A stretch of 64,000 nucleotides of DNA from Halapricum desulfuricans (GTDB lineage: Archaea; Halobacteriota; Halobacteria; Halobacteriales; Haloarculaceae): assembly GCF_017094525.1 (NCBI RefSeq), contig NZ_CP064788.1, positions 62,001 to 126,000 of the forward strand, given 5' to 3'. Below are positions 1-64,000 of this stretch, piece by piece. The position numbers were made by a program, and so were the translations under genes. Numbering within the stretch: position 1 is the first letter of the stretch; each line of letters starts with the position of its first letter. The notes under the pieces were generated by a model, which saw nothing but the letters and a program-made list of their open reading frames with translations, was not told the origin of the DNA and did not search any database.

Positions 1-495
1 GATCCCGGTCAGAAGCGTCGGTAGCGACAGCGTCGCCGCGTCGAACACCCACCGACCGGCGATCATCCCGAACAACAGCGGCGCGAAGAGGCTGCCGCCG
101 ATGAACGAGTAGTCACAGTAGCGCTGCCAGCGCTCGTCGTCGCGTTGCTCGCGGAGTTCGGGTCCGAGACCCCGGAACAGCAGCGCCAGCACGAACCCGA
201 GCGCGAGCAGGTAGTGCTCGGACAGCAGTCGGGAGTAGACGTCGGGAAACGCCGCGAGCGTCATCGTCCCGAAGGCGATCACCCACACCTCGTTGGCGTC
301 CCAGACCGGACCGAACGCCGACAACAGCGTCTCCCGATCGTGGTCGTTGTCCTGAGTCGCGTACAGCATCCCGATCCCGAAGTCGAAGCCGTCGAGAACG
401 ATGTACATCGTCAGCGCGAACATGACCAGGCCGAACCAGATCTCCGGCAGCGGCTCGACGAGATACGAGTCGACGGGCAACAGCAGTTCAGTCAT
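1..495 (-). CDS. cydB: cytochrome bd ubiquinol oxidase subunit II, C-terminus cut by window edge
   Basis: This is the partner subunit of CydA in the membrane quinol oxidase that reduces O2 at low oxygen tension. The 165 visible codons start at ATG 495-493 and stay open to base 1, so the C-terminal half lies outside the window. The protein begins MTELLLPVDSYLVEPLPEIW and has the CydB hallmark VLDGFDFGIG in its first helix, then WDANEVW. Several hydrophobic helices are visible. Its start overlaps the last 8 bases of cydA, which indicates translational coupling in one operon. The family assignment is secure. Confidence 0.95.
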   Translation of the reverse strand, partial: MTELLLPVDSYLVEPLPEIWFGLVMFALTMYIVLDGFDFGIGMLYATQDNDHDRETLLSAFGPVWDANEVWVIAFGTMTLAAFPDVYSRLLSEHYLLALGFVLALLFRGLGPELREQRDDERWQRYCDYSFIGGSLFAPLLFGMIAGRWVFDAATLSLPTLLTGI

Positions 496-1966
496 CGTCG
501 CTCACTCCCGGGATCGGGCCGTACCAGCGATCCCCGGCGGATTCTTTCACGCCCAGTTCCCGGAGTTCGTCCTGGATGAGCCACCGCAGGATGTACAGAG
601 CGACCAGAACCAGCGCCCCGTAGATGACGAGGAACCCGACCAGCGTGAGCGTCGCCTCCCCGCCCGACAGCGTCGAGGAGACGGCCTCGCTGGTCGTGAG
701 TTCGTCCTGAATGACCCACGGCTGGCGGCCGATCTCGGTGACGTACCACCCGGTGAGCAGAGCGGCGTACCCGAGCGGTGACGCCACGATCATCGCCTTC
801 AGGTAGCGGGTACTATCCGACAGCCGATCCCGGTACATCAGATAGCCGCCCCACAGCGCCAGCCCGATGAACAGGAAGCCGAGTCCGACCATGATCCGGA
901 ACGACCAGAACACGAGCGCGACCGGCGGGTTCTCCTCGTACTCGTTCAACCCGAGCACTTCGGCGTCGAAATCACCCCCGCTCGCGAGGAACGAGCCGAC
1001 CCTCGGCAGGCTGATCGTGAAGAGGTTCTCCGCCCGCGGATCGGTCAGCGCGTCGGGACTTTTCGGGACTGCAAACAAATGGAGATCAGCTGTACCGGTC
1101 TCGTAGTGGGCCTCCATGGCCGCGAACTTCTGTGGCTGGGTGTCCTCGACGTGGCGGCCGTAGGCGTCACCGTGGATCGCCTGCAGCGGTGCCGAGACCA
1201 GCAGGATCAACACGGCGAACTTCAGCGCGGTGTTCCAGGCCTCGGAGTCGCGTTTCTTCCAGACGATGTACGCGGAGACGCCGGCGACCAGCAGCGCGAC
1301 CGCGATCACCGATGCGTTGATCATGTGGACGTACATCCAGGTCATCCGCGGGTTGAAGAACGCCGCGATGGGATCGGTCAGTTTCGCGACCTCCATCTGT
1401 TGACCCATCACCATTTCCGGCACCATCTCGTAGCCCCGGGGCGTCTGCATCCAGGAGTTGACGACCAGAATCCAGAAGCCCGATAGCCAGGCCCCGAACC
1501 CGACCAGCACCGACGAGAGGACGTACGTCCGGTCGCTGACTCGCTCCCGGCCGAACAGCAACACTCCGAGGAAGACGGCCTCGAGGAAGAAGGCCATCTT
1601 CGCCTCGAAGGCCAGCGGGCCGCCGATCATCTCGCCGGCGACCGAGGAGAACTGCGGGAAGTTCGTCCCGAACTGGAAGCTCATCGGGATCCCGGTGACC
1701 GTCCCCATGACGAACCCGGCGGCGAACACCTTGATCCAGAACGACCGAAGCCGTTCGAACCGTTCGTCGTCGGTCCGGACGCTCTTCCAGGTGAAGTAGA
1801 CAATAAACGGTGCGAGGCCGATCGACAGAGCCGCAAAGAGGATGTGGACGCTGATCGTCCACCCGAACTGCGCCCGGCTCGCGATCTCGGGCGACAGCTG
1901 TAACGGCCCGTCGAGAATCGGCAGGACGATCCCTCCGCCGGCGAGTGATTGGGCAAGTACAGACAT
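488..1966 (-). CDS. cydA: cytochrome bd ubiquinol oxidase subunit I
   Basis: CydA carries the haem groups and the quinol site of the bd oxidase. The 492-residue protein has about nine membrane segments. A conserved His sits near residue 41 (TISVHILFAALS), as expected for a haem ligand in helix 1, and the family motif GRQPW lies near residue 412. The length fits a bd oxidase with a short Q-loop. A TATA-like GTTTATCC (minus strand, 1995-2003) lies about 30 bases before ATG 1966, consistent with a nearly leaderless transcript. cydB follows with an overlapping start. Confidence 0.95.
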   Translation of the reverse strand: MSVLAQSLAGGGIVLPILDGPLQLSPEIASRAQFGWTISVHILFAALSIGLAPFIVYFTWKSVRTDDERFERLRSFWIKVFAAGFVMGTVTGIPMSFQFGTNFPQFSSVAGEMIGGPLAFEAKMAFFLEAVFLGVLLFGRERVSDRTYVLSSVLVGFGAWLSGFWILVVNSWMQTPRGYEMVPEMVMGQQMEVAKLTDPIAAFFNPRMTWMYVHMINASVIAVALLVAGVSAYIVWKKRDSEAWNTALKFAVLILLVSAPLQAIHGDAYGRHVEDTQPQKFAAMEAHYETGTADLHLFAVPKSPDALTDPRAENLFTISLPRVGSFLASGGDFDAEVLGLNEYEENPPVALVFWSFRIMVGLGFLFIGLALWGGYLMYRDRLSDSTRYLKAMIVASPLGYAALLTGWYVTEIGRQPWVIQDELTTSEAVSSTLSGGEATLTLVGFLVIYGALVLVALYILRWLIQDELRELGVKESAGDRWYGPIPGVSDDD

Positions 1967-2096
1967 CCGTTTTCCTGCGACTCAGACCCTCGAAAGGATA
2001 AACCGGCGTTCCTCTCCCAAATATTGAGAACCACCGAAGGAATTTTATGTGTCCGTTAAATTCTCTTTCAAGAATCGGTAATTCCTGCCGGATAAA

Positions 2097-2309
2097 TTAC
2101 GACGCCTCGAGTTCGCGGTCGAAGGAATCCGCTCCAAGCCGGTTCATGATCTCGGTGTAGTCTATGTGGTTGGTCCGGCTCTGGTACTCCTGAGCCAGTT
2201 CGAACAGTTTGTTGTCGTCGAACGCACGGCCCGTTTCGACTCGTTTTTTTCGGTCACTCCTCGACGAGGTAGTCGTCCTGCACGTCGAGTACGTCCGTTG
2301 AGTCTTCAC
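2097..2309 (-). CDS. possible small protein, start uncertain
   Basis: I do not recognise this reading frame. Its last 45 or so residues ([20 protein letters not shown] ... [12 protein letters not shown]) look like a genuine acidic haloarchaeal protein. The upstream part overlaps the end of tsr3 and is Arg/Thr/Ser-rich like an out-of-frame shadow. The only ATG, at 2309, lies inside tsr3, and I see no ATG, GTG or TTG near the protein-like part. It could be a short protein coupled to tsr3 or a remnant. Confidence 0.3.
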
Positions 2310-2775
2310 ACTCGCTGTATCGGCGAAGCGGTTCCTCGTTGAGTTCGAGGAAGGTATGGCCCCAGGAGAACTTCGAGAGGGTCCGTTCGGCGTGCTCGCG
2401 CTCGCCGAGGATGACGAGCGCGCCGGCGAAGGCCTCGACGGTGTTGAGCCGGAACGGCGTCCCGTAGTTGATGGGGTTGGCGGCGACGAGAAACGGGAGC
2501 GCCCGGTGAACGCCGTCGAGATCGAACGCCTCCCGCTGGGCGGTCTCCCAGGAGCAGTCGAGCGCGACCAGTCGGTCGTGGTCGGCGTCGGCGGGCGAGA
2601 GCGCCTGCTCGGCGAAGGGGTTGAGGACGATCCCCGGCGGCGTCGCCCGCGTCGAGCGGTGCAACTCCGCGAGGTCGAAGCGGGCGAGCTTGCGGGCGCT
2701 ACACTTGTCGGGGTCGTCGTCGCCCTCGTAACGGACGTGTAATTCCACGCCCGAGCGTACGACGGGGGCGTTCAT
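2254..2775 (-). CDS. tsr3: Tsr3-family rRNA aminocarboxypropyltransferase (DUF367)
   Basis: Tsr3 transfers the 3-amino-3-carboxypropyl group of S-adenosylmethionine to a modified uridine of small-subunit rRNA during ribosome maturation. The 173-residue protein has family features in order: [13 protein letters not shown] near the N-terminus, then [11 protein letters not shown], and [20 protein letters not shown] with EAFAGAL in the SAM-binding region. ATG 2775 is chosen because upstream codons are low-complexity Arg-rich and extend into the promoter of the divergent flavoprotein gene. The acidic tail ends [13 protein letters not shown]. Confidence 0.9.
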
Positions 2776-2873
2776 AGTGGTTCGGAGATCGTTCCGGCGG
2801 CCGCTCTGGTGAATCGGCGCTCTCGTATCCGTCCCTACGTGGGGTTTTTGTTCGTGCTGGCCAAAGTGAGAGC

Positions 2874-3899
2874 ATGACAGACGAAGAGATCTGCATCGTC
2901 GGCGGGGGCATCGCCGGGGCTGGAGCGGCCTATGCACTGGACGACGCGGACGTGACTGTCTACGAGATGGATACTGTCGGCGGCCGGATGGCAAGCCGCC
3001 GTCGGGAGGGCTGTATCTTCGACTTCGGTGCGAACTACCTCGAGCTGGGCGACAGCGATCTGGAAGCCGTGATCGAGGACGCCGCCGGCGACGTAGCCGT
3101 CGAGATCGAGTCGCCGGTCGAGCAGTTCACCGCCGGCGGCGAGATCCGGTCGGGGGAAGTGCCACAGAACACGCGCTGGACGACCCCCGACGGGCTCGAC
3201 GGCATCGTGCGGGCGCTGTTCGAGAACAGCGGGGCCGATCTGCAGGTCGGCGTCGGCGTGACCCGCCTCGAACGGCGCGCGGACGACTGGCTTGTCACCA
3301 CAGACGAGGGCGAGCGCGCGTTCGACGCGGTCGTGCTGGCCGTTCCCGGCGCGTCGGCGTCGGTGCTGTTCGAGACTGCCGTGTGGGACAACCCGGTCAG
3401 GGACGACCTCGTCCGGGCCGTCGAGGACATCCCCTACCGGACGATGGACACCGTCGCGCTGGGCTATCCATTCGAGATCGAGACGGACTTCTTCGGCCTC
3501 GTCAGCGAGGAGGACGTCTACGATGTCGCCTGGGTGTCCAACGAGGGCCACAAGCCCGGCCACGTTCCCGAGGGACGGGGCGTCCTCATCGTTCAGTTCG
3601 GCCCCAGCTGGGCCGTCACACACCCCCAGACGTCGCCCGCGGCCGCCTCGGAGGCGGCGACCAACCGCGTCGTCGAACTGCTCGATGACGATCGCCTCGG
3701 GGAACCGGCCTGGTGGGAGTACCAGCGGTGGGGCGACGCCATCCCGACCCACGGCCCCGACGAGTCGCTTCGCGAGGCGACGCTGGAGGACGACCTGGCG
3801 CTCGCCGGCGACTGGGTTGAGGGCATCGGTCGGACGCGGGCCGCGCTCCGCAGCGGACTCCGCGCGGGCCGCACACTGCGCCAGTCCGAGGCCGACTAG
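2874..3899 (+). CDS. renalase-like FAD-dependent NAD(P)H/amine oxidoreductase
   Basis: This 341-residue flavoprotein has an N-terminal Rossmann motif [15 protein letters not shown] (about residues 8-22), an acidic residue ending the second strand (VYEMD) and the GGRMASRR motif. These are typical of the renalase/amine-oxidase fold. A second FAD-contacting region near the C-terminus reads [18 protein letters not shown]. The substrate cannot be told from the sequence: the haloarchaeal members are uncharacterised, and animal renalase oxidises abnormal NAD(P)H isomers. It is transcribed divergently from tsr3 across about 100 bases. Confidence 0.8.
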
Positions 3900-3907
3900 C
3901 GAGTCGG

Positions 3908-4015
3908 ATAAGCGACGACGAACGATACATCGCGGTCGCGATCGGCATCGCAGGCGGTCTGTTCGTCAAAGCCTACTACGAGCAACACCTGCGTGAGAAC
4001 GTCACGGAGGAGTGA
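3908..4015 (+). other. short open frame resembling a one-helix membrane protein, no normal start codon
   Basis: Between the flavoprotein gene and the convergent ABC permease is a protein-like frame: SDDERYIAVAIGIAGGLF, then VKAYYEQHLRENVTEE and TGA at 4013. It has one short hydrophobic stretch flanked by charged residues. Going upstream to the in-frame stop at 3818-3820 there is no ATG, GTG or TTG; the first codon here is ATA. It may be a real microprotein with an odd start, a gene that lost its start, or chance. Confidence 0.3.
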
Positions 4016-4033
4016 ACGGACAGCCGGTCGTGC

Positions 4034-4963
4034 TCAGGGCACGTCCATCCGCTTGAAGCGATAGACGGCCCCAGCGAGCGCGGCGATGGCGACGAGTCCG
4101 ACGACGATCACTGAGACGATTGGGGGCACATAGCCTGCAAGCGGTGTCGACCCGCCTATCCCGCCGAGAAGCGGATCAGTCCAGACGCCACCGACATCGT
4201 AAACACCCGAGACAGTCGAGATCGCCTCCCGTGTAGCGGGGGTAAACTCGACCCCCAGTGTACCGTGGACGGTAGCGTAGACGTTTCCGAGATGGTAGTT
4301 GACGTCCGGCACGTACAGGAACAGATCCGTATAGAGATCTCCGACCGGCAGAAAGCGGACGAACATAAACGCGAAGAACAACACCGGGATCAGCGCCGTC
4401 CCGAGAGCAGTCTGCAGGCGCGTCCCGGTGACGACCGCCAGCAGTGTCCCGACCGCCGCGGCCACTGTCGTAACGACCAGCGCATACACCAGCGTCCCCG
4501 GCAATAACGTGAGGACGCTCCCGCCAAGCGCCAGCGTACTCGTCCCCGTCGTCGAGTAGAGGGCGACCCCACCGACCAGCAGTCCCGACAGCGTCGCCAG
4601 TACGCCCACGATGACGATCCCGATGAACGCCCCGACAAGCGGCTCCCAGCGGCTCACAGGCTTGCTCAACAACACCCGGAAAGTCCCCGATTCGAGGTGA
4701 CTTGCGACGTTCGTCGCCGCGAGTACCGCCACCAGCACCAGCGGGAAAGTGACCAGCCAGACGAACGACAGCTGTGCGTACAGCTCCAGCAGGACCTGCT
4801 CCTGGGTGAAAAGCGGCGCGCTCCCGAGATTCTCGTGGCCCGTGTTCCCCAGGGCTGTCGCGAGCAGGACCGTCACCCCGAAATACGGAAGTAGAAACGC
4901 CGCGAGGATCTTTGGCCGGGTGCTGTCTCTGACGGCCCCGGAGACGAACAGTCGGAGGCTCAT
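4034..4963 (-). CDS. ABC-2 type transporter permease
   Basis: This 309-residue integral membrane protein has about six hydrophobic segments and the overall pattern of ABC-2 export permeases of the NosY/DrrB type: a helix near residue 20, a large loop, then clustered helices. It starts at ATG 4963, overlapping the stop of the upstream ATPase gene by 4 bases, so it is the third gene of a coupled operon. The C-terminus ends in a basic tail YRFKRMDVP. It probably exports or assembles something with the large Tat-exported protein of the same operon; the substrate is unknown. Confidence 0.85.
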   Translation of the reverse strand: MSLRLFVSGAVRDSTRPKILAAFLLPYFGVTVLLATALGNTGHENLGSAPLFTQEQVLLELYAQLSFVWLVTFPLVLVAVLAATNVASHLESGTFRVLLSKPVSRWEPLVGAFIGIVIVGVLATLSGLLVGGVALYSTTGTSTLALGGSVLTLLPGTLVYALVVTTVAAAVGTLLAVVTGTRLQTALGTALIPVLFFAFMFVRFLPVGDLYTDLFLYVPDVNYHLGNVYATVHGTLGVEFTPATREAISTVSGVYDVGGVWTDPLLGGIGGSTPLAGYVPPIVSVIVVGLVAIAALAGAVYRFKRMDVP

Positions 4964-5871
4964 TGTTCCCCCTCCTCTAAGATGTCCGCGAAGGCTTCTT
5001 GCAGGGTCCCGGCCTCGGACATCGACCGCAGCGAGATATCGTGTTCGACCAACAGCCCCTGCAACCGATTGCGGAGTTCGTCGGCGTCGTCGGTCATCAC
5101 GAGCAGGCGACCGTCCTCAATCTCGACGTTGCGGGCCACCTCGACATCGGCCAGCAGTTCGGCGACGCGCTCGTCGTCGTCGGTTTCGACCGCCAGTGCC
5201 TGCCCGCCGTAGGCCTGCTGGACGGCGTCGATCGTATCGGTAATCACGATTTCGCCGTCCCGAAGGATCGTCACTTTCCCGACGTACTGTTCGAGTTCCG
5301 CGAGCACGTGGCTGCTGACGAACACCGTCATCCCCTGCTCTGGGAGTTCTCGCAGTGCGTCCATAATCTTCTGTCGGCCCGAGGGATCTAGTCCCGTCGT
5401 CGGCTCGTCCAGAATGAGCAACTCGGGTTCGTGGATCATCGCCTGGGCCAGGCTGAGTCGCCGTTGCATCCCGCCACTGTAGGAGCCGACCCGCCGGCCG
5501 GCCGCCTCCTCCAAATCGAGCCACGCCAGGAGTTCGTCGGCCCGTTCGCGTACGTCCGACTTACTCATCCCTGCGGCCCGCCCCATATACTCGAGATAGC
5601 CGCGGCCGGTCATCGACTCCCGCAGCGCCAGTTCCTGCGGGGAGTATCCCAGCAGTTCCTTGGCGGCCTTCGAGCCGGCGGGTTTCCCACCGATGGTCGC
5701 CGCACCCTCTGAGGGGCTCAACAGTCCCACGAGCAGTTGCATCGCGGTCGTCTTGCCGGCGCCGTTGGGTCCGACGAACCCGTGAACGCTTCCCTCTTCG
5801 ACAGTCAGATCGATGCCGTCGACTGCGACCGTCTCGCCGAAGCGCTTTGTCAGATTTGTCGTTTCGATCAT
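4960..5871 (-). CDS. ABC exporter ATP-binding protein
   Basis: The 303-residue protein powers the adjacent ABC-2 permease. Walker A is GPNGAGKTT, the Q-loop region reads LGYSPQELALRESMTGRGYL, the signature is YSGGMQRRLSLAQAM, Walker B is LLILDEPTTGLDPSGR and the H-loop is VSSHVLAELE. After the ABC domain comes a roughly 80-residue acidic C-terminal domain, as in many CcmA/NosF-like ATPases. Its ATG overlaps the stop of the propeller-protein gene and its stop overlaps the permease start, so the three genes are probably made together. Confidence 0.92.
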   Translation of the reverse strand: MIETTNLTKRFGETVAVDGIDLTVEEGSVHGFVGPNGAGKTTAMQLLVGLLSPSEGAATIGGKPAGSKAAKELLGYSPQELALRESMTGRGYLEYMGRAAGMSKSDVRERADELLAWLDLEEAAGRRVGSYSGGMQRRLSLAQAMIHEPELLILDEPTTGLDPSGRQKIMDALRELPEQGMTVFVSSHVLAELEQYVGKVTILRDGEIVITDTIDAVQQAYGGQALAVETDDDERVAELLADVEVARNVEIEDGRLLVMTDDADELRNRLQGLLVEHDISLRSMSEAGTLQEAFADILEEGEQ

Positions 5872-8800
5872 CGCTGCACCCTCCGTCGAACGGCGTTGAC
5901 GATCGGCATGCCGAACAGCCCCAGCACCGAGGCGCCCGCCGCCGCGTACAGCAGGGTATCGGCCATGGAACTGCCCGTTACCGACGGTGTCGTGCTGTCG
6001 TAGACGGTGAACCCGTCCGGACTGGTCGCCGCCACGCTGACGGTGTGCTCGCCGGGCGGCAACCGTACTGTCGTCGACCGGTCGGTCGTGATCGCGACCG
6101 GTTGCTCCCCGACAGTGACCCGCGTGACTCGGTCGCTCCCGTCGTCGAACTCCCAGGACAGCGTCACGTCCGGGCCGCCGCTCGCGTCAAGCGTGACTCC
6201 CGCCGTCGCGTCGACCGTTCGGAGTCCGGCGTCACTGGCAAGTATCCCGACCTCCGAGTCCAATTCGACGAACGATCCGTCGGCGGCGTCCCCGCTGATC
6301 AGGACCTCGCCTTCGCGCGGATCGACGACGTACAGTCGAGCGTCTCCCTCACCAGTGGGGTCCGCGATCACACCGATATTCGGCTCCTCGCCGTCGGCTG
6401 CGGGCAGTCGCTGGACGCGAGTGGCCGGTGCGAGCGGCTCGTCGTCGGGATCGACCGTCTCAAACGGTTCGAGGACGATCCGCTTCAGACGATCACCGCC
6501 CGAAAGCCCGTACAGGTCAACTTTCGCCCCACCTTCGGGGGCCGTCGTCGCGAGTGCGACTGCCTCGGTCCCGTCGACTTCGCCGGCGAGGTCGGCCGGC
6601 CGGTACGCCTCGCCGAAGCCGCCGCGTCGTGACAGATCCTCCTGGTGACGCCACGTCTCTTCGACGCCGTCGGTGACAGAGACAGTGAAGCGATCGCCGT
6701 CGCTCGTGCACGTCACCAACCCGTTCCCTCCATCCGGTGACGGTATCTCTCTGACTGTCGGTGTCACTCTCCCTTCGCTTTCGAACCGTCCAATCACCGC
6801 TCCATCCCCCGGCGAGACGACGACCCACGTCTGCGTGTCTTCCTTCTGGACCAGACACAACACCTCTCTGTAGCCGTCCCCATCCAGGTCTGCTATCGTC
6901 CGGATCGATCCGGAAACGATTCGCTCCCCGTCGGACTCGAACATCGTCGTCTTCTCGAATGTGATGTACTTGTCGCCGTTTTCGGTCTCGCTTCCGGTTT
7001 CGATGACCGCAAACGACACCCGGTTGTCGGCCGAAATCGCGAGCATATCCTCGTACTCGCCGGACCCACCGACACTCACGTACCTGACTCGCTGGCTGTT
7101 CTCGATCGGTGGCCACAGGTCACTCTCGTCGGGACGATATCTCCAGAAGTCGGTCACTGCTTCGTCTCTGAGATTGACGAATGCAACGCCACTGTGCCCG
7201 CCGATGAAGACGACGTTGTCCTCTTCGTCCAGCGTATTGATCGAAACTGGCTCGATCAGGTCAGGTAGCGTCCTGCTACTTTCGACTTCGAGTGGGATCC
7301 GTGCTCGCTCGCTGCCGTCGGTTCCGGTGAGGGCGACGAGTTCAGCCGTCGGTCGACCGCCGAGTTCGTCTAGCTCCGCGAGTAAACTCTGGATCTCGCT
7401 TTGCTTGCTCTGAATCTTGTCGCTGTTGTCGACGTCGTTGTTTCGCTGCTCGCGTTCGAGGTTTCTGATGTCTCGTTCGAGATTTTCTATCTCGCGCTCG
7501 ATCTGGGTGATCTGTTCGTCGTTGCCCTGGCCTGGCCGCTGTTCGATTCCCAGCAAGTCGACCCCGTCGTCGCCGTCGATCACCTGCAGGTTCTGTAGAC
7601 CGCCCTCCCGATGGAACTGCTCGGCTCCGAGCGTTCGCGACCAGACGATCGAGCTGTTCGCCCCGGACCGGACGACGAGCGATCGCGACTCGACGCCGCG
7701 CTGCCGGTCGAGTTGATTTCGCGAGTAGATCAGATAGTCCTCGACCCCATCGCCGGTGAAGTCCGCCTCCAGCACTGTCCCGTCCTGTATCGCGGTGAAA
7801 CTCCAGACGACTTCCGTCCCCTCCTCAATGACCTGTAGGTCCCCGGATTCCGAGGCGACCACGAGATTCCCGCCGTAATCGGCGAGATAGCCCTGCCCGT
7901 CCGCCGAAGCGCGAACCGATCCCGGCGGTGCGGCCGGGATCGTGAGTTCCGCCCCTACCTGTCCGTTCGCGAGACCGAGTTTTGTCACTGTTTGCGTGTC
8001 TCCGTCGGGTGCCGACGGCACGAGCAGACGCTCCGAATCGAATTCGCTCACGAACCAGACGTTACTCGCCCCGGCGAGGTTGATTGACTCGTTCGTCCAT
8101 TCGGTCTCCCCTTCCGCGGTGACAAGCGCTACCTGTCCGGGGTTCTGGTCGGGGGCATACTGCCCTCGTTCGTGGATACTGATCGCGATCCTGTCGCCGT
8201 CGATCGGTGTCACTTCGAGATTGCAGAAGTTCCCGTCTGCCGCCCGATCCGAACCGCCGGCCATCGTCGGCCGATTGCCGATCCGCCGGTAATACGATTC
8301 TAACTCATCGCTGTCGGGCTCGTGAACCTGTGTGTCCCACTTGACTGATCCGTCGTCGGCACGCACGCCTTTCACGTACCCGTCCTCGGTCGTGACGACG
8401 AGGTCGGCGGGTCCGCCTTCGATGGGACGGAGGTCCCACGCCGACCGCGGGATCGATCGCCCGCCACTCTCGAAGGGTTCGGCGAGTCCCGTGACGTACT
8501 GCCTGTCGCCGCTCTCGCCGTCGATAGCCAGCAGCTTCCCGTCTTGGGTGGTCGCATAGACCGTTCCGTCCAGCGCTCGTACTCGCCAGGTGTAGTAATC
8601 CCGATCGACTGTCCAGACCTCTTCGCCGCTCTCGATGTCGAAGCCCACCACGCCGTATCCCGTCGCGACAGCGACGTTGCCGCCGGCTTCGACCGCGTCG
8701 AAAACGGGTACCTGCCGGTCGATCTCCCCGAACTCCTGGCTGAAGATTGTCCGGGTCCGAGCCGCTCGCCACTCGACCTCGCCGCTTGCGAGGTCGATCG

Positions 8801-9161
8801 CGAGCACGTTCGGGAAGAACTGATCCTCGACCAGCAGCACGGCCCGATCGTCTCCCAGGGGACTGATCCGTCGGACCGGACGAGTCGAAACGAACGCTGT
8901 CACCTCCTGGTTCTCGAAGACATAACAGCCGCGGTCCGTTCCGACCAGTAGTCGATCGCCCGCAGACACAGGGGCCGTCGTTACCGATCCTTCGAGTGTG
9001 GCCGGCGTCTCGCCCCCGTCGAGTTGGGACAGCGCGTCTACGGTGGCGTCCTTGCCAGCCCCTGGCGTCGACCCCAGCGCCGGGACTGTCCCAACTGACG
9101 CGGCGACGCCACCGCCGGCCAGCGCCGAGAGGACGGTCCGCCGGTCATACGGCACCGTCAA
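5868..9161 (-). CDS. very large Tat-exported beta-propeller protein with coiled coil and C-terminal membrane anchor
   Basis: The 1097-residue protein starts with a twin-arginine-like signal (YDRRTVLSALAGGGVAASVG). It then carries repeated PQQ/quinoprotein-type blades (for example VLAIDLASGEVEWRA, GFDIESGEEVWTVDRD). FG-GAP-like calcium motifs appear at FTGDGVEDYL and DLDGDGYREVL. A charged coiled coil interrupts the propeller around residues 540-594. Near the C-terminus is a PKD/Ig-like segment (WEFDDGSDRV ... PPGEHTVSVAATSPDGF), then one transmembrane helix and a basic tail, which would leave the bulk outside the cell. It is first in an operon with the ABC ATPase and permease, all joined by 4-base overlaps. 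An AT-rich promoter region lies at about 9214-9255. No enzymatic residues are evident; a scaffold or sensor role is a guess. Confidence 0.8.
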   Translation of the reverse strand: MTVPYDRRTVLSALAGGGVAASVGTVPALGSTPGAGKDATVDALSQLDGGETPATLEGSVTTAPVSAGDRLLVGTDRGCYVFENQEVTAFVSTRPVRRISPLGDDRAVLLVEDQFFPNVLAIDLASGEVEWRAARTRTIFSQEFGEIDRQVPVFDAVEAGGNVAVATGYGVVGFDIESGEEVWTVDRDYYTWRVRALDGTVYATTQDGKLLAIDGESGDRQYVTGLAEPFESGGRSIPRSAWDLRPIEGGPADLVVTTEDGYVKGVRADDGSVKWDTQVHEPDSDELESYYRRIGNRPTMAGGSDRAADGNFCNLEVTPIDGDRIAISIHERGQYAPDQNPGQVALVTAEGETEWTNESINLAGASNVWFVSEFDSERLLVPSAPDGDTQTVTKLGLANGQVGAELTIPAAPPGSVRASADGQGYLADYGGNLVVASESGDLQVIEEGTEVVWSFTAIQDGTVLEADFTGDGVEDYLIYSRNQLDRQRGVESRSLVVRSGANSSIVWSRTLGAEQFHREGGLQNLQVIDGDDGVDLLGIEQRPGQGNDEQITQIEREIENLERDIRNLEREQRNNDVDNSDKIQSKQSEIQSLLAELDELGGRPTAELVALTGTDGSERARIPLEVESSRTLPDLIEPVSINTLDEEDNVVFIGGHSGVAFVNLRDEAVTDFWRYRPDESDLWPPIENSQRVRYVSVGGSGEYEDMLAISADNRVSFAVIETGSETENGDKYITFEKTTMFESDGERIVSGSIRTIADLDGDGYREVLCLVQKEDTQTWVVVSPGDGAVIGRFESEGRVTPTVREIPSPDGGNGLVTCTSDGDRFTVSVTDGVEETWRHQEDLSRRGGFGEAYRPADLAGEVDGTEAVALATTAPEGGAKVDLYGLSGGDRLKRIVLEPFETVDPDDEPLAPATRVQRLPAADGEEPNIGVIADPTGEGDARLYVVDPREGEVLISGDAADGSFVELDSEVGILASDAGLRTVDATAGVTLDASGGPDVTLSWEFDDGSDRVTRVTVGEQPVAITTDRSTTVRLPPGEHTVSVAATSPDGFTVYDSTTPSVTGSSMADTLLYAAAGASVLGLFGMPIVNAVRRRVQR

Positions 9162-9306
9162 CCAACCCCTTGCGTAGCCGTCCTGTCGTGCCCACCGGTG
9201 CTGTCGGCGTTAGGAATATCACATATAAAAATGAAGCAAAAGTTGATATATAACCGCGGGAGCGTTCTCAGGAGACAGGAACGATCGAGAAAGCCGGTGA
9301 GAGATC

Positions 9307-10521
9307 TTACGCGTACTTCTTCAGCACGTCGACGACGACCAGTTCCTGACCGGTCAGGGCGTTGAGGTAGGCGCCGCCGGCGATGGAGACGTGGTCGTAG
9401 TTCTCCTCGTCGAGGCCGTACAGCGACAGGGTCCGGGCGGTGTCACCGCCGCCGACGACAGAGAAGCAGTCGGTCTCGCCGATGGCCTCGATGAGCTCGA
9501 CCGTGCCGTCGGCGAAGCGCTCGTCCTCGAAGACGCCGACCGCGCCCTTCACGAAGACGGCCTCGGACTCGCGGATGATCGGCTCGTAGGCCTCGATCGT
9601 CTCGTGGCCGATGTCGAGATAGCCGGTCTCCTTCTCGTCGATGTCCTCCAGCGCGATCTCGGCGCGCTCGCCCTCAGCGTCCTCGTAGGCGAAATCGACG
9701 GGCAGTTCGAAGTCGTCGCGGCGGTTCTCGACGAGGTCCTCGAGGGTATCTTTGGTTTCGTCCCACTGGTCGTCCAGCAGGTCCATGTCGCCGATGTCCA
9801 TGCCGACGGGATAGCCTTCCGCACGGAGGAACAGTTCGCCCGGCAGGCCGCCGACGAGGAAGGTGTCGACCTTCTCTTCGAGGTTGTTGACGACACTGAT
9901 GACGTCCTCGGACTTGTTGCCACCGCAGAGCATCGTTACCTGGCCGTCGAACTCCTTCTCGGCGACGCTCGTGTTGTACTGGTACTCCTTGTCCATCACG
10001 AGGCCGGCGTAGGTCGGCAACTCGACAGCGAACCCGACCGTCGAAGCGTGAGCGCGGTGGGCCGCCGAGTAGGCGTCGTTGACAAAGGCGTCGAAAAGCG
10101 GTGCGAGCGTCTGGACGAAGTCGCTCTCGGCGTGCTCTTCGGCGTCTTTCTCGGGCAGTTCGTCGTCGGCCATCCGGGTGTTCTCAAGCAGGAGAATCTC
10201 ACCTGCTTCGAGGCCCTCGATGGCCTCGACTGCGTCGTCGCCGTAGATGTCGTCGACGAACTGGATGGGCTTGCCGACGTGCTCTTCGAGGATCTCGGCG
10301 TGCTGGTCAAGCGAGACGAAGTCGTCGCGACCGGGCCGGCCCTGATGGGCCATCAGCACGACTTTGTGGTCGTCGTCTGCGAGTGCAGCGACGGTCTCGG
10401 AGTAGCGATCGAATCGGTTGTTGTCCTGTACGACGCCGTCCTCGACGGGGGAGTTGAGGTCGACCCTGACGAGGACGCGCTGGCCGGGCTCGAGATCGTC
10501 GAGCGTGTTGTATTCGGGCAT
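9307..10521 (-). CDS. pgk: phosphoglycerate kinase
   Basis: The enzyme interconverts 1,3-bisphosphoglycerate plus ADP with 3-phosphoglycerate plus ATP. The 404-residue protein has the N-terminal motif RVLVRVDLNSPVEDG, the substrate Arg region LMAHQGRPGRDDF, FVNDAYSAAHRAHAS, the hinge lysine region LCGGNKSEDVISVV and the nucleotide loop VVGGGDTARTLSLYG. It lies 56 bases downstream of gap on the same strand, so the two consecutive glycolytic steps are almost certainly one operon. Confidence 0.96.
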   Translation of the reverse strand: MPEYNTLDDLEPGQRVLVRVDLNSPVEDGVVQDNNRFDRYSETVAALADDDHKVVLMAHQGRPGRDDFVSLDQHAEILEEHVGKPIQFVDDIYGDDAVEAIEGLEAGEILLLENTRMADDELPEKDAEEHAESDFVQTLAPLFDAFVNDAYSAAHRAHASTVGFAVELPTYAGLVMDKEYQYNTSVAEKEFDGQVTMLCGGNKSEDVISVVNNLEEKVDTFLVGGLPGELFLRAEGYPVGMDIGDMDLLDDQWDETKDTLEDLVENRRDDFELPVDFAYEDAEGERAEIALEDIDEKETGYLDIGHETIEAYEPIIRESEAVFVKGAVGVFEDERFADGTVELIEAIGETDCFSVVGGGDTARTLSLYGLDEENYDHVSIAGGAYLNALTGQELVVVDVLKKYA

Positions 10522-10577
10522 GGTGTTGTGGCTGGTTCGGTGGCGTGTGTCTGAAAAAACGGTGCAGTTGGGAGTGC

Positions 10578-11588
10578 TTACGCGATGTACTCGGCGAGAC
10601 GCATCATCTGGGCCGTGTAGCCCATCTCGTTGTCGTACCAGGCGAAGACCTTCGCGAGGTCGCCGCCCTCGACCGTGCTGGTCTGCTCGAGGTCGACCGC
10701 GGAGCCGTACTCCCAGCCGAGGATGTCACGCGAGACGATCTCGTCGTCGATGGCGCCCATCGAGCCTTCGAGTTCGCCGTTGGCGTACTCCTCCATCGCG
10801 GCGTTGATCTCCTCGGCGCTGGGGTTGCCCTCCAGGTCGGCGACGATCTCGGTGATCGACCCGCTGGGGGTCGGGACGCGGATCGCCATGGCCTCGAACT
10901 TGCCTTTCAACTCGGGCAGGATGTCGGTCGTCGCCGTCGACGCGCCGGTCGTCGTCGGGACGATGTTCTCGGCGGCCGCGCGACCGCGGCGGGTCTTGCT
11001 CTTGGGGCCGTCCACGATGTTCTGCGAGCCCGTGTAGGCGTGGATGGTCGTCATCTCGGCGGCGTTGACGCCGAACTCCTCGACCAGGACGTACATCGGC
11101 GGCGAGACGCTGTTGGTCGTACAGGACGCGCCGGAGACGATGTCCTCGCCGTCGTACTCGTCGTGGTTGACGCCGTAGACGAACTGCGGGACCGGCTTGT
11201 CGCCTTTCGGCGGCGCGGAGATCAGCGCCTTGTCGGCACCGGCGTCGAGGTGCGCCGAGGCCTCGTCTTTCGTCCGGAAGATCCCCGTCGACTCGACGGC
11301 GACGTCGACGTCCAGGTCGTCCCACGGCAGTTCCTCGGGGCTCTGGATGTTATACAGCGAGATGTCTTCACCGTCGACGCTCATCGTGTCCCCGTCGCGC
11401 TCGAGGTCGTAGGGGAGGTTACCCAGCGTGGTGTCGTACTTCGCCAGGTATTCCATCTGCTCGAAGTCCATCACGTCGTTGATCCCGACGATCTCGACGT
11501 CGTCGTTGTTCAGCGCTGCACGGAACGTGCACCGTCCGATCCGGCCGAAGCCGTTGATCCCGATCCTGACTGTGTCGCTTGCACTCAT
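10578..11588 (-). CDS. gap: glyceraldehyde-3-phosphate dehydrogenase, bacterial (type I) form
   Basis: It oxidises glyceraldehyde-3-phosphate to 1,3-bisphosphoglycerate with NAD+. The 336-residue protein has NGFGRIGR at residues 12-19, Asn-Asp at 37-38 typical of NAD preference, and the catalytic Cys156 in SGASCTTNS. This is the bacterial/eukaryotic enzyme class, not the archaeal type II GAPDH. ATG 11588 is chosen because MSASDTVRIGINGFG gives the usual N-terminus; longer starts would run into the promoter. pgk follows 56 bases downstream. Confidence 0.96.
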   Translation of the reverse strand: MSASDTVRIGINGFGRIGRCTFRAALNNDDVEIVGINDVMDFEQMEYLAKYDTTLGNLPYDLERDGDTMSVDGEDISLYNIQSPEELPWDDLDVDVAVESTGIFRTKDEASAHLDAGADKALISAPPKGDKPVPQFVYGVNHDEYDGEDIVSGASCTTNSVSPPMYVLVEEFGVNAAEMTTIHAYTGSQNIVDGPKSKTRRGRAAAENIVPTTTGASTATTDILPELKGKFEAMAIRVPTPSGSITEIVADLEGNPSAEEINAAMEEYANGELEGSMGAIDDEIVSRDILGWEYGSAVDLEQTSTVEGGDLAKVFAWYDNEMGYTAQMMRLAEYIA

Positions 11589-11854
11589 GATTACTACTCC
11601 GTGTGAAATTGCTACGGTAGCGAGTAAATGTTTTTCGGTTGTTGCCACGAACGTGTAACCAAATTACATAAACAATAAGGTACAATTCGACACGCGTCGA
11701 ACGAGTCGCCGAATTCGTTCCCGGACAATCACGGATCACTGTATCGATTCCGCCAGAGGTGACCCTCCGTCAATCGGTTCGGCCCAGTCGCGCTCACTCG
11801 GCATTTCGGGCCCCGAGGCGAAGGCTTTTGGGCCGGACGGCCCTACTGACGGGC

Positions 11855-12253
11855 ATGCGACGAGACGACCGCGACGACCCCTTCGACGATTTCTTCCGAG
11901 AACTCGAACGGATGATGAACGAGATGACCGGCGGTGACTTCGACATGCACGTCGAACGCCACGGCGACGGCGGACAGAGTCACGGCCGCGACATCCATCT
12001 GGACATCTACGAGGCGGACGACGAGATCCGGGTCGTCGCCGACGTTCCCGGCGTCGAGAAGGACGCCATCGACCTGAAGTGCGACGGCGAGGAGCTGACG
12101 ATCGACGCAGCCGGCCCCGAGCGCGAGTACTTCGAGCGCGTCCAGCTCCCGGTCAGCGTCGACGAGCATTCGGCCAGCGCGACCTACAACAACGGGATCC
12201 TGGAAGTGACCTTCGAGCGGCGAGACGACTCCGCCGACATCGACCTCTCCTGA
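11855..12253 (+). CDS. Hsp20/alpha-crystallin small heat-shock protein
   Basis: This 132-residue chaperone would bind unfolding proteins without ATP. After a short Asp/Arg N-terminus (MRRDDRDDPFDDFFRELERM) comes an alpha-crystallin domain with VVADVPGVEKDAIDLKCDGEEL, VQLPVSVDEHSASATYNNGILEVTF and an acidic tail. ATG 11855 is chosen because a TATA-like GCTTTTGGG sits about 27 bases upstream, as for a leaderless haloarchaeal mRNA. Its stop overlaps the start of the cupin gene (TGATG). Confidence 0.88.
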   Translation: MRRDDRDDPFDDFFRELERMMNEMTGGDFDMHVERHGDGGQSHGRDIHLDIYEADDEIRVVADVPGVEKDAIDLKCDGEELTIDAAGPEREYFERVQLPVSVDEHSASATYNNGILEVTFERRDDSADIDLS

Positions 12254-12588
12254 TGGCCGATCGCGAGAAGCTCCTCGATCTCGCCGGCTCGTCGTTCGAG
12301 ATCGAGGACCTGCTCAACTATCAGTCCGGTGCCGTCGTGAGCCAGACGCTCGTCGACGAGGAGGCCGTCACGGTCACCGTCTTCGCCTTCGACGAGGGCG
12401 AGCGCCTCAGCGAGCACACGGCCCCGCACGACGCTCTCTTGCAGGTCGTCGACGGGACAGCTCTCGTCACCGTCTCCGGGACCGAACACGAGGTCGCGGC
12501 CGGCGAGTCGATCGTCCTCCCGGCGAACGAGCCCCACGCCGTCGAGGCCGCCTCGCAGTTCAAGATGTTTCTGACGATGCTCCGGTAG
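12253..12588 (+). CDS. cupin-domain protein
   Basis: This small (111 residues) protein has a single double-stranded beta-helix domain. The metal-site region reads SEHTAPHDALLQVVDGTALVTV and the second cupin motif LPANEPHAVEA. The His and Glu pattern is incomplete, so metal binding is likely but not certain. ATG 12253 overlaps the stop of the Hsp20 gene, so the two are co-translated. Such cupins are often minor regulators or isomerase-like proteins; the substrate is unknown. Confidence 0.8.
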   Translation: MADREKLLDLAGSSFEIEDLLNYQSGAVVSQTLVDEEAVTVTVFAFDEGERLSEHTAPHDALLQVVDGTALVTVSGTEHEVAAGESIVLPANEPHAVEAASQFKMFLTMLR

Positions 12589-12663
12589 CGCTCGCCGACG
12601 GCGTTGTCGAAGCGTTGGCACACAACCGATTGTCCTTTAATCCCGGCGGCGATTCCTTCCAGT

Positions 12664-15600
12664 ATGGACCGGTTCGCCGACGTCGACGACCAGTACGACC
12701 CACACGCCGTCGAGGAGCGTGTCTTCGAGTACTGGGAGGCAGTCGACGCCTACGAGAAGACCGTGGAGCATCGTGCCGACGGGGAGGACTTCTTCTTCGT
12801 CGATGGACCGCCGTACACGTCGGGGGCAGCCCACATGGGAACGACCTGGAACAAGACCCTGAAGGACATTTATATCCGCCACCTGCGAATGCAGGGCTAC
12901 GACGTGACCGATCGTCCGGGCTACGATATGCACGGGCTGCCCATCGAGACGAAAGTCGAGGAGCAACTCGATTTCGAGAACAAGAAAGACATCGAGGCGT
13001 TCGGCGAGGACGCCTTCATCGAGGAGTGCAAGGCTTTCGCCGACGAGCAACTCGAGGGCCTGCAGGAAGACTTCCGGGACTTCGGCGTCTGGATGGACTG
13101 GGACGACCCCTACAAGACGGTCGACCCCGAGTACATGGAGGCGGCATGGTGGGGGTTCGAGCAGGCCCACCGGCGTGGCCTCGTCGAGCAGGGCAAACGC
13201 TCGATCAACCAGTGCCCGCGGTGTGAGACCGCCATCGCCAACAACGAGGTCGAGTACGATCAGGTCGAGAAGCCCTCGATCTACGTCAAGTTCCCCCTCA
13301 CAGAGCGCGAGGGCGCCCCCTCGGAACGCGCGAGTAGCGCGGAACGGAGTTCCGCGGACCGTTCGAGCGGGCAAAGCCCGCGAGAAGACGGCGACGCCGC
13401 GAGCGACGAATACCTCGTCATCTGGACGACGACGCCCTGGACCATCGTCGCCAACACCTTCGTCGCCGTCGACGGCGATCTGGAATACGTCGGTGTCGAC
13501 GCCACGAAAGACGGCGAGACCGAACGCCTGTACGTCGCCGAGGCGGTCGTCGAGGACGTGCTCAGAGAGGGCCGCTACGACGACTACGAGGTCGTCGAGC
13601 GCCTCGACGGCGAAGAACTGGTCGGCTGGGAGTACGACCACCCCCTCGCGAAAGAGGTCCCCGACCACGCCCAGGCCGATGGCTCCGGACAGGTCTACAC
13701 CGCCGAGTACGTCGAGGCCGACCGCACCGGACTCGTCCACTCCGCACCCGGCCACGGTGAGGAGGACTTCGAGCGCGGACAGGAGCTCGATCTCGAGATC
13801 TTCTGTCCGGTCGACCCCGACGGAGAGTATACCGCCGAGGCCGGCACATACGCGGGCACGTTCGTCCGGGACGCAAACGACGAGATTATCGCGGATCTGG
13901 ACGCGAAGGGTCTGCTGCTCGCTCACGATTCGACGTCTGTCCGCGAGGGCCACTGCTGGCGGTGTGACACCGACATCGTCCGGATCGTCACCGACCAGTG
14001 GTTCATCACGATCACCGACATCAAAGACGAACTGCTGGAGCTTATCGAGGACAGCGAGTGGCACCCCGAGTGGGCCCGTGACAACCGCTTTCGGGACTTC
14101 GTCGAGGAGGCCCCAGACTGGAACGTCTCCCGCCAGCGCTACTGGGGGATCCCGATCCCGATCTGGACTCATGAAGACTGGGACGGCTCGATGGACGACG
14201 CCATCGTCGTCGGCGACCGCGAGGAACTCGCCGAGCGGGTCGACCAGGACGTCGATCCCGAGGACGTCGACCTCCACAAGGACACCGTCGACGAGCTGAC
14301 GATCACCGAGAACGGGACCACCTACACCCGCGTCGAGGACGTCTTCGACGTCTGGCTGGACTCCTCTGTTGCGACGTGGGGGACGCTGGACTACCCCGAG
14401 CAGACCGGGGACTTCGAACAGCTGTGGCCCGCCGACCTCATTATCGAAGCCCACGACCAGACCCGCGGGTGGTTCTGGTCGCAGCTCGGCATGGGCGGCG
14501 CGTCGATGGGTGAGATCCCCTACGAGGAGGTGCTGATGCACGGTTACGCCAACATGCCCGACGGCCGCGGCATGTCCAAATCGAAGGGGATCTTCGTCGA
14601 TCCCCACGAGGTCATCGACGAGTACGGCCGGGATCCGATGCGGCTGTTCCTGCTGTCTGTCACCGCGCAGGGCGAGGACATGAACTTCTCCTGGGAGGAG
14701 ACCCAGGAGATGCAGCGCCGGCTGAACATTCTCTGGAACGTCTTTCGGTTCCCGCTACCGTACATGCGCGCGGACGGATTCGATCCGGGCGTTGCGTCGG
14801 AGACGCAACGAGGCGAAGCCGCCGAAGCGACCACTGTCGAGTCCGTCGCGGACGATCTCGAGCTCATCGACGAGTGGCTCCTCTCCAAGCTCCAGACTGT
14901 GAAGGCCGAGATGGACGAGGCCTTCGAGGACTTCGAGCACGACAAGGGCCTGAACGCGCTGCTGGATTTCGTCGTCGAGGACGTCTCCCGGTTCTACATT
15001 CAGGAAGTCCGGGAGCGCATGTGGGAGGAGGAGAACAGCCCGAGCAAACTGGCCGCCTACGCGACGCTGTATCGCGTGCTGGAGGAGGTCGTCGCTCTGC
15101 TCGCGCCCTACGCGCCGTTCATCAGCGAGGAGATCTACCAGAATCTCACCGGCGACGCGGGCCATCCGACGGTCCACATGTGTGACTACCCCGAACCCGA
15201 TCCCGACTGGCAGAACGTCGGCCTCGAAGACGACATCGCGGTCGTCCGCGCGGTCGAAGAGGCCGGCTCGAACGCTCGTCAGCAGGCGGAACGGAAACTG
15301 CGCTGGCCGATCAAGCGCGTCGTCGTCGACGTCGACGCGGACGATTCCGGCGAACTGGTCGAGACAGTCCGGCGCCGCGCTGCGCTGATCGCCGATCGAC
15401 TCAACGCCCGGCGCGTCGAGGTCGTCGGCTCCGGATCGGACTGGGGGGAACTCTCATACAGCGCCGAGGCAGACATGAGCGAGCTCGGGCCCGCGTTCGG
15501 CGGCGACGCCCAGGAGGTCATGCAGGCCTGCAACGACGCCCGGATCGCCGAACCCACCATCGAGGCACTGGAGGCGGCAGTCGCCGACGAACTCGACCGG

Positions 15601-15999
15601 GAGATCGACCTCGAACCGGAGATGGTCGAGTTCGTCCGCCAGTTGCCCGACGGGGTCGCCGGCACCGCCTTCGAGGCCCTGTCCGGCGAGGGGGTCGTCT
15701 ACGTCGACACGACGCTCACCGAGGACATCGAGAGCGAGGGCTACGCCCGCGAGGTCATCCGCCGCGTACAGGAGATGCGCAAGGACCTCGAACTCGACCT
15801 TGAGGAGCGCATCCGCGTCGACCTGGACGTGAGTGACGACCGTATCGCTGACCTCGTCGCCGAGCACGAGGACCTGATCAAAGAGGAGGTCCGTGCCGAC
15901 GAACTCGGACGCGTCGAGGACGGCCACCGCAAGACCTGGGAGGTCGAAGGCATCGAGATGGAGATCGCGGTCGTGCCGGTCGCCGAGTCGGAAGCGTAA
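12664..15999 (+). CDS. ileS: isoleucyl-tRNA synthetase with palindrome-encoded inserts
   Basis: The 1111-residue class I synthetase charges tRNA-Ile. The HIGH motif appears as HMGT at residues 57-60, the KMSKS loop as MSKSK at about 637-641, and the editing-domain motif is VIWTTTPWTI. The Arg-rich tRNA-binding and C-terminal region belong to the archaeal/eukaryotic type. ATG 12664 gives the usual start MDRFADVDDQYDPHAVEERV. Two low-complexity stretches (about residues 215-244, Ser/Arg/Glu-rich, and about 705-722) are encoded by perfect DNA palindromes with GGA loops and look like later in-frame insertions. Confidence 0.96.
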   Translation: MDRFADVDDQYDPHAVEERVFEYWEAVDAYEKTVEHRADGEDFFFVDGPPYTSGAAHMGTTWNKTLKDIYIRHLRMQGYDVTDRPGYDMHGLPIETKVEEQLDFENKKDIEAFGEDAFIEECKAFADEQLEGLQEDFRDFGVWMDWDDPYKTVDPEYMEAAWWGFEQAHRRGLVEQGKRSINQCPRCETAIANNEVEYDQVEKPSIYVKFPLTEREGAPSERASSAERSSADRSSGQSPREDGDAASDEYLVIWTTTPWTIVANTFVAVDGDLEYVGVDATKDGETERLYVAEAVVEDVLREGRYDDYEVVERLDGEELVGWEYDHPLAKEVPDHAQADGSGQVYTAEYVEADRTGLVHSAPGHGEEDFERGQELDLEIFCPVDPDGEYTAEAGTYAGTFVRDANDEIIADLDAKGLLLAHDSTSVREGHCWRCDTDIVRIVTDQWFITITDIKDELLELIEDSEWHPEWARDNRFRDFVEEAPDWNVSRQRYWGIPIPIWTHEDWDGSMDDAIVVGDREELAERVDQDVDPEDVDLHKDTVDELTITENGTTYTRVEDVFDVWLDSSVATWGTLDYPEQTGDFEQLWPADLIIEAHDQTRGWFWSQLGMGGASMGEIPYEEVLMHGYANMPDGRGMSKSKGIFVDPHEVIDEYGRDPMRLFLLSVTAQGEDMNFSWEETQEMQRRLNILWNVFRFPLPYMRADGFDPGVASETQRGEAAEATTVESVADDLELIDEWLLSKLQTVKAEMDEAFEDFEHDKGLNALLDFVVEDVSRFYIQEVRERMWEEENSPSKLAAYATLYRVLEEVVALLAPYAPFISEEIYQNLTGDAGHPTVHMCDYPEPDPDWQNVGLEDDIAVVRAVEEAGSNARQQAERKLRWPIKRVVVDVDADDSGELVETVRRRAALIADRLNARRVEVVGSGSDWGELSYSAEADMSELGPAFGGDAQEVMQACNDARIAEPTIEALEAAVADELDREIDLEPEMVEFVRQLPDGVAGTAFEALSGEGVVYVDTTLTEDIESEGYAREVIRRVQEMRKDLELDLEERIRVDLDVSDDRIADLVAEHEDLIKEEVRADELGRVEDGHRKTWEVEGIEMEIAVVPVAESEA

Positions 16000-16186
16000 G
16001 TAGCGACCAGCATACGGCGTGAGCGAAGCGAGCGCCGTTTCACTCGACCGAGCGCAGTGAGGTCGAGGTCGTTTTTCTGACGAGCGGGTCGCGGGCACGC
16101 CCGCGACCGAATGACGTTGCGGCTTCGTCGCAACGCTGTTCCCGCAGGCTCGCTTCGCGAGCTGAGGAAACCCGAAGGAGGAAAAA
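16000..16186. repeat. cluster of GC-rich hairpins downstream of ileS
   Basis: Between the ileS stop and the stop of the convergent transporter gene are several inverted repeats in a row. Cores are GGCG...CGCC around GAGCGAAGCGAG, CTCGACC...GGTCGAG, GTCGCGGGC-AC-GCCCGCGAC (9-bp stem), GTTGCG...CGCAAC and GCTCGC-TTC-GCGAGC. A T-rich stretch (GTTTTTCTGA) follows the second hairpin. They may act as bidirectional transcription stops. Their style resembles the palindromes inside ileS. Confidence 0.7.
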
Positions 16187-16190
16187 GTGG

Positions 16191-16889
16191 TTAGAACGCC
16201 AGTGCCGTCGAGTTCTGCTCGCGCGAGCGGACGAGCCCGACGACGAGATAGACGAAGGGCGTGTCAAGCGCGGCGATGGCCAGTTTGAGGAGGTACTGCC
16301 CGACGATCAGCGAGAGGGCCGCTTCGAGCGGGACGCCCAGAAACAGGAAGAAGGCGATCCCGACGAAGAGCACCGTGTCGATGAGCTGGCTCGTCGCGGT
16401 CGAGCCGAGGTTGCGCAGCCAGAGGTGTTCGCCGTCGGTGGCGTCTCGAATCCGATGGAAGACGATCACGTCCCAGTTCTGACTGACAATGTAGGCGGCG
16501 AGGCTCCCGACGACGATGCCCGTCGAGGCCCCCAGGACATCCGCGAACTGGGCCTGCGAGACGCTCGACGCTTCAGTCGCGATCGGCGCGCCGATGGTGC
16601 TCCAGACCAGCGCCAGCAACACGAAGTTCATCGCGAACGCGACGTTGACCATCACCTGTGCTGCACGGCGGCCGTACAGCTCGGCGTAGCAGTCAGAGGC
16701 GAAGAAGGTCAGCGCGTAGGCCAGTGCCGCCCCCGGCAACAGTAGCGTCTCACCGGCGATCGGAATCGACACCGGCAACTCGAACGCCAGCACCTTCGCG
16801 GCGGTCACCTGCGCCGTCACGAGCGCCGTGACGAACAGCGCGAGCAGTGCGACCTGCGGAACTGCGAGCTGGGAACTATTCCTCAACAT
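16191..16889 (-). CDS. queuosine-precursor transporter family membrane protein (YhhQ/DUF165)
   Basis: This 232-residue protein has about six hydrophobic helices and family motifs: TAAKVLAFELPVSIPIAGETLLLPGA, LTFFASDCYAELYGRR, SLAAYIVSQNWDVIVFHRIR and LRNLGSTATSQLIDTVLF. Bacterial members import queuosine precursors such as preQ0. In archaea a 7-deazaguanine precursor for archaeosine is a reasonable guess. ATG 16889 is preferred over 16913 because the longer form overlaps the RHH gene further; even so they overlap by 14 bases, so the genes are coupled. Confidence 0.85.
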   Translation of the reverse strand: MLRNSSQLAVPQVALLALFVTALVTAQVTAAKVLAFELPVSIPIAGETLLLPGAALAYALTFFASDCYAELYGRRAAQVMVNVAFAMNFVLLALVWSTIGAPIATEASSVSQAQFADVLGASTGIVVGSLAAYIVSQNWDVIVFHRIRDATDGEHLWLRNLGSTATSQLIDTVLFVGIAFFLFLGVPLEAALSLIVGQYLLKLAIAALDTPFVYLVVGLVRSREQNSTALAF

Positions 16890-17055
16890 CGTCCAGACGG
16901 TCGTGGCGGGCATCTATTTCGTCGAGCAGGTCGAGCGTCTTCCGAACCGACGCGCGGATCGCCTCGCTCCGGTTGACGAACTTCCCGTCCTCGCCGACGT
17001 GTCTGTCCAGATCCTCCAGCAGCTCCTGTGGCACTTCGACGCTTATCTTTGGCAT
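16876..17055 (-). CDS. ribbon-helix-helix (CopG-type) DNA-binding protein
   Basis: This 59-residue protein begins MPKISVEVPQELLEDLDRHV, a basic beta-strand followed by two helices (KFVNRSEAIRASVRKTLDLL), the usual RHH dimerisation and DNA-binding unit. The C-terminus is acidic. ATG 17055 is chosen because upstream codons lose protein character and a palindromic TATA region lies 17-33 bases before it. The gene precedes and overlaps the transporter gene and is divergent from dsbB, so it may regulate both directions. Confidence 0.85.
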   Translation of the reverse strand: MPKISVEVPQELLEDLDRHVGEDGKFVNRSEAIRASVRKTLDLLDEIDARHDRLDDVEE

Positions 17056-17071
17056 GCCCGAGTATTCTCCG

Positions 17072-17088
17072 AGGAATATTATATTCCT
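17072..17088. promoter_or_regulatory. perfect 17-bp palindrome over the RHH gene promoter
   Basis: The sequence is AGGAATAT-T-ATATTCCT, an exact inverted repeat with a one-base centre. It covers the AT-rich TATA position expected for the leaderless RHH mRNA (17-33 bases before ATG 17055). This is where an autorepressor of the RHH family would bind; the binding itself is inferred. Confidence 0.6.
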
Positions 17089-17142
17089 GTTGGATCGTCC
17101 GAACGGCGATGGATCGGAAGTAGCGTTTAAGAACGCCGGTAT

Positions 17143-17157
17143 AGGAAATTTTATCCT
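17143..17157. promoter_or_regulatory. imperfect copy of the palindrome at the dsbB promoter
   Basis: AGGAAATTTTATCCT is an imperfect inverted repeat and, like the 17072-17088 site, is followed by GTT. It lies 27-41 bases before the dsbB start at 17184, overlapping the expected TATA box. It could be a second, weaker operator. Confidence 0.5.
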
Positions 17158-17183
17158 GTTATCTCGGAGAGTGACACGTACGG

Positions 17184-17645
17184 ATGGTCTGGCGAATCGA
17201 CGCGCTCGATGCACCGCTCGAGGGAGTGCCCGTCGAGGACGGCCAGACGCTCATCGTCTGGTGCTGTGCGCTGATCGCCGCTGTCGCGACGGCGGGGAGT
17301 CTCTTCGTCAGCACGGTGCTGGCGATCGAACCGTGTCCGCTCTGCTGGTACCAGCGGATCGTGACGTTCCCGCTCGTCGCCGTCTTCGGCGTCGCCGCAC
17401 TCGAACGCCGGGTGACGGTCTATCGGACGGCGCTCCCGCTCTCGATCGGTGGCGTCCTGATCGGGGCGTACCACTCGTGGCTTCAGTTCACCGCTTCTTC
17501 GACGGGGACGTGCGCCCTCGGCGGCGGGTGCTCGACGGTCCAGTACCGGCTCGAACCGATCGGGGCGACGTTGCCACAGCTCGGCCTGCTCTCGATGAGT
17601 CTGATCACCGCTCTTCTGGTGGTGCTCTGGGCTCGCTCCGAGTGA
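17184..17645 (+). CDS. dsbB: DsbB-family disulfide bond formation membrane protein
   Basis: DsbB reoxidises an extracytoplasmic thiol oxidase and passes electrons to quinone. The 153-residue protein has four hydrophobic segments, the first redox pair in EPCPLCWYQR (Cys-Pro-Leu-Cys plus the family Trp-Tyr-Gln-Arg) and a second pair, spaced four residues apart, in TGTCALGGGCSTV. The start at 17184 is supported by the TATA-like site about 30 bases upstream. No DsbA is seen in the window. Confidence 0.93.
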   Translation: MVWRIDALDAPLEGVPVEDGQTLIVWCCALIAAVATAGSLFVSTVLAIEPCPLCWYQRIVTFPLVAVFGVAALERRVTVYRTALPLSIGGVLIGAYHSWLQFTASSTGTCALGGGCSTVQYRLEPIGATLPQLGLLSMSLITALLVVLWARSE

Positions 17646-17745
17646 TCGATCCCCGCGGCCACCTGTCGGGATGAGCGTAGCAATCCATAGCGGTCGCCCG
17701 GGAACGATGATCCGCTCTCCGATCGGCGACGCCAATCCCTCTCAT

Positions 17746-17823
17746 AGTGACCGTTGTAAGTCTGTTCCGGATCGACCGCACGAAGCCGCGCGGTCGCACC
17801 GGTAAATCGTTACAACGGTCACT
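17746..17823. repeat. 78-bp inverted-repeat element, family A, copy 1
   Basis: The element begins AGTGACCGTTGTA and ends TACAACGGTCACT, so its ends are inverted repeats of each other. It lies one base beyond the tatCt stop codon, between convergent dsbB and tatCt. Its reverse complement corresponds base for base, without gaps, to the copy at 22576-22653, with 63 of 78 positions equal by my hand alignment. It may be a non-autonomous mobile element, also able to form a terminator-like hairpin. Confidence 0.8.
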
Positions 17824-17824
17824 A

Positions 17825-20023
17825 TCAGGCCGGCTCCTCGACGCTGGTGTTGCCACCGCCGCGACGGCCGCCCAGCGTGGTGAGCCACAGCACGGCCAGC
17901 CCGAAGTAGAACGCCAGCGCGATCGGAATCGCCACGAGCAACATCGTGAACATCCCGCTGGGGGTGACGAGCATGGCGAAGGTGAAGATTCCGATCGTCA
18001 CCTCTCGCCAGCGACTCCACATCGCCTCGAAGGAGACGAGCCCGCCGAAGTGAAACAGGAACATCGACACCGGGACCTCCGCCAGCAGGCCGATCCCGAT
18101 CGTCGTGTAGACGATCATCCAGGCGTAGTACTTGATCCGGTAGGCGATGATCATGTTCGCACCCAGCGCGTCCTGGGCCAGCCAGGAGATGATCGCCGGC
18201 GCGACCAGCGTATATCCGATGGCGCTGCCGATCCCGATCCCGACGAACAGCGACCCGCCCCAGACGAGCAACACGCGCTTGTCACCCGTGACCAGCCCCC
18301 GCTCCCGGAGTGCCGGCCAGGCGTAATACAGGATCAGCGGCAGCGTCACGAGCGCGGCGACTAGCGTACTGAACTTGATCTCGAAGATCAGGTGCTCGAC
18401 GGGGTGTAACGCGACCGGCTGGACCTGTTCGGCGCTCATCCCGGCTGGCAGCCGCGCGAGGAAGTCGGCGTTGATGTCCTTGATCCCGCGCTGGTAGAGA
18501 TAGAAGAACAGCCCGCCGAGCACGACCATGAACAGCCCGACGATCCGGAACGCCTTCGAGGTCAGCGAGTCCAGGATGAACGCGATGTCGTAGTAGTACC
18601 CACCGATGTCGTCTTCGGTCGTCTCCTCCTCGGTGAACGCGTCGACCATGCCCGCCGTCGTCTCGGTGACGACGTCCGAGTCCGCTTGCTCGTCGGGCGT
18701 CCCGCTTTCGCCGGCGTCGGCCGGCGCGTCTTCGCCGGCCGGTTCGGTCTCCGACTGGCCCGATCGCTCCTGAGCCTCGTCGAATTTCTCCAGCAGCGCC
18801 TCCGCACGTTCGGGCTCGTCGTCTTCCAGCGCCCCGGAGGCGATACCCATCAGTTCGTCCTCGCTCATCTCCTCGAACGGCTCCAGCGGGGCCGCCCGGA
18901 CGCCTGCAGCGTCGAGTTCGCTGACGTCCAGTTCGGCGGGATCACCGACGCTCGCGGCCGTTGCCGGATCGAGCGTCGTCAGCTCGCGGGCGATCGTCCG
19001 ATAGAAGACGACTAGTGCGACTACGGTCCCGATCGCCGTCCCCGCAAGAACCCCGACCGCCTGCCGGGAGAGGCCGGTCGATTCCGGCAGCGGCGTCAGC
19101 GTCGGCCACAGCGACGACGCACCGAACACGTCGTTCAGCGTCGCCAGTCCGCCGGTCGAGAAGAAGACGTACACCAGCAGAAACGCCAGCAGCGCCGTGC
19201 CCGCGATCCGGTTCCAGTTCCGTCTGGCTATCGCGGCGAACTCGAACTGTTCGCTGCTGCGCTTGACCGTCACGATGATCCGGGTGAACTTCAGACTGCC
19301 CGCATACAGCGCCACCAGCGGCGTCGCCCACATTAACTGGGTCAACGGGTCGGGCGGGGTGAACAGCGCCCCGCCGGCGTACAGCCCGACGATCGCGTGC
19401 TTCCAGTAATCACGGAACGTCTCGTAGGGGACGATCTCGGCGTACGCCAGCGTACTCATCACCAGCGGCAACTGGGCGGCGATCCCGAACGACAGCGACA
19501 ACAGCACGATGAACTCCATCCACTTGGTGATCGAATAGGTCGGTTCGAACCCGGAGTTGGTCGCCGTGCTGATGAGGAAATCGAACATCAGCGGGAAGAA
19601 AAACAGGTAGGCGTACGCGATGCCGAGCGCGAACAGCGTCAGGACGCCCCCGACCAGCAGCGCGAACTTCCACCTGGCCAGCGGCACCTTCGGGAGCCAG
19701 CCGCGCCGCCGGAGTTCGTCCCGCGAGAGATACAGCAGCACGGGCACAGAGACGATCGCACCGACGATCAGTCCGATCTTGAACTGCAGGAGAATGACTT
19801 CGAACGGAGTGATCGTGACGACCTCGGCCTGTTCGGTGATCAGATCCCGCTTGAGCGCGTCCCAGATGTAGTTCTGCAACGCCAGAATCGTCCCGACGAG
19901 CGTGATGACGAAGACGACGAAGACGACCTGCAAGTGCCGCTGCACTGTCTTGAGTGCCGCTCCGAGCGCTTCCCGACCGCCAGCGATCGTCCGACGGGTG
20001 TCTTCGTCGATTGCGCCGGCCAT
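17825..20023 (-). CDS. tatC2: TatCt, double-length TatC protein of the Tat translocase
   Basis: TatC binds twin-arginine signal peptides and, with TatA, moves folded proteins across the membrane. This 732-residue form consists of two fused TatC domains separated by an acidic linker, as known for haloarchaeal TatCt. The first domain begins around LQVVFVVFVITLVGTILALQ and contains FIVLLSLSFGIAAQLPLVM. The second follows VTETTAGMVDAFTEEE and contains IGIGLLAEVPVSMFLFHFGG. It is divergent from the single-domain tatC at 20155, 131 bases away. Confidence 0.94.
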   Translation of the reverse strand: MAGAIDEDTRRTIAGGREALGAALKTVQRHLQVVFVVFVITLVGTILALQNYIWDALKRDLITEQAEVVTITPFEVILLQFKIGLIVGAIVSVPVLLYLSRDELRRRGWLPKVPLARWKFALLVGGVLTLFALGIAYAYLFFFPLMFDFLISTATNSGFEPTYSITKWMEFIVLLSLSFGIAAQLPLVMSTLAYAEIVPYETFRDYWKHAIVGLYAGGALFTPPDPLTQLMWATPLVALYAGSLKFTRIIVTVKRSSEQFEFAAIARRNWNRIAGTALLAFLLVYVFFSTGGLATLNDVFGASSLWPTLTPLPESTGLSRQAVGVLAGTAIGTVVALVVFYRTIARELTTLDPATAASVGDPAELDVSELDAAGVRAAPLEPFEEMSEDELMGIASGALEDDEPERAEALLEKFDEAQERSGQSETEPAGEDAPADAGESGTPDEQADSDVVTETTAGMVDAFTEEETTEDDIGGYYYDIAFILDSLTSKAFRIVGLFMVVLGGLFFYLYQRGIKDINADFLARLPAGMSAEQVQPVALHPVEHLIFEIKFSTLVAALVTLPLILYYAWPALRERGLVTGDKRVLLVWGGSLFVGIGIGSAIGYTLVAPAIISWLAQDALGANMIIAYRIKYYAWMIVYTTIGIGLLAEVPVSMFLFHFGGLVSFEAMWSRWREVTIGIFTFAMLVTPSGMFTMLLVAIPIALAFYFGLAVLWLTTLGGRRGGGNTSVEEPA

Positions 20024-20154
20024 AGCTCTTCGGGAACGTTTGCCGACTCGTTGTTATCAATTTATTCATCGACGACGAGTACCGCCGGACTCGTCCCCGG
20101 TTCGCTGTGCAGAAAAGAAGGCTTACAATAGCCGGGGACAAACCGCCGCCCACT

Positions 20155-21507
20155 ATGGGCGAGGGCGAAACGAGCGGTGCGGACGTCCCCGGTGAGGAGC
20201 CGACGCCGCCGTCCGAGCCCTACGACTCCGACCCGCGAGCGTACGAGCCCGAACCCGATCAGCCGGGCAGTCTCGAGGGAGCACCCGACGACGAGGAACT
20301 CCCGCTGACCGCGCACATCGAGGAGATGTTCAGTCGGCTGCTTCGCGTGCTCGTCGTGATGGCCGTCGTCAGCGGTATCGTCTTTCCGTTCTCGGAGTGG
20401 CTCATCAACTTCCTGTGGTACTCGTATATCGGTCCGGCGTCGGCCGACGTGTGTACGCAGGCCGCCGACGTGGCCCAGAGCAGTGCCTGTCCCCGGGTGT
20501 ACCACCCGCTCGGGCTCATCCTTGCGCGGCTGAAGGTCGCGACGCTCGCGGGCTTTGTCGCCGCACTGCCGGTGCTCGTCTACGAGAGCTACCTGTTCAT
20601 GCGCCCGGGTCTGTACCCTCACGAGCGCCGGTACTACCTGGCTTCGGTGCCGACGAGCCTGCTTCTGGCGTTCGTCGGGCTCCTGTTCGCCCATATCATC
20701 GTCCTCCCGGCGATCTTCACGTACTTCCTGTTCTACTCGGAGGGGGCCGCCGAGATCGCGTTCAGCCTCGGTCAGACGTTCGAACTGATGGTGTTGATGC
20801 TCGGCTTTTTCGCCTTCGTCTTCCAGATCCCGCTTTTCATCATGCTCGCGATCATGATGGGCGTCACTTCCCGGCGCTGGCTGGCCGACAAGCGGCTGTA
20901 CTTCTGGGCCGGCTTCGCGACGGTGGCGTTCATCTTCAACCCCGACCCGACCGGGATGGCACCGTTCATCGTCACGGCCACGATGATCGTGCTGTTCGAG
21001 GGCACGCTCGCACTGCTGTACTGGACCGGCGACGGCTCGCTCGCGCCGACGCTTGAGAATGCTACGGCCGCCCGGCCGTACGTCTGGGGGACGACCGCGC
21101 TCGTCGGCTACCTGCTCAGTTCGTTCCCGATGCCTGGCAGCTACTTCGGCGCGATCCCGGCTTCGGTTTTCGATGCGCTCGACAGCATCGGGGTACTCGG
21201 CTACCTCCCGGTGCTCGTCGCACTCGCGATCGTCGGCCTCTTCGAGGGGACGCTGTTCGCGCTCAAGCGGCGGGCGACTCGGCGCAGCTTCCGCGCGTAC
21301 CTGCGACTCCGCAGCGTCCGGATTCCCGTCCTGCTCGGCGCGATCGCGCTCGGTTACTTCGCCAATCCCGACCCGCCGCTGGTCAGCGAGGCCGAATCGA
21401 TCGCGCTTCCCACGGTCGAGGTCGCAGCGATCGTCGTCTCGGTGATCGGGCTGTACGAACTCGGACTGGCGATCTGGCGCTGGCGACGACCTGATCGCCG
21501 GTCGTGA
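20155..21507 (+). CDS. tatC1: TatCo, single TatC domain protein with long C-terminal extension
   Basis: This 450-residue protein has an acidic N-terminal leader of about 50 residues, then a TatC domain starting LTAHIEEMFSRLLRVLVVM, with YESYLFMRPGLYPHERRYYL and GFFAFVFQIPLFIMLAIMMGV. After the six TatC helices there are further hydrophobic segments to the C-terminus (YVWGTTALVGYLLSSFPM, VPLLGAIALGYF-like). ATG 20155 is chosen because the upstream extension is basic and lies in the promoter. It is divergent from tatCt; haloarchaea export much of their secretome through Tat and need both. Confidence 0.93.
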   Translation: MGEGETSGADVPGEEPTPPSEPYDSDPRAYEPEPDQPGSLEGAPDDEELPLTAHIEEMFSRLLRVLVVMAVVSGIVFPFSEWLINFLWYSYIGPASADVCTQAADVAQSSACPRVYHPLGLILARLKVATLAGFVAALPVLVYESYLFMRPGLYPHERRYYLASVPTSLLLAFVGLLFAHIIVLPAIFTYFLFYSEGAAEIAFSLGQTFELMVLMLGFFAFVFQIPLFIMLAIMMGVTSRRWLADKRLYFWAGFATVAFIFNPDPTGMAPFIVTATMIVLFEGTLALLYWTGDGSLAPTLENATAARPYVWGTTALVGYLLSSFPMPGSYFGAIPASVFDALDSIGVLGYLPVLVALAIVGLFEGTLFALKRRATRRSFRAYLRLRSVRIPVLLGAIALGYFANPDPPLVSEAESIALPTVEVAAIVVSVIGLYELGLAIWRWRRPDRRS

Positions 21508-21529
21508 CAAAATAACTAGACTGGTCTCG

Positions 21530-21742
21530 TCAGACTGTCAGTACGCTCTTCTCTCGGGCCAGCTTGAATCCGGCGTACAGCGCCACGAGTCCGATCGCGG
21601 CCATCCACAGCCCGACCGCCGTCTCGCCGCCCGAGATCGTCTCCATGCTCGCCGTCTCGGCGAGGACGCCCACGACGGTCAGTCCGCCGGCGAGAACCGT
21701 GTACAACAGCTCCGGTACCGTCTCGGTGATACTTTCGATCAT
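21530..21742 (-). CDS. small two-helix membrane protein
   Basis: The 70-residue protein starts MIESITETVPELLYTVLAGG and has two hydrophobic helices (TVLAGGLTVVGVLA and AVGLWMAAIGLVALYAGF) and a short basic end. ATG 21742 is chosen over 21766 because GGGGGAGGA lies 7 bases before it, a strong Shine-Dalgarno sequence of the kind haloarchaea use only on leadered mRNAs. Function unknown. It is convergent with tatC1. Confidence 0.65.
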   Translation of the reverse strand: MIESITETVPELLYTVLAGGLTVVGVLAETASMETISGGETAVGLWMAAIGLVALYAGFKLAREKSVLTV

Positions 21743-21835
21743 ATTCAGTCCTCCCCCAGTGGTCATTATCACTCTTTCCATCTCGTCGCCCGCGGAGTAG
21801 AAACACTTTTGAGGGTTTCTCGTCGCCGAACGAGT

Positions 21836-22063
21836 ATGGGACGATACGGAGACCTCGACTACTCGAAACTGACCCGGCGCGGATTCGCCCTCGGCGTCGG
21901 CCTGCTCGTCGTCGGCCTGCTCGGGGAAGCCCTCGGGCCCGCCGTCGTCGGATCGATGCCCGCATGGGGACACACGCTGTTTCTCGACCTCGAAATCCTG
22001 GGTATCGTTGTCGGACTGTTCGCGCCGCTGACGTTCGGTATTGCGCTGCCGCTGACCGAGTGA
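21836..22063 (+). CDS. small haloarchaeal membrane protein
   Basis: The 75-residue protein begins MGRYGDLDYSKLTRRGFALG and has two hydrophobic helices with acidic termini. The sequence has the look of a conserved haloarchaeal family of unknown function, but I cannot name it with certainty. A T-rich box (ACACTTTTGAG) sits about 30 bases before ATG 21836. It is divergent from the small membrane protein gene at 21530-21742. Confidence 0.75.
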   Translation: MGRYGDLDYSKLTRRGFALGVGLLVVGLLGEALGPAVVGSMPAWGHTLFLDLEILGIVVGLFAPLTFGIALPLTE

Positions 22064-22144
22064 CTGACGCTCGGCCGTTCGTCCGCTCGGGGCGGCAGTC
22101 ACCCACGCCGAACCATTATTTTGCTCGCCCTCACAGACATGCAC

Positions 22145-22570
22145 ATGAGCGAGGACTGCATCTTCTGTGGTATCGTCGACGGCGAGATCCCCGGCCGAAC
22201 CGTTTACGAGGACGACGCGGCGCTGGCGTTTCTCGACGCCAACCCCCTGACGATGGGACACACGCTGGTCGTCCCGAAAACTCACTACGAGCGCCTCGAG
22301 GACATCCCCGCCGGGGAGGCGACTGACTTCTACGCGGCGTTGCACGAGGTCGTCCCCGCGGTTGAGGACGCCGTGGACGCGCCTGCCGCCACCGTCGCGT
22401 TCAACAACGGCGAGGCCGCCGGCCAGGAGGTGCCGCACGTCCACGCCCACGTGATCCCGCGCTCGGAGGGCGACGGGGCCGGGCCGATCCACGTGCTCTT
22501 CGAGTCCCGACTCGACCCCACGGACCCGGAACTCGACGACGTCGCCGACGCGATCGCCGACCGGCTCTGA
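22145..22570 (+). CDS. HIT-family nucleotide hydrolase
   Basis: Histidine-triad proteins hydrolyse AMP-lysine-type or dinucleoside polyphosphate substrates. The 141-residue protein has the N-terminal zinc-type pair CIFCGI, the strand DDAALAFLDANPLTMGHTLV, and the triad VPHVHAHVIPR. A TATA-like CATTATTTTG lies about 30 bases before ATG 22145; the ATG two codons upstream is possible. An inverted-repeat element begins 5 bases after its stop. Confidence 0.92.
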   Translation: MSEDCIFCGIVDGEIPGRTVYEDDAALAFLDANPLTMGHTLVVPKTHYERLEDIPAGEATDFYAALHEVVPAVEDAVDAPAATVAFNNGEAAGQEVPHVHAHVIPRSEGDGAGPIHVLFESRLDPTDPELDDVADAIADRL

Positions 22571-22575
22571 CTGAG

Positions 22576-22653
22576 AGTGACCGTTGTACCGATTTGCCGG
22601 TACAGCCGCACGACGGCGTGCGTCCGATCCGGGACAGACGTATAGCGGTCACT
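22576..22653. repeat. 78-bp inverted-repeat element, family A, copy 2
   Basis: The element begins AGTGACCGTTGTA and ends AGCGGTCACT. Reverse-complemented it aligns without gaps to 17746-17823. It starts 5 bases after the stop of the HIT gene and ends 69 bases before the TFB start, upstream of the TFB TATA box. Confidence 0.8.
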
Positions 22654-22722
22654 TTGAGAGTGTGTCCCCTGTCGACACACCGCTACCGAGACTTAAGTAG
22701 ATCCTTCGACCGAATCAGACTG

Positions 22723-23577
22723 ATGCACGCGAGCGGTGAGCAGCTGTGCCCGGAGTGTCGGGGGACACTCCGGACGGGGGAACAGGAGACGGTCTGTACC
22801 GACTGCGGGCTCGTCGTCGAGACCGACCGGATCGACCGCGGGCCGGAGTGGCGGTCGTTCGACGAGGACGAGCGCGACCGCACGGGCGCGCCATTGACGC
22901 CCGCCCGTCACGACATGGGCCTCTCGACCGAGATCGGTCGCGACCGCAACGCACCGGCGAAAAAGCGACGCCGATTTGCGCGGCTTCGCACCCAGCACCA
23001 CCGGGCGAACGCGCCCTCAAAAGTCGCGCGAAACCGCCGGGAGGCGTTCATCGAGATCCGGCGGATGGTCGGCCGGTTATCGCTGCCCGACCCGATCCGC
23101 GACCGGGCGTGTGTCCTCTTCGCCAGCGCCCAGGAGGACGATCTCCTCCGCGGGCGCTCGATCGAGGGGATCGCAACGGCGGCGCTGTACGCGATCTGTC
23201 GGATCGCGGGCGTCTCACGAACGCTCGCGGAGGTCGCGGCGGTCTCGCGGGTCGATCGCGGCCGGCTCAAGAACTGCTACGGCGTGCTCAACCGCGCGTT
23301 CGACCTCGAGACCGGGCCGATCGATCCCGCGGAGTACCTGCCGCGGTTCGCGAGCGAACTCGGTCTCGAAACCAATGTCGAACGGCGGGCGCGCGAACTG
23401 GCCGCCCGGGCCGCCGACGAGGGGATCACGAGCGGACGCAACCCGGCCGGGGTGGCCGCGGCTTGCCTGTACACGGCCGCCCGCGAGTCGGACGTCTCGC
23501 TCACTCAGCGCGAGGCCGCCGACGTGGCCGACGTCGCGGCGGCGACGCTCAGAGACACCTACCACCAGTTGCGGTGA
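22723..23577 (+). CDS. tfb: transcription initiation factor TFB
   Basis: TFB, the archaeal TFIIB, bridges TBP-bound promoters and RNA polymerase. The 284-residue protein has an N-terminal zinc ribbon (CPEC...CTDC), a B-finger/linker region rich in basic residues (KKRRRFARLRTQHH), and two cyclin repeats (starting near IEIRRMVGRLSLPDPI and YLPRFASELGLETN). It is somewhat shorter than the usual 310-320 residues. ATG 22723 is supported by ACTTAAGTA about 25-32 bases upstream. Haloarchaea carry several TFBs with different promoter preferences, so this may be an alternative one. Confidence 0.92.
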   Translation: MHASGEQLCPECRGTLRTGEQETVCTDCGLVVETDRIDRGPEWRSFDEDERDRTGAPLTPARHDMGLSTEIGRDRNAPAKKRRRFARLRTQHHRANAPSKVARNRREAFIEIRRMVGRLSLPDPIRDRACVLFASAQEDDLLRGRSIEGIATAALYAICRIAGVSRTLAEVAAVSRVDRGRLKNCYGVLNRAFDLETGPIDPAEYLPRFASELGLETNVERRARELAARAADEGITSGRNPAGVAAACLYTAARESDVSLTQREAADVADVAAATLRDTYHQLR

Positions 23578-23701
23578 CGCGGCCCACGAGACACCCGCTC
23601 CTTCGGGGGCGTACTTTCGCGCCCGCCACCGCGGGGGTGTGTCACAGTGGACGCTCGGCGTCTGCGGTGCGTTTAACTCGCCTGCCCTAGAACGACGGGG
23701 C

Positions 23702-23794
23702 ATGAGCACAGCGACGAAAATCGTTCTCGGAACCGTCGGGCTGTCGGCACTGCTGGCCGTCGCCCTGATCGTCAACACCGCCCTGGCAGCCTGA
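23702..23794 (+). CDS. 30-residue single-helix membrane microprotein
   Basis: The frame reads MSTATKIVLGTVGLSALLAV followed by ALIVNTALAA, a single transmembrane helix with one Lys at its N-terminal side. GCGTTTAAC about 30 bases upstream of the ATG resembles a TATA box, which argues that this ATG is a transcription-linked start. Its TGA overlaps the ATG of the next gene (TGATG), so it would be translated first and couple to it. Function unknown. Confidence 0.55.
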   Translation: MSTATKIVLGTVGLSALLAVALIVNTALAA

Positions 23795-24570
23795 TGTTCG
23801 CCGAACGATCGCTTCCCGACGCCGTCGATCGTATCCGCGCCACTCACGCACCCGACGCGCTCGTGCTGGACGTCGAGCGGGACTTCGAGACGCTCCCGCC
23901 GGCGAGCGCCGAACAGCTCGGGCTGTTCGTCGATTCGCTGGACCCGGTGAGCTATCCCCGCTCGTGGCTGCCGGCCGACGCTCCGGAACTGCTCGTCGAA
24001 TACGCCAGCGACACGTTCACCGTCGGCGCACCGGGCGACGGCGGTGTCGCCTGGACGCGCCAGACCGACCCGCCCGTGGTGCTGGTCAAGCCGCGGCTGT
24101 CGGGCTCGCCGGAGGCGTTCGTTCAGTTCCTGCTCGCCGAAGCGCTGGTGCAGGTCGGACTCGACGTGCCCGAGCAGTTCCTCGGCTTCTTCGAGGACGG
24201 CTACCGCGAGTTCGCGTCGGCCGTCGCCGGACGGCTCGACCCCGCCGACACCTACCAGCTCGCGGCCGCGCTCTACGAGGGGTATCTCGGCTTGCACACC
24301 CGACCCGTCTTCGCCGACTGGGCCGACGGACACGCACGGCTCCACGACGCCTGGGTCGACGCCGGCGAGCGTCTCCAGCCGCGGCTGTCCTCGCTGACTT
24401 CGGATGTCGCAAGCGGCCGGACTAACTTCGGTGACGCCGCCGAACTGGCCTGCAGCGCGATCAAACACGACCTCGAGCTGCCGACGCCGTTCGGGGCGCT
24501 GAACACCAGTGCCTACCGCGAGCACGGGGCCGACTACGCGCTGAAGTGGGCCGAAAAGACGCTGGAGTGA
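23794..24570 (+). CDS. conserved-looking haloarchaeal protein of unknown function
   Basis: I do not recognise a named domain. The 258-residue protein is acidic and soluble-looking, with segments such as APDALVLDVERDFETLPP, DPVSYPRSWLPADAPELLVEY and FGDAAELACSAIKHDLELP. It is coupled by a TGATG overlap to the 30-residue microprotein before it. Directly after its stop begins a degraded P-type ATPase. Confidence 0.6.
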   Translation: MFAERSLPDAVDRIRATHAPDALVLDVERDFETLPPASAEQLGLFVDSLDPVSYPRSWLPADAPELLVEYASDTFTVGAPGDGGVAWTRQTDPPVVLVKPRLSGSPEAFVQFLLAEALVQVGLDVPEQFLGFFEDGYREFASAVAGRLDPADTYQLAAALYEGYLGLHTRPVFADWADGHARLHDAWVDAGERLQPRLSSLTSDVASGRTNFGDAAELACSAIKHDLELPTPFGALNTSAYREHGADYALKWAEKTLE

Positions 24571-24574
24571 CGGG

Positions 24575-25744
24575 AACCTGACGGATACCGAGGAGCCGAG
24601 CGGACTGACGTTCCTGGGGTTCGCGGGCCTGATCGATCCGCCGCGAGCGGGCGTCTCGGAGGCGATCGAGGCGTGCTCTCGTGCCGGCATCGACGTCAAG
24701 ATGGTCACCGGGGATCACGCCGCGACTGCGAGAGCCATCTCCGAACAGGTCGGGATCGACTCCGACCGCGTGCTCACGGGCGAGGTGGTGGCTTCGCTCT
24801 CCGACGACGAACTGACTGCACGCCTCCGGGAGACGGCCGTCTTCGCTCGCATCACCCCGGCGCAGAAACTCCGGATCGTCTCGTTACTCCAGGCCGACGG
24901 CGAGATCGTGGCCGTCACCGGAGACGGGGTGAACGACGCACCGGCGCTGAAGGCTGCTCACATCGGTGCTGCGATGGGGATATCCGGCACTGACGTCGCG
25001 AAGGAGGCCAGCGAGATGGTCCTCACGGACGATAATTTCGCCACGGTGTACGCCGCCGTCGAAGAGGGCCGGACCGTCTTCTCGAACATCCGCAAGGCGA
25101 CGATGTTCCTCCTCGCGACCGGCGTCGCGCTCGTGCTGGCGATTCTCGCTGCATTCTCCCTCGCCGTCGCGGGCGTGCTTCCGCGCGGCGAGACCGGGCT
25201 CTTCCCGCTGCTGCTCTTGCCTGCACAGGCGCTGTGGCTGAACGTCGTCAACAACGGCATTCAGGACGTCGCGCTCGCGTTCGAGCCGGGCGAGCGCGAA
25301 CAGTTCGAACGGCCACCCCATCGGCACGACGAGGGGTTGCTCTCGCAGCAGCTCCTCGAGCGAACCGTCATCGTCGGGGTCTGGCTCGCGGCCCTCGCAC
25401 TCGCCGTCTTCTGGTACGAGTTCACGAACGGGGCGGCGCTCGGATACGCCCAGACGGCCGCCCTGTCGACGATGGTCGTGTCGATGGCGCTGTTTCTCGG
25501 GACGTGTCGCTCCGAGTCGCGCTCCGTGCTCGAGAAGAGCCCGGTCTCGAATCCGCTCCTCTTCGCCGGGACGCTCACGGCACTGGCCGTGCATCTGCTC
25601 GCGATCCACGCCGCCCCGACGCAACTACTGCTCGGTGTCGAGCCGATCGCGGTCGACACGTGGATCCGCATCCTCGTTCTGTCACCGACAGTGGTACTTG
25701 TCGCCGAAACGCACAAGCGCTGGCGCACGTCCTCCCGGCCGTGA
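24575..25744 (+). pseudogene. C-terminal half of a P2-type cation-transporting ATPase
   Basis: Homology begins right after the previous stop (NLTDTEEPSGLTFLGFAGL) and runs to residue-level conservation typical of P-type ATPases: MVTGDHAATARAI, TGDGVNDAPALKAAHIGAAM, and the C-terminal membrane domain with ALWLNVVNNGIQDVALAFEP. The N-terminal membrane segments, actuator domain and the phosphorylated DKTGT motif are absent, and there is no start with upstream homology; the first ATG is at 24701. It cannot work as a pump. The break against the preceding gene is abrupt, suggesting deletion. Confidence 0.85.
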
Positions 25745-25813
25745 CAGCGACGGGTCACGTCCGGACCCGGAGTTCTCCGTAAGCACTATGCCCGCAGCCA
25801 CCTCGGTTCCGGT

Positions 25814-28186
25814 GTGGCCTCTCACGCAGACAGCGAGACCGAACTCCCCGTCTCCGAGGTGCTCCCGGAGTTCGCCGACGCCTTTCCCTTCGAGCGGTTC
25901 AACCGGATGCAGACCGAGACGCTGCCGGCGCTGCTGGAGCGTTCGGACAACGTCGTCGTGAGCGCGCCGACCGCCAGCGGCAAGACCGCCATCGCCGAGG
26001 TCGCGATCAGCGAGACGATCCGGGCCGGCGGGACCGCGCTCTTTATCGCTCCGCTTCGCGCGCTCACCAACGAGAAAGAGCGCGAGTGGGAGCGCTTCGA
26101 GGAACTGGGCTATTCGGTGTACGTCGTCACCGGCGAGCGCGACCTCAATCCGCGCCGGGCCGAGCGCGCGGACGTGCTCGTGATGACTCCCGAGAAGGCC
26201 GACTCCGCCACGCGCAAGCACGACACGCCGCGGTACTCCTTTATTACCGACATCGATACTTGCGTCATCGACGAGGTACACCTGCTCGACTCCGAGCGCC
26301 GTGGGTCGGTGCTCGAGGTGACGATCTCGCGGTTCCGGCGGCTCTGTGACCCCCGGATCGTCGCGCTGTCGGCGACGATGCCCAACGTCGAGGACGTGGC
26401 CGACTGGCTCGACGCCCCGCCGGAGACGACCTTCGAGTTCGGTGAGTCCTACCGGCCGGTCCCGCTCAACGCCGACGTCAAGACCTACACGCACGGCGAC
26501 AACGCCTTCGCCGACAAGTACCGCCGGCTCTATCGCGCGATGGACCTCGTCGAACCCCATCTCGAGGACGACGGGCAGGCGCTGGTCTTCGTCTCCTCGC
26601 GGCAGGACACCGTCCAGGCCGCCAAGAAGGCCCGCGACGAACTGGTCGAACGCGATGTCCCGATGGGCGCGCGCGGCGACTACGACTTCCACAACGACGC
26701 CGCCGAGCTGAGTAACGACACGCTCCGCCAGTCGGTGCTGGACGGCGTCGCCTTCCACCACGCCGGCCTCTCACGGGACGACAAGAACCGCGTCGAGCGG
26801 TGGTTCCGCGAGGGGAAGATCCAGTTGCTGTTCTCGACGTCGACGCTCGCCTGGGGCGTGAACCTGCCCGCCCGCTGTGTCGTGATCCGGGATACGAAGT
26901 ACCACGATCCACTCGAAGGCGAGGTCGACATGAGTCCCCTCGACGTCCTCCAGATGCTCGGGCGAGCGGGCCGGCCCGGCTACGACGACACCGGCTACGC
27001 CTGGGTGATCGCCGACCGGGGCGAGGCCGACAAGTACCGGCGGCTGCTGCGGGACGGCAAGGACATCGAGTCTCGGCTGGCCGAGGACCTCGAGTCCCAC
27101 CTCAACGCCGAGATCGCGATGGGGACGATCGACGACCTGGAGGACGTGCTCTCGTGGCTGGAGACGACCTTCTATCACGTCCGGGCCGGGAGCGCCCCCG
27201 AGCAGTACGCCAGCGCCGGGGACTTCCGCGAGCACGCCTCGCGGACGCTGCGCGGGCTGGTCGATCGCGGCTTCATCGAGATGGACGCGGACCTCTCTGT
27301 CGACGCGACGGCGCTGGGGCGGCTCGCCTCGAAGTTCTACCTGCGGCTCGACACCGCCCGGTCGTTCGCGGACCTGGCCGAAGCGGCCGACGAACTGACC
27401 GACGACGCCGTCCTCAGAGCCGTCGCCCAGGCCGGCGCCTTCGACAGCGTCTCGGCCCGACAGGACGAGGAAGACGCCGTCGAGGCGGTACTGGGCGGTC
27501 GCGGCGAGTCGCTCGATCCCGGCCCGCGAAAGGTGTATGCGATCCTTCGGTCGGGGATGAACGGCACCGTCCCCTCGGAGCTGAAAAGCGACGCCTGGGT
27601 GATCCGCCAGAACGCGCTTCGCCTGCTGGCCGCGCTGCGGGCGTTTCTCGATCGGTTCGCGGGCGCTCGCGAGGCGAACCTGGCCCGCCGGGTCGAGGCC
27701 CGCGTCGAGCACGGCCTCAGCGAAGGTGCGGTCGGGCTGACGGCGATCGACGGCGTCGGGTCCGGTCGGGCGAAAACGCTTGCGACCGCGGGCTTCGCGA
27801 CGCCGACCGACGTGGTTGACGCCGACCGCGACGAACTGGTCGCCGCCGGCCTGAGCGACGGCGTCGCCGAACGGATCCAGGAACACGCCGGGGACCTCCC
27901 CCGGGTCGTCGTCGAGTGGGGATCGTTCCCCGAGACGATCGCCCGCGGCGACAACAGCATGCAGGAAGTCACCGTCCGCAACGTCGCCGGCGGTGCCCGC
28001 GCCGGCGTCCGGGTCACGGTCAACGGCGTCGAGATGACTGCCACCGACTGCTATCTCGGCGAGACGACGCTCCCCGTCGGTGTCTTCGGTGGCGACGCGG
28101 ACGAACTCACGTTTCGGGTAGAGGTCGCTTATCCTGAACTCCCGCTGGAGCCGGTCGTCGAAACCCGGTCCGTCAGCGTTTCGTAG
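25814..28186 (+). CDS. Ski2/Hel308-type superfamily 2 helicase
   Basis: This 790-residue ATP-dependent helicase probably acts in DNA repair or fork restart. Motifs in order: Q-type start region FNRMQTETLPALL, Walker A APTASGKTAIAE, PLRALTNEKE, DEVH box in CVIDEVHLLDSERRG, SATMPNVEDVADWL, FVSSRQDTVQAAK, TLAWGVNLPARCVVIRDTKY and QMLGRAGRPGYDD. A winged-helix region follows, then helix-hairpin-helix motifs (GLTAIDGVGSGRAKTL) and an Ig-like C-terminal tail. The start is GTG 25814; no in-frame ATG precedes it. It is Hel308-like but I would not assign hel308 itself. Confidence 0.9.
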   Translation: MASHADSETELPVSEVLPEFADAFPFERFNRMQTETLPALLERSDNVVVSAPTASGKTAIAEVAISETIRAGGTALFIAPLRALTNEKEREWERFEELGYSVYVVTGERDLNPRRAERADVLVMTPEKADSATRKHDTPRYSFITDIDTCVIDEVHLLDSERRGSVLEVTISRFRRLCDPRIVALSATMPNVEDVADWLDAPPETTFEFGESYRPVPLNADVKTYTHGDNAFADKYRRLYRAMDLVEPHLEDDGQALVFVSSRQDTVQAAKKARDELVERDVPMGARGDYDFHNDAAELSNDTLRQSVLDGVAFHHAGLSRDDKNRVERWFREGKIQLLFSTSTLAWGVNLPARCVVIRDTKYHDPLEGEVDMSPLDVLQMLGRAGRPGYDDTGYAWVIADRGEADKYRRLLRDGKDIESRLAEDLESHLNAEIAMGTIDDLEDVLSWLETTFYHVRAGSAPEQYASAGDFREHASRTLRGLVDRGFIEMDADLSVDATALGRLASKFYLRLDTARSFADLAEAADELTDDAVLRAVAQAGAFDSVSARQDEEDAVEAVLGGRGESLDPGPRKVYAILRSGMNGTVPSELKSDAWVIRQNALRLLAALRAFLDRFAGAREANLARRVEARVEHGLSEGAVGLTAIDGVGSGRAKTLATAGFATPTDVVDADRDELVAAGLSDGVAERIQEHAGDLPRVVVEWGSFPETIARGDNSMQEVTVRNVAGGARAGVRVTVNGVEMTATDCYLGETTLPVGVFGGDADELTFRVEVAYPELPLEPVVETRSVSVS

Positions 28187-31100
28187 GCTGTTATTCCACT
28201 GATTTATGACCAGATTGGATAACAAGTATTAAATACTAGTCCTGAAAATCCGCGCATATGGGTGGGGATCGAAGCAATTCGATCGCTGTCGTACTGGCAG
28301 CGATACTTGTCGTCTCCGCGATAACGACGCCAGTTCTGGCAAGCGGTATTGGTAACAGCTCACGCGATCTCTCCAAACAGGATCCTGCTAGTGTCACTGT
28401 GCTGGATGACGTGTCGAGCAGCCAGTCGAACGCAGGCCACGGACCGCCCGGCCACAACCGGGCTCGAGACCCGTCGAACGTTTCCGTTCCAGATATCCCG
28501 ACTAACAACTCGATTCAGTCGCTGATACTTGCTCGGGATCGTGCATTAGCGCTCGCAGACGAGCACGACAAGTCTGCATCCGAGTTCGAACGGGTCGCAG
28601 ACCTGACAAACGAATCAATCGAGGAGTATCGACAGTTCGATCGAATCGATTCACGCGCCGCTTTCGTGACCGGGATTCGGGCTCAGCGTGCGCTATCGAA
28701 GCTAGCCAAGCACAGCGACGAGGACGCGATCGAGAACGTCAGCAAACCGCTTTTCGAAGCGTACAACCGGAGCAGTCGCATCGCCGTCCTCGACGCTTCC
28801 CATGCCGTTGCTGTCTACGAATCGGAGTTCCGAAATCCGGGTCAGCGTCAACGAGTCGAGAGACTCGATAAAACGGCGTGTACAGACACTCACGCAGCTG
28901 CGGAACGCCTGGAAACACGCCGATAGAACGCTCGATGCAATCGAAGCCAATACACAGCCGACGCTTACCCTTTCTCACAGGCGCGCTTTCGAGCACAACG
29001 GGACGGTCGTCGTTCCGCTCCGCGTGACCGTCCGTGACGTTCGGCCTTTCGAGTACGACAACGCGACTGTTAACGTGTCGCAGGAATCTGTCGATCCGGG
29101 GTCCGTGTCGCTTCGGTCACCCGAATCACCGGCAACTGCCGCAACCGGATCCACACTGTTGCGGTTCGAAAACCTGACACAGAATGCCACTGTCACCGCT
29201 TTGGCTCCTTCGGCACACGACGATGAACGTAGCGTCACTGTCACGCGAACGCTGAATCTCAGTAATATCGAGGTACTCCGGACATCGCCTGCGCCGGACG
29301 AGCACCGAAACGTCTCGATCACTGACGACAGTTCAGGCGTTACGGTCGAAGCCAGCGGAGAGGGGCTCAGCCGTGGATCGCTGCGGATCGAAGACGAGAC
29401 ACCGGCGTCGAACTCGTCGTATCGTGCAGGTCCGATGGTCCGTATCGAAAGCGAACGGCCAATCGAGAACGCAACTGTCCACGTCCCGATTACTGGCGAC
29501 GTTTCCCCTGAAAGTAACCTCTCGGTATACACCTGGGACCCGACGAGTGTGGAGCCGTGGACCGCTGTCGAGACGGATATCGACCCTGATGCGGGCATTG
29601 CCACGGCCGAGGTCGATCACTTCTCGTACTTCTCGGTGTTCCGGGTCGAGGCATGGAACGACACCACAAGTGATACGATCTCGCTGGAAGACGAGCACGT
29701 TGAGGGGAACCTCACTGGAAACGTCAGCACTGGCGATCCGCTGAAGGCGGAGTTCGCGTTCGTCATCGATACCAGTGGGAGCATGGGCGGTGAGCGGATC
29801 CGGTACGCGAGAGACGCCGCCAGGCGTTTCGTCGGTGCACTCTTCGAGGACGAACGTGCTGGACTCGCGACCTTCGACGATCACGGTCGATTGGTCGCCG
29901 GTCTCACGACCGGTCACGCCGCGCTTAATCGCACTCTCTCCTCGCTCGGAACTGGCGGTTCGACGAACACCGGCGGCGGTTTGCAGGCTGGGATCGACGA
30001 GCTCACGACCAATGGATGGGACAACCGGTCGAAGGAGATGCTCCTCCTGGCTGACGGAGGAACGAACACCGGGCCGAACCCGGTGAGCGTCGCCGAAACT
30101 GCCGCTGAGCACAATATCACCGTCAACACTGTCGGCGTTGGCTCCGGCATCGACGAGAACGAGTTACGGTCGATCGCCGGCGCGACGGGCGGGGACTTTT
30201 ATCACGTCCAGTCCGCTGAAGACCTCCCCGAAACGTTCGAACGAGTCGCGGAGAACCGCAGCATCTCTCTCAAGGACTCGGATGGAGACAGCATTCCCGA
30301 CGCCGTCGAGCAGATGGATCTGCGGATGCCGACCGGTGGTCCAGGCGTCGTCGGCGAACCGTTACATCTCGATCCGTTCGCGAAGGATACGTCGGGTAAC
30401 GGGATCTGGGACAACGACACCGTCGACGTGGAGTACCGGGTCGTCGGGGACGACAACGAGACGAAACTCCACGCACAGGTCACGGACGCGAAATCGCACC
30501 CGGCCCGACTCGACACGACCGGAAACGGCCTACCAGACCGCGAGCAGATCGAGGGGTGGGAGATCCAGTATACACCGGATCGCGAGCACACCCGGACGCT
30601 TATGGAAGATCTGGCGGACGCAGAGGACTTCTCCGAACTCGACGATCCGGAGGCGTACTTCGAGATCGAGACCGGCGCGGCGAATCCGCTGGTCGAAGAT
30701 ACCGATGGCGACGGCCTTACCGACCTCGAAGAGCGCCAACTCGGGACCAACCCGAGTGTGGGAGATACGACGGGTGACGGCATTTCTGACAGTCGCGCAG
30801 TCAGTGGTGACGCCGATCCGACGCTGTACGACATCACGCCGCCGGAACTCGACGTCTACTACGTGGCCTGGGAGAAGCAACCGTGGAGTTTCGACACTGA
30901 CTACGAGGTCCAGTTCGCTGCTGAGGATCCGGCCGGACTCGGGAGCGCGACGGTGTTGCGTGGCGGCGACACGGAGACGAACCACCACCTGACGGGGCGG
31001 CACGATTCCGTCACGAGCGAGTTCACGACCGGGGCCTTCGATACGGTCACGGACTTCTACTCCGGGACCTCGATCACGGTCGAGGCGTCCGACCGGAACG

Positions 31101-31561
31101 ACAATACGGCCAAAGCGCTCGCGATTCAGCGCCACGATGTCTTCGGTCAGGTCGCCACGAAACTCTCGGCAGAGGGAATCGTGGGTTACGAACAGACCAA
31201 ATCGCTGGGGACGCTGTCGGGGCTCTCGACTGGTGGTGTCGAGACCGCTGAGATGTTGCAGGCGATGGTGACCGATCCGGTCGGCTATCTCAAGACGACC
31301 GCGCAGGTCGTCTCGCAGCTCGATGAGATGGACGAACTCATCCGGCAGTTGCCGGCCTCGGTCGAGACCCAACAGAAGCGTAACAACCCTCACGAGGAGG
31401 GGACGCAGGCCTATCGGGCCTACCGTCAGGGCTGGTACGAAGGCTATCTCGGATATCTGGTGCTAGAGACGGCCCTGCCCAGTGGCCAACTCGGGAAGGC
31501 CGCCAAGAGCTCGAGCAAATTCCAGCGTGCGGTCCAGACCCTGGACAAGGCCGGGCGACTC

Positions 31562-31640
31562 ATACTGCCGGCTGTAAGTTCGTAAAGATATTCGCCACCC
31601 GGGGTGGCGAATTCCTTCAGTGTGTTACAGCCGGCAGTAT
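31562..31640. mobile_element. 79-bp inverted-repeat element, family B, copy 1, inside the toxin gene
   Basis: It begins ATACTGCCGGCTGTAA and ends TTACAGCCGGCAGTAT (16-bp perfect terminal inverted repeats), with an inner stem TTCGCCACCC/GGGTGGCGAA. Its reverse complement matches 52961-53040 at all but about three positions. Removing it together with one flanking C restores the toxin reading frame (codon ending 31561 to codon starting 31642), which shows it was inserted into an intact gene. Confidence 0.85.
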
Positions 31641-31735
31641 CAGCAAGGCCGCCAAGTATGCGGCCAAGACTGCCGACACGGCGAAAGCGCCGGTCAGATA
31701 CACGGGCTATCAACTCTCGCGGGGGTTAGCCGCGA

Positions 31736-31904
31736 CGAAGACGATTGGCCAGCAGACGGGTCGGCACCTGCTCGAGGGTGCGAGGACGACCGCGAAGCAA
31801 GTTCGATGGGCACGCCACACCAGGCGGATGGACGCAGCGACGGCTCGACTGGCTGCTGACGGCGGGGCTGATTTCCGACGGGGCGTGTACCGGGCGGCCG
31901 ACAG
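31736..31904 (+). repeat. pre-toxin repeat R1, copy 1
   Basis: A 169-bp stretch encoding TIGQQTGRHLLEGARTTAKQ and what follows, within the pre-toxin region. It recurs at 35526-35694 with four substitutions by eye. Near identity at DNA level, including third codon positions, indicates recent duplication or gene conversion. Confidence 0.9.
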
Positions 31905-32003
31905 TGAGGCGATCGACTCCTTCGACCAGATCGACGACGCGGTTCGGAAGATCGACGAGTTGGACGGGCCTGCGAACCGCCGGGCGAAGTTGTTGGTTTA
32001 CGA
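31891..32003 (+). repeat. pre-toxin repeat R2, copy 1
   Basis: A 113-bp stretch encoding RAADSEAIDSFDQIDDAVRK and following residues. It recurs at 33965-34077 with one substitution by eye. In both places it directly precedes the divergent toxin-specific part. Confidence 0.9.
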
Positions 32004-32622
32004 GACCGACGGGCCCGGTGTCAAGTTGGTCGACGACATGGACAGGGCCGACCTTCGAACGCTATTCCAGAGTGTCGAATCGCGAGACACGCTGGCGAGA
32101 CTCTCTCGACAATTCGACGCCGGGACCGTCGAGAGTCGGCACCTCGATGAAATCACCGATCTGCTGGACAGTGGCGACATGGACGGAGCTGATCTGGGTC
32201 GGTTCTCCCAGATACTCGATCAGCGCGACAGCGATCCAATGATCGATTCAGAGGTTGGCGCCGATGATCTACTGACGGCCGTTCGAAAGAACTCAGATCT
32301 CAGTGATACCAGATTCACTCTAAAAGATCAAAAGAGTAGGGTCCGGTGGCTAGAAGACGGGAATTCTCAAGCTGGCTGGAAACATATCTTGCAACGTCAC
32401 GAAAATCAGTTCTACGATCTGCCAGGGATTTCGACTCGAGACGACATACAACACTTGGTTTACCGAACTATAAAGGAGGGAAAAGCCTATCCTGACCCTG
32501 ATGAGGGAACCGTCTACATCATGAATGTTGGTAGCGACTCGAAAGTGATGGTTTTAGTGGGTGGCAACGGATACGTTGTGACGGCTAGACCAGGAACGCC
32601 AAGTTGGTTCGAAAAATAGACC

Positions 32623-33105
32623 ATGGGTCGAGAATGCACACTTGAGGTAGAGATCCTTGGAATCGACTCCGAGGCCGAATATCAGGGTCGAGTGTACGAC
32701 CAGACCGTTAGTCTCCGTCCGACAACTGAGAACCTAAGCGTTGAATATATCAGAGTATTAGATTCGGGTTCACCACTGCAAGTGACCGAAGATATGATCG
32801 GACAAATTTGTAATGTCAAACTTTTGATCAACCCTGAAAGGGAGATCTCTATAGAGCAGATCTCCGATCCGGATATCATGGAACTTGCGGACCCACTATC
32901 AAAATGGAGTTACCGGTTTATGGGGACGGTCCCGGAATTCGACACAGATCGAGAGATTCTACAGTTGGACATCGGAGACGGATGTGTGATTATCGATCTA
33001 AACGATTCGATACGGGAATTGATCAAGGGGAGAAATGGTCTCCCGAATGGGAAGTTCGCGGTTTCGGCAGCTAGAACTGACTTAATTGATATCGAGATAG
33101 CGTAG
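32623..33105 (+). CDS. candidate immunity protein 1
   Basis: This 160-residue acidic protein starts MGRECTLEVEILGIDSEAEY and is mostly predicted beta structure without a signal peptide or membrane segment. I recognise no family. It begins 3 bases after the stop of the toxin tip and is AT-richer than the chromosome. Position, size, acidity and cytosolic character are those of an immunity protein that neutralises the preceding toxin. Confidence 0.6.
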   Translation: MGRECTLEVEILGIDSEAEYQGRVYDQTVSLRPTTENLSVEYIRVLDSGSPLQVTEDMIGQICNVKLLINPEREISIEQISDPDIMELADPLSKWSYRFMGTVPEFDTDREILQLDIGDGCVIIDLNDSIRELIKGRNGLPNGKFAVSAARTDLIDIEIA

Positions 33106-33120
33106 TTCGATCCCGCGTAG

Positions 33121-33264
33121 CAAATTGTTGATTTTCTTCAGACGGGATATGATATCAAACGAGTGAAGGTAATTGTCCAGAAGGATGGGACAATCAAGAC
33201 CGCGTTCCCGAAGTCTGGGGGTGCCGTGGAAAAATGGCTATTTGCAATTGGTGAATGGACATGA
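33121..33264 (+). pseudogene. remnant C-terminal tip of a second toxin
   Basis: After an in-frame stop at 33118 there are 47 codons reading QIVDFLQTGYDIKRVKVIVQ, KDGTIKTAFPKSGGAVEKWL, FAIGEWT. A Gly-Tyr helix end followed by paired strands with TAFP is the usual last part of several small nuclease toxins in polymorphic systems. No start codon or N-terminal part remains. Its TGA overlaps the ATG (33261) of the next gene as ATGA, exactly as in intact toxin-immunity pairs. Confidence 0.6.
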
Positions 33265-33770
33265 CCGAAACGACAATTGAATTTAACTTCGATGAGGAGG
33301 CTCACGAGTCATTCGAAACGGGATCTAATGATCCTGCTGTCGGCGCCCGAGTTCAGATTGGGGATACGTACGTAGTTGGGGGTCCTGGCTCATATACGCG
33401 AGAGTTTATCGAGGCCTTTGTAATTGGACTTATAGAAGCTGGATTGGCTATCCTCAACGAGGAAGGGTATGTACTCGATTATTATATAGATGCGATGTAT
33501 CTCGTCTTCGAGCCGATCGACGAGGAGCGGGTAAACCTTGCATTCTGCTACAGCGAGCGAGCAGTGGAAGATCCGGACTATCGAGGAAAACGATCCCCGA
33601 AACTCCACGAACCCGAAGCAGTTGCCCCCACGCGACAACTCGCTGAGGAGATCTCTTCAGCAGCCGAGACGTACCTGGATGTCGTCCAGCAGTACGACCC
33701 GGAGGCCGGTACGGACCACGTCGAACCGTTGTTGACAACATTGAAGGAGAAACTGAACGATCAGTTCTGA
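33261..33770 (+). CDS. candidate immunity protein 2
   Basis: The protein (169 residues from ATG 33261; ATG 33255 is two codons longer) is acidic and has no signal peptide: MTETTIEFNFDEEAHESFET ... GSYTREFIEAFVIGLIEAGL. The 33261 start is preferred because it overlaps the stop of the toxin remnant. I do not recognise its family. It follows a toxin fragment, so it is read as the surviving immunity gene of a displaced cassette. Confidence 0.6.
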   Translation: MTETTIEFNFDEEAHESFETGSNDPAVGARVQIGDTYVVGGPGSYTREFIEAFVIGLIEAGLAILNEEGYVLDYYIDAMYLVFEPIDEERVNLAFCYSERAVEDPDYRGKRSPKLHEPEAVAPTRQLAEEISSAAETYLDVVQQYDPEAGTDHVEPLLTTLKEKLNDQF

Positions 33771-33802
33771 AAACCAATAAATGAGGATATTTCGGCGATA
33801 AT

Positions 33803-34726
33803 TTTACGCTAGAAAAAGGTATTGCCAGCCGACGGCGTGCCTTCAGGGACCTCGTGCGGCAGACAGATACCGCCGCGGTGGAAGTCCTGGCGAAAAGCGA
33901 CGGGCCAGCCCGCCGGGTAGCTGCCGACGGCGGGGTTGACAACGGCTTCCGGATCGGAATTGCCCGGGCGGCCGACAGTGAGGCGATCGACTCCTTCGAC
34001 CAGATCGACGACGCGGTTCGGAAGATCGACGAGTTGGACGGGCCTGCGAACCGCCGGGCGAAGCTGTTGGTTTACGACACGGACGGTGCTGGGGTCAAAC
34101 TGGTCGACGAACTGGACGATTCGACGCTACGAACAGTCCTCGATATGGATATCGACCGCGCCCGCGAACTGCGGAGCGCCTTCGCTCGACAATATGACCA
34201 AGGTAATGCTGACCTGACGCAGATCGAGAACTTCGCAAAGCATACCGACAATCTGGAGGGTATCGACGGGCTGAACAACGGCCCAGTCGATGACTTTATG
34301 CAAGCAGGTGGCTCCGGGAACGTTCGCGGTGCGCTTGACGAGGTACGACGGGCCGACGACATCGGTGCAGAAAATATCGAGCGGATGAGTCTCGAAGTCT
34401 ATGATGGAAAAGAGAGAGTTGGGGAGTTAGACATTCAGGTTGAATCCGGGAAAATTGTCGAATCGAAAGGATCGTTCGGATATACGGAAGAAGGAATCAG
34501 TAATGAACTCCGGAAGAAACTCAGAACGATGAGGGTGCACGAGGACGTCCATATTGACGGAAATACGCTAGAAATCCGTGCCAATCAAGTCGGAGACAAG
34601 AACCTCATAAGAACACAAATCAACCAATGGGAAGAGACAGTAGCAACAAACGCAAAATGGAATCAAGCAAACGTCGATATCAGGATCGTTGTTGAAGATG
34701 GATCTAGAACAGTTATTGGCGGATGA
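33803..34726 (+). pseudogene. orphan toxin cassette: pre-toxin segment plus nuclease-like tip
   Basis: The frame opens after TAA 33800-33802 with FYARKGIASRRRAF and has only a GTG at 33854 as an early start. It has no signal or VWA part, so it is a displaced C-terminal cassette. It carries the R2 pre-toxin repeat (33965-34077), then a specific segment and a tip of about 120 residues: GELDIQVESGKIVESKGSFG and then helices and strands (NTLEIRANQVGDKN, ANVDIRIVVEDG). ELD followed by VESK is a possible PD-(D/E)XK nuclease core. It could be reactivated by recombination with the main gene through R2. Confidence 0.6.
33965..34077 (+). repeat. pre-toxin repeat R2, copy 2
   Basis: A 113-bp stretch matching 31891-32003 with one substitution by eye. 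The next DNA remains similar for about 40 bases (GGTGTCAAGTTGGTCGACGA-like) and then diverges completely into a different toxin. Confidence 0.9.
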
Positions 34727-34741
34727 ATCTTGGGTGATACA

Positions 34742-35482
34742 ATGGAAGACTACGATAGAATAGAAATCGTCTATATCTTCGATGAAGAGCCTTCCCTATC
34801 TTCATACGAATCTCTTTTCGAAGAGTTCCCGACATACCCTGGGCCAGAGTATAGTACAGACGAATTCAGCATGAGCTATCGGGATGAAAACCAGGGTGTT
34901 AACGAAGTATATGATTTCGGTAAATATGATGATGTAATCCAAGTCATCTCAACATATCCAAATTGGTCGATTAGTGTCCCATTGGCTCACGACGAGTTGA
35001 CTGTAGTCTCTAATCAGGGAGGGGTTGGACTCCTCTCTGAATCTCCTCACTTCTTAGAATTCACAACATGGATTTATGGGTTAGAAGACACTGAAGACGA
35101 AGAACATCGTAATAGAGTCGAACAGCGTCGTCAAGAATTCGTCGAAGTACTTGCTCAAGCCGCAGACATTCTCGAACCGACGTGGGGCTTCGGCCGCCGC
35201 GGTGGCCTCGCTATCGGCGAGGATGAGACAATCGAAGACCTTGCGACGAGGACCAAGCCACCGCTGTACGAGTACAATGTCTTCCGAGAGGAGACAGTCG
35301 AAGCAATCGGCCGGGAGCGCGTTCTTTCAGCACCGGCATATTACGTCGAAGAACTGGATTGGGGTGGCGTTTTCATGGCCGTGACGGAACCACCGAGGCA
35401 GTGCGGCCACGAAGACCAGCCCTGCGATGAAGTCGCCGAACATTTGGGACTGCCACTGGCGAACACTGAGCGGTATCACTAA
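34742..35482 (+). CDS. candidate immunity protein 3
   Basis: This 246-residue protein starts MEDYDRIEIVYIFDEEPSLS; ATG 34742 is preferred to TTG 34730. It has no signal peptide and is strongly acidic. A helix (VEQRRQEFVEVLAQAADILE) precedes PTWGFGRRGG and a C-terminal part of more usual haloarchaeal composition (LDWGGVFMAVTEPPRQCG). It starts 15 bases after the stop of the orphan toxin cassette, so it is probably the matching immunity gene. The first two thirds are AT-rich and the last third is GC-rich, which may mark a recombination joint. Confidence 0.6.
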   Translation: MEDYDRIEIVYIFDEEPSLSSYESLFEEFPTYPGPEYSTDEFSMSYRDENQGVNEVYDFGKYDDVIQVISTYPNWSISVPLAHDELTVVSNQGGVGLLSESPHFLEFTTWIYGLEDTEDEEHRNRVEQRRQEFVEVLAQAADILEPTWGFGRRGGLAIGEDETIEDLATRTKPPLYEYNVFREETVEAIGRERVLSAPAYYVEELDWGGVFMAVTEPPRQCGHEDQPCDEVAEHLGLPLANTERYH

Positions 35483-35525
35483 CCGTTGTTGCTCTTTTAA
35501 CGACGATCGGGACTGCTGACAACGT

Positions 35526-35842
35526 CGAAGACGATCGGCCAGCAGACGGGTCGGCACCTACTCGAGGGTGCGAGGACGACCGCGAAGCAAGTCCGATGGG
35601 CACGCCACACCAGGCGAATGGACGCAGCGACGGCTCGACTGGCTGCTGACGGCGGGGCTGATTTCCGACGGGGCGTGTACCGGGCGGCCGACAGGAACTA
35701 TCGGCAGTCGCAACGATACGCCCTTAGATCAAAGTATAAAACGTCTAGGCTGGTCTCATCTCCTCTTCCGACAGTGTTAGACAGTTCCATACCACTGAGG
35801 CCGCCTGAAACGGCCGATTTTACTCGCGTAAAATGGCGCTAA
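35526..35842 (+). pseudogene. third pre-toxin fragment with unrelated tail
   Basis: Bases 35526-35694 repeat the R1 pre-toxin DNA (four substitutions from 31736-31904). Then the sequence departs abruptly into an AT-richer tail that reads RNYRQSQRYALRSKYKTSRL before stopping at 35842. The tail has no toxin-like features I recognise and could be from a mobile element. No immunity-like gene follows. It looks like the eroded far end of the cassette array. Confidence 0.6.
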
Positions 35843-35897
35843 CGATCGGACCCCTATATGTGGGGATAGTGCGTATGCCAGGATGGGTGTCCCCGCG

Positions 35898-36137
35898 ATG
35901 TCAAACGCATCGACTACCGAAAGTCGCCTCGAGTCGCCCGGATTCGGGCTGGCCGTCGTCCGAGCAACGATCGTCCCGACGGTCCGGTTCGTCGGCTTCT
36001 GGACAGCCGTCGTCCTGCCGTTCGTGTATCTGCCCCTCCTGTTCACCGGCCTCGACGGCGCGACGATGGACGCGTTCCTCGTTCTCCTCGTCGTGCACGT
36101 CCTCTCGCTGCTTCTCGGCCGCGAATACGGTCGGTGA
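35898..36137 (+). CDS. small two-helix membrane protein
   Basis: The 79-residue protein starts MSNASTTESRLESPGFGLAV (ATG 35883 would add five residues). It has two hydrophobic helices, TVRFVGFWTAVVLPFVYLPL and DAFLVLLVVHVLSLLLG. Function unknown. A CTATATGTG box about 40 bases before ATG 35898 is the likely promoter. It marks the return to normal GC-rich chromosome and is convergent with the HAD phosphatase gene. Confidence 0.65.
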   Translation: MSNASTTESRLESPGFGLAVVRATIVPTVRFVGFWTAVVLPFVYLPLLFTGLDGATMDAFLVLLVVHVLSLLLGREYGR

Positions 36138-36168
36138 CACCGCGGACTCGGCCGATCGAAGCCACCCG

Positions 36169-36813
36169 CTACTCGAACTGCTCGAACAGCGCTGTGCGCA
36201 ACCGTTCGGGACCGGACACGACGGCGTCGACGACCTCCGGGTCGATCCCGTCGTGGACACCGGCGTATCCGAGACACCGGATCCCGGCTGCGTTCGCCGC
36301 GTTCGCGCCCGTCGTCGAGTCCTCGACGGCGACGGCCACGTCGGGTTCCGCATCGAGCTCCTGTAGCGCTCGCCGGTAGACGTCCGGTTCGGGCTTGCCG
36401 CTTGGGACGTTCTCGGCGCTGACGACCGCGTCGAAGCGCCCGGTCAGGCCGAATCGCTCGAGCACGACATCGATCCACGCCGGCGGTGACGAGGTCACCA
36501 GACCGACGGCGATCCCGCGTGCCTGCAGATCAGACAGCAGATCGTCGAACCCGTCCATGAGACTCGCGCGCTCGCCGTAGATCTCTCTTGCGAGTTCGTC
36601 GAACAGCTCGACGTGTCGATCGCGGTCGACGGCGACCTCGTAGTTCTCCGCGAGGTAGTCGTAGATCTCCCGGTAGTTCATTCCCATGACTTCCTCGGGG
36701 TCGACGTCCTGTCCCGGCACAACCTCGGGGAAGAGTCGCTCGGACTCGAGTTCGGGCCAGTATCGCTCGGAGTCGATCACGACGCCGTCCATGTCGAACA
36801 GCACTGCGGGCAT
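36169..36813 (-). CDS. HAD-superfamily phosphatase (beta-phosphoglucomutase-like)
   Basis: The 214-residue protein has all HAD motifs: motif I FDMDGVVIDSE near the N-terminus with the nucleophile Asp, motif II LVTSSPPAWID, the Lys of motif III in SGKPEPDVY, and motif IV AVEDSTTGANAA. A helical cap lies between motif I and II, as in phosphoglycolate phosphatases and beta-phosphoglucomutases. The substrate cannot be specified. ATG 36813 gives the usual MPAVLFDMDG start. Confidence 0.9.
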   Translation of the reverse strand: MPAVLFDMDGVVIDSERYWPELESERLFPEVVPGQDVDPEEVMGMNYREIYDYLAENYEVAVDRDRHVELFDELAREIYGERASLMDGFDDLLSDLQARGIAVGLVTSSPPAWIDVVLERFGLTGRFDAVVSAENVPSGKPEPDVYRRALQELDAEPDVAVAVEDSTTGANAANAAGIRCLGYAGVHDGIDPEVVDAVVSGPERLRTALFEQFE

Positions 36814-36893
36814 AGCCGTCCGTGGGTGACAGCCGGGGAAAGCGGTGGCGATTCCCCGAGCGTTTAAATCCGAAGTCGGCACCACTCGGCGGT

Positions 36894-37640
36894 ATGCACG
36901 ATTCGATCGCGGTCAGAGCCGGGGAGTGTACGAGTACGTTCGACGGCAACCGGGTTCGCGCCCACGAACAGCGCGGCCGGATGATCGTTCTGGTCAAGCC
37001 CGACAACACAGTACTGGTCCACGACGCCGACGGGTACCAGCCGGTCGCGTGGCTCACCCGCGCGGAATCCGTCGCCGTCGAGGGCGACCGGATCGAGGCT
37101 CGCGACGGCAACCAGCGCCTCCGGGTCGAGGTCCACGAGGAGTTCGCCCGCGGTCGCCATCCCACGAGCGCCGCCGGACGACCGGTCGGGGACTGTCCCG
37201 AGTGTTCTGGAACGCTCGTGCGGACGTCCGACGGCGTCTCCTGTACCGGCTGCTCGGTCCAGTTCGGACTGCCCGGGGACGCGACCGTCCTCGACGAGCG
37301 CTGTGAGTGTGGGCTCCCCCTGATGCGCGTCGAGCGCGGCCACGTCTTCGAGGTCTGTATCGACCGGGAGTGCGAGTCGCTGGACGCGACAGTCAAGCGC
37401 GCGTTCGACCGCGAGTGGACCTGCCCGAACTGCGGTGGCGACCTCCGCATCCTGCGGCGGGGCGGGCTGCTCGCCGGCTGTGAGAACTATCCCGACTGCG
37501 ACACCGGCTTCGCGTTCCCGTCCGGAACGGTCGTCGGCGAGTGCGCCTGCGGGCTCCCGCTGTTCGAAACTGACGGCGGGCGGCGCTGTCTGGACGCGAC
37601 CTGTTCGGCTGCCGAACTCGAACCGGCGGGCGGGTCGTAG
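36894..37640 (+). CDS. NucS N-terminal-like (DUF91) protein fused to topoisomerase-type zinc ribbons
   Basis: The 248-residue protein starts MHDSIAVRAGECTSTFDGNR, followed by RMIVLVKPDNTVLVHDADGYQPVAW, which is the N-terminal DNA-binding and dimerisation domain of NucS/EndoMS. The nuclease domain is missing. Instead there are several C4 zinc ribbons: CPECSGTLVRTSDGVSCTGC, CECGLPLMRVERGHVFEVC, CPNCGGDLRILRRGG and CACGLPLFETDGG, as in topoisomerase I tails. It likely binds single-stranded or branched DNA without cutting. It is divergent from the HAD gene and upstream of endA. Confidence 0.85.
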   Translation: MHDSIAVRAGECTSTFDGNRVRAHEQRGRMIVLVKPDNTVLVHDADGYQPVAWLTRAESVAVEGDRIEARDGNQRLRVEVHEEFARGRHPTSAAGRPVGDCPECSGTLVRTSDGVSCTGCSVQFGLPGDATVLDERCECGLPLMRVERGHVFEVCIDRECESLDATVKRAFDREWTCPNCGGDLRILRRGGLLAGCENYPDCDTGFAFPSGTVVGECACGLPLFETDGGRRCLDATCSAAELEPAGGS

Positions 37641-37646
37641 ATCACT

Positions 37647-37671
37647 TCGACCGACGCCTTTCGTCGGTCGA
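37647..37671 (+). terminator. hairpin after the zinc-ribbon gene
   Basis: A perfect 10-bp stem TCGACCGACG / CGTCGGTCGA with a CCTTT loop begins 6 bases after the stop at 37640. No T-run follows, so it may end transcription or stabilise the mRNA 3' end. Confidence 0.5.
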
Positions 37672-37712
37672 TAGACCGTAGCCTCTTTGCGCGCGAGCGG
37701 GCAGGAGTACGT

Positions 37713-38708
37713 ATGGAACTCACGCTCGACGGATCGACCGTTCGCGGCGGTCGGCAGGCACGCGAGCGGTTTCACGACGCTCGCGGGTACGGGCGCGTCG
37801 TCGACGGCGATCTGGAACTGGCTCCCGTCGAAGCCGCGCACCTCCTCTATCGCGGCGACGTCGAGACGGTCCGGGACGCCGGTTCGGGTGACCGGCTGGA
37901 CTTCCGAGCGCTGCTATCCTCGGACGTCGTCTCGGAGATCGACGTGCTCGTCTACAAGGACCTGCGCGATCGCGGCTTCTACCTCTCACCGACCGACGAG
38001 CCGAACGCCGACTTCCTCGTCTATCCCCGGGGCAAGGGCCCGTGGGACGACGAGATCGCCCACCGTATTCGGGCGATTAGCGAGCGGACTGCGCTGTCGG
38101 CCCGCACGCTCGGGGAGACGGTCCTCGCCGTCGTCGACGAGGAGTCCTCGATCGCGTATCTCGAAACCGGCCGTCCCGACGTTCGAGGAACGACCGACGC
38201 TGACCTCCCGCGCGGGGTCCCGGCCGAACTGCTCGACGACCGCGTGTTCGTCTGGGAGCCGCCGGCGGTCCTGTACGAGCGCGGCTTCTACGGACAGCCG
38301 CTGGACGACGGCGGGCCACTGCAACTGTCGCTGCTCGAAGCCGCCGCGCTCGCTCGCCGTGGCGTGCTGGCGCTTCCGGCAGACGAGATCGTCGAGCGCG
38401 GCCGGACAGTCGAGGGAGAGCGCTTCGACCGACGGCTGGCGGTCTACCGTGCGCTTCGCGACCGGAACGTAGTGCCCAAGACCGGCTACAAGTTCGGTGC
38501 CGACTTCCGGACCTATGCCGACATCGAGCACGTCGAGGAACTCGGCCACTCCGAGCTGCTCGTTCGCGTCCTCCCGGCCGATCACGCCTTCGCTCCGCGG
38601 GACCTCGCGCTCGACGTCCGGCTGGCTCACGGCGTCCGCAAGCGAATGGTGTTCGCGCTCGCCGGCGAGACGATCGAGTGGCTGTCGGTCTCCCGGCTTA
38701 CGCCGTGA
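37713..38708 (+). CDS. endA: tRNA-splicing endonuclease
   Basis: EndA cuts bulge-helix-bulge introns from archaeal pre-tRNA and helps process rRNA. The 331-residue protein is the double-length form with an inactive N-terminal and an active C-terminal repeat. In the second repeat the catalytic Tyr lies in KTGYKFGADFRTYADIE, the His in GHSELLVRVLP and the Lys in GVRKRMVFAL. The length matches the homodimeric (alpha2) euryarchaeal form. Its last 82 bases overlap the end of the convergent hydrolase gene. Confidence 0.95.
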   Translation: MELTLDGSTVRGGRQARERFHDARGYGRVVDGDLELAPVEAAHLLYRGDVETVRDAGSGDRLDFRALLSSDVVSEIDVLVYKDLRDRGFYLSPTDEPNADFLVYPRGKGPWDDEIAHRIRAISERTALSARTLGETVLAVVDEESSIAYLETGRPDVRGTTDADLPRGVPAELLDDRVFVWEPPAVLYERGFYGQPLDDGGPLQLSLLEAAALARRGVLALPADEIVERGRTVEGERFDRRLAVYRALRDRNVVPKTGYKFGADFRTYADIEHVEELGHSELLVRVLPADHAFAPRDLALDVRLAHGVRKRMVFALAGETIEWLSVSRLTP

Positions 38709-39487
38709 TCCGGACCCGGCGCCGATTCGCTCCCCTTCTCGAACCACGGCACCGTCACGTTCGCCAGTCGTCTGTGGGCGAGCTCGTAGGACGTCCCCGA
38801 TGGCCGGTCGCCACGCTGGCCGGTGTAACTCCCGAACTGCGTGTGATTCACGCCCGACAGTTCGACGACCGTGGCGTCGGCCGGCAGATTCGCCCTGTTC
38901 CGTTCGTAGGCGCTTCGGTCGAGGACCGTATCCGCGTCGCCCGTGACGCTCAGCACCCGCAGGTCGGTTCCGGCGATCGATCGGTCACAGTAGGACCCCA
39001 GCAGGACGACGCCGGCGACGCGCTCGCGGTTCGCGCCCGCGTATCGGCAGGCCATCGCCCCGCCCAGCGAATGACCGCCGACGTACCACTGCTCGACGCC
39101 GTGTGACCCGATCACGTCCGAGGCGGCGTTCTGATCGACGACCGCGAGATTCAGCGGCACCTTTACGATGACGACCGTGACCTCGGCGTCCGTGACTAGC
39201 GGTGACAGCGAGGCCAGATACGCGTCCGGGTGGACGCGCGCGCCGGGATAGAACACGAGCCCTGTGGTCGATCCGCCGCCCGCGGGCTGCATGACGTAGC
39301 CGCCATCGACTCGCTGAAGATCGATCCGATCGTCGTTCTGGACGGACTGGACGCTCGCGTCACTGCCGTGAAACGGCGTCCCGAAATACAGCAGCAACCC
39401 CGCGACGACCAGCAGGGCGATCACGACCACCCAGACGGCCAGTCGCTCCCGATTGTGAACCAGCCACGTGCGAACCCGTCCCATCAC
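38627..39487 (-). CDS. membrane-anchored alpha/beta hydrolase
   Basis: The 286-residue protein has one N-terminal transmembrane helix (RLAVWVVVIALLVVAGLLLY) placing the domain outside the cell. The hydrolase fold shows LVFYPGARVHPDAYLASLSP, the nucleophile elbow GGHSLGGAMA, an acid in VLSVTGDADTVLD and a late His in LSGVNHTQFGSY. Substrate unknown; the family includes dienelactone-hydrolase-like enzymes. The final 40 residues lie antisense to endA and look low-complexity, so the original stop may have been lost and the frame extended. Confidence 0.85.
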   Translation of the reverse strand: MMGRVRTWLVHNRERLAVWVVVIALLVVAGLLLYFGTPFHGSDASVQSVQNDDRIDLQRVDGGYVMQPAGGGSTTGLVFYPGARVHPDAYLASLSPLVTDAEVTVVIVKVPLNLAVVDQNAASDVIGSHGVEQWYVGGHSLGGAMACRYAGANRERVAGVVLLGSYCDRSIAGTDLRVLSVTGDADTVLDRSAYERNRANLPADATVVELSGVNHTQFGSYTGQRGDRPSGTSYELAHRRLANVTVPWFEKGSESAPGPDHGVSRETDSHSIVSPASANTIRLRTP

Positions 39488-39556
39488 TCGAGTGTGGGTT
39501 CGACAACGTCCTAACAGTACCGCTTCCGGAGTGTCACCGCGTGTTTCCCGTCGCCG

Positions 39557-40615
39557 TTACTCCTCCAGGTCGACGCCGACGGCGTCCTCGACGCTGTCGA
39601 AGCCGTCGCGCTCCAGCAGCGTCGCCAGCCCACGGTTGATATCCCGGGCGACGGTCGGCCCACGGAAAACAAAGGCCGTGTATAGCTGGACCATGCTCGC
39701 ACCCGCGCGGATCTTCCGGTAGGCGTCCGCGGCGGTGAACACGCCGCCGACCCCGATCACCGGCACGTCCGTCCGCCGGGCGACGAATCGGACCGTCTCC
39801 GTCGCGGTCTCCTCAATCGGCTTGCCCGAGAGTCCTCCCTCTTCGGCGCGACTCGGGCCCTCGAGCGTCTCCGGTCGCTCCGTGGAAGTGTTCGTCGCAA
39901 TTACGCCCTCCAGATCGTACGCCTCGACGAGTTCGATCGTCTCCTCCAGTGCGGGCTCGGGCAGGTCCGGCGAGAGCTTCACCAGCAGAGGGTTCGCTCC
40001 CGCGTCCCGGAGTTCACCCAGGATCCCTTCCAGGGTTTCCCGGTTCTGGAGGTCCCGGAACCCCTCCGAGTTGGGACAGGAGACGTTCACGACGAAGAAG
40101 TCCCCGCCTTCGGCGACCCGTTCGTAGGTGTCCCGGTAATCGGATGGCGCGTCTTCGGGGGGCGTCGTCTCGTTTTTCGCGAGGTTCACGCCGAGGGGGA
40201 ACCCCGCGTCCGTCGATCGGAGCCGTCGGCCGACGACGTCGGCACCCTCGTTGTTCAGTCCCATCCGGTTGATCAACCCCTCGTCCTCGACCAGCCGGAA
40301 CACCCGTGGACGGGAATTGCCCGACTGCGGCTCGGGGGTCACGCCGCCGACCTCGACGTGCCCGAACCCCAGGCCGTGCAACGTCTTCGGCACCTGTCCG
40401 TTTTTGTCGAAGCCGGCTGCCACACCGACCGGGTTCGGGAACTGCTGGCCGAACGCCTCGACCTGCAACCGTTCGTCCTCGACCGCGAACCCTCGCTGTA
40501 GCACTCCGGGCAGTGGCGTTCGCTCGGCCATCGCCATTCCCGTATGCGCAATCGAGTGGGCGGTTTCGGGCGGGAGCCGGAACAACAGCGGCCGGAGGCG
40601 CTCGTAGAGGCTCAT
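39557..40615 (-). CDS. pyrD: dihydroorotate dehydrogenase, class 2-like
   Basis: It oxidises dihydroorotate to orotate in pyrimidine synthesis, using FMN and membrane quinone. The 352-residue protein has the class 2 N-terminal helical extension (LYERLRPLLFRLPPETAHSI) and core motifs NPVGVAAGFDKNGQ, EVGGVTPEPQSGN, NRMGLNNEGAD, VKLSPDLP, IATNTS and GVGGVFTAADAYRKI. The catalytic-base motif reads VNVSCPNSEGF. Class 2 enzymes normally have Ser where this protein has Cys, the base of class 1. Its start lies 3 bases after the stop of the upstream AbrB-like gene. Confidence 0.93.
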   Translation of the reverse strand: MSLYERLRPLLFRLPPETAHSIAHTGMAMAERTPLPGVLQRGFAVEDERLQVEAFGQQFPNPVGVAAGFDKNGQVPKTLHGLGFGHVEVGGVTPEPQSGNSRPRVFRLVEDEGLINRMGLNNEGADVVGRRLRSTDAGFPLGVNLAKNETTPPEDAPSDYRDTYERVAEGGDFFVVNVSCPNSEGFRDLQNRETLEGILGELRDAGANPLLVKLSPDLPEPALEETIELVEAYDLEGVIATNTSTERPETLEGPSRAEEGGLSGKPIEETATETVRFVARRTDVPVIGVGGVFTAADAYRKIRAGASMVQLYTAFVFRGPTVARDINRGLATLLERDGFDSVEDAVGVDLEE

Positions 40616-40618
40616 CCG

Positions 40619-40816
40619 TCAGAACTCGTGCTCGACGTCGTCCTGATCGGCCTTCTGGATGATGATCTTGTTGTCCCGCACCCTGACGAACACCTCGTCG
40701 CCGATCTCCATGCCCGCGACGGCGAGCTCGTCCTCGTGGAGGTTGATGTGGACGTTGTGATACTCCCCGTCCTCGTCTTTGGCACCACTCGGGCTGAGCT
40801 TCTTCTTTCGCACCAT
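40619..40816 (-). CDS. small AbrB/SpoVT-like haloarchaeal protein
   Basis: The 65-residue protein starts MVRKKKLSPSGAKDEDGEYH and continues with NVHINLHEDELAVAGMEIGD, then EVFVRVRDNKIIIQKADQ. The last part has the AbrB/MazE swapped-hairpin pattern, usually a DNA-binding dimer. It is upstream of pyrD, 3 bases apart, so it may be co-transcribed and perhaps regulatory. A CTTAAGT element at about 40853 is a plausible minus-strand promoter. Confidence 0.75.
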   Translation of the reverse strand: MVRKKKLSPSGAKDEDGEYHNVHINLHEDELAVAGMEIGDEVFVRVRDNKIIIQKADQDDVEHEF

Positions 40817-41072
40817 CGCGCTATCTTGTCTGTTCCATCGCCACAGGACATACTTAAGTCTACCGTGCCCGACTTCGCACCGCTGGCTATCCCATTTCGG
40901 CCGTCGAACCCGGGCGCGCGTGAGACGTACACCGTCCCCCATTCGGACGGTTTCCCGGCAGTTTTCGCCACTGCACCATCCTCTCTTATAAATGAACTGG
41001 CCGACGGGACGCGATTTTGGGGGGTATATTTATAATGAATCATGTGCAGATACCACACGGAGTGGTCAAACC

Positions 41073-41384
41073 ATGGCACCCGACCAAGACAAGCGAAACT
41101 TCGCACTCCGGGAATCGGACGGGACAGAATCCAGCGTCTTTTCAGGGAGCACCCCTCGCCAGGCCGCGCTGAAGGCCGCCCGGCGACTCGATCCCGCTCC
41201 CAGTGAAGATGCAGCCCAGCCCACGGAACTTCGACTCCGCGAGAAGGGCACGAAGAAAATCCACATCTATGACGGATGGGCCTGGCGAGAGGGGGCGCCC
41301 GATGACAAGCCCGACTGGATGCCCGACGAAATCACGAAGGGGAACGTCTCGAAGCAAGGCGTCGAACATCTCGACGAGATCTGA
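41073..41384 (+). CDS. MC1-family chromosomal protein
   Basis: MC1 is a monomeric archaeal architectural protein that bends DNA. The 103-residue protein carries the family core: NFALRESDGTESSVFSGSTP, RQAALKAARRLDP, ELRLREKGTKKIHIYDGWAW and DWMPDEITKGNVSKQG. The haloarchaeal version is slightly longer and more acidic than that of methanogens. The promoter is TATATTTATAAT at about 41026, leaving a short leader with GGAGTGG close to the start. Confidence 0.92.
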   Translation: MAPDQDKRNFALRESDGTESSVFSGSTPRQAALKAARRLDPAPSEDAAQPTELRLREKGTKKIHIYDGWAWREGAPDDKPDWMPDEITKGNVSKQGVEHLDEI

Positions 41385-41620
41385 TTCGACGTTTTCCTTT
41401 TCGTCCGTGCGCCTGTGCAGGCGCGATAACAGCACTCTCCTCAACGTGTTGCTCTCGCAGCTGGCGACGCTGCAGGTCACATCACTGTACGATTTATCGA
41501 GACGACTCCCAGCGTAGTCGGGCCGGAACGGATTTCCGACGGCCAGTTTCGTGCGGCCCGATAACAATGCGGTCTTTCATGCAGTTGGTCCCGTGTAATC
41601 GCATGACGTGGCGGCCCTGG

Positions 41621-41892
41621 TTCGACGCGTTTAAGTAAATCCCCCTCCTCGAACCGAGTGCACAGTGGCGCAGGGCGGACGGTTCCCGCCTGGTCACCGA
41701 TCGTCCGAGCCCGGAACGCTCCGGGCGTTCGGACGGAGCATCTCCGGTCCGGCTTCCGCCGGGCCGGGACGATCCGACGCCCTTAAGTACAACAGGGCGT
41801 TCGGATGTGATGCGAACGTGGCCAGGTCGGAATCGCCGACGTCCGGCCACATCGGACCTCGAACACGCCCGGTTCGAAGGGCTTAAGACCCT
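41621..41892 (+). promoter_or_regulatory. three rRNA promoters in tandem
   Basis: The 700 bases between the MC1 gene and 16S hold no gene. Three similar boxes are seen: TTCGACGCGTTTAAGTAAAT (41621-41640), GATCCGACGCCCTTAAGTAC (41771-41790) and GGTTCGAAGGGCTTAAGACC (41871-41890). Each pairs an upstream CGA-rich part with a TTTAAG/CTTAAG TATA-type core, as in known haloarchaeal rRNA operons with several promoters. Confidence 0.75.
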
Positions 41893-41962
41893 TCCCAGGT
41901 AACATTCGGGTCCGGAGGAAATGAGGATTCCACCCCTGCGGTCCGCCGTACAGATGGGATCT

Positions 41963-42014
41963 GATGTTAGCCCTGGTAGTTCGGTGACACCCGATCGGGG
42001 TGTCGTCGAACGTG
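41963..42014 (+). other. 5' arm of the 16S processing stem
   Basis: ATGTTAGCCCTGGTAGTTCG and the following bases are largely complementary to 43594-43648 (CGAACTGCCAGGGCTAACAT at the end). The paired arms would enclose 16S and give the bulge-helix-bulge cut by EndA. Confidence 0.75.
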
Positions 42015-42086
42015 ACTCAATGCGATAGCAACACACCCATCCGGGTGTGTTTCCCGCCTAACCCCCTGGCCCTTGTGGCCAGGAAC

Positions 42087-43558
<1,472 letters not shown>

Positions 43559-43593
43559 AACGATCGGGACTGGGACGACGTCCCAGCCCACCT

Positions 43594-43648
43594 CGAGTCC
43601 GTTCGCGACAGCCCGATCGGGCACCTACGAACTGCCAGGGCTAACATT
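43594..43648 (+). other. 3' arm of the 16S processing stem
   Basis: These bases pair with 41963-42014 across the 16S gene. The pairing ends just before the tRNA, so cleavage frees pre-16S from the tRNA-Ala/23S part. Confidence 0.75.
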
Positions 43649-43652
43649 CGCC

Positions 43653-43724
43653 GGGCCCATAGCTCAGCGGCAGAGCGCCGCCTTTGCAAGGCGGAGGCCC
43701 TGGGTTCAAATCCCAGTGGGTCCA
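43653..43724 (+). tRNA. tRNA-Ala(TGC) in the 16S-23S spacer
   Basis: The cloverleaf is complete: acceptor GGGCCCA/TGGGTCC, D-arm GCTCAGCGGCAGAGC, anticodon stem CGCCT-TTGCAAG-GCGG with anticodon TGC, T-arm with GGTTCAAATCC. CCA is not fully encoded. A tRNA-Ala at this spot is usual in euryarchaeal rRNA operons. Confidence 0.97.
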
Positions 43725-44032
43725 TCTCTCGTGCTCGATCCGAACCGCTCCCCTTAAGTGGGTGACGGCGCTCGAATCGGGTACGAACGACCGATGCACC
43801 ACCCCGCGGCAAGCGCGGGTGGGAAGGGTTGATGCACGCACCGCTCACCCCGGGCGTGTAGATGACACCGCGTGTACGTGCGATCCAGGCGTCCACTGGA
43901 CTCGTTTCATCGAGTTACAGTGACGTTGCAACTGTCCTGCAGTTGCAAACGTTGTAGTCGTTGATTCGACTACACACCGTCGCAACTGCTTTGCAGTTGC
44001 GCACATCGCAACTCATTCGAGTTGCACACACG
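43725..44032 (+). other. spacer before 23S with processing stem arm and four tandem hairpins
   Basis: Bases 43863-43915 (GACACCGCGTGTACGTGCGA onward) pair with 47024-47072 and form the pre-23S processing stem. Between that arm and the 23S start are four hairpins: 43926-43948 (TTGCAACTG/CAGTTGCAA), 43953-43974 (TGTAGTCG/CGACTACA), 43981-44001 (CGCAACTGC/GCAGTTGCG) and 44008-44025 (GCAACTC/GAGTTGC). Three share a GCAACT core. A CTTAAGT at about 43753 might be an internal promoter. Confidence 0.7.
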
Positions 44033-46949
<2,917 letters not shown>

Positions 46950-47117
46950 ACGCACTGTGACTCGGAGTGGTTGATCGAAGCCATCGGAGCGCTTGTCGCT
47001 CCGTACTTTGATCGACCACGATCCTGAAACGAGTCCAGGCGCAATCTGGATCGCACGTACACGCGGTGTCCACCACCGACGATTGGCATGACGACGGTTC
47101 GATTCCGTCGGTCGGCG

Positions 47118-47239
47118 TTAAGGCGGCCACAGCGGCGGGGCGACTCCCGTACCCATCCCGAACACGGCAGATAAGCCCGCCTGCGTTCCGGCGAGTACTG
47201 GAGTGCGCGAGCCTCTGGGAAACCCGGTTCGCCGCCTCC
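47118..47239 (+). rRNA. rrf: 5S ribosomal RNA
   Basis: It runs from TTAAGGCGGCCACAGCGGCG to GGTTCGCCGCCTCC, with the haloarchaeal core CCCGTACCCATCCCGAACAC. About 122 bases. No tRNA-Cys follows; many haloarchaeal operons have one there. Confidence 0.95.
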
Positions 47240-47252
47240 CATTCATATCCAA

Positions 47253-47285
47253 CCCTCACACAGCAACGGCTGTGTGGGGGGTTTT
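47253..47285 (+). terminator. rRNA operon terminator
   Basis: A stem CCCTCACACAG / CTGTGTGGGG with loop CAACGG is followed by GTTTT, 13 bases after 5S. It is placed where the operon should end. Confidence 0.7.
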
Positions 47286-47389
47286 CGTCATTATACCGAC
47301 ACTCGCGACTGCAGGCCAGCCGCGGCAGCAGTTCGACCATGTCGTCTTCGGCGCTCGGTCGCACTGATGAACCGTTAGAGGAGTCACTA

Positions 47390-48385
47390 TCAGTCGGTCG
47401 CCAGGTGCGGATAGCGTTCGTCGGCCAGCAGTATCCCGACTTCAGCGAGCAGTCCCACCACGACGGGCCCGGCGATGACGCCGACGACGCCGATCGAGAG
47501 GATGCCGCCGACGAAGCCGATGAAGTAGAGGCTGCCGGGCATCTTCGCCGTGAGCGAGGCCAGTTGCGGCCGGATGAGTGCGTCGGGGAGGAACCCAATC
47601 AACACGAGTCCGAGCACCGCGACCACGATCGCACCGGCCGTGTTCCCGATGGCGAGTTCAAACCCGGCGATCGCAAGTACGAGCACGCTGGGTCCGATGA
47701 TCGGGATGAACTGGAGGATTCCGCTGACGACCGCGAGCGAGAACGCCGCCTCGTAGTCGAGCGCCCAGAACAGGACGAACGCGACGAGGAAGGTTCCGAA
47801 CGCGGTCGCGGCCTGTAACACGTAGATCGCGTACAGCGTCGCACGGAGCCGCTCGTGCAGTGCGAACACGATGTCGTGATACTCCCTAGGTATCGGACGC
47901 AGTAGCGCCTGTGCGACGTCGTCGGGCCGGACCAGCAGCGCGTACACCAGCAACACGAACAGGAAGAACTTGAACCCCAGCGCCGGCGTCGAACTGGCGA
48001 TCGACAGCGCCAGCGACTCACCGACCTCGGTCGCCTGGGTGCTGATCTCGCCGAGCGTGAGCGTGTAGGTCATCCCCAGTGCCTGAACCGTCACCTCTTC
48101 GGGGACCGTCTGCAGCAACGAGAACAGTTGATCTTGCCGCACGTACAGGACGATCCCGACCGGCAAAATGACCAGCGCGACCGCGACGAACGCCAGGCCG
48201 GTGCTCGCCGCGGCCGCCGTTCGCCGTCCCAGGCCTCGTTTCATGAGCCGCTTGCGCACCGGATAGAGCACGTACGCGACAGTGATCGCGAAGAAAATCG
48301 TCCCGAACACGGCCCCGAGGATGACCGTCGACAGCGCCCCTAACACGACCAGCAACCCTGCAAGCACCGTGACACGCCGAACCAT
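47390..48385 (-). CDS. AI-2E/PerM-family membrane transporter
   Basis: The 331-residue protein has about eight helices with the family layout: an N-terminal pair, a long soluble loop (LFSLLQTVPEEVTVQALGMT), then HERLRATLYAIYVLQAATAF, FIPIIGPSVLVLAIAGFELA and a C-terminal part with LPDALIRPQLASLTAKMPGS. Members include the putative autoinducer-2 exporter and Na+/H+ antiporters; the substrate here is unknown. ATG 48385 gives MVRRVTVLAGLLVVLG; upstream codons are not protein-like. Confidence 0.9.
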   Translation of the reverse strand: MVRRVTVLAGLLVVLGALSTVILGAVFGTIFFAITVAYVLYPVRKRLMKRGLGRRTAAAASTGLAFVAVALVILPVGIVLYVRQDQLFSLLQTVPEEVTVQALGMTYTLTLGEISTQATEVGESLALSIASSTPALGFKFFLFVLLVYALLVRPDDVAQALLRPIPREYHDIVFALHERLRATLYAIYVLQAATAFGTFLVAFVLFWALDYEAAFSLAVVSGILQFIPIIGPSVLVLAIAGFELAIGNTAGAIVVAVLGLVLIGFLPDALIRPQLASLTAKMPGSLYFIGFVGGILSIGVVGVIAGPVVVGLLAEVGILLADERYPHLATD

Positions 48386-48539
48386 GTCCGCCTGTTCGCC
48401 AGACGGGCCTAAACCGTTTTCTCCGAGCCACGCTCCCGCGCAAATGCAACGATCGACCGTGAAGATATCAGCAATCGGACAAAATATCCCCGGATATCGG
48501 GGCCAAACTCTTTCCAGTATTGGGATGTATACCGAAGAT

Positions 48540-49172
48540 ATGGACTCACAGCAGGGTCTCGGCAACGATCATCCCGTGGTCGAGCTCGAACCGGACGACT
48601 TCGGCGGCTACGAGCTGTTCGTGACGCTCGGACGGCTGGTCACGCCGCGTCCGGTCGGCTGGATTTCGACCGTGAGCGAGGACGGCCAGGACAACGTCGC
48701 GCCGTACAGTTTCGTCACGCCGGCCAGCGTCGACCCGCCGGTCCTCGTGTTCACCGCAGCAGACCACCAGAACGGGGAGATGAAAGATACCGCACGCAAC
48801 GCCATCGACACCGGCGAGTTCGTCTACAACGTCTTCACGGCCGGGCTGCTCGACGAGATGAACGACAGCGCTGCTGACGTCGACGACTCGGAGTTCGAGA
48901 CGGCCGACATCGACCACACCGACAGCGAGGTCGTCGAACCCAGGCGCGTCGTCGGCTGTCCGGCCTGGCTCGAGTGTTCGGTCCGCGAGACCATGGAGAT
49001 CGAGGGTACGCAGGTCGTCTTCGGCGACGTCGAGCACGTGGGCATCCGGGAAGACTATCTCGACGACGCCGACCTCCCCGACGTCGAACACATCGAACAG
49101 CGCGTGCTCGGACATCTCATCGACGAGCATTACACGCGTCTGGAACTGCTCGAAAAACAGCAGCCGGAGTGA
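48540..49172 (+). CDS. flavin reductase family (FMN-binding split barrel) protein
   Basis: The 210-residue protein binds FMN in a split barrel: LGRLVTPRPVGWISTVSEDG, NVAPYSFVTPASVDPPVLVF, DTGEFVYNVFTAGLLDEMND and HIEQRVLGHLIDEHYTRLE. Family members reduce free flavin for monooxygenases or bind FMN for other reductions. ATG 48540 is used; ATG 48525 (five residues longer) is equally possible. Its TGA shares its last base with an inverted-repeat element. Confidence 0.88.
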   Translation: MDSQQGLGNDHPVVELEPDDFGGYELFVTLGRLVTPRPVGWISTVSEDGQDNVAPYSFVTPASVDPPVLVFTAADHQNGEMKDTARNAIDTGEFVYNVFTAGLLDEMNDSAADVDDSEFETADIDHTDSEVVEPRRVVGCPAWLECSVRETMEIEGTQVVFGDVEHVGIREDYLDDADLPDVEHIEQRVLGHLIDEHYTRLELLEKQQPE

Positions 49173-49251
49173 TACTGGTGGCTATCCGTTCGTAACGATA
49201 TCCGGTACGACGGCGTGCCAGATCAGTTCGAAACGGTATCGCCACCAGTAT
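49172..49251. repeat. 80-bp inverted-repeat element, family C, copy 1
   Basis: It begins ATACTGGTGGC and ends GCCACCAGTAT. Its reverse complement matches 53536-53615 at 76 of 80 positions by my count. It lies between the convergent flavin reductase and NCS2 permease genes and supplies the last base of the flavin reductase stop codon. Confidence 0.85.
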
Positions 49252-49306
49252 GGATTTCTTCCCGACCGCCCGACGAGGTGGTCGACGCGGAACACGACGG
49301 ATACGA

Positions 49307-50881
49307 TCAGTCGTCGCCGGACATCGGCGGCGAGTCGCTGGACCAGCGGTCCCGGGCGCGGTCGAGCGCCGAGTCGAAGGCGTCCTCGCCCTCGGAGAGG
49401 CGCTCCCAGTCAGTCAGTCCACGCTCATCGCGCGTGCCGGGGACCGTGTTGTCGAGCACGAACGCGATGATGCCGCCGACGGCCATCTCGACGCCGCCGA
49501 CGATGTACACCGTCCGGGAGACGAGTTCGGTCTCGAGGATCCCGCCGAGCAGCGGCACGCCGCCGACTCCCTGTCGGAAGAGCTCGTATCCGCTGTCGAC
49601 AGCGTCCATCGAGCCCGCGGCGGCGTCGAGGTTGCCGAAGTACGTCGGGACAGCCATCCCGGCAAACAGCGCGATCCCGATGATGAAGAGGTTCCGCGAG
49701 GAGTCCAGATCGACGTACTTCAGGTTCGAGAGCCCGACGGCGACGATCTGGCCGAACATGGCGATGTAGAGCCCGCCGACGATCGGGCCGGGGATCGTGG
49801 CGATGACCCGACCGAAAAACGGGATCACGCCGACGATCAACATGGCGACCGCGCCGATCTGGACGACGAACCGCGACGCGACGCCGGTGAGCCCGATCGC
49901 ACCGATGTTTTCCGAGTACGACGTCGACCCGCCCGTGCCCATCAGCCCGGCGAAGACGTTGGCGATGCCCTCCATGCCGATGCCGTGGTTGATCCGGCGC
50001 TTCGAGGGCGCACCGACGCCGGAGATCCGAGAGACAGCGTGATAGTCGGCGAACGACTCGATGATCGAGGCGAGCACGCCCGCGAACATACCGATCGCGA
50101 AGGAGAGTTCGAACCGCGGCAGCCCCCACTGCAGCGGGTAAGGGACGTACACGAGCGTCTCGGTGCTCAGTTCGCCGAAGTCGATCGCGGCGGGGTCTCC
50201 TGCAGGGATAACGCCTGTCGCCGAGCCGACGGCCGCGACGAGCCACGCGCCCGCGATCCCGAGCAGGACAGGATAGAGGGAGAACACCCGCGAGACCCGA
50301 TCGAGGTATTGCGAGAAGACGACGATGAAAAGCAGCGTCAGTCCGAGGAGATACCAGTTGTTCGTCGCGGCGGTGACGTCGCCCGTCGAGAACAGCGACA
50401 GGCCGATCAGCGCCACGACCGGCGCGACGACGACCGGCGAGAGGTACTCCCTGATCTTGCCGACGAGGCCGAAATAGCCGATGACGATTTCGGCCGCACC
50501 GGCCGTGATGATCGCCCCCTGCAGGAACAGAAGTCTGGATTCCCAGCCCACCATTCCCTCGAGCAACGGCGCGGCAGCGAGAATCGCCACCGCCGGAGCG
50601 AGCATCGAGAACGGCGCGCCCTGCACGATCGGATAGCGGTTGCCGAACGTGGTCTGGGCCAGCGTCGCCACCCCGCTGACGACGAAGAACGTGCCGATGA
50701 ACTTCGCCTGCGCCGACGCGGGCATCCCTTCGCCCAAGAAGCTGATCAGGATGAGCGGAACGGCGATGTTCGCCCCGATCATCGTCAGGTAGTGCTGAAC
50801 CCCGAGCAGGATCGACCGTCTCAGCGGGGGCCGATCCTCGATCCCGTATTTGACGAGTGCGTCTGACTCGCTGTCTCCCAT
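49307..50881 (-). CDS. NCS2-family uracil/xanthine permease
   Basis: The 524-residue protein imports nucleobases with protons or sodium ions. It has about 14 helices and NCS2 signatures: LLGVQHYLTMIGANIAVPLI at the start, QTTFGNRYPIVQGAPFSMLA, AIGMFAGVLASIIESFADYH with the substrate Glu, and GTGGSTSYSENIGAIGLTGV with the second binding Glu. Base specificity (uracil or purine) cannot be fixed. The C-terminus is acidic and cytosolic. Confidence 0.93.
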   Translation of the reverse strand: MGDSESDALVKYGIEDRPPLRRSILLGVQHYLTMIGANIAVPLILISFLGEGMPASAQAKFIGTFFVVSGVATLAQTTFGNRYPIVQGAPFSMLAPAVAILAAAPLLEGMVGWESRLLFLQGAIITAGAAEIVIGYFGLVGKIREYLSPVVVAPVVALIGLSLFSTGDVTAATNNWYLLGLTLLFIVVFSQYLDRVSRVFSLYPVLLGIAGAWLVAAVGSATGVIPAGDPAAIDFGELSTETLVYVPYPLQWGLPRFELSFAIGMFAGVLASIIESFADYHAVSRISGVGAPSKRRINHGIGMEGIANVFAGLMGTGGSTSYSENIGAIGLTGVASRFVVQIGAVAMLIVGVIPFFGRVIATIPGPIVGGLYIAMFGQIVAVGLSNLKYVDLDSSRNLFIIGIALFAGMAVPTYFGNLDAAAGSMDAVDSGYELFRQGVGGVPLLGGILETELVSRTVYIVGGVEMAVGGIIAFVLDNTVPGTRDERGLTDWERLSEGEDAFDSALDRARDRWSSDSPPMSGDD

Positions 50882-50979
50882 CTCTGTCCACCGGGTGGAC
50901 CCACCAGTAGGAAAAAGCGTCGAAGCACCGCCGCTGAGCGATATAAACGACTATTAGGAATGCGGTAGATGTCTGGGGT

Positions 50980-51081
50980 ATGCGAACGCGACACTCACAC
51001 GTCGAGGAGTGGGCGTCGCTGCTAGACGCAACTGTCCCGGACGAGACGCGCGACCGCTGTCCGGACGACCGGGCGTCGTGA
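50980..51081 (+). CDS. possible 33-residue small protein
   Basis: The frame reads MRTRHSHVEEWASLLDATVP then DETRDRCPDDRAS. It follows a TATA-like GATATAAACG by about 35 bases. Its TGA overlaps a GTG (51078) that is in frame with the following zinc-ribbon gene. This may be a small acidic protein or a leader peptide; weak evidence only. Confidence 0.3.
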   Translation: MRTRHSHVEEWASLLDATVPDETRDRCPDDRAS

Positions 51082-51158
51082 GCGGCTCCGCCGACGGACC
51101 GTCCAGCCGGCGGCGCTCGCCCGCGTCTTTTTTCGGCATCGACGTCGAACGGTCACAC

Positions 51159-51860
51159 ATGAGCGACTTCGACGAGGAAGCCGAACGCGAACGGCTGCGC
51201 GAGCAGTACGAGCGCGAGGAGGAGCGACGCGAGGCGACCGAGCGCATGAGTGAACTCCTGTTGAAGGGCGCGACGATGACGAACGTCCACTGTGAGACGT
51301 GCGGCGACCCGATCTTCCGCTACGAGGGCCAGCTGTTCTGCCCGACCTGCGAGGAAGTCGTCGACGAGAACGGCACGAAAGTCGGCGACAGCGCCGACGC
51401 GGACGAGTCGGGGGCCGAATCGGAGTCGGAGTCCGAGGCGGAGCCGGCCGAGCCCGAACCCGAATCGACTGTCGAGTCCGGGTCGGAAGCCGAGTCTGAA
51501 CCGGCGACTGCGTCGGGGGAGGATGTTCCGGACACCGACAGCGCGGAGGCCGCGGACGAGACTTCGCCCCGGGAGTCGGAGTTGCCCGAGCGCCGCGAAC
51601 AGCCGGGCGTCCCCGACCGCGACCGGAGTCCCGGCGAGGAGCTGCGCCGTCCGGATCCGCCGGCTCGTCGCGAGGAGTTCGAACGCGAGGCGAGCGACGA
51701 GCGCGACGACCTCCAGCAGGCGAAAGCGTCGCTGCGCCGGAGCCTCCTTCGGTTTGCCCGCGAGGCCGAGCGCGCCGACGACCCGCGACGCGCCCGCGAG
51801 TCGCTGGAGGCCGCCGGCGAGGCCGCCGACGCGCTGGTCACTGTCTCCGAACTGCGGTGA
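51159..51860 (+). CDS. Sjogren/scleroderma autoantigen 1-like zinc-ribbon protein
   Basis: The 233-residue protein has a charged N-terminal helix (EAERERLREQYEREEERREA), then the SSSCA1 zinc ribbon MTNVHCETCGDPIFRYEGQL with FCPTCEEV, a long Glu/Ser/Asp-rich disordered middle and a helical C-terminus (LQQAKASLRRSLLRFAREAE). Function in archaea unknown. ATG 51159 is supported by a T-run box (GTCTTTTTTCGG) about 25-35 bases upstream. GTG 51078 would add 27 residues. Confidence 0.82.
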   Translation: MSDFDEEAERERLREQYEREEERREATERMSELLLKGATMTNVHCETCGDPIFRYEGQLFCPTCEEVVDENGTKVGDSADADESGAESESESEAEPAEPEPESTVESGSEAESEPATASGEDVPDTDSAEAADETSPRESELPERREQPGVPDRDRSPGEELRRPDPPARREEFEREASDERDDLQQAKASLRRSLLRFAREAERADDPRRARESLEAAGEAADALVTVSELR

Positions 51861-52061
51861 TACGCAACGGGCGACTGTCGCGGCCGCGCGTCCATCGCGT
51901 TGCCGGTTTCGGATATCCTAATTTTGAATAATTGGACAGCCGCTACGCGAATCAATGTGTGTGGCAAAAGTCAATCACGGCTGTCGTCACAGATACAAGC
52001 ATCGAGGTCCGGCATAGAAGCACGTATATGTGAAGGCGACAAATTCTCCCACACTGAAACC

Positions 52062-52736
52062 ATGGGCTCCGAGAGTATTTCGGATGAATCATATGGGACG
52101 ACCATGGCGGACGGACCGCCGATCACCGCGACGCTGGCGGTCGAACCCCCGCCGGAGGCCGACTGCGTCGTTGTGAGCGCGACCGATGACGTCGACATTC
52201 AGGACCACAACCTCACGTTCTCGCGGTCCACTGGAAACGGCGACCTCGAGGACGGCACGTGCAATACCAAAGTCGTCGAGGAGGAGGAGGGGGTGTTCTC
52301 CGATCGGTACGTCCGCTCGGACGTGGCGAGTGGCTGTTTCTGTCTCGTCTTCCACGAGGTCGATTGCGTGCCCTCGATCGAGCGCGTCCAGGGCAACCGG
52401 ATCGTCATCTCCGTGCTGTTGCCCGACCGCGAGACGCTTCGGGAACTCGTCAGTCGGCTCCGCGAGGGAGGTTCCAGCGTCGACGTCTACGGCATCACCC
52501 AGTCGAACGTCGAAGGCACCGAATCGATCGTCATGGACGTCACCGACATCACCGACAAACAACGAGAGGCGCTGATGGTCGCCGTCGAGGAGGGGTACTA
52601 CGACACGCCCCGCAACGCGGATCTGGAGGTGCTGGCCGACCGACTCGACATCTCGAAGTCGGCCGTCTCCCAGCGACTCAAGTCGATCGAGTCGAAACTG
52701 ATCCACAAGCTCGTCGACCACTGGTCGATCGACTGA
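52062..52736 (+). CDS. HTH-10 (bacterio-opsin activator type) regulator
   Basis: The 224-residue protein has an N-terminal domain with a Cys pair (ASGCFCLVFHEVDC), then a sensor-like region (RIVISVLLPDRETLRELVSR) and a C-terminal HTH-10 domain: TDKQREALMVAVEEGYYDTP and ADRLDISKSAVSQRLKSIES. It has no receiver or PAS domain. Such proteins control local genes in haloarchaea; the target is unknown. An alternative start is ATG 52104. The upstream 200 bases hold no gene. Confidence 0.85.
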   Translation: MGSESISDESYGTTMADGPPITATLAVEPPPEADCVVVSATDDVDIQDHNLTFSRSTGNGDLEDGTCNTKVVEEEEGVFSDRYVRSDVASGCFCLVFHEVDCVPSIERVQGNRIVISVLLPDRETLRELVSRLREGGSSVDVYGITQSNVEGTESIVMDVTDITDKQREALMVAVEEGYYDTPRNADLEVLADRLDISKSAVSQRLKSIESKLIHKLVDHWSID

Positions 52737-52960
52737 CACGGGTTATCGTAGCGGCTGATCGGTATACCTGTCATCTCTATGCTATTTTTGGCGGTGGGGG
52801 ATTTGAAACAGTGTAAAATGAAGGTAAATCTTCTCGCTGACGGCACACGGACGTGTGTGTATGAGCACGTATACGACATCCGGCCAGCGCGGGGGATGGT
52901 CGGCACGCGCCGGCGGTCGGAAACGGGTCCGACGGACGACGACGCCCGGGCGAGCGACTG
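52737..52960. other. intergenic region, no gene seen
   Basis: The stretch between the two HTH-10 genes has an AT-rich first half and CCGGCCAGCGCGGGGG-type GC-rich second half. A 60-codon frame exists (52779-52961) but has no family features, and its stop is completed by the first base of the inserted repeat element. I see nothing functional besides possible promoter DNA. Confidence 0.5.
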
Positions 52961-53040
52961 ATACTGCCGGCTGTAACAAACTGAAGGAACTCGCCACCCC
53001 AGGGTGGCGAATATCTTTACGAACTTACAGCCGGCAGTAT
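52961..53040. repeat. 80-bp inverted-repeat element, family B, copy 2
   Basis: It begins ATACTGCCGGCTGTAA and ends TTACAGCCGGCAGTAT. It is the reverse complement of 31562-31640 with one extra central base and about two substitutions. It ends 19 bases before the start of the shortened HTH-10 gene, in the position where its promoter would be expected. Confidence 0.85.
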
Positions 53041-53059
53041 GAACTGACGGGTGAGTTCG

Positions 53060-53425
53060 ATGGCTGACTCCGACCACCCGCTGTTCGTGACGCTGAAGGT
53101 CGAGGACCGGTCGGCCCTGCAGCACGTCGTCCGTCAGTACTCCCGGCTAGAGTCGGAGGTGAAGATGATCTCGATCGTCGATCCCTCCCGCGAGGACGTC
53201 AATTGCCTGTCGATCGACGTCAGTGACGTCACCGAAAAGCAGTGGGAAGCGCTGGAGGTCGCACACGAACTGGGCCACTACTCGACCCAGCGAGGCGGCA
53301 ACCTCTCGGACATCGCCGACGCGCTCGGCATCTCGAAGTCAGCGGCGTCACAGCGGTTGCGGGCCGCCGAGAGCAAGATCGTCTCCGCGATTCTCGGCGC
53401 GACCCAGATCACGGAGACTGTCTAG
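53060..53425 (+). CDS. short HTH-10 regulator
   Basis: The 121-residue protein starts MADSDHPLFVTLKVEDRSAL and ends in an HTH-10 domain (TEKQWEALEVAHELGHYSTQ, ADALGISKSAASQRLRAAES). It aligns to the second half of the neighbour at 52062 and lacks that protein's N-terminal 110 or so residues. GTG 53051 is an alternative start. The inverted-repeat element just upstream may have replaced an original promoter or 5' part. It may act by itself or be a remnant. Confidence 0.75.
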   Translation: MADSDHPLFVTLKVEDRSALQHVVRQYSRLESEVKMISIVDPSREDVNCLSIDVSDVTEKQWEALEVAHELGHYSTQRGGNLSDIADALGISKSAASQRLRAAESKIVSAILGATQITETV

Positions 53426-53535
53426 TCGCGGATCCACCTCACCAGTCCCAGAGATCCCTCCCACGACGGCATACGATCACTGTTACAGGTGAGCGGCAAG
53501 TACCTTCCGCCGTTCGCGTTCCGCGGTCGGCCCTG

Positions 53536-53615
53536 ATACTGGTGGCGATACCATTTCGAACTGATCTGGCACGCCGTCGTGCCAGCTATCGTTACGAACG
53601 GATAGCCACCAGTAT
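53536..53615. repeat. 80-bp inverted-repeat element, family C, copy 2
   Basis: It begins ATACTGGTGGCGATACCATT and ends GGATAGCCACCAGTAT. It is the reverse complement of 49172-49251 with four substitutions by eye. It lies in the 274-base region between the short HTH-10 gene and the ABC operon; the operon promoter should be to its right (TATATTACAG at about 53653). Confidence 0.85.
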
Positions 53616-53699
53616 GACTGTCGGCAGTTCCCGACCCAGTGTTAAACCGCTGTATATTACAGCCGAACCGTTTTGCCCGAGGTATCAATAGACCCTCGC

Positions 53700-55133
53700 A
53701 TGGCAGACGATCGACTGTCTTCGGAAGTCAGAGACAGGCTACAGGAACGCCGGGACGAGCAGACGGCCTCGGGCACGCTGGTCGCCAGCGACGAAGAGGC
53801 GTACGTCGGTGACACGATCACGCTGCGCGGGCTCAATCTCCCCGCCGATACGGAGGTCGACGTGATCTGGAAGACCGTCGAGGGGCGGTGGGGCGTCCTG
53901 CAGGCGAACGAGGTCGTCGGCGCGCAGTACCGCCCGCGAACAGTCACAGCGTTCACTGCGAGGACCGACGCGGACGGTCGCTTCGAGCGCGACTGGGAGA
54001 TCCCCGAGGACTACGGCGGCGAGCACACGATCGAACTCCGGACCGACGAGGACGGCCCGCCGCTGGCGAAGACAACTATCGCCATCACGCCGTGGTTCGA
54101 ACTCGACCGCACGGAAGCGCCGCTCGGCGAGTTCTTCACGATCACCGGCTACGGCATCGGCCCGAACGTCCTCGAGAACAACTACCAGATCGCCTGGGAC
54201 AACGGGACGATGGGCTTCATGACCGGCGTGATCAACCGCGGCACGGCGACCGCGCGGGTTCGGGCGGTCGGGCCGGTCGGCTCCCACGAACTGCAGGTCT
54301 GGCGCAACTACCGGGGCGTGCCCTTCCTCCAGAACAACACCCAGTCGCCGTTCGGCGAGGTCGCCGGCGGCCGCCAGTACGCTTGGTCGGTCGAGGTGAC
54401 CGACCCCGAGAGCGAACCGGAGACGGCGTGGGTCGAATCGATGTTCGACGAGGCGCCGCTGCCGGCGCACATGCCCGACCCGGATCGCGAGACCGAGGCC
54501 GAACTGGAGATCTCGCCCCAGTGCGGCCAGCCCGGCACGGACACGGTCCTCACGGGCCGGGGGTTCCCGCCCGAACAGCGCGTCGATCTGGTCTGGCACA
54601 CCCACGAGGGCCACCGTGTGAAGGACATCCCGATCACGCCCGAGCCGGTTCCGGGTGTGCTCCCCTCCGTCGAAACCGACGAGGAGGGGTCCTTCCAGCT
54701 CGAGTTCGAGGTGCCGAAAGACCGCGGCGCGACCCGACCGATCACCGCGATGATCGACGGCGAGTCGGTCGCCGTCACCGGGTTCATGCTCCAGCCCGAG
54801 ATCACCAGCATCGCCCCGACCAGCGGTCCCTCGGGCACGGAGATCGAGATCGCGCTGTCGGGGATCGGCTGGCCCATCTACGAGAACGCCTACTACTTCC
54901 TGTACGACAACAAGCCGCTGGGCTACATCTGCGGGCTTGAGGCCAAGATCAACGAGACGGTGCTGCGGGCGGCCGGCGAGCCGGGCTGGCACTTCATCGA
55001 CGTCTATCCCAGCCTCTTCGACGTGCAGGACGACGAGCCCAACTTCGAGCTGATCCCGCATCTCTCGTATCTCGACAACCACCCCGTCCGGCCCCTGCCG
55101 GGCCTGCACATGGCGTTCGAGATCACCGAATAG
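53700..55133 (+). CDS. multi-domain beta protein (IPT/TIG-like), first gene of the ABC-CoxG operon
   Basis: This 477-residue protein is not one I can name. It has at least three Ig-like repeats in which the words 'TLRG', 'TITGYG', 'VLTGRGFPP' and 'IALSGIGWP' recur at strand ends, followed by Asp/Glu-rich turns. The pattern is that of IPT/TIG domains (EITSIAPTSGPSGTEIEIAL). There is no signal peptide or membrane helix, which is odd for such domains. The permease gene begins 14 bases after its stop. A structural or binding role with the transport system is inferred. Confidence 0.65.
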   Translation: MADDRLSSEVRDRLQERRDEQTASGTLVASDEEAYVGDTITLRGLNLPADTEVDVIWKTVEGRWGVLQANEVVGAQYRPRTVTAFTARTDADGRFERDWEIPEDYGGEHTIELRTDEDGPPLAKTTIAITPWFELDRTEAPLGEFFTITGYGIGPNVLENNYQIAWDNGTMGFMTGVINRGTATARVRAVGPVGSHELQVWRNYRGVPFLQNNTQSPFGEVAGGRQYAWSVEVTDPESEPETAWVESMFDEAPLPAHMPDPDRETEAELEISPQCGQPGTDTVLTGRGFPPEQRVDLVWHTHEGHRVKDIPITPEPVPGVLPSVETDEEGSFQLEFEVPKDRGATRPITAMIDGESVAVTGFMLQPEITSIAPTSGPSGTEIEIALSGIGWPIYENAYYFLYDNKPLGYICGLEAKINETVLRAAGEPGWHFIDVYPSLFDVQDDEPNFELIPHLSYLDNHPVRPLPGLHMAFEITE

Positions 55134-55146
55134 GGCCCACGCCAGC

Positions 55147-55923
55147 ATGCGACGGGACCGACTCTATCAGGCGGGTTCGCTCGCCGTGCCGCTACTCACG
55201 TGGCAGCTAGCGGCGGGTGTGTTCGGGCTCGTCAGTCCCTCGCTGTTGCCGCCGCCGCTGACCATCGTCGAGACGACGGCGACGCTGCTGACACAGGAGG
55301 GGTTTCGTTCGGACGTGCTGGTAACCCTCCAGCGGACGCTCGTCGCCTCGCTGGTCGGGTCGACGCTCGGGACGGTCGTCGGCCTGGCGATGGGCTGGAA
55401 CCCGCACATAAAGGCCGTTCTCTCGCCGCTGGCGGCGGCGATCTTCCCGCTGCCGATGATCGCACTGTTGCCGCTGGTGATCCTGCTGCTCGGGAGCACC
55501 GAGACCGCGCTGGTCGTCACTGCCGGCCTCGGGACCTTCTTCGTGGTGCTGTGGAACGCGATGGACGGGGCAAGCGGGATCGAGAGCGTCCACGTCGACG
55601 TCGCCAGGGACAACGGCGCGACCTCGACCTATCGACTCTTCCGGGAGGTGTTGCTCCCGGGCTCGCTCCCGCTGGTGCTGGTCGGACTGCGCCTCGGGTT
55701 GAGCACCTCGCTTCTGATCGTCGTCGCCGTCGAGCTGGTCGCCGGGGGCAGCGGTCTCGGCAACTTCCTGTGGATCGCCTGGATGTCCTACGACATCACC
55801 GCGCTGTACGCCGGGCTGGTCGTCAGTGCCGTCCTCGGGATCGCCTTCACTTACGGACTCGGCGCGATCGAACGGCGACTCGTCCCCTGGCACGCGGACA
55901 ACCGACGGACTGTCGTCCTGTGA
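55147..55923 (+). CDS. ABC importer permease 1 (SsuC/TauC type)
   Basis: The 258-residue protein has six helices and the cytosolic EAA loop (ARDNGATSTYRLFREVLLPG) that contacts the ATPase. It resembles permeases of the sulfonate/nitrate/taurine importer class. It shares the operon with a second permease of the same kind at 58103, so the channel is probably a heterodimer rather than the usual homodimer. Confidence 0.9.
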   Translation: MRRDRLYQAGSLAVPLLTWQLAAGVFGLVSPSLLPPPLTIVETTATLLTQEGFRSDVLVTLQRTLVASLVGSTLGTVVGLAMGWNPHIKAVLSPLAAAIFPLPMIALLPLVILLLGSTETALVVTAGLGTFFVVLWNAMDGASGIESVHVDVARDNGATSTYRLFREVLLPGSLPLVLVGLRLGLSTSLLIVVAVELVAGGSGLGNFLWIAWMSYDITALYAGLVVSAVLGIAFTYGLGAIERRLVPWHADNRRTVVL

Positions 55924-56007
55924 GGAATCGGCGCTCGGCGACGGGATATAAAACGCCCTGAAATATGAAGCACATGGGTTTCACCGATAGCAGGACAACG
56001 GACAGCT

Positions 56008-57204
56008 ATGGCGGATGGTACGCGGCTAAGCAGATCGAACGGACGAGAACGGAGTACACGTCGCAGGTTTCTGGCGGGGACAAGCGTCGCGGCGGCGGCC
56101 GGCGTCGCCGGCTGTAACGGCCTGCTGGGCTCGAGTGACGAGTCGAACACCGGCCCGGAGACTGTGACGTTCGGGACGCTGACGATTCCGGCCGTGGCCG
56201 AGGTGCTGGTCGCCAAGGATCGGGGCTACTTCGAGGAGCGAGACATCGAACTCGAGGTCGAGCGCATCCAGAGCGCCCAGCGGGCGACGCCACAGCTGGC
56301 CAGCGGCGACCTCGACACGGCGACGGGATCGGTCGGGGCGGGCCTGTTCAACTCGATGGCGCAGGACGTCGAGATCAGCGTCGTCGCCGACCAGACCCAG
56401 TACTGGCGCGGGCAACCCTCCTCGAACAAGGTGTTGATCCGCCCGGAGAAGTACTCCGAGGGGATGACGCTCGCGGACGTCTCGGAGGACTTCACGATCG
56501 CGTTGCACGGCAAGGGGAACGTCGACGCCTACATCTGGGCGCGACTGCTCCAGCGCAATGACATGACCTGGGGCGACGTCCGGACCAGGGAGATCCTCTA
56601 TACGAACATGACGGGCGCGATGTCGGCGGGCGAGATCGACGCCGCCGCCATCCCCGATCCGCTGGGACTGGGGATGGTCAACGAGACGGGCGCAAAGCGG
56701 TTGCTGTACGCTTCGGAGGTCGCCCCGCGGATGCAGATCGGCGTCTACCTGTTCGGCGAGCCGTTCATGCAGGACCGCCCGGAGATCGCGCGCCGGTGGC
56801 TGGAGGCGTACCTGCTCGGCGTCCGCGAATACTACGAACTGGGCGGGTTTCCCAGCGACGAGGTCGCGTCGATCGTCAGCGAGGAGTTCGACCTCCGGAA
56901 GAACCTGATCAAGATGTCGATCCCGTCGCTGCCCCACAAGAACGGACGCCTCAACAGGGAAAGCATCATGAGTCAGCAGGCCTACCATCACTGTCGAGGA
57001 GAGGTCGAAGAGCAGGCCGAGGAATCGGCGATTGTCGACGAATCGCTGCTAGAGGAGGCGCTTGACGACGTTGGCCGACTCGACGATCCCGAACCCGCCG
57101 TCGAGACGATAAACGAGTGGGGACAAACCTCCCCCAAGCCCTACTCGGAACTGGAGACGATCGACGAACCCGAGGGGTTCCCGGCTGACCCGCTGTGTGA
57201 ATGA
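56008..57204 (+). CDS. Tat lipoprotein substrate-binding protein (NMT1/SsuA type)
   Basis: The 398-residue protein starts with a twin-arginine lipoprotein signal: STRRRFLAGTSVAAAAG followed by VAGC, so it is exported folded and anchored by lipid. The binding fold starts FGTLTIPAVAEVLVAKDRGY and continues with EERDIELEVERIQSAQRATP and DIDAAAIPDPLG-like parts. The ligand class (sulfonate, nitrate, thiamine precursor, other small molecule) cannot be told. It ends in a His/Glu-rich and acidic tail. Its stop overlaps the ATPase start (ATGA). Confidence 0.9.
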   Translation: MADGTRLSRSNGRERSTRRRFLAGTSVAAAAGVAGCNGLLGSSDESNTGPETVTFGTLTIPAVAEVLVAKDRGYFEERDIELEVERIQSAQRATPQLASGDLDTATGSVGAGLFNSMAQDVEISVVADQTQYWRGQPSSNKVLIRPEKYSEGMTLADVSEDFTIALHGKGNVDAYIWARLLQRNDMTWGDVRTREILYTNMTGAMSAGEIDAAAIPDPLGLGMVNETGAKRLLYASEVAPRMQIGVYLFGEPFMQDRPEIARRWLEAYLLGVREYYELGGFPSDEVASIVSEEFDLRKNLIKMSIPSLPHKNGRLNRESIMSQQAYHHCRGEVEEQAEESAIVDESLLEEALDDVGRLDDPEPAVETINEWGQTSPKPYSELETIDEPEGFPADPLCE

Positions 57205-58106
57205 GCGACCGATCGATCCGCCCGAGCGCGGCGACAGCCCATCTGAGCGACCAATCCATGGAGCCACCACGAACGTCGACGGACGACGCGGTCGCCGGCA
57301 CCGATACGGAACGTGCCGACAACGAGCGGCCAGTCCGCATCCGCGCGACGGGGATCGAGAAGACCTACACCGGCCGGGACGGCGACGTCCAGGCGCTGTC
57401 GGGGATGGAGCTGGACGTGTACGACAGCGAGTTCTTCTGTCTGCTCGGCCCCTCGGGCTGTGGCAAGTCGACGTTCCTGCGACTGGTCAGCGGCCTGCTC
57501 GAACCCGACGCCGGCGAGATCGAGATCCGGACCGAATCCAACGGCGATCGACCGTCCACCAGCATGGTCTTCCAGGAGAAAGGGATCTTCCCCTGGAAGT
57601 CGGTGCTGGACAACGTCGCGTTCGGCCTGAAGATGCGCGGCGTCGACAGGCAGAAACGCTACGAGATCGCTCGCGAGTATATCGAGAAGGTCAACCTCTC
57701 GGAGTTCGAGAACGCCTATCCCCACCAGCTCTCGGGCGGGATGGCCCAGCGAGTCGGCATCGCTCGCGCGTTCGCCAACGACCCGCAGGTGCTGTTGATG
57801 GACGAACCGTTCGGTGATCTGGACGCCCAGACGAAACGCTACCTCCAGGAGGAGTTGCTCTCGCTGTGGAGCGAGTCCAGAAAGACCGTCGTCTACGTCA
57901 CCCACGACATCGAGGAGGCGATCCAGCTGGGCGATCGACTCGGCGTCATGGGCGCACGTCCCGGTCACGTCAAGGAAATCGTCGACGTCGACCTCGACCG
58001 ACCGCGAACGCGCGGGAACCTCGACATCGCTCGCCTCGAAGAACTACAGACCCGCGTGTGGGACGTGCTGAGCGACGAGGTCCAGCGCACGGTCGAACGA
58101 CGATGA
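57201..58106 (+). CDS. ABC importer ATP-binding protein (SsuB/TauB type)
   Basis: The 301-residue protein has an N-terminal extension of about 45 polar residues, then Walker A GPSGCGKST, Q-loop STSMVFQEKGIFPWKSVLDN, signature LSGGMAQRVGIARAF, Walker B VLLMDEPFGDLDAQTK and switch His in VTHDIEEAIQLGDR. It overlaps the genes on both sides by ATGA. ATG 57258 is a possible later start that would remove part of the extension. Confidence 0.93.
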   Translation: MSDRSIRPSAATAHLSDQSMEPPRTSTDDAVAGTDTERADNERPVRIRATGIEKTYTGRDGDVQALSGMELDVYDSEFFCLLGPSGCGKSTFLRLVSGLLEPDAGEIEIRTESNGDRPSTSMVFQEKGIFPWKSVLDNVAFGLKMRGVDRQKRYEIAREYIEKVNLSEFENAYPHQLSGGMAQRVGIARAFANDPQVLLMDEPFGDLDAQTKRYLQEELLSLWSESRKTVVYVTHDIEEAIQLGDRLGVMGARPGHVKEIVDVDLDRPRTRGNLDIARLEELQTRVWDVLSDEVQRTVERR

Positions 58107-58882
58107 CTCGACTCACCGGCACCCGGATCGTCCGACGGCTCCCGGCGCTGATCGGCCCGTTCGTCGTGCTCGCGCTCGCGTGGGAACTCGCGGCGGGCGT
58201 CATCCTCGATCCTCGGTTTTTCCCGCCCCCCTCCGAGACCCTGCCGCTGGCGGTCGAGCTGTACCTCCACGGTGAGTTCGTCACGCACGCCGCCGCGAGC
58301 GTCCGGCGGATCGTGCTGGCGACGGCGATCGGCGCGAGTGCGGGCATCGCCGTCGGGATCGTCGCCGGCTGGTCCCACCGGGCGCGGCTGCTGGTGAACC
58401 CGCACCTGGCGGTGCTGTACCCGCTCCCGAAGATCGCGCTGTTGCCGGTGATGTTCGCGCTGTTCGGGCTGACCGAGACCGTCCGGATCCTGACGATGGC
58501 GCTGGCGGTGTTCCTGCTGGTCGCGATCAACACGATGGGCGGCGTCCGCTCGATCGAGGACGTCCACGTCGAGGCGGCGCTCGACAACGGCGCTGGCACG
58601 CTCGAGCTCTACCGGGAGGTCATCTTGCCGGGCGCGCGCCCGCAGATCTTCAGCTCGCTCAGCATGGGCTTCAGTGTCGGCTTCGCGCTGCTTGTCGTTA
58701 TCGAGATGCTGGCTGCCGAGTCCGGGCTGGGCTACGTCATCTGGAGCTCCTGGGAGCTGTTCACGATCCCGCGGATGTACGTCGCCGTCTTCTCGATCAA
58801 CGTCCTCGGCGTGCTCTTCGTCCACGGCACCGAGATCGTCGGCGACGTGCTCACGCCCTGGGAAGGAACCTACCAGCCATGA
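58103..58882 (+). CDS. ABC importer permease 2 (SsuC/TauC type)
   Basis: The 259-residue protein has six helices and its EAA loop reads EAALDNGAGTLELYREVILP. It is a diverged paralogue of permease 1. ATG 58103 overlaps the ATPase stop. A 12-codon frame and then the CoxG-like gene follow in the same coupled manner. Confidence 0.9.
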   Translation: MTRLTGTRIVRRLPALIGPFVVLALAWELAAGVILDPRFFPPPSETLPLAVELYLHGEFVTHAAASVRRIVLATAIGASAGIAVGIVAGWSHRARLLVNPHLAVLYPLPKIALLPVMFALFGLTETVRILTMALAVFLLVAINTMGGVRSIEDVHVEAALDNGAGTLELYREVILPGARPQIFSSLSMGFSVGFALLVVIEMLAAESGLGYVIWSSWELFTIPRMYVAVFSINVLGVLFVHGTEIVGDVLTPWEGTYQP

Positions 58883-58917
58883 CGGACGACACCGACGAAC
58901 TGAAGACACAACCATGA
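58879..58917 (+). other. 12-codon frame linking permease 2 and the CoxG-like gene
   Basis: The frame reads MTDDTDELKTQP and stop. Its ATG overlaps the permease stop as ATGA, and its stop overlaps the ATG of the next gene as ATGA. It would let ribosomes step through without release. It may be a coupling device or the former N-terminus of the next gene. Confidence 0.45.
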
Positions 58918-59525
58918 CAGACAACATCGACCAACCGGAGACCGAGGTATCGAGCGCACAGACAGGCGAAGTGAACGAACGGCCGGAGACGAGCGACACA
59001 GGCGACGAGTCGGCGACGGCAGAAACCAGCGCCTCGGAGGTGGCAAGCGAGTCGGACTTCGATGAGGAGGAGGCGCGCCTGGAGTTCTCCGACACCGTCA
59101 CTATCGAGACGGGCAAGGACGATCTCTGGGCGTTTATCTCTCGGGCTGAGAACCTCGCGGAGTGTATCCCGGGCGCGGAATCCGTCGAACGGCTCAGCGA
59201 ACGGCAGTACACCTGCGAGATCACGCGCGGGATCAGCCGCGTGCGAGTCTCGCTGGACGGCGAGTTCGAACTCGTCGAGATGAACGAGCCCGACTGGATC
59301 GTCATGGAGGGCAACGGCTTCGACTCGACGACCGGTAGCGACTTTGACGTCCTCGCCGCCATGGAGATGGACGAACACGACGAGGGCACTAACCTCTCCT
59401 ATTCGGCGGAGCTGTACTACACGGGCGGGGTCGCCCGGCTCGGCGCGCGACTCTTGAGCCGGGTCATCGAAGGCGACATCGAGACGTACTTCCAGAACAT
59501 CAAAGACGAAGTCGAAGCTCAGTAG
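58914..59525 (+). CDS. CoxG/SRPBCC-family protein
   Basis: The 203-residue protein has a 55-residue acidic, disordered N-terminus, then a CoxG-type SRPBCC domain: FSDTVTIETGKDDLWAFISR, NLAECIPGAESVERLSERQY and FQNIKDEVEAQ at the end. CoxG helps aerobic CO dehydrogenase maturation and membrane attachment; other members bind hydrophobic ligands. No Cox/molybdenum hydroxylase gene is in view, so the partner here is unknown. It ends the operon, convergent with the lipoprotein gene 41 bases away. Confidence 0.8.
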   Translation: MTDNIDQPETEVSSAQTGEVNERPETSDTGDESATAETSASEVASESDFDEEEARLEFSDTVTIETGKDDLWAFISRAENLAECIPGAESVERLSERQYTCEITRGISRVRVSLDGEFELVEMNEPDWIVMEGNGFDSTTGSDFDVLAAMEMDEHDEGTNLSYSAELYYTGGVARLGARLLSRVIEGDIETYFQNIKDEVEAQ

Positions 59526-59565
59526 CCGCGGCCGAACGCCGAAAAGCGTCAGAGAGGTCGCCGTC

Positions 59566-60612
59566 CTACGAGCTACCGTCGTCGGAACTCGCGTTCGGGT
59601 TGACGAAGTAGATCGAACCCAGGTAGACGCCGACGTCGTTGAATTCCTCGTCGCCGTTGGTCCCCGAGATCTGCACCTCGTAGGCGTATTCGCCGCTGAG
59701 GTCGTCCGGGATGCTGTCGGCTTTCCAGACGGCGTTCCAGGCGTGGCTTCCCTCCGACCACGAATCGTTGTTCTCGGCACCCCACGCGAGTTCGAGCGTC
59801 GTGTCGATCTCGTCGCTGGGGAAGGTGATCTGTGCGGAATCGACGACCTCGTCGCTCGGGGTCACCATCTCGCCGCTGCTGGCGTGCCAGATGCCGATGT
59901 CGAAGCCGACCGATCCGGTCGAATCGAAGGTGTAATTGGGGTTGCAACTGCTGATGAACTGGCTGTCGCTTCCCGCGTCGCCGAGCGTACTCGTGTGGTA
60001 GGTCTCGGCCGTGACGACGTAGCTGTTGCCCGGATCGTCGTACTCGACGACCTCGAACACGCCCGACGCGATGCCGACGCTGGTGAAGTTACCGTCGTTG
60101 TCAGTGACTTCGACGGTATAGGTCGTCTCGCCGGTCGGCCAGTCGTCGGGGATCTGCTCCCAGACGGGGCCGCTCCACTCTTCGACCGGGTCCTCCTCGG
60201 CGTCACCGCCCCAGGCGAGGTCTTCGGTCGGGCCGCCGTCGATGTTGATCGCGACCGAGATCTCGTCGCTGCCGAGTTGCTCGCCGCTGGGATCGTAGAC
60301 GCCGACCTTGAACACCGGCTCCATCCCGTGGGTGAACGTCCGCGTCCACGAACAGGAGTCGGCGAACCCACCGGCACCGGCGGGATTGTTCCCGGCCGAA
60401 CCGACGAGAATGTCGTCGGTCACGACGTAGTTCTCGGGTTGCGGCTCGGGTGTCTCCGTTTCCGTCGGTTCTTCGGTGTCGGTGTCGTCACCGGGACTCA
60501 ACGCGTTACAGCCCGCCAGTGCGACGGACGCCCAGCCGGCCGCTCCGCCGGCGACGAACTTCCGTCGCGAAACGCCTGTGTCCGATTCAGAATCTGAACG
60601 CTCGGGTGTCAT
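59566..60612 (-). CDS. Tat lipoprotein with two beta repeats
   Basis: The 348-residue protein has a Tat lipoprotein signal, SRRKFVAGGAAGWASVALAG followed by Cys, then a Glu/Thr/Pro linker. Two repeats follow, each starting with YVVT and containing a Ser-Cys (FADSCSWTRTF; FISSCNPNYTF), a VGVYDPSG / IGIWHASSG turn, LAWGG / LAWGAEN and IPDDWP / IPDDLS. I cannot name the domain. ATG 60612 is supported by TATTTATG about 30 bases upstream. It may be a periplasm-side partner of the Fe-S/NrfD genes upstream. Confidence 0.75.
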   Translation of the reverse strand: MTPERSDSESDTGVSRRKFVAGGAAGWASVALAGCNALSPGDDTDTEEPTETETPEPQPENYVVTDDILVGSAGNNPAGAGGFADSCSWTRTFTHGMEPVFKVGVYDPSGEQLGSDEISVAINIDGGPTEDLAWGGDAEEDPVEEWSGPVWEQIPDDWPTGETTYTVEVTDNDGNFTSVGIASGVFEVVEYDDPGNSYVVTAETYHTSTLGDAGSDSQFISSCNPNYTFDSTGSVGFDIGIWHASSGEMVTPSDEVVDSAQITFPSDEIDTTLELAWGAENNDSWSEGSHAWNAVWKADSIPDDLSGEYAYEVQISGTNGDEEFNDVGVYLGSIYFVNPNASSDDGSS

Positions 60613-60795
60613 TACATCAGTTACGTACCTCTCGACTCTCATAAATACCCATCTGGAAACGTACAGGGTTATATAAGTGCCGGGCGTTCAGTCCGGGACA
60701 CGCTGCGGCCGCGCTGGTCGTGCCACGATCGGAACAATCTTCGACACACCGTCGTTCTTCCTCGACCACGGAAAAAGCCGCTCGGGACAGCCCGA

Positions 60796-62025
60796 TCAGT
60801 GCAGCGTTCGGTCGACCTCTTCGAGGCCGCGGTCGTCTTTGGTCGTCGGGCCCGGAACGGCCTCCACCTCGACGTCGGAGGGGTCTTCGCCGACGTAGAT
60901 GACGTTCGGATCGGAAGCGTTCTCGCGAAGCACGAACGTCTCGTCAGGGTACTCATCGAGGTACTCCTTGGGGTCGCCCTCCCCGTCCTCGAGTTCGCCG
61001 ACCTTCTGCTGGAGGTACTGTCGCGGCGCGCTCTCGGGGTCGTTCAGGTCGCCGAACTGGATCGCGTCGACCGGGCAGACATCCTCGCAGGCGGTCGTCG
61101 AGCCGTCCTGTTCGTCGTCGAACTCGCGGTGGGCACAGAACGTGCACTTGCTACAGGAGCCGTCCGGTGGCGTCCCGGAGACCCACCGGCCCTGATCGTC
61201 GTATTTCTCGTCCTCGAACTCGGCGGTGACGTCGTCGAGGATCGGCTCGTAGTCCTCGTTGCTCTCGGGGTCGCCGAGGTAATCGGGCGCGCCGTCGTGG
61301 ACGAAGGCGTTGACGTGGTACGGGCAGGCGACCTCGCAGTAGGCACAGCCCAGACAGGTGTCGTAATCACAGAGGACGCGACCGTTCTCGGTCTTGAACC
61401 GGGAGTTGTTCGGACAGACCTCGATGCAGGGCGCGTCGTCACAGTGCATGCACGGGCGCTGGATCGGATCGCACCCGTCCTCCTCGTTGGGGGCCCCCTC
61501 GTATTCCTTGTCCTCGCGCTGGAACCGGAAGACTTCCTGCCAGAAGTGTCCGTCGGGCGTGTTGTTCTCCTCCTTGCAGCCCTGGACACACCGGAGACAC
61601 TTGATGCAGGTCTCGGTGTCGACGACCATGCCCATCTGGACGTCACCGCCGCTCTGGGCGGCCGCAGTGCCGCTACCGGAGACGAGATCGCCGGCCACGC
61701 TGCTGCCCGCGCCGGCTGTCACCGCCCCCGCCGCGAGCGCGCCCGTCGCCTTGAGCATGTCCCGTCGGGAGGACTTGCTCTCGGTCGGCGGGACGCCCGG
61801 CGTGGGCTCGGTGTCCGCCTGTGCGTCGCCCTGCAGGTCGACGCCGAACTCCTCGCGGACGTCGTCGACGTACTTCTCCTCGAAGGCCGCCCGCGAGAGC
61901 TCGCCGTTCGAGACCCGCCGCGCGTCGCGTGCCATCTGCTTGCCGAGTTCGGTGTCGAACTCGACGTGTGCAAGTCGTTCCTCGGCCCGGTCCTCGATGT
62001 CGTCTAGATCGTAGTTGTCGTTCAT
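60796..62025 (-). CDS. Tat-exported four-cluster [4Fe-4S] electron transfer subunit
   Basis: The 409-residue protein resembles DmsB/NrfC/PsrB-type subunits that pass electrons between a membrane anchor and a catalytic subunit. Four Cys groups are present: CIKCLRCVQGC, CMHCDDAPCIEVCP, CLGCAYCEVACP, and CSKCTFC with CEDVCP. A twin-arginine signal (SSRRDMLKATGALAAGAVTA) sits unusually far in, after about 85 acidic residues. That extension would stay in the cytoplasm or be removed. It ends 5 bases before... upstream lies NrfD on the same strand. No molybdoenzyme subunit is in view. Confidence 0.9.
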   Translation of the reverse strand: MNDNYDLDDIEDRAEERLAHVEFDTELGKQMARDARRVSNGELSRAAFEEKYVDDVREEFGVDLQGDAQADTEPTPGVPPTESKSSRRDMLKATGALAAGAVTAGAGSSVAGDLVSGSGTAAAQSGGDVQMGMVVDTETCIKCLRCVQGCKEENNTPDGHFWQEVFRFQREDKEYEGAPNEEDGCDPIQRPCMHCDDAPCIEVCPNNSRFKTENGRVLCDYDTCLGCAYCEVACPYHVNAFVHDGAPDYLGDPESNEDYEPILDDVTAEFEDEKYDDQGRWVSGTPPDGSCSKCTFCAHREFDDEQDGSTTACEDVCPVDAIQFGDLNDPESAPRQYLQQKVGELEDGEGDPKEYLDEYPDETFVLRENASDPNVIYVGEDPSDVEVEAVPGPTTKDDRGLEEVDRTLH

Positions 62026-62030
62026 GGGAA

Positions 62031-63053
62031 TCACACTCCGAACAGCGGCATGTTCAGCGCCGCGTAGATGATCGTCAGCCGAAGCATCAGTCCGCCGAAG
62101 ATGACGAAGCCGAACTTCGTCGCGTAGCCGGCGGTCGCCAGCCGCTCGAGCCGCGGGTTCTCGTGGAGGTCGTAGCGCCACTCTAAGGCGAGTAGCCCGC
62201 CGGAGATCGCAAGCGGCAACAGCAAGCCGGCAGCGACGACCCCGCCCCAGAAGATCAGGTTCCCCTCCGTCAGGAGGTAGGTCTGGGTCTCGACGGCGGT
62301 CGTGTTGCCGTTGACCAGCGTCGCCAACAGCAGGTAGATGACCACCATCTCGGCGACGATGATCACGTCGTCGGCGACGCTGAACATCGTGACGCCGGTG
62401 TCGGTGACGCCTTTGGTGAGCGTCGTCGCGCCCACCGCGGCGGCGATCCCCATCGAGAGCCCGCTGGCGAGGAACAGCGGCGGGAGCCACGTCGCGTCCC
62501 ACATCGGGACGACCTGCGAGGAGGCGCTGAGCAGCAGCGCCGTGTAGACGATCAGCAGGACGCCCACGAGCGCTCCGAAGGCGTTGAGCCCGCGCCGGAC
62601 GCTCTCGCTCGGCCGGGTCACGTCCGCGATCGTGTCGATCTGCTCGGTGACGCTGGACAGTACATCACCGGGAATCGAGAAGCCCCGGTCGGCCCCGAAC
62701 CCGAGCCACAGCGCCTGCAGGATCGAAAGCATCATGAACAGGACGATCACCCAGATGCCGATGGTCATCCACGAGTCGAAGTTCGTGAACAGCCAGAACA
62801 GCAGGACGTGCTGGGGTTCGCCCAGGTGAAACAGCAGGATCGGGCCGCCGATCGCCAGCGCGACCACTCCCAGAACCATCCCCCAGCGAGCCGTCGCCAG
62901 GTACCCTTCCCGTCGGGACGGATCCCGGACGCTCAGGAAGTCCGCAACCGCGCCGGTGACGTATGCGCCGCCTGCGAGTCCACCCAGGAACAGGTAGACA
63001 CCGATCGAGAGGCTCCAGAACTGGCTGGGCAACAGCGGGCTCACGGCCGTCAT
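62031..63053 (-). CDS. nrfD: NrfD/PsrC-type membrane quinol-interacting subunit
   Basis: The 340-residue protein has about eight or nine helices, beginning SQFWSLSIGVYLFLGGLAGG, the usual NrfD N-terminal motif with a Gly-rich quinone-site helix. Other conserved parts are LFHLGEPQHVLLFWLFTNFD and WDATWLPPLFLASGLSMGIA. It binds menaquinol and feeds electrons to, or takes them from, the Fe-S subunit, whose gene starts 5 bases downstream. The promoter is likely within the AT-rich 63054-63235. Confidence 0.92.
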   Translation of the reverse strand: MTAVSPLLPSQFWSLSIGVYLFLGGLAGGAYVTGAVADFLSVRDPSRREGYLATARWGMVLGVVALAIGGPILLFHLGEPQHVLLFWLFTNFDSWMTIGIWVIVLFMMLSILQALWLGFGADRGFSIPGDVLSSVTEQIDTIADVTRPSESVRRGLNAFGALVGVLLIVYTALLLSASSQVVPMWDATWLPPLFLASGLSMGIAAAVGATTLTKGVTDTGVTMFSVADDVIIVAEMVVIYLLLATLVNGNTTAVETQTYLLTEGNLIFWGGVVAAGLLLPLAISGGLLALEWRYDLHENPRLERLATAGYATKFGFVIFGGLMLRLTIIYAALNMPLFGV

Positions 63054-63235
63054 CGCGATCCCCCTCTTTCCGCTCGGGAATCAGACCACGATACGCCCGC
63101 GTGTGGAATCGCATTCGTCGATTGCGTGTGCCACTTCATACACGTATATCAGGCTCTCCAAGCGATACCAGTGTATATTCATTTTACAGACTTTTATATA
63201 GCCTTCTCCGCAGAAAGTCGGCGCGACGCTGGCTT

Positions 63236-64000
63236 TCAGATCTGGTCGGCTTCGTCTTTGACGCCCGTCGTCAGCTCGAAGTCGTCGCGCGGGTAGCCCA
63301 CGCAGGTCAGGACGTAGCCCTCTTCGAGCTGTTCGTCGCTGAGGTACTGGTTGCCGTCGTGTTCGACCAGTTCCGACCCGTCGCCGTCGACCTTGGAGGT
63401 ACACTGTCCGCAGACGCCGACCTCACACTGTTTGGGCAGCTCCCAGCCCTCGTCCTCGCCGGCCTTGAGGAGCGTCTCGTCGCTGGCGACGTCGATCGTG
63501 TCGCCCTGTTCGACGTAATTGATGGCGTAGCTTTCGACTCCACCGGGCGTGGATGTCTCTTCGGGTGTCGGGGTCGTTTCGCCGGCCATGAACGAATCGA
63601 GTTCGTCCTGCTTGCCGGTGGTGAGCGATAACTCGTCTCGGGGCTCGGCGACGCAGGGGAGTACGTATCCGGCCTGAAACTCCGCTTCGCCCATCTCTCC
63701 GTAGCCGACGTCGCCGTGTTCGACCAGCTCTGTCCCGTCCCCGTCGACTGTCGAGGCGCACTGCCCACAGACACCGACCTGACACTGGTAGGGCATATCG
63801 AGATCCGCGTCGAGGCCAGCGTCGAGCAACGTCTCATCGGTCGGCACGTCGAGCGTCGCTTCCTGAACGACGTACTCGATGCTGAAGCTGTCGGGGCCGC
63901 CAGGTGTCGCCGTTCCGTTCGGCGTCGTGTCGTCTGTCGTCTCTTCGACGGCTGTCGGCCCTCCGGGTCGTGGGCCCGTTTCGCTTCCGTCGCCGAGGAT
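63236..64000 (-). CDS. tandem [2Fe-2S] ferredoxin protein, N-terminus beyond window
   Basis: The frame is open to the window edge (at least 254 codons). It contains two plant-type ferredoxin domains. The first has YQCQVGVCGQC and a later Cys in GYVLPCVAEP; the second has KQCEVGVCGQC and GYVLTCVGYPRDDFEL. Each is preceded by a Thr/Pro/Gly linker ending TPGG...Y. Such linkers suggest an extracytoplasmic, perhaps lipid-anchored, protein, but the N-terminus is not visible. It is upstream of the NrfD gene, separated by 182 bases of AT-rich DNA, and likely works in the same electron chain. Confidence 0.85.
   Translation of the reverse strand: MLGDGSETGPRPGGPTAVEETTDDTTPNGTATPGGPDSFSIEYVVQEATLDVPTDETLLDAGLDADLDMPYQCQVGVCGQCASTVDGDGTELVEHGDVGYGEMGEAEFQAGYVLPCVAEPRDELSLTTGKQDELDSFMAGETTPTPEETSTPGGVESYAINYVEQGDTIDVASDETLLKAGEDEGWELPKQCEVGVCGQCTSKVDGDGSELVEHDGNQYLSDEQLEEGYVLTCVGYPRDDFELTTGVKDEADQI

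Follow-up and report, generated by a model that had tools for sequence, protein, structure and literature searches.

A conserved haloarchaeal locus combining a two-permease ABC importer, two Ig-like proteins and a convergent NrfD-type redox operon

Genes of the importer operon and the convergent redox operon

The window analysed was a stretch of 64,000 nucleotides of Halapricum desulfuricans (contig NZ_CP064788.1). An initial sequence-only reading had described a six-gene operon at positions 53700–59525 of the plus strand, and all six genes were found in place and in the families it had named (two BPD_transp_1 permeases, NMT1_2/NMT1, ABC_tran, COXG and IPT/TIG). The first gene (53700..55133) encoded a protein of 477 aa without a signal, here called TIG, which comprised two homologous pairs of Ig-like domains; its N and C halves were homologous to each other (hhalign 99.5%). 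The IPT/TIG Pfam match was marginal (22.0 against a cut-off of 20.9 bits), with 20 of 21 relatives matching Pfam TIG at E values up to 0.1, and comparison of the TIG profile with solved structures produced marginal matches only (E = 0.024). The remaining genes comprised two permeases, a binding protein, an ATPase and a CoxG-like protein. The permeases (55147..55923, BPD_transp_1 68 bits; 58103..58882, 62.5 bits) belonged to two conserved types and did differ, as had been claimed, sharing 35% identity. Between them lay the substrate-binding protein (56008..57204), a member of the NMT1/SsuA superfamily (NMT1_2, 52.5 bits; SsuA_fam, 55 bits, not reaching the cut-off of 163.5) whose predicted status as a Tat lipoprotein was borne out by the Tat motif RRRFLAG and the lipobox AGC, and a TauB/SsuB-like ATPase (57201..58106; ABC_tran, 106 bits; taurine ATPase model, 223.6 bits, not reaching the cut-off of 357). 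The binding-protein profile found only generic NMT1-type matches among solved structures. The last gene (58914..59525) encoded a CoxG-like SRPBCC protein with an acidic N-terminal extension (PF06240, 86.8 bits against a cut-off of 22.2), which matched the solved structure 2pcs.

Gene spacing was slightly looser than the four tight junctions (ATGA overlaps or under 15 bases) first reported. TIG and permease 1 were separated by 13 bases, while the binding protein overlapped the ATPase, and the ATPase overlapped permease 2, through ATGA; permease 1 and the binding protein were 84 bases apart. A gap of 31 bases preceded CoxG, spanned by a mini-ORF of 12 codons (58879–58917) with ATGA at both ends. 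Hence, three of five junctions were tight in the strict sense, or four if the mini-ORF is counted.

The genes of the operon stood as described but its boundary did not, because two upstream regulators and a redox operon on the other strand had been missed. A DmsR-N/HTH_10 regulator (52062..52736, plus strand; HTH_10, 70.6 bits; DmsR_N, 38.4 bits) occupied the same place elsewhere in the genus and in two other genomes, G001 and Halodesulfurarchaeum formicicum HSR6 (G007); it was followed by a short HTH_10 regulator (53060..53425, plus strand; 59.9 bits), also conserved in position.

The redox operon was convergent with the importer operon, extending on the minus strand from 59566 to about 64174, and it is part of the same system. 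Its gene nearest the importer (59566..60612) encoded a Tat lipoprotein, LIPO, with two Ig-like repeats that were homologous to each other; an alignment of relatives identified one conserved cysteine per repeat (C87 and C223), while comparison with solved structures gave no convincing match. Next came FES4 (60796..62025), a Tat-type 4Fe-4S polyferredoxin with a Ferredoxin_N domain and a Pfam TAT_signal match, which resembled DsrO and NrfC (139.8 bits against the DsrO model, not reaching the cut-off of 200), and an NrfD/PsrC-type membrane subunit (62031..63053; PF03916, 108 bits). FES2 (63236..64000), also a Tat lipoprotein, contained two [2Fe-2S] ferredoxin domains of plant type (Fer2, 77 bits in two stretches; fdx_plant above cut-off); the gene ran beyond the window to about 64174 and was complete as an ORF at 5237–6175 of L003. 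Judging from their sequences, the soluble electron carriers of this operon all bore Tat signals.

Distribution, pairing and conserved cysteines

The gene set proved genuine and conserved. Among 391 haloarchaeal genomes, full-length matches to TIG and LIPO occurred in an identical set of 24 (Fisher test treating genomes as independent of kinship, p of about 8e-39). The correlation of TIG and LIPO distances was moderate (0.48, with no control for the species tree) and is not counted here in support of the pairing. CoxG was found at 23 of the 24 loci and adjoined LIPO in 21. Strong matches to the binding protein were present in 14 genomes, each of which had one permease of each of the two types. 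Thus, the earlier view of the six genes as one system was upheld: since all 14 binding-protein genomes were TIG-positive and CoxG was present at almost every locus, TIG and CoxG genes do co-occur with the ABC genes in other genomes. The order of the parts varied across several taxonomic families. In two genomes of one genus (G317 and G359), the system was split into three separate clusters, i.e., TIG-CoxG-LIPO, binding protein-ATPase-two permeases-Mrp, and LIPO-FES2-FES4-NrfD. Four of the 14 binding-protein genomes lacked the NrfD module and had DoxX and flavin-reductase genes in its place.

Outside the class Halobacteria, a phylum-wide search with TIG recovered nothing but generic TIG-repeat proteins. 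Plasmid searches identified a single bacterial pair, tandem genes of Deinococcus sp. D7000 annotated as hypothetical (HLB42_19035 and HLB42_19030, hereafter P0001 and P0002); a plasmid search with LIPO itself found no record. P0001 matched LIPO (hhalign 94.8%, E = 5e-8) and P0002 matched TIG (E = 7e-41). Like the haloarchaeal proteins, these were tandem homologues with matching cysteines: each had a single cysteine, aligned with the sole conserved cysteine of TIG (C411, kept in 33 of 34 sequences) and of the LIPO repeat. Unlike them, both had signal-like N-terminal segments, and neither CoxG nor NrfD-type redox genes were adjacent. The description of TIG as signal-less therefore holds for haloarchaea, where no hydrophobic N-terminal segment was present, but not for the Deinococcus homologue.

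TIG and LIPO are two uncharacterised families with an identical genome distribution, paired again in a bacterium. Since they occur in the same genomes, form this bacterial pair and have one invariant cysteine each, they are predicted to bind one another, perhaps by a disulfide. AlphaFold models from two-sequence alignments had a pLDDT of 41 for both proteins, a quality too low for them to be used.

Likeness to known systems and neighbouring enzymes

The initial reading knew of no described system with this gene set, and our literature searches found none. By superfamily, the binding protein, the ATPase and both permeases group with SsuABC and TauABC importers and provide the same parts (an NMT1-type binding protein, an SsuB/TauB-type ATPase and BPD permeases). 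They differ in that every score against curated taurine, sulfonate and nitrate models was under cut-off, the specific models far so, in that there are always two different permeases, and in having TIG, LIPO and CoxG genes alongside. Similarly, the redox operon contained the Psr/Dsr-type pair of an NrfD membrane subunit and a Tat 4Fe-4S protein seen in PsrBC, DsrOP and NrfCD modules, but it also included two lipoproteins, one with a pair of [2Fe-2S] domains and one Ig-like, and neither this operon within the window nor the stand-alone module of G317 and G359 had a molybdopterin catalytic subunit. CoxG shares its Pfam family with the protein of aerobic CO dehydrogenase and with the Sulfolobus glycerol-3-phosphate dehydrogenase anchor, where CoxG-like proteins fix a dehydrogenase to the membrane (PMC11962113); here, the linked genes are instead those of an ABC importer and of a lipoprotein with Ig-like repeats, with no adjacent dehydrogenase in its own genome.

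A link to a molybdenum enzyme had been suggested, and this applied to relatives only. Xanthine-dehydrogenase-type enzymes adjoined TIG paralogues in G160 and G164 (the latter with XdhC and MocA-like genes nearby), and G267 had a molybdopterin oxidoreductase operon, but the molybdenum hydroxylase domain (PF02738) was absent from the H. desulfuricans genome. The case for an aromatic substrate was circumstantial. Genes beside the relatives' TIG paralogues included UbiD, Pht5-like, O-methyltransferase, isochorismatase-family and amidohydrolase genes, while the block of the anaerobe HSR6 had no such neighbours, barring one O-methyltransferase. HSR6 respires sulfur with formate or hydrogen as electron donor and is fed yeast extract; aromatics go unmentioned in its genome paper. 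In H. desulfuricans, the operon had no neighbouring gene for the catabolism of an organic substrate and none for an oxidoreductase acting on one. Going by the relatives' neighbours, the foremost candidate substrate would be an aromatic or heteroaromatic acid.

Proposed coupling of uptake to extracytoplasmic redox chemistry

The best explanation of these patterns, to which we give a probability of roughly 40%, is a conserved, regulated system that couples uptake to redox reactions in the membrane and outside the cytoplasm. The NMT1/SsuA-family lipoprotein would feed an importer whose two permeases differ. TIG and LIPO would be obligate partners, and their single conserved cysteines would probably link them outside the membrane, either by an intermolecular disulfide or at a shared thiol site; lacking a signal, TIG may leave the cytoplasm by hitchhiking on LIPO, a Tat substrate. 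The pair would handle the importer's ligand, for which the likeliest candidates are quinone-like compounds and aromatic or heteroaromatic carboxylic acids. We infer that NrfD, FES4 and FES2 pass electrons between the quinone pool and the extracytoplasmic pair or its ligand, while CoxG, on the cytoplasmic face, may anchor an oxidoreductase or handle a hydrophobic or quinone ligand. What the sequences show directly is the gene content, the co-occurrence and pairing, the two-type permease pair, the single conserved cysteines and the splitting into modules; TIG export, the disulfide, the direction of electron flow and the substrate belong to the interpretation. Weighing against this explanation are the lack of catabolic neighbours and of a molybdenum hydroxylase in H. 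desulfuricans, the lifestyle of HSR6, the four binding-protein genomes without the NrfD module, and the recovery of a single bacterial pair.

Several observations would also suit an anaerobic sulfur-compound system, in which an organosulfur compound (a sulfonate, thiosulfonate or similar) is imported and TIG-LIPO acts as a SoxYZ-like thiol carrier with electrons from a PsrBC/DsrOP-like chain. SoxYZ consists of two beta-sandwich proteins, only one of which bears a Tat signal, and has a conserved cysteine. TIG and LIPO are alike in each respect, by analogy only; the taurine/sulfonate-type scores of the ATPase and permeases, the DsrO-like FES4, the DmsR-type regulator, DoxX/DoxD-like neighbours at 12 loci, and the presence of the block in a sulfur respirer point the same way. 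However, the taurine and sulfonate scores were those noted above as well under cut-off, and the members scanned contained neither SoxY or SoxZ domains nor any rhodanese or sulfonate-cleaving one. TIG and LIPO are both internally duplicated, and their cysteines lie elsewhere than the C-terminal GGCGG arm that holds the cysteine of SoxY. The UbiD and molybdenum-hydroxylase neighbours also fit poorly, and we consider this explanation improbable.

Slightly less probable again is extracellular electron transfer, whereby NrfD, FES4 and FES2 would reduce a quinone-like or other shuttle outside the cell, to be bound by CoxG and TIG-LIPO and recovered by the ABC importer. The Tat signals on the electron carriers are consistent with this, as is a module without a catalytic molybdenum subunit even where it stands alone, and the O-methyltransferase neighbours could act on quinones. 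Against this, no gene for shuttle synthesis was linked, and some binding-protein genomes lacked the NrfD module. That the locus encodes an ordinary SsuABC/TauABC-type importer with unrelated conserved neighbours is very unlikely: the ABC parts do come from a common superfamily, but TIG and LIPO share the same 24 of 391 genomes, strong binding-protein matches occur only alongside them, and the parts have been reassembled variously in several families. A direct role for CoxG in aerobic CO oxidation, or with another CODH-like enzyme, is scarcely credible despite the above-cut-off match and the XdhA-type operons with CoxG in G160 and G164, given that the lack of PF02738 rules out CO oxidation in H. 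desulfuricans, the G160 enzyme had its best score as XdhA rather than CoxL, and the CoxL-type motifs sought were absent from the enzymes of both G160 and G164.

A bolder proposal is that TIG-LIPO is a new thiol-linked two-protein carrier common to archaea and bacteria, presenting its ligand between a quinone-driven extracytoplasmic chain and an ABC importer. This is doubtful, if a little less so than the sulfur-compound system; if true, it would represent a thiol-carrier, redox-coupled uptake system without known counterpart. More generally, the locus would join uptake with extracytoplasmic electron transfer, including in the anaerobic sulfur respirer HSR6, where assignment of the electron-transfer repertoire is still under way.

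Organization of the locus

Gene prediction and family search placed all six genes of the forward-strand operon (53700–59525) at the coordinates, and in the families, claimed by the sequence-only reading: the TIG protein, permease 1, binding protein, ATPase, permease 2 and CoxG-like protein. The genome was haloarchaeal, a single contig of 2.89 Mb, and the nearest named relative at the locus was Halapricum hydrolyticum, with 94% identity in TIG. Permease 1 starts 13 bases after the TIG stop codon and is followed by an 84-base gap to the binding protein; ATGA overlaps were found at two junctions, binding protein/ATPase and ATPase/permease 2. The 31 bases between permease 2 and CoxG were bridged by a 12-codon mini-ORF (58879–58917) with ATGA at either end. 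In a close relative (L035) the same ATG, overlapping the permease 2 stop, continues in frame into CoxG; therefore, the mini-ORF was interpreted as an N-terminal extension of CoxG, interrupted in the present genome.

This operon is only half of the locus. Converging on CoxG from the opposite strand (59566 to about 64174) are LIPO, a Tat lipoprotein carrying two Ig-like repeats; FES4, a Tat 4Fe-4S protein; an NrfD-type membrane protein; and FES2, a double [2Fe-2S] Tat lipoprotein. Two HTH_10 regulators lie upstream of the six genes, the longer having a DmsR-like N-terminus. Directly past FES2, just right of the window, were a tRNA-Leu gene and ORFs resembling an integrase and transposases (L003, 6412–13000), which places the redox operon at the edge of an integrated element. 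Elsewhere, G-C content fell to 51–53% at 32000–36000, against about 64% around it, which suggests foreign DNA.

Co-occurrence across haloarchaea

The conservation survey covered 391 genomes from the class. TIG was full length in 24/391, with one further fragment match, and LIPO likewise in 24/391, its other matches being weak and to the N-terminal region. The two sets of 24 genomes were identical (Fisher's test, kinship ignored, p about 8e-39) and spanned four sampled families (f1, f2, f4, f7). All but one of these 24, that is 23, had CoxG, which adjoined LIPO in 21. Strong matches to the binding protein occurred in 14 of the 391 genomes, every one TIG-positive; TIG-negative G218 gave a weaker match, and G216 a weak one. 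Both permease types were present in all 14 and in G218, establishing an importer with two permeases, while the NrfD module accompanied FES4 and LIPO in 10 of the 14. Two genomes (G317 and G359) had the same parts split into three clusters; elsewhere they were joined. The claim of a single system therefore survived its stated refuting condition, that TIG and CoxG do not co-occur with the ABC genes in other genomes.

The importer, like the NrfD module, is of an established type. No account of the two conserved together with TIG, LIPO and CoxG was found in a literature search limited to open-licence papers, in agreement with the earlier claim.

The TIG-LIPO pair

The N- and C-terminal halves of TIG were homologous (hhalign, 99.5%), as were the two LIPO repeats (hhalign, 100%). 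On a plasmid of Deinococcus sp. D7000 (L122, 19377–21359), an uncharacterised 160-aa protein adjoins an uncharacterised 475-aa protein; the former matched a LIPO repeat (hhalign 94.8%, E 5e-8) and the latter TIG (27.9% over 95%, E 7e-41). By sequence, these are the bacterial counterparts of LIPO and TIG. Each contains a single cysteine: that of the 475-aa protein aligned with TIG C411, conserved in 33/34 sequences, and that of the 160-aa protein with a cysteine of every full LIPO repeat listed. The pair may be joined by a disulfide or share a thiol site.

Both Deinococcus proteins have signal-like N-termini, the TIG homologue having a hydrophobic stretch of the kind seen in signal peptides, whereas such a stretch was absent from all 33 haloarchaeal TIG sequences. 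The description of TIG as signal-less thus held for the haloarchaea, but not for Deinococcus. TIG is inferred to work outside the membrane, exported together with LIPO. SoxYZ offers a likeness, in that SoxZ, without a signal, travels with Tat-exported SoxY; TIG may similarly be exported on LIPO. No sequence relation of TIG or LIPO to Sox proteins was found.

A TIG paralogue in the same genome (G000:C1:1733481-1734905, L057; 59% identical) lies just ahead of genes for an O-methyltransferase and for a small protein resembling PaaI-type thioesterases, with neither LIPO nor CoxG nearby; this arrangement recurs in three more genomes of the genus.

Function and substrate

The combined picture, to which we give a probability of 0.4, is of one system comprising importer, TIG-LIPO pair and quinone-linked electron transfer, in which electrons would flow between the quinone pool and either FES2 or LIPO, and an aromatic or heteroaromatic acid would be the substrate. 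This substrate class is favoured, though not proven, by neighbours of TIG paralogues. Besides the molybdenum enzymes described below, these include DoxX-like proteins (12 loci), proteins with a flavin-reductase domain, O-methyltransferases, UbiD, a hydrolase of the isochorismatase family, and signal-less proteins with weak Pfam matches (NMT1 or phosphonate-binding), of NMT1 fold or what we take to be Pht5-like. However, Halodesulfurarchaeum formicicum HSR6, a formate- or hydrogen-dependent sulfur respirer, weakens the aromatic-acid reading, since its block is complete, interrupted by a single additional O-methyltransferase gene, but lacks catabolic neighbours. An organosulfur version of the system is unlikely, and a redox-shuttle version slightly more doubtful; the remaining probability falls to other rivals and unlisted alternatives.

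CoxG-like proteins of Sulfolobus acidocaldarius anchor a dehydrogenase to the membrane (PMC11962113, where anchoring of CO dehydrogenase by CoxG is also cited). The proposed link to a molybdenum enzyme was borne out in relatives: xanthine-dehydrogenase-type molybdenum hydroxylases lie near TIG paralogues in G160 and G164, the latter also having XdhC and MocA-like genes, and the G267 locus runs on into a molybdopterin oxidoreductase operon. The link was not supported for the present genome, in which a search for PF02738 found no enzyme; PF00384 had six matches, and any molybdenum partner would therefore be encoded elsewhere.

In G218, a divergent form of the binding protein and both permeases (L107, 8145–18274) lies among genes for a hydrolase of the isochorismatase family (biuret amidohydrolase/RutB-like), an aldolase resembling DapA, what is likely an aldehyde dehydrogenase, and subunits of the aconitase family. 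This may be a catabolic cluster, and its enzymes could point to the class of ligand. In G317 the importer genes with the binding protein are followed by an Mrp/NUBPL-type Fe-S carrier ATPase (L105, 3246–4292); the same holds in G359, and such an ATPase also occurs within the molybdoenzyme operons of G267.
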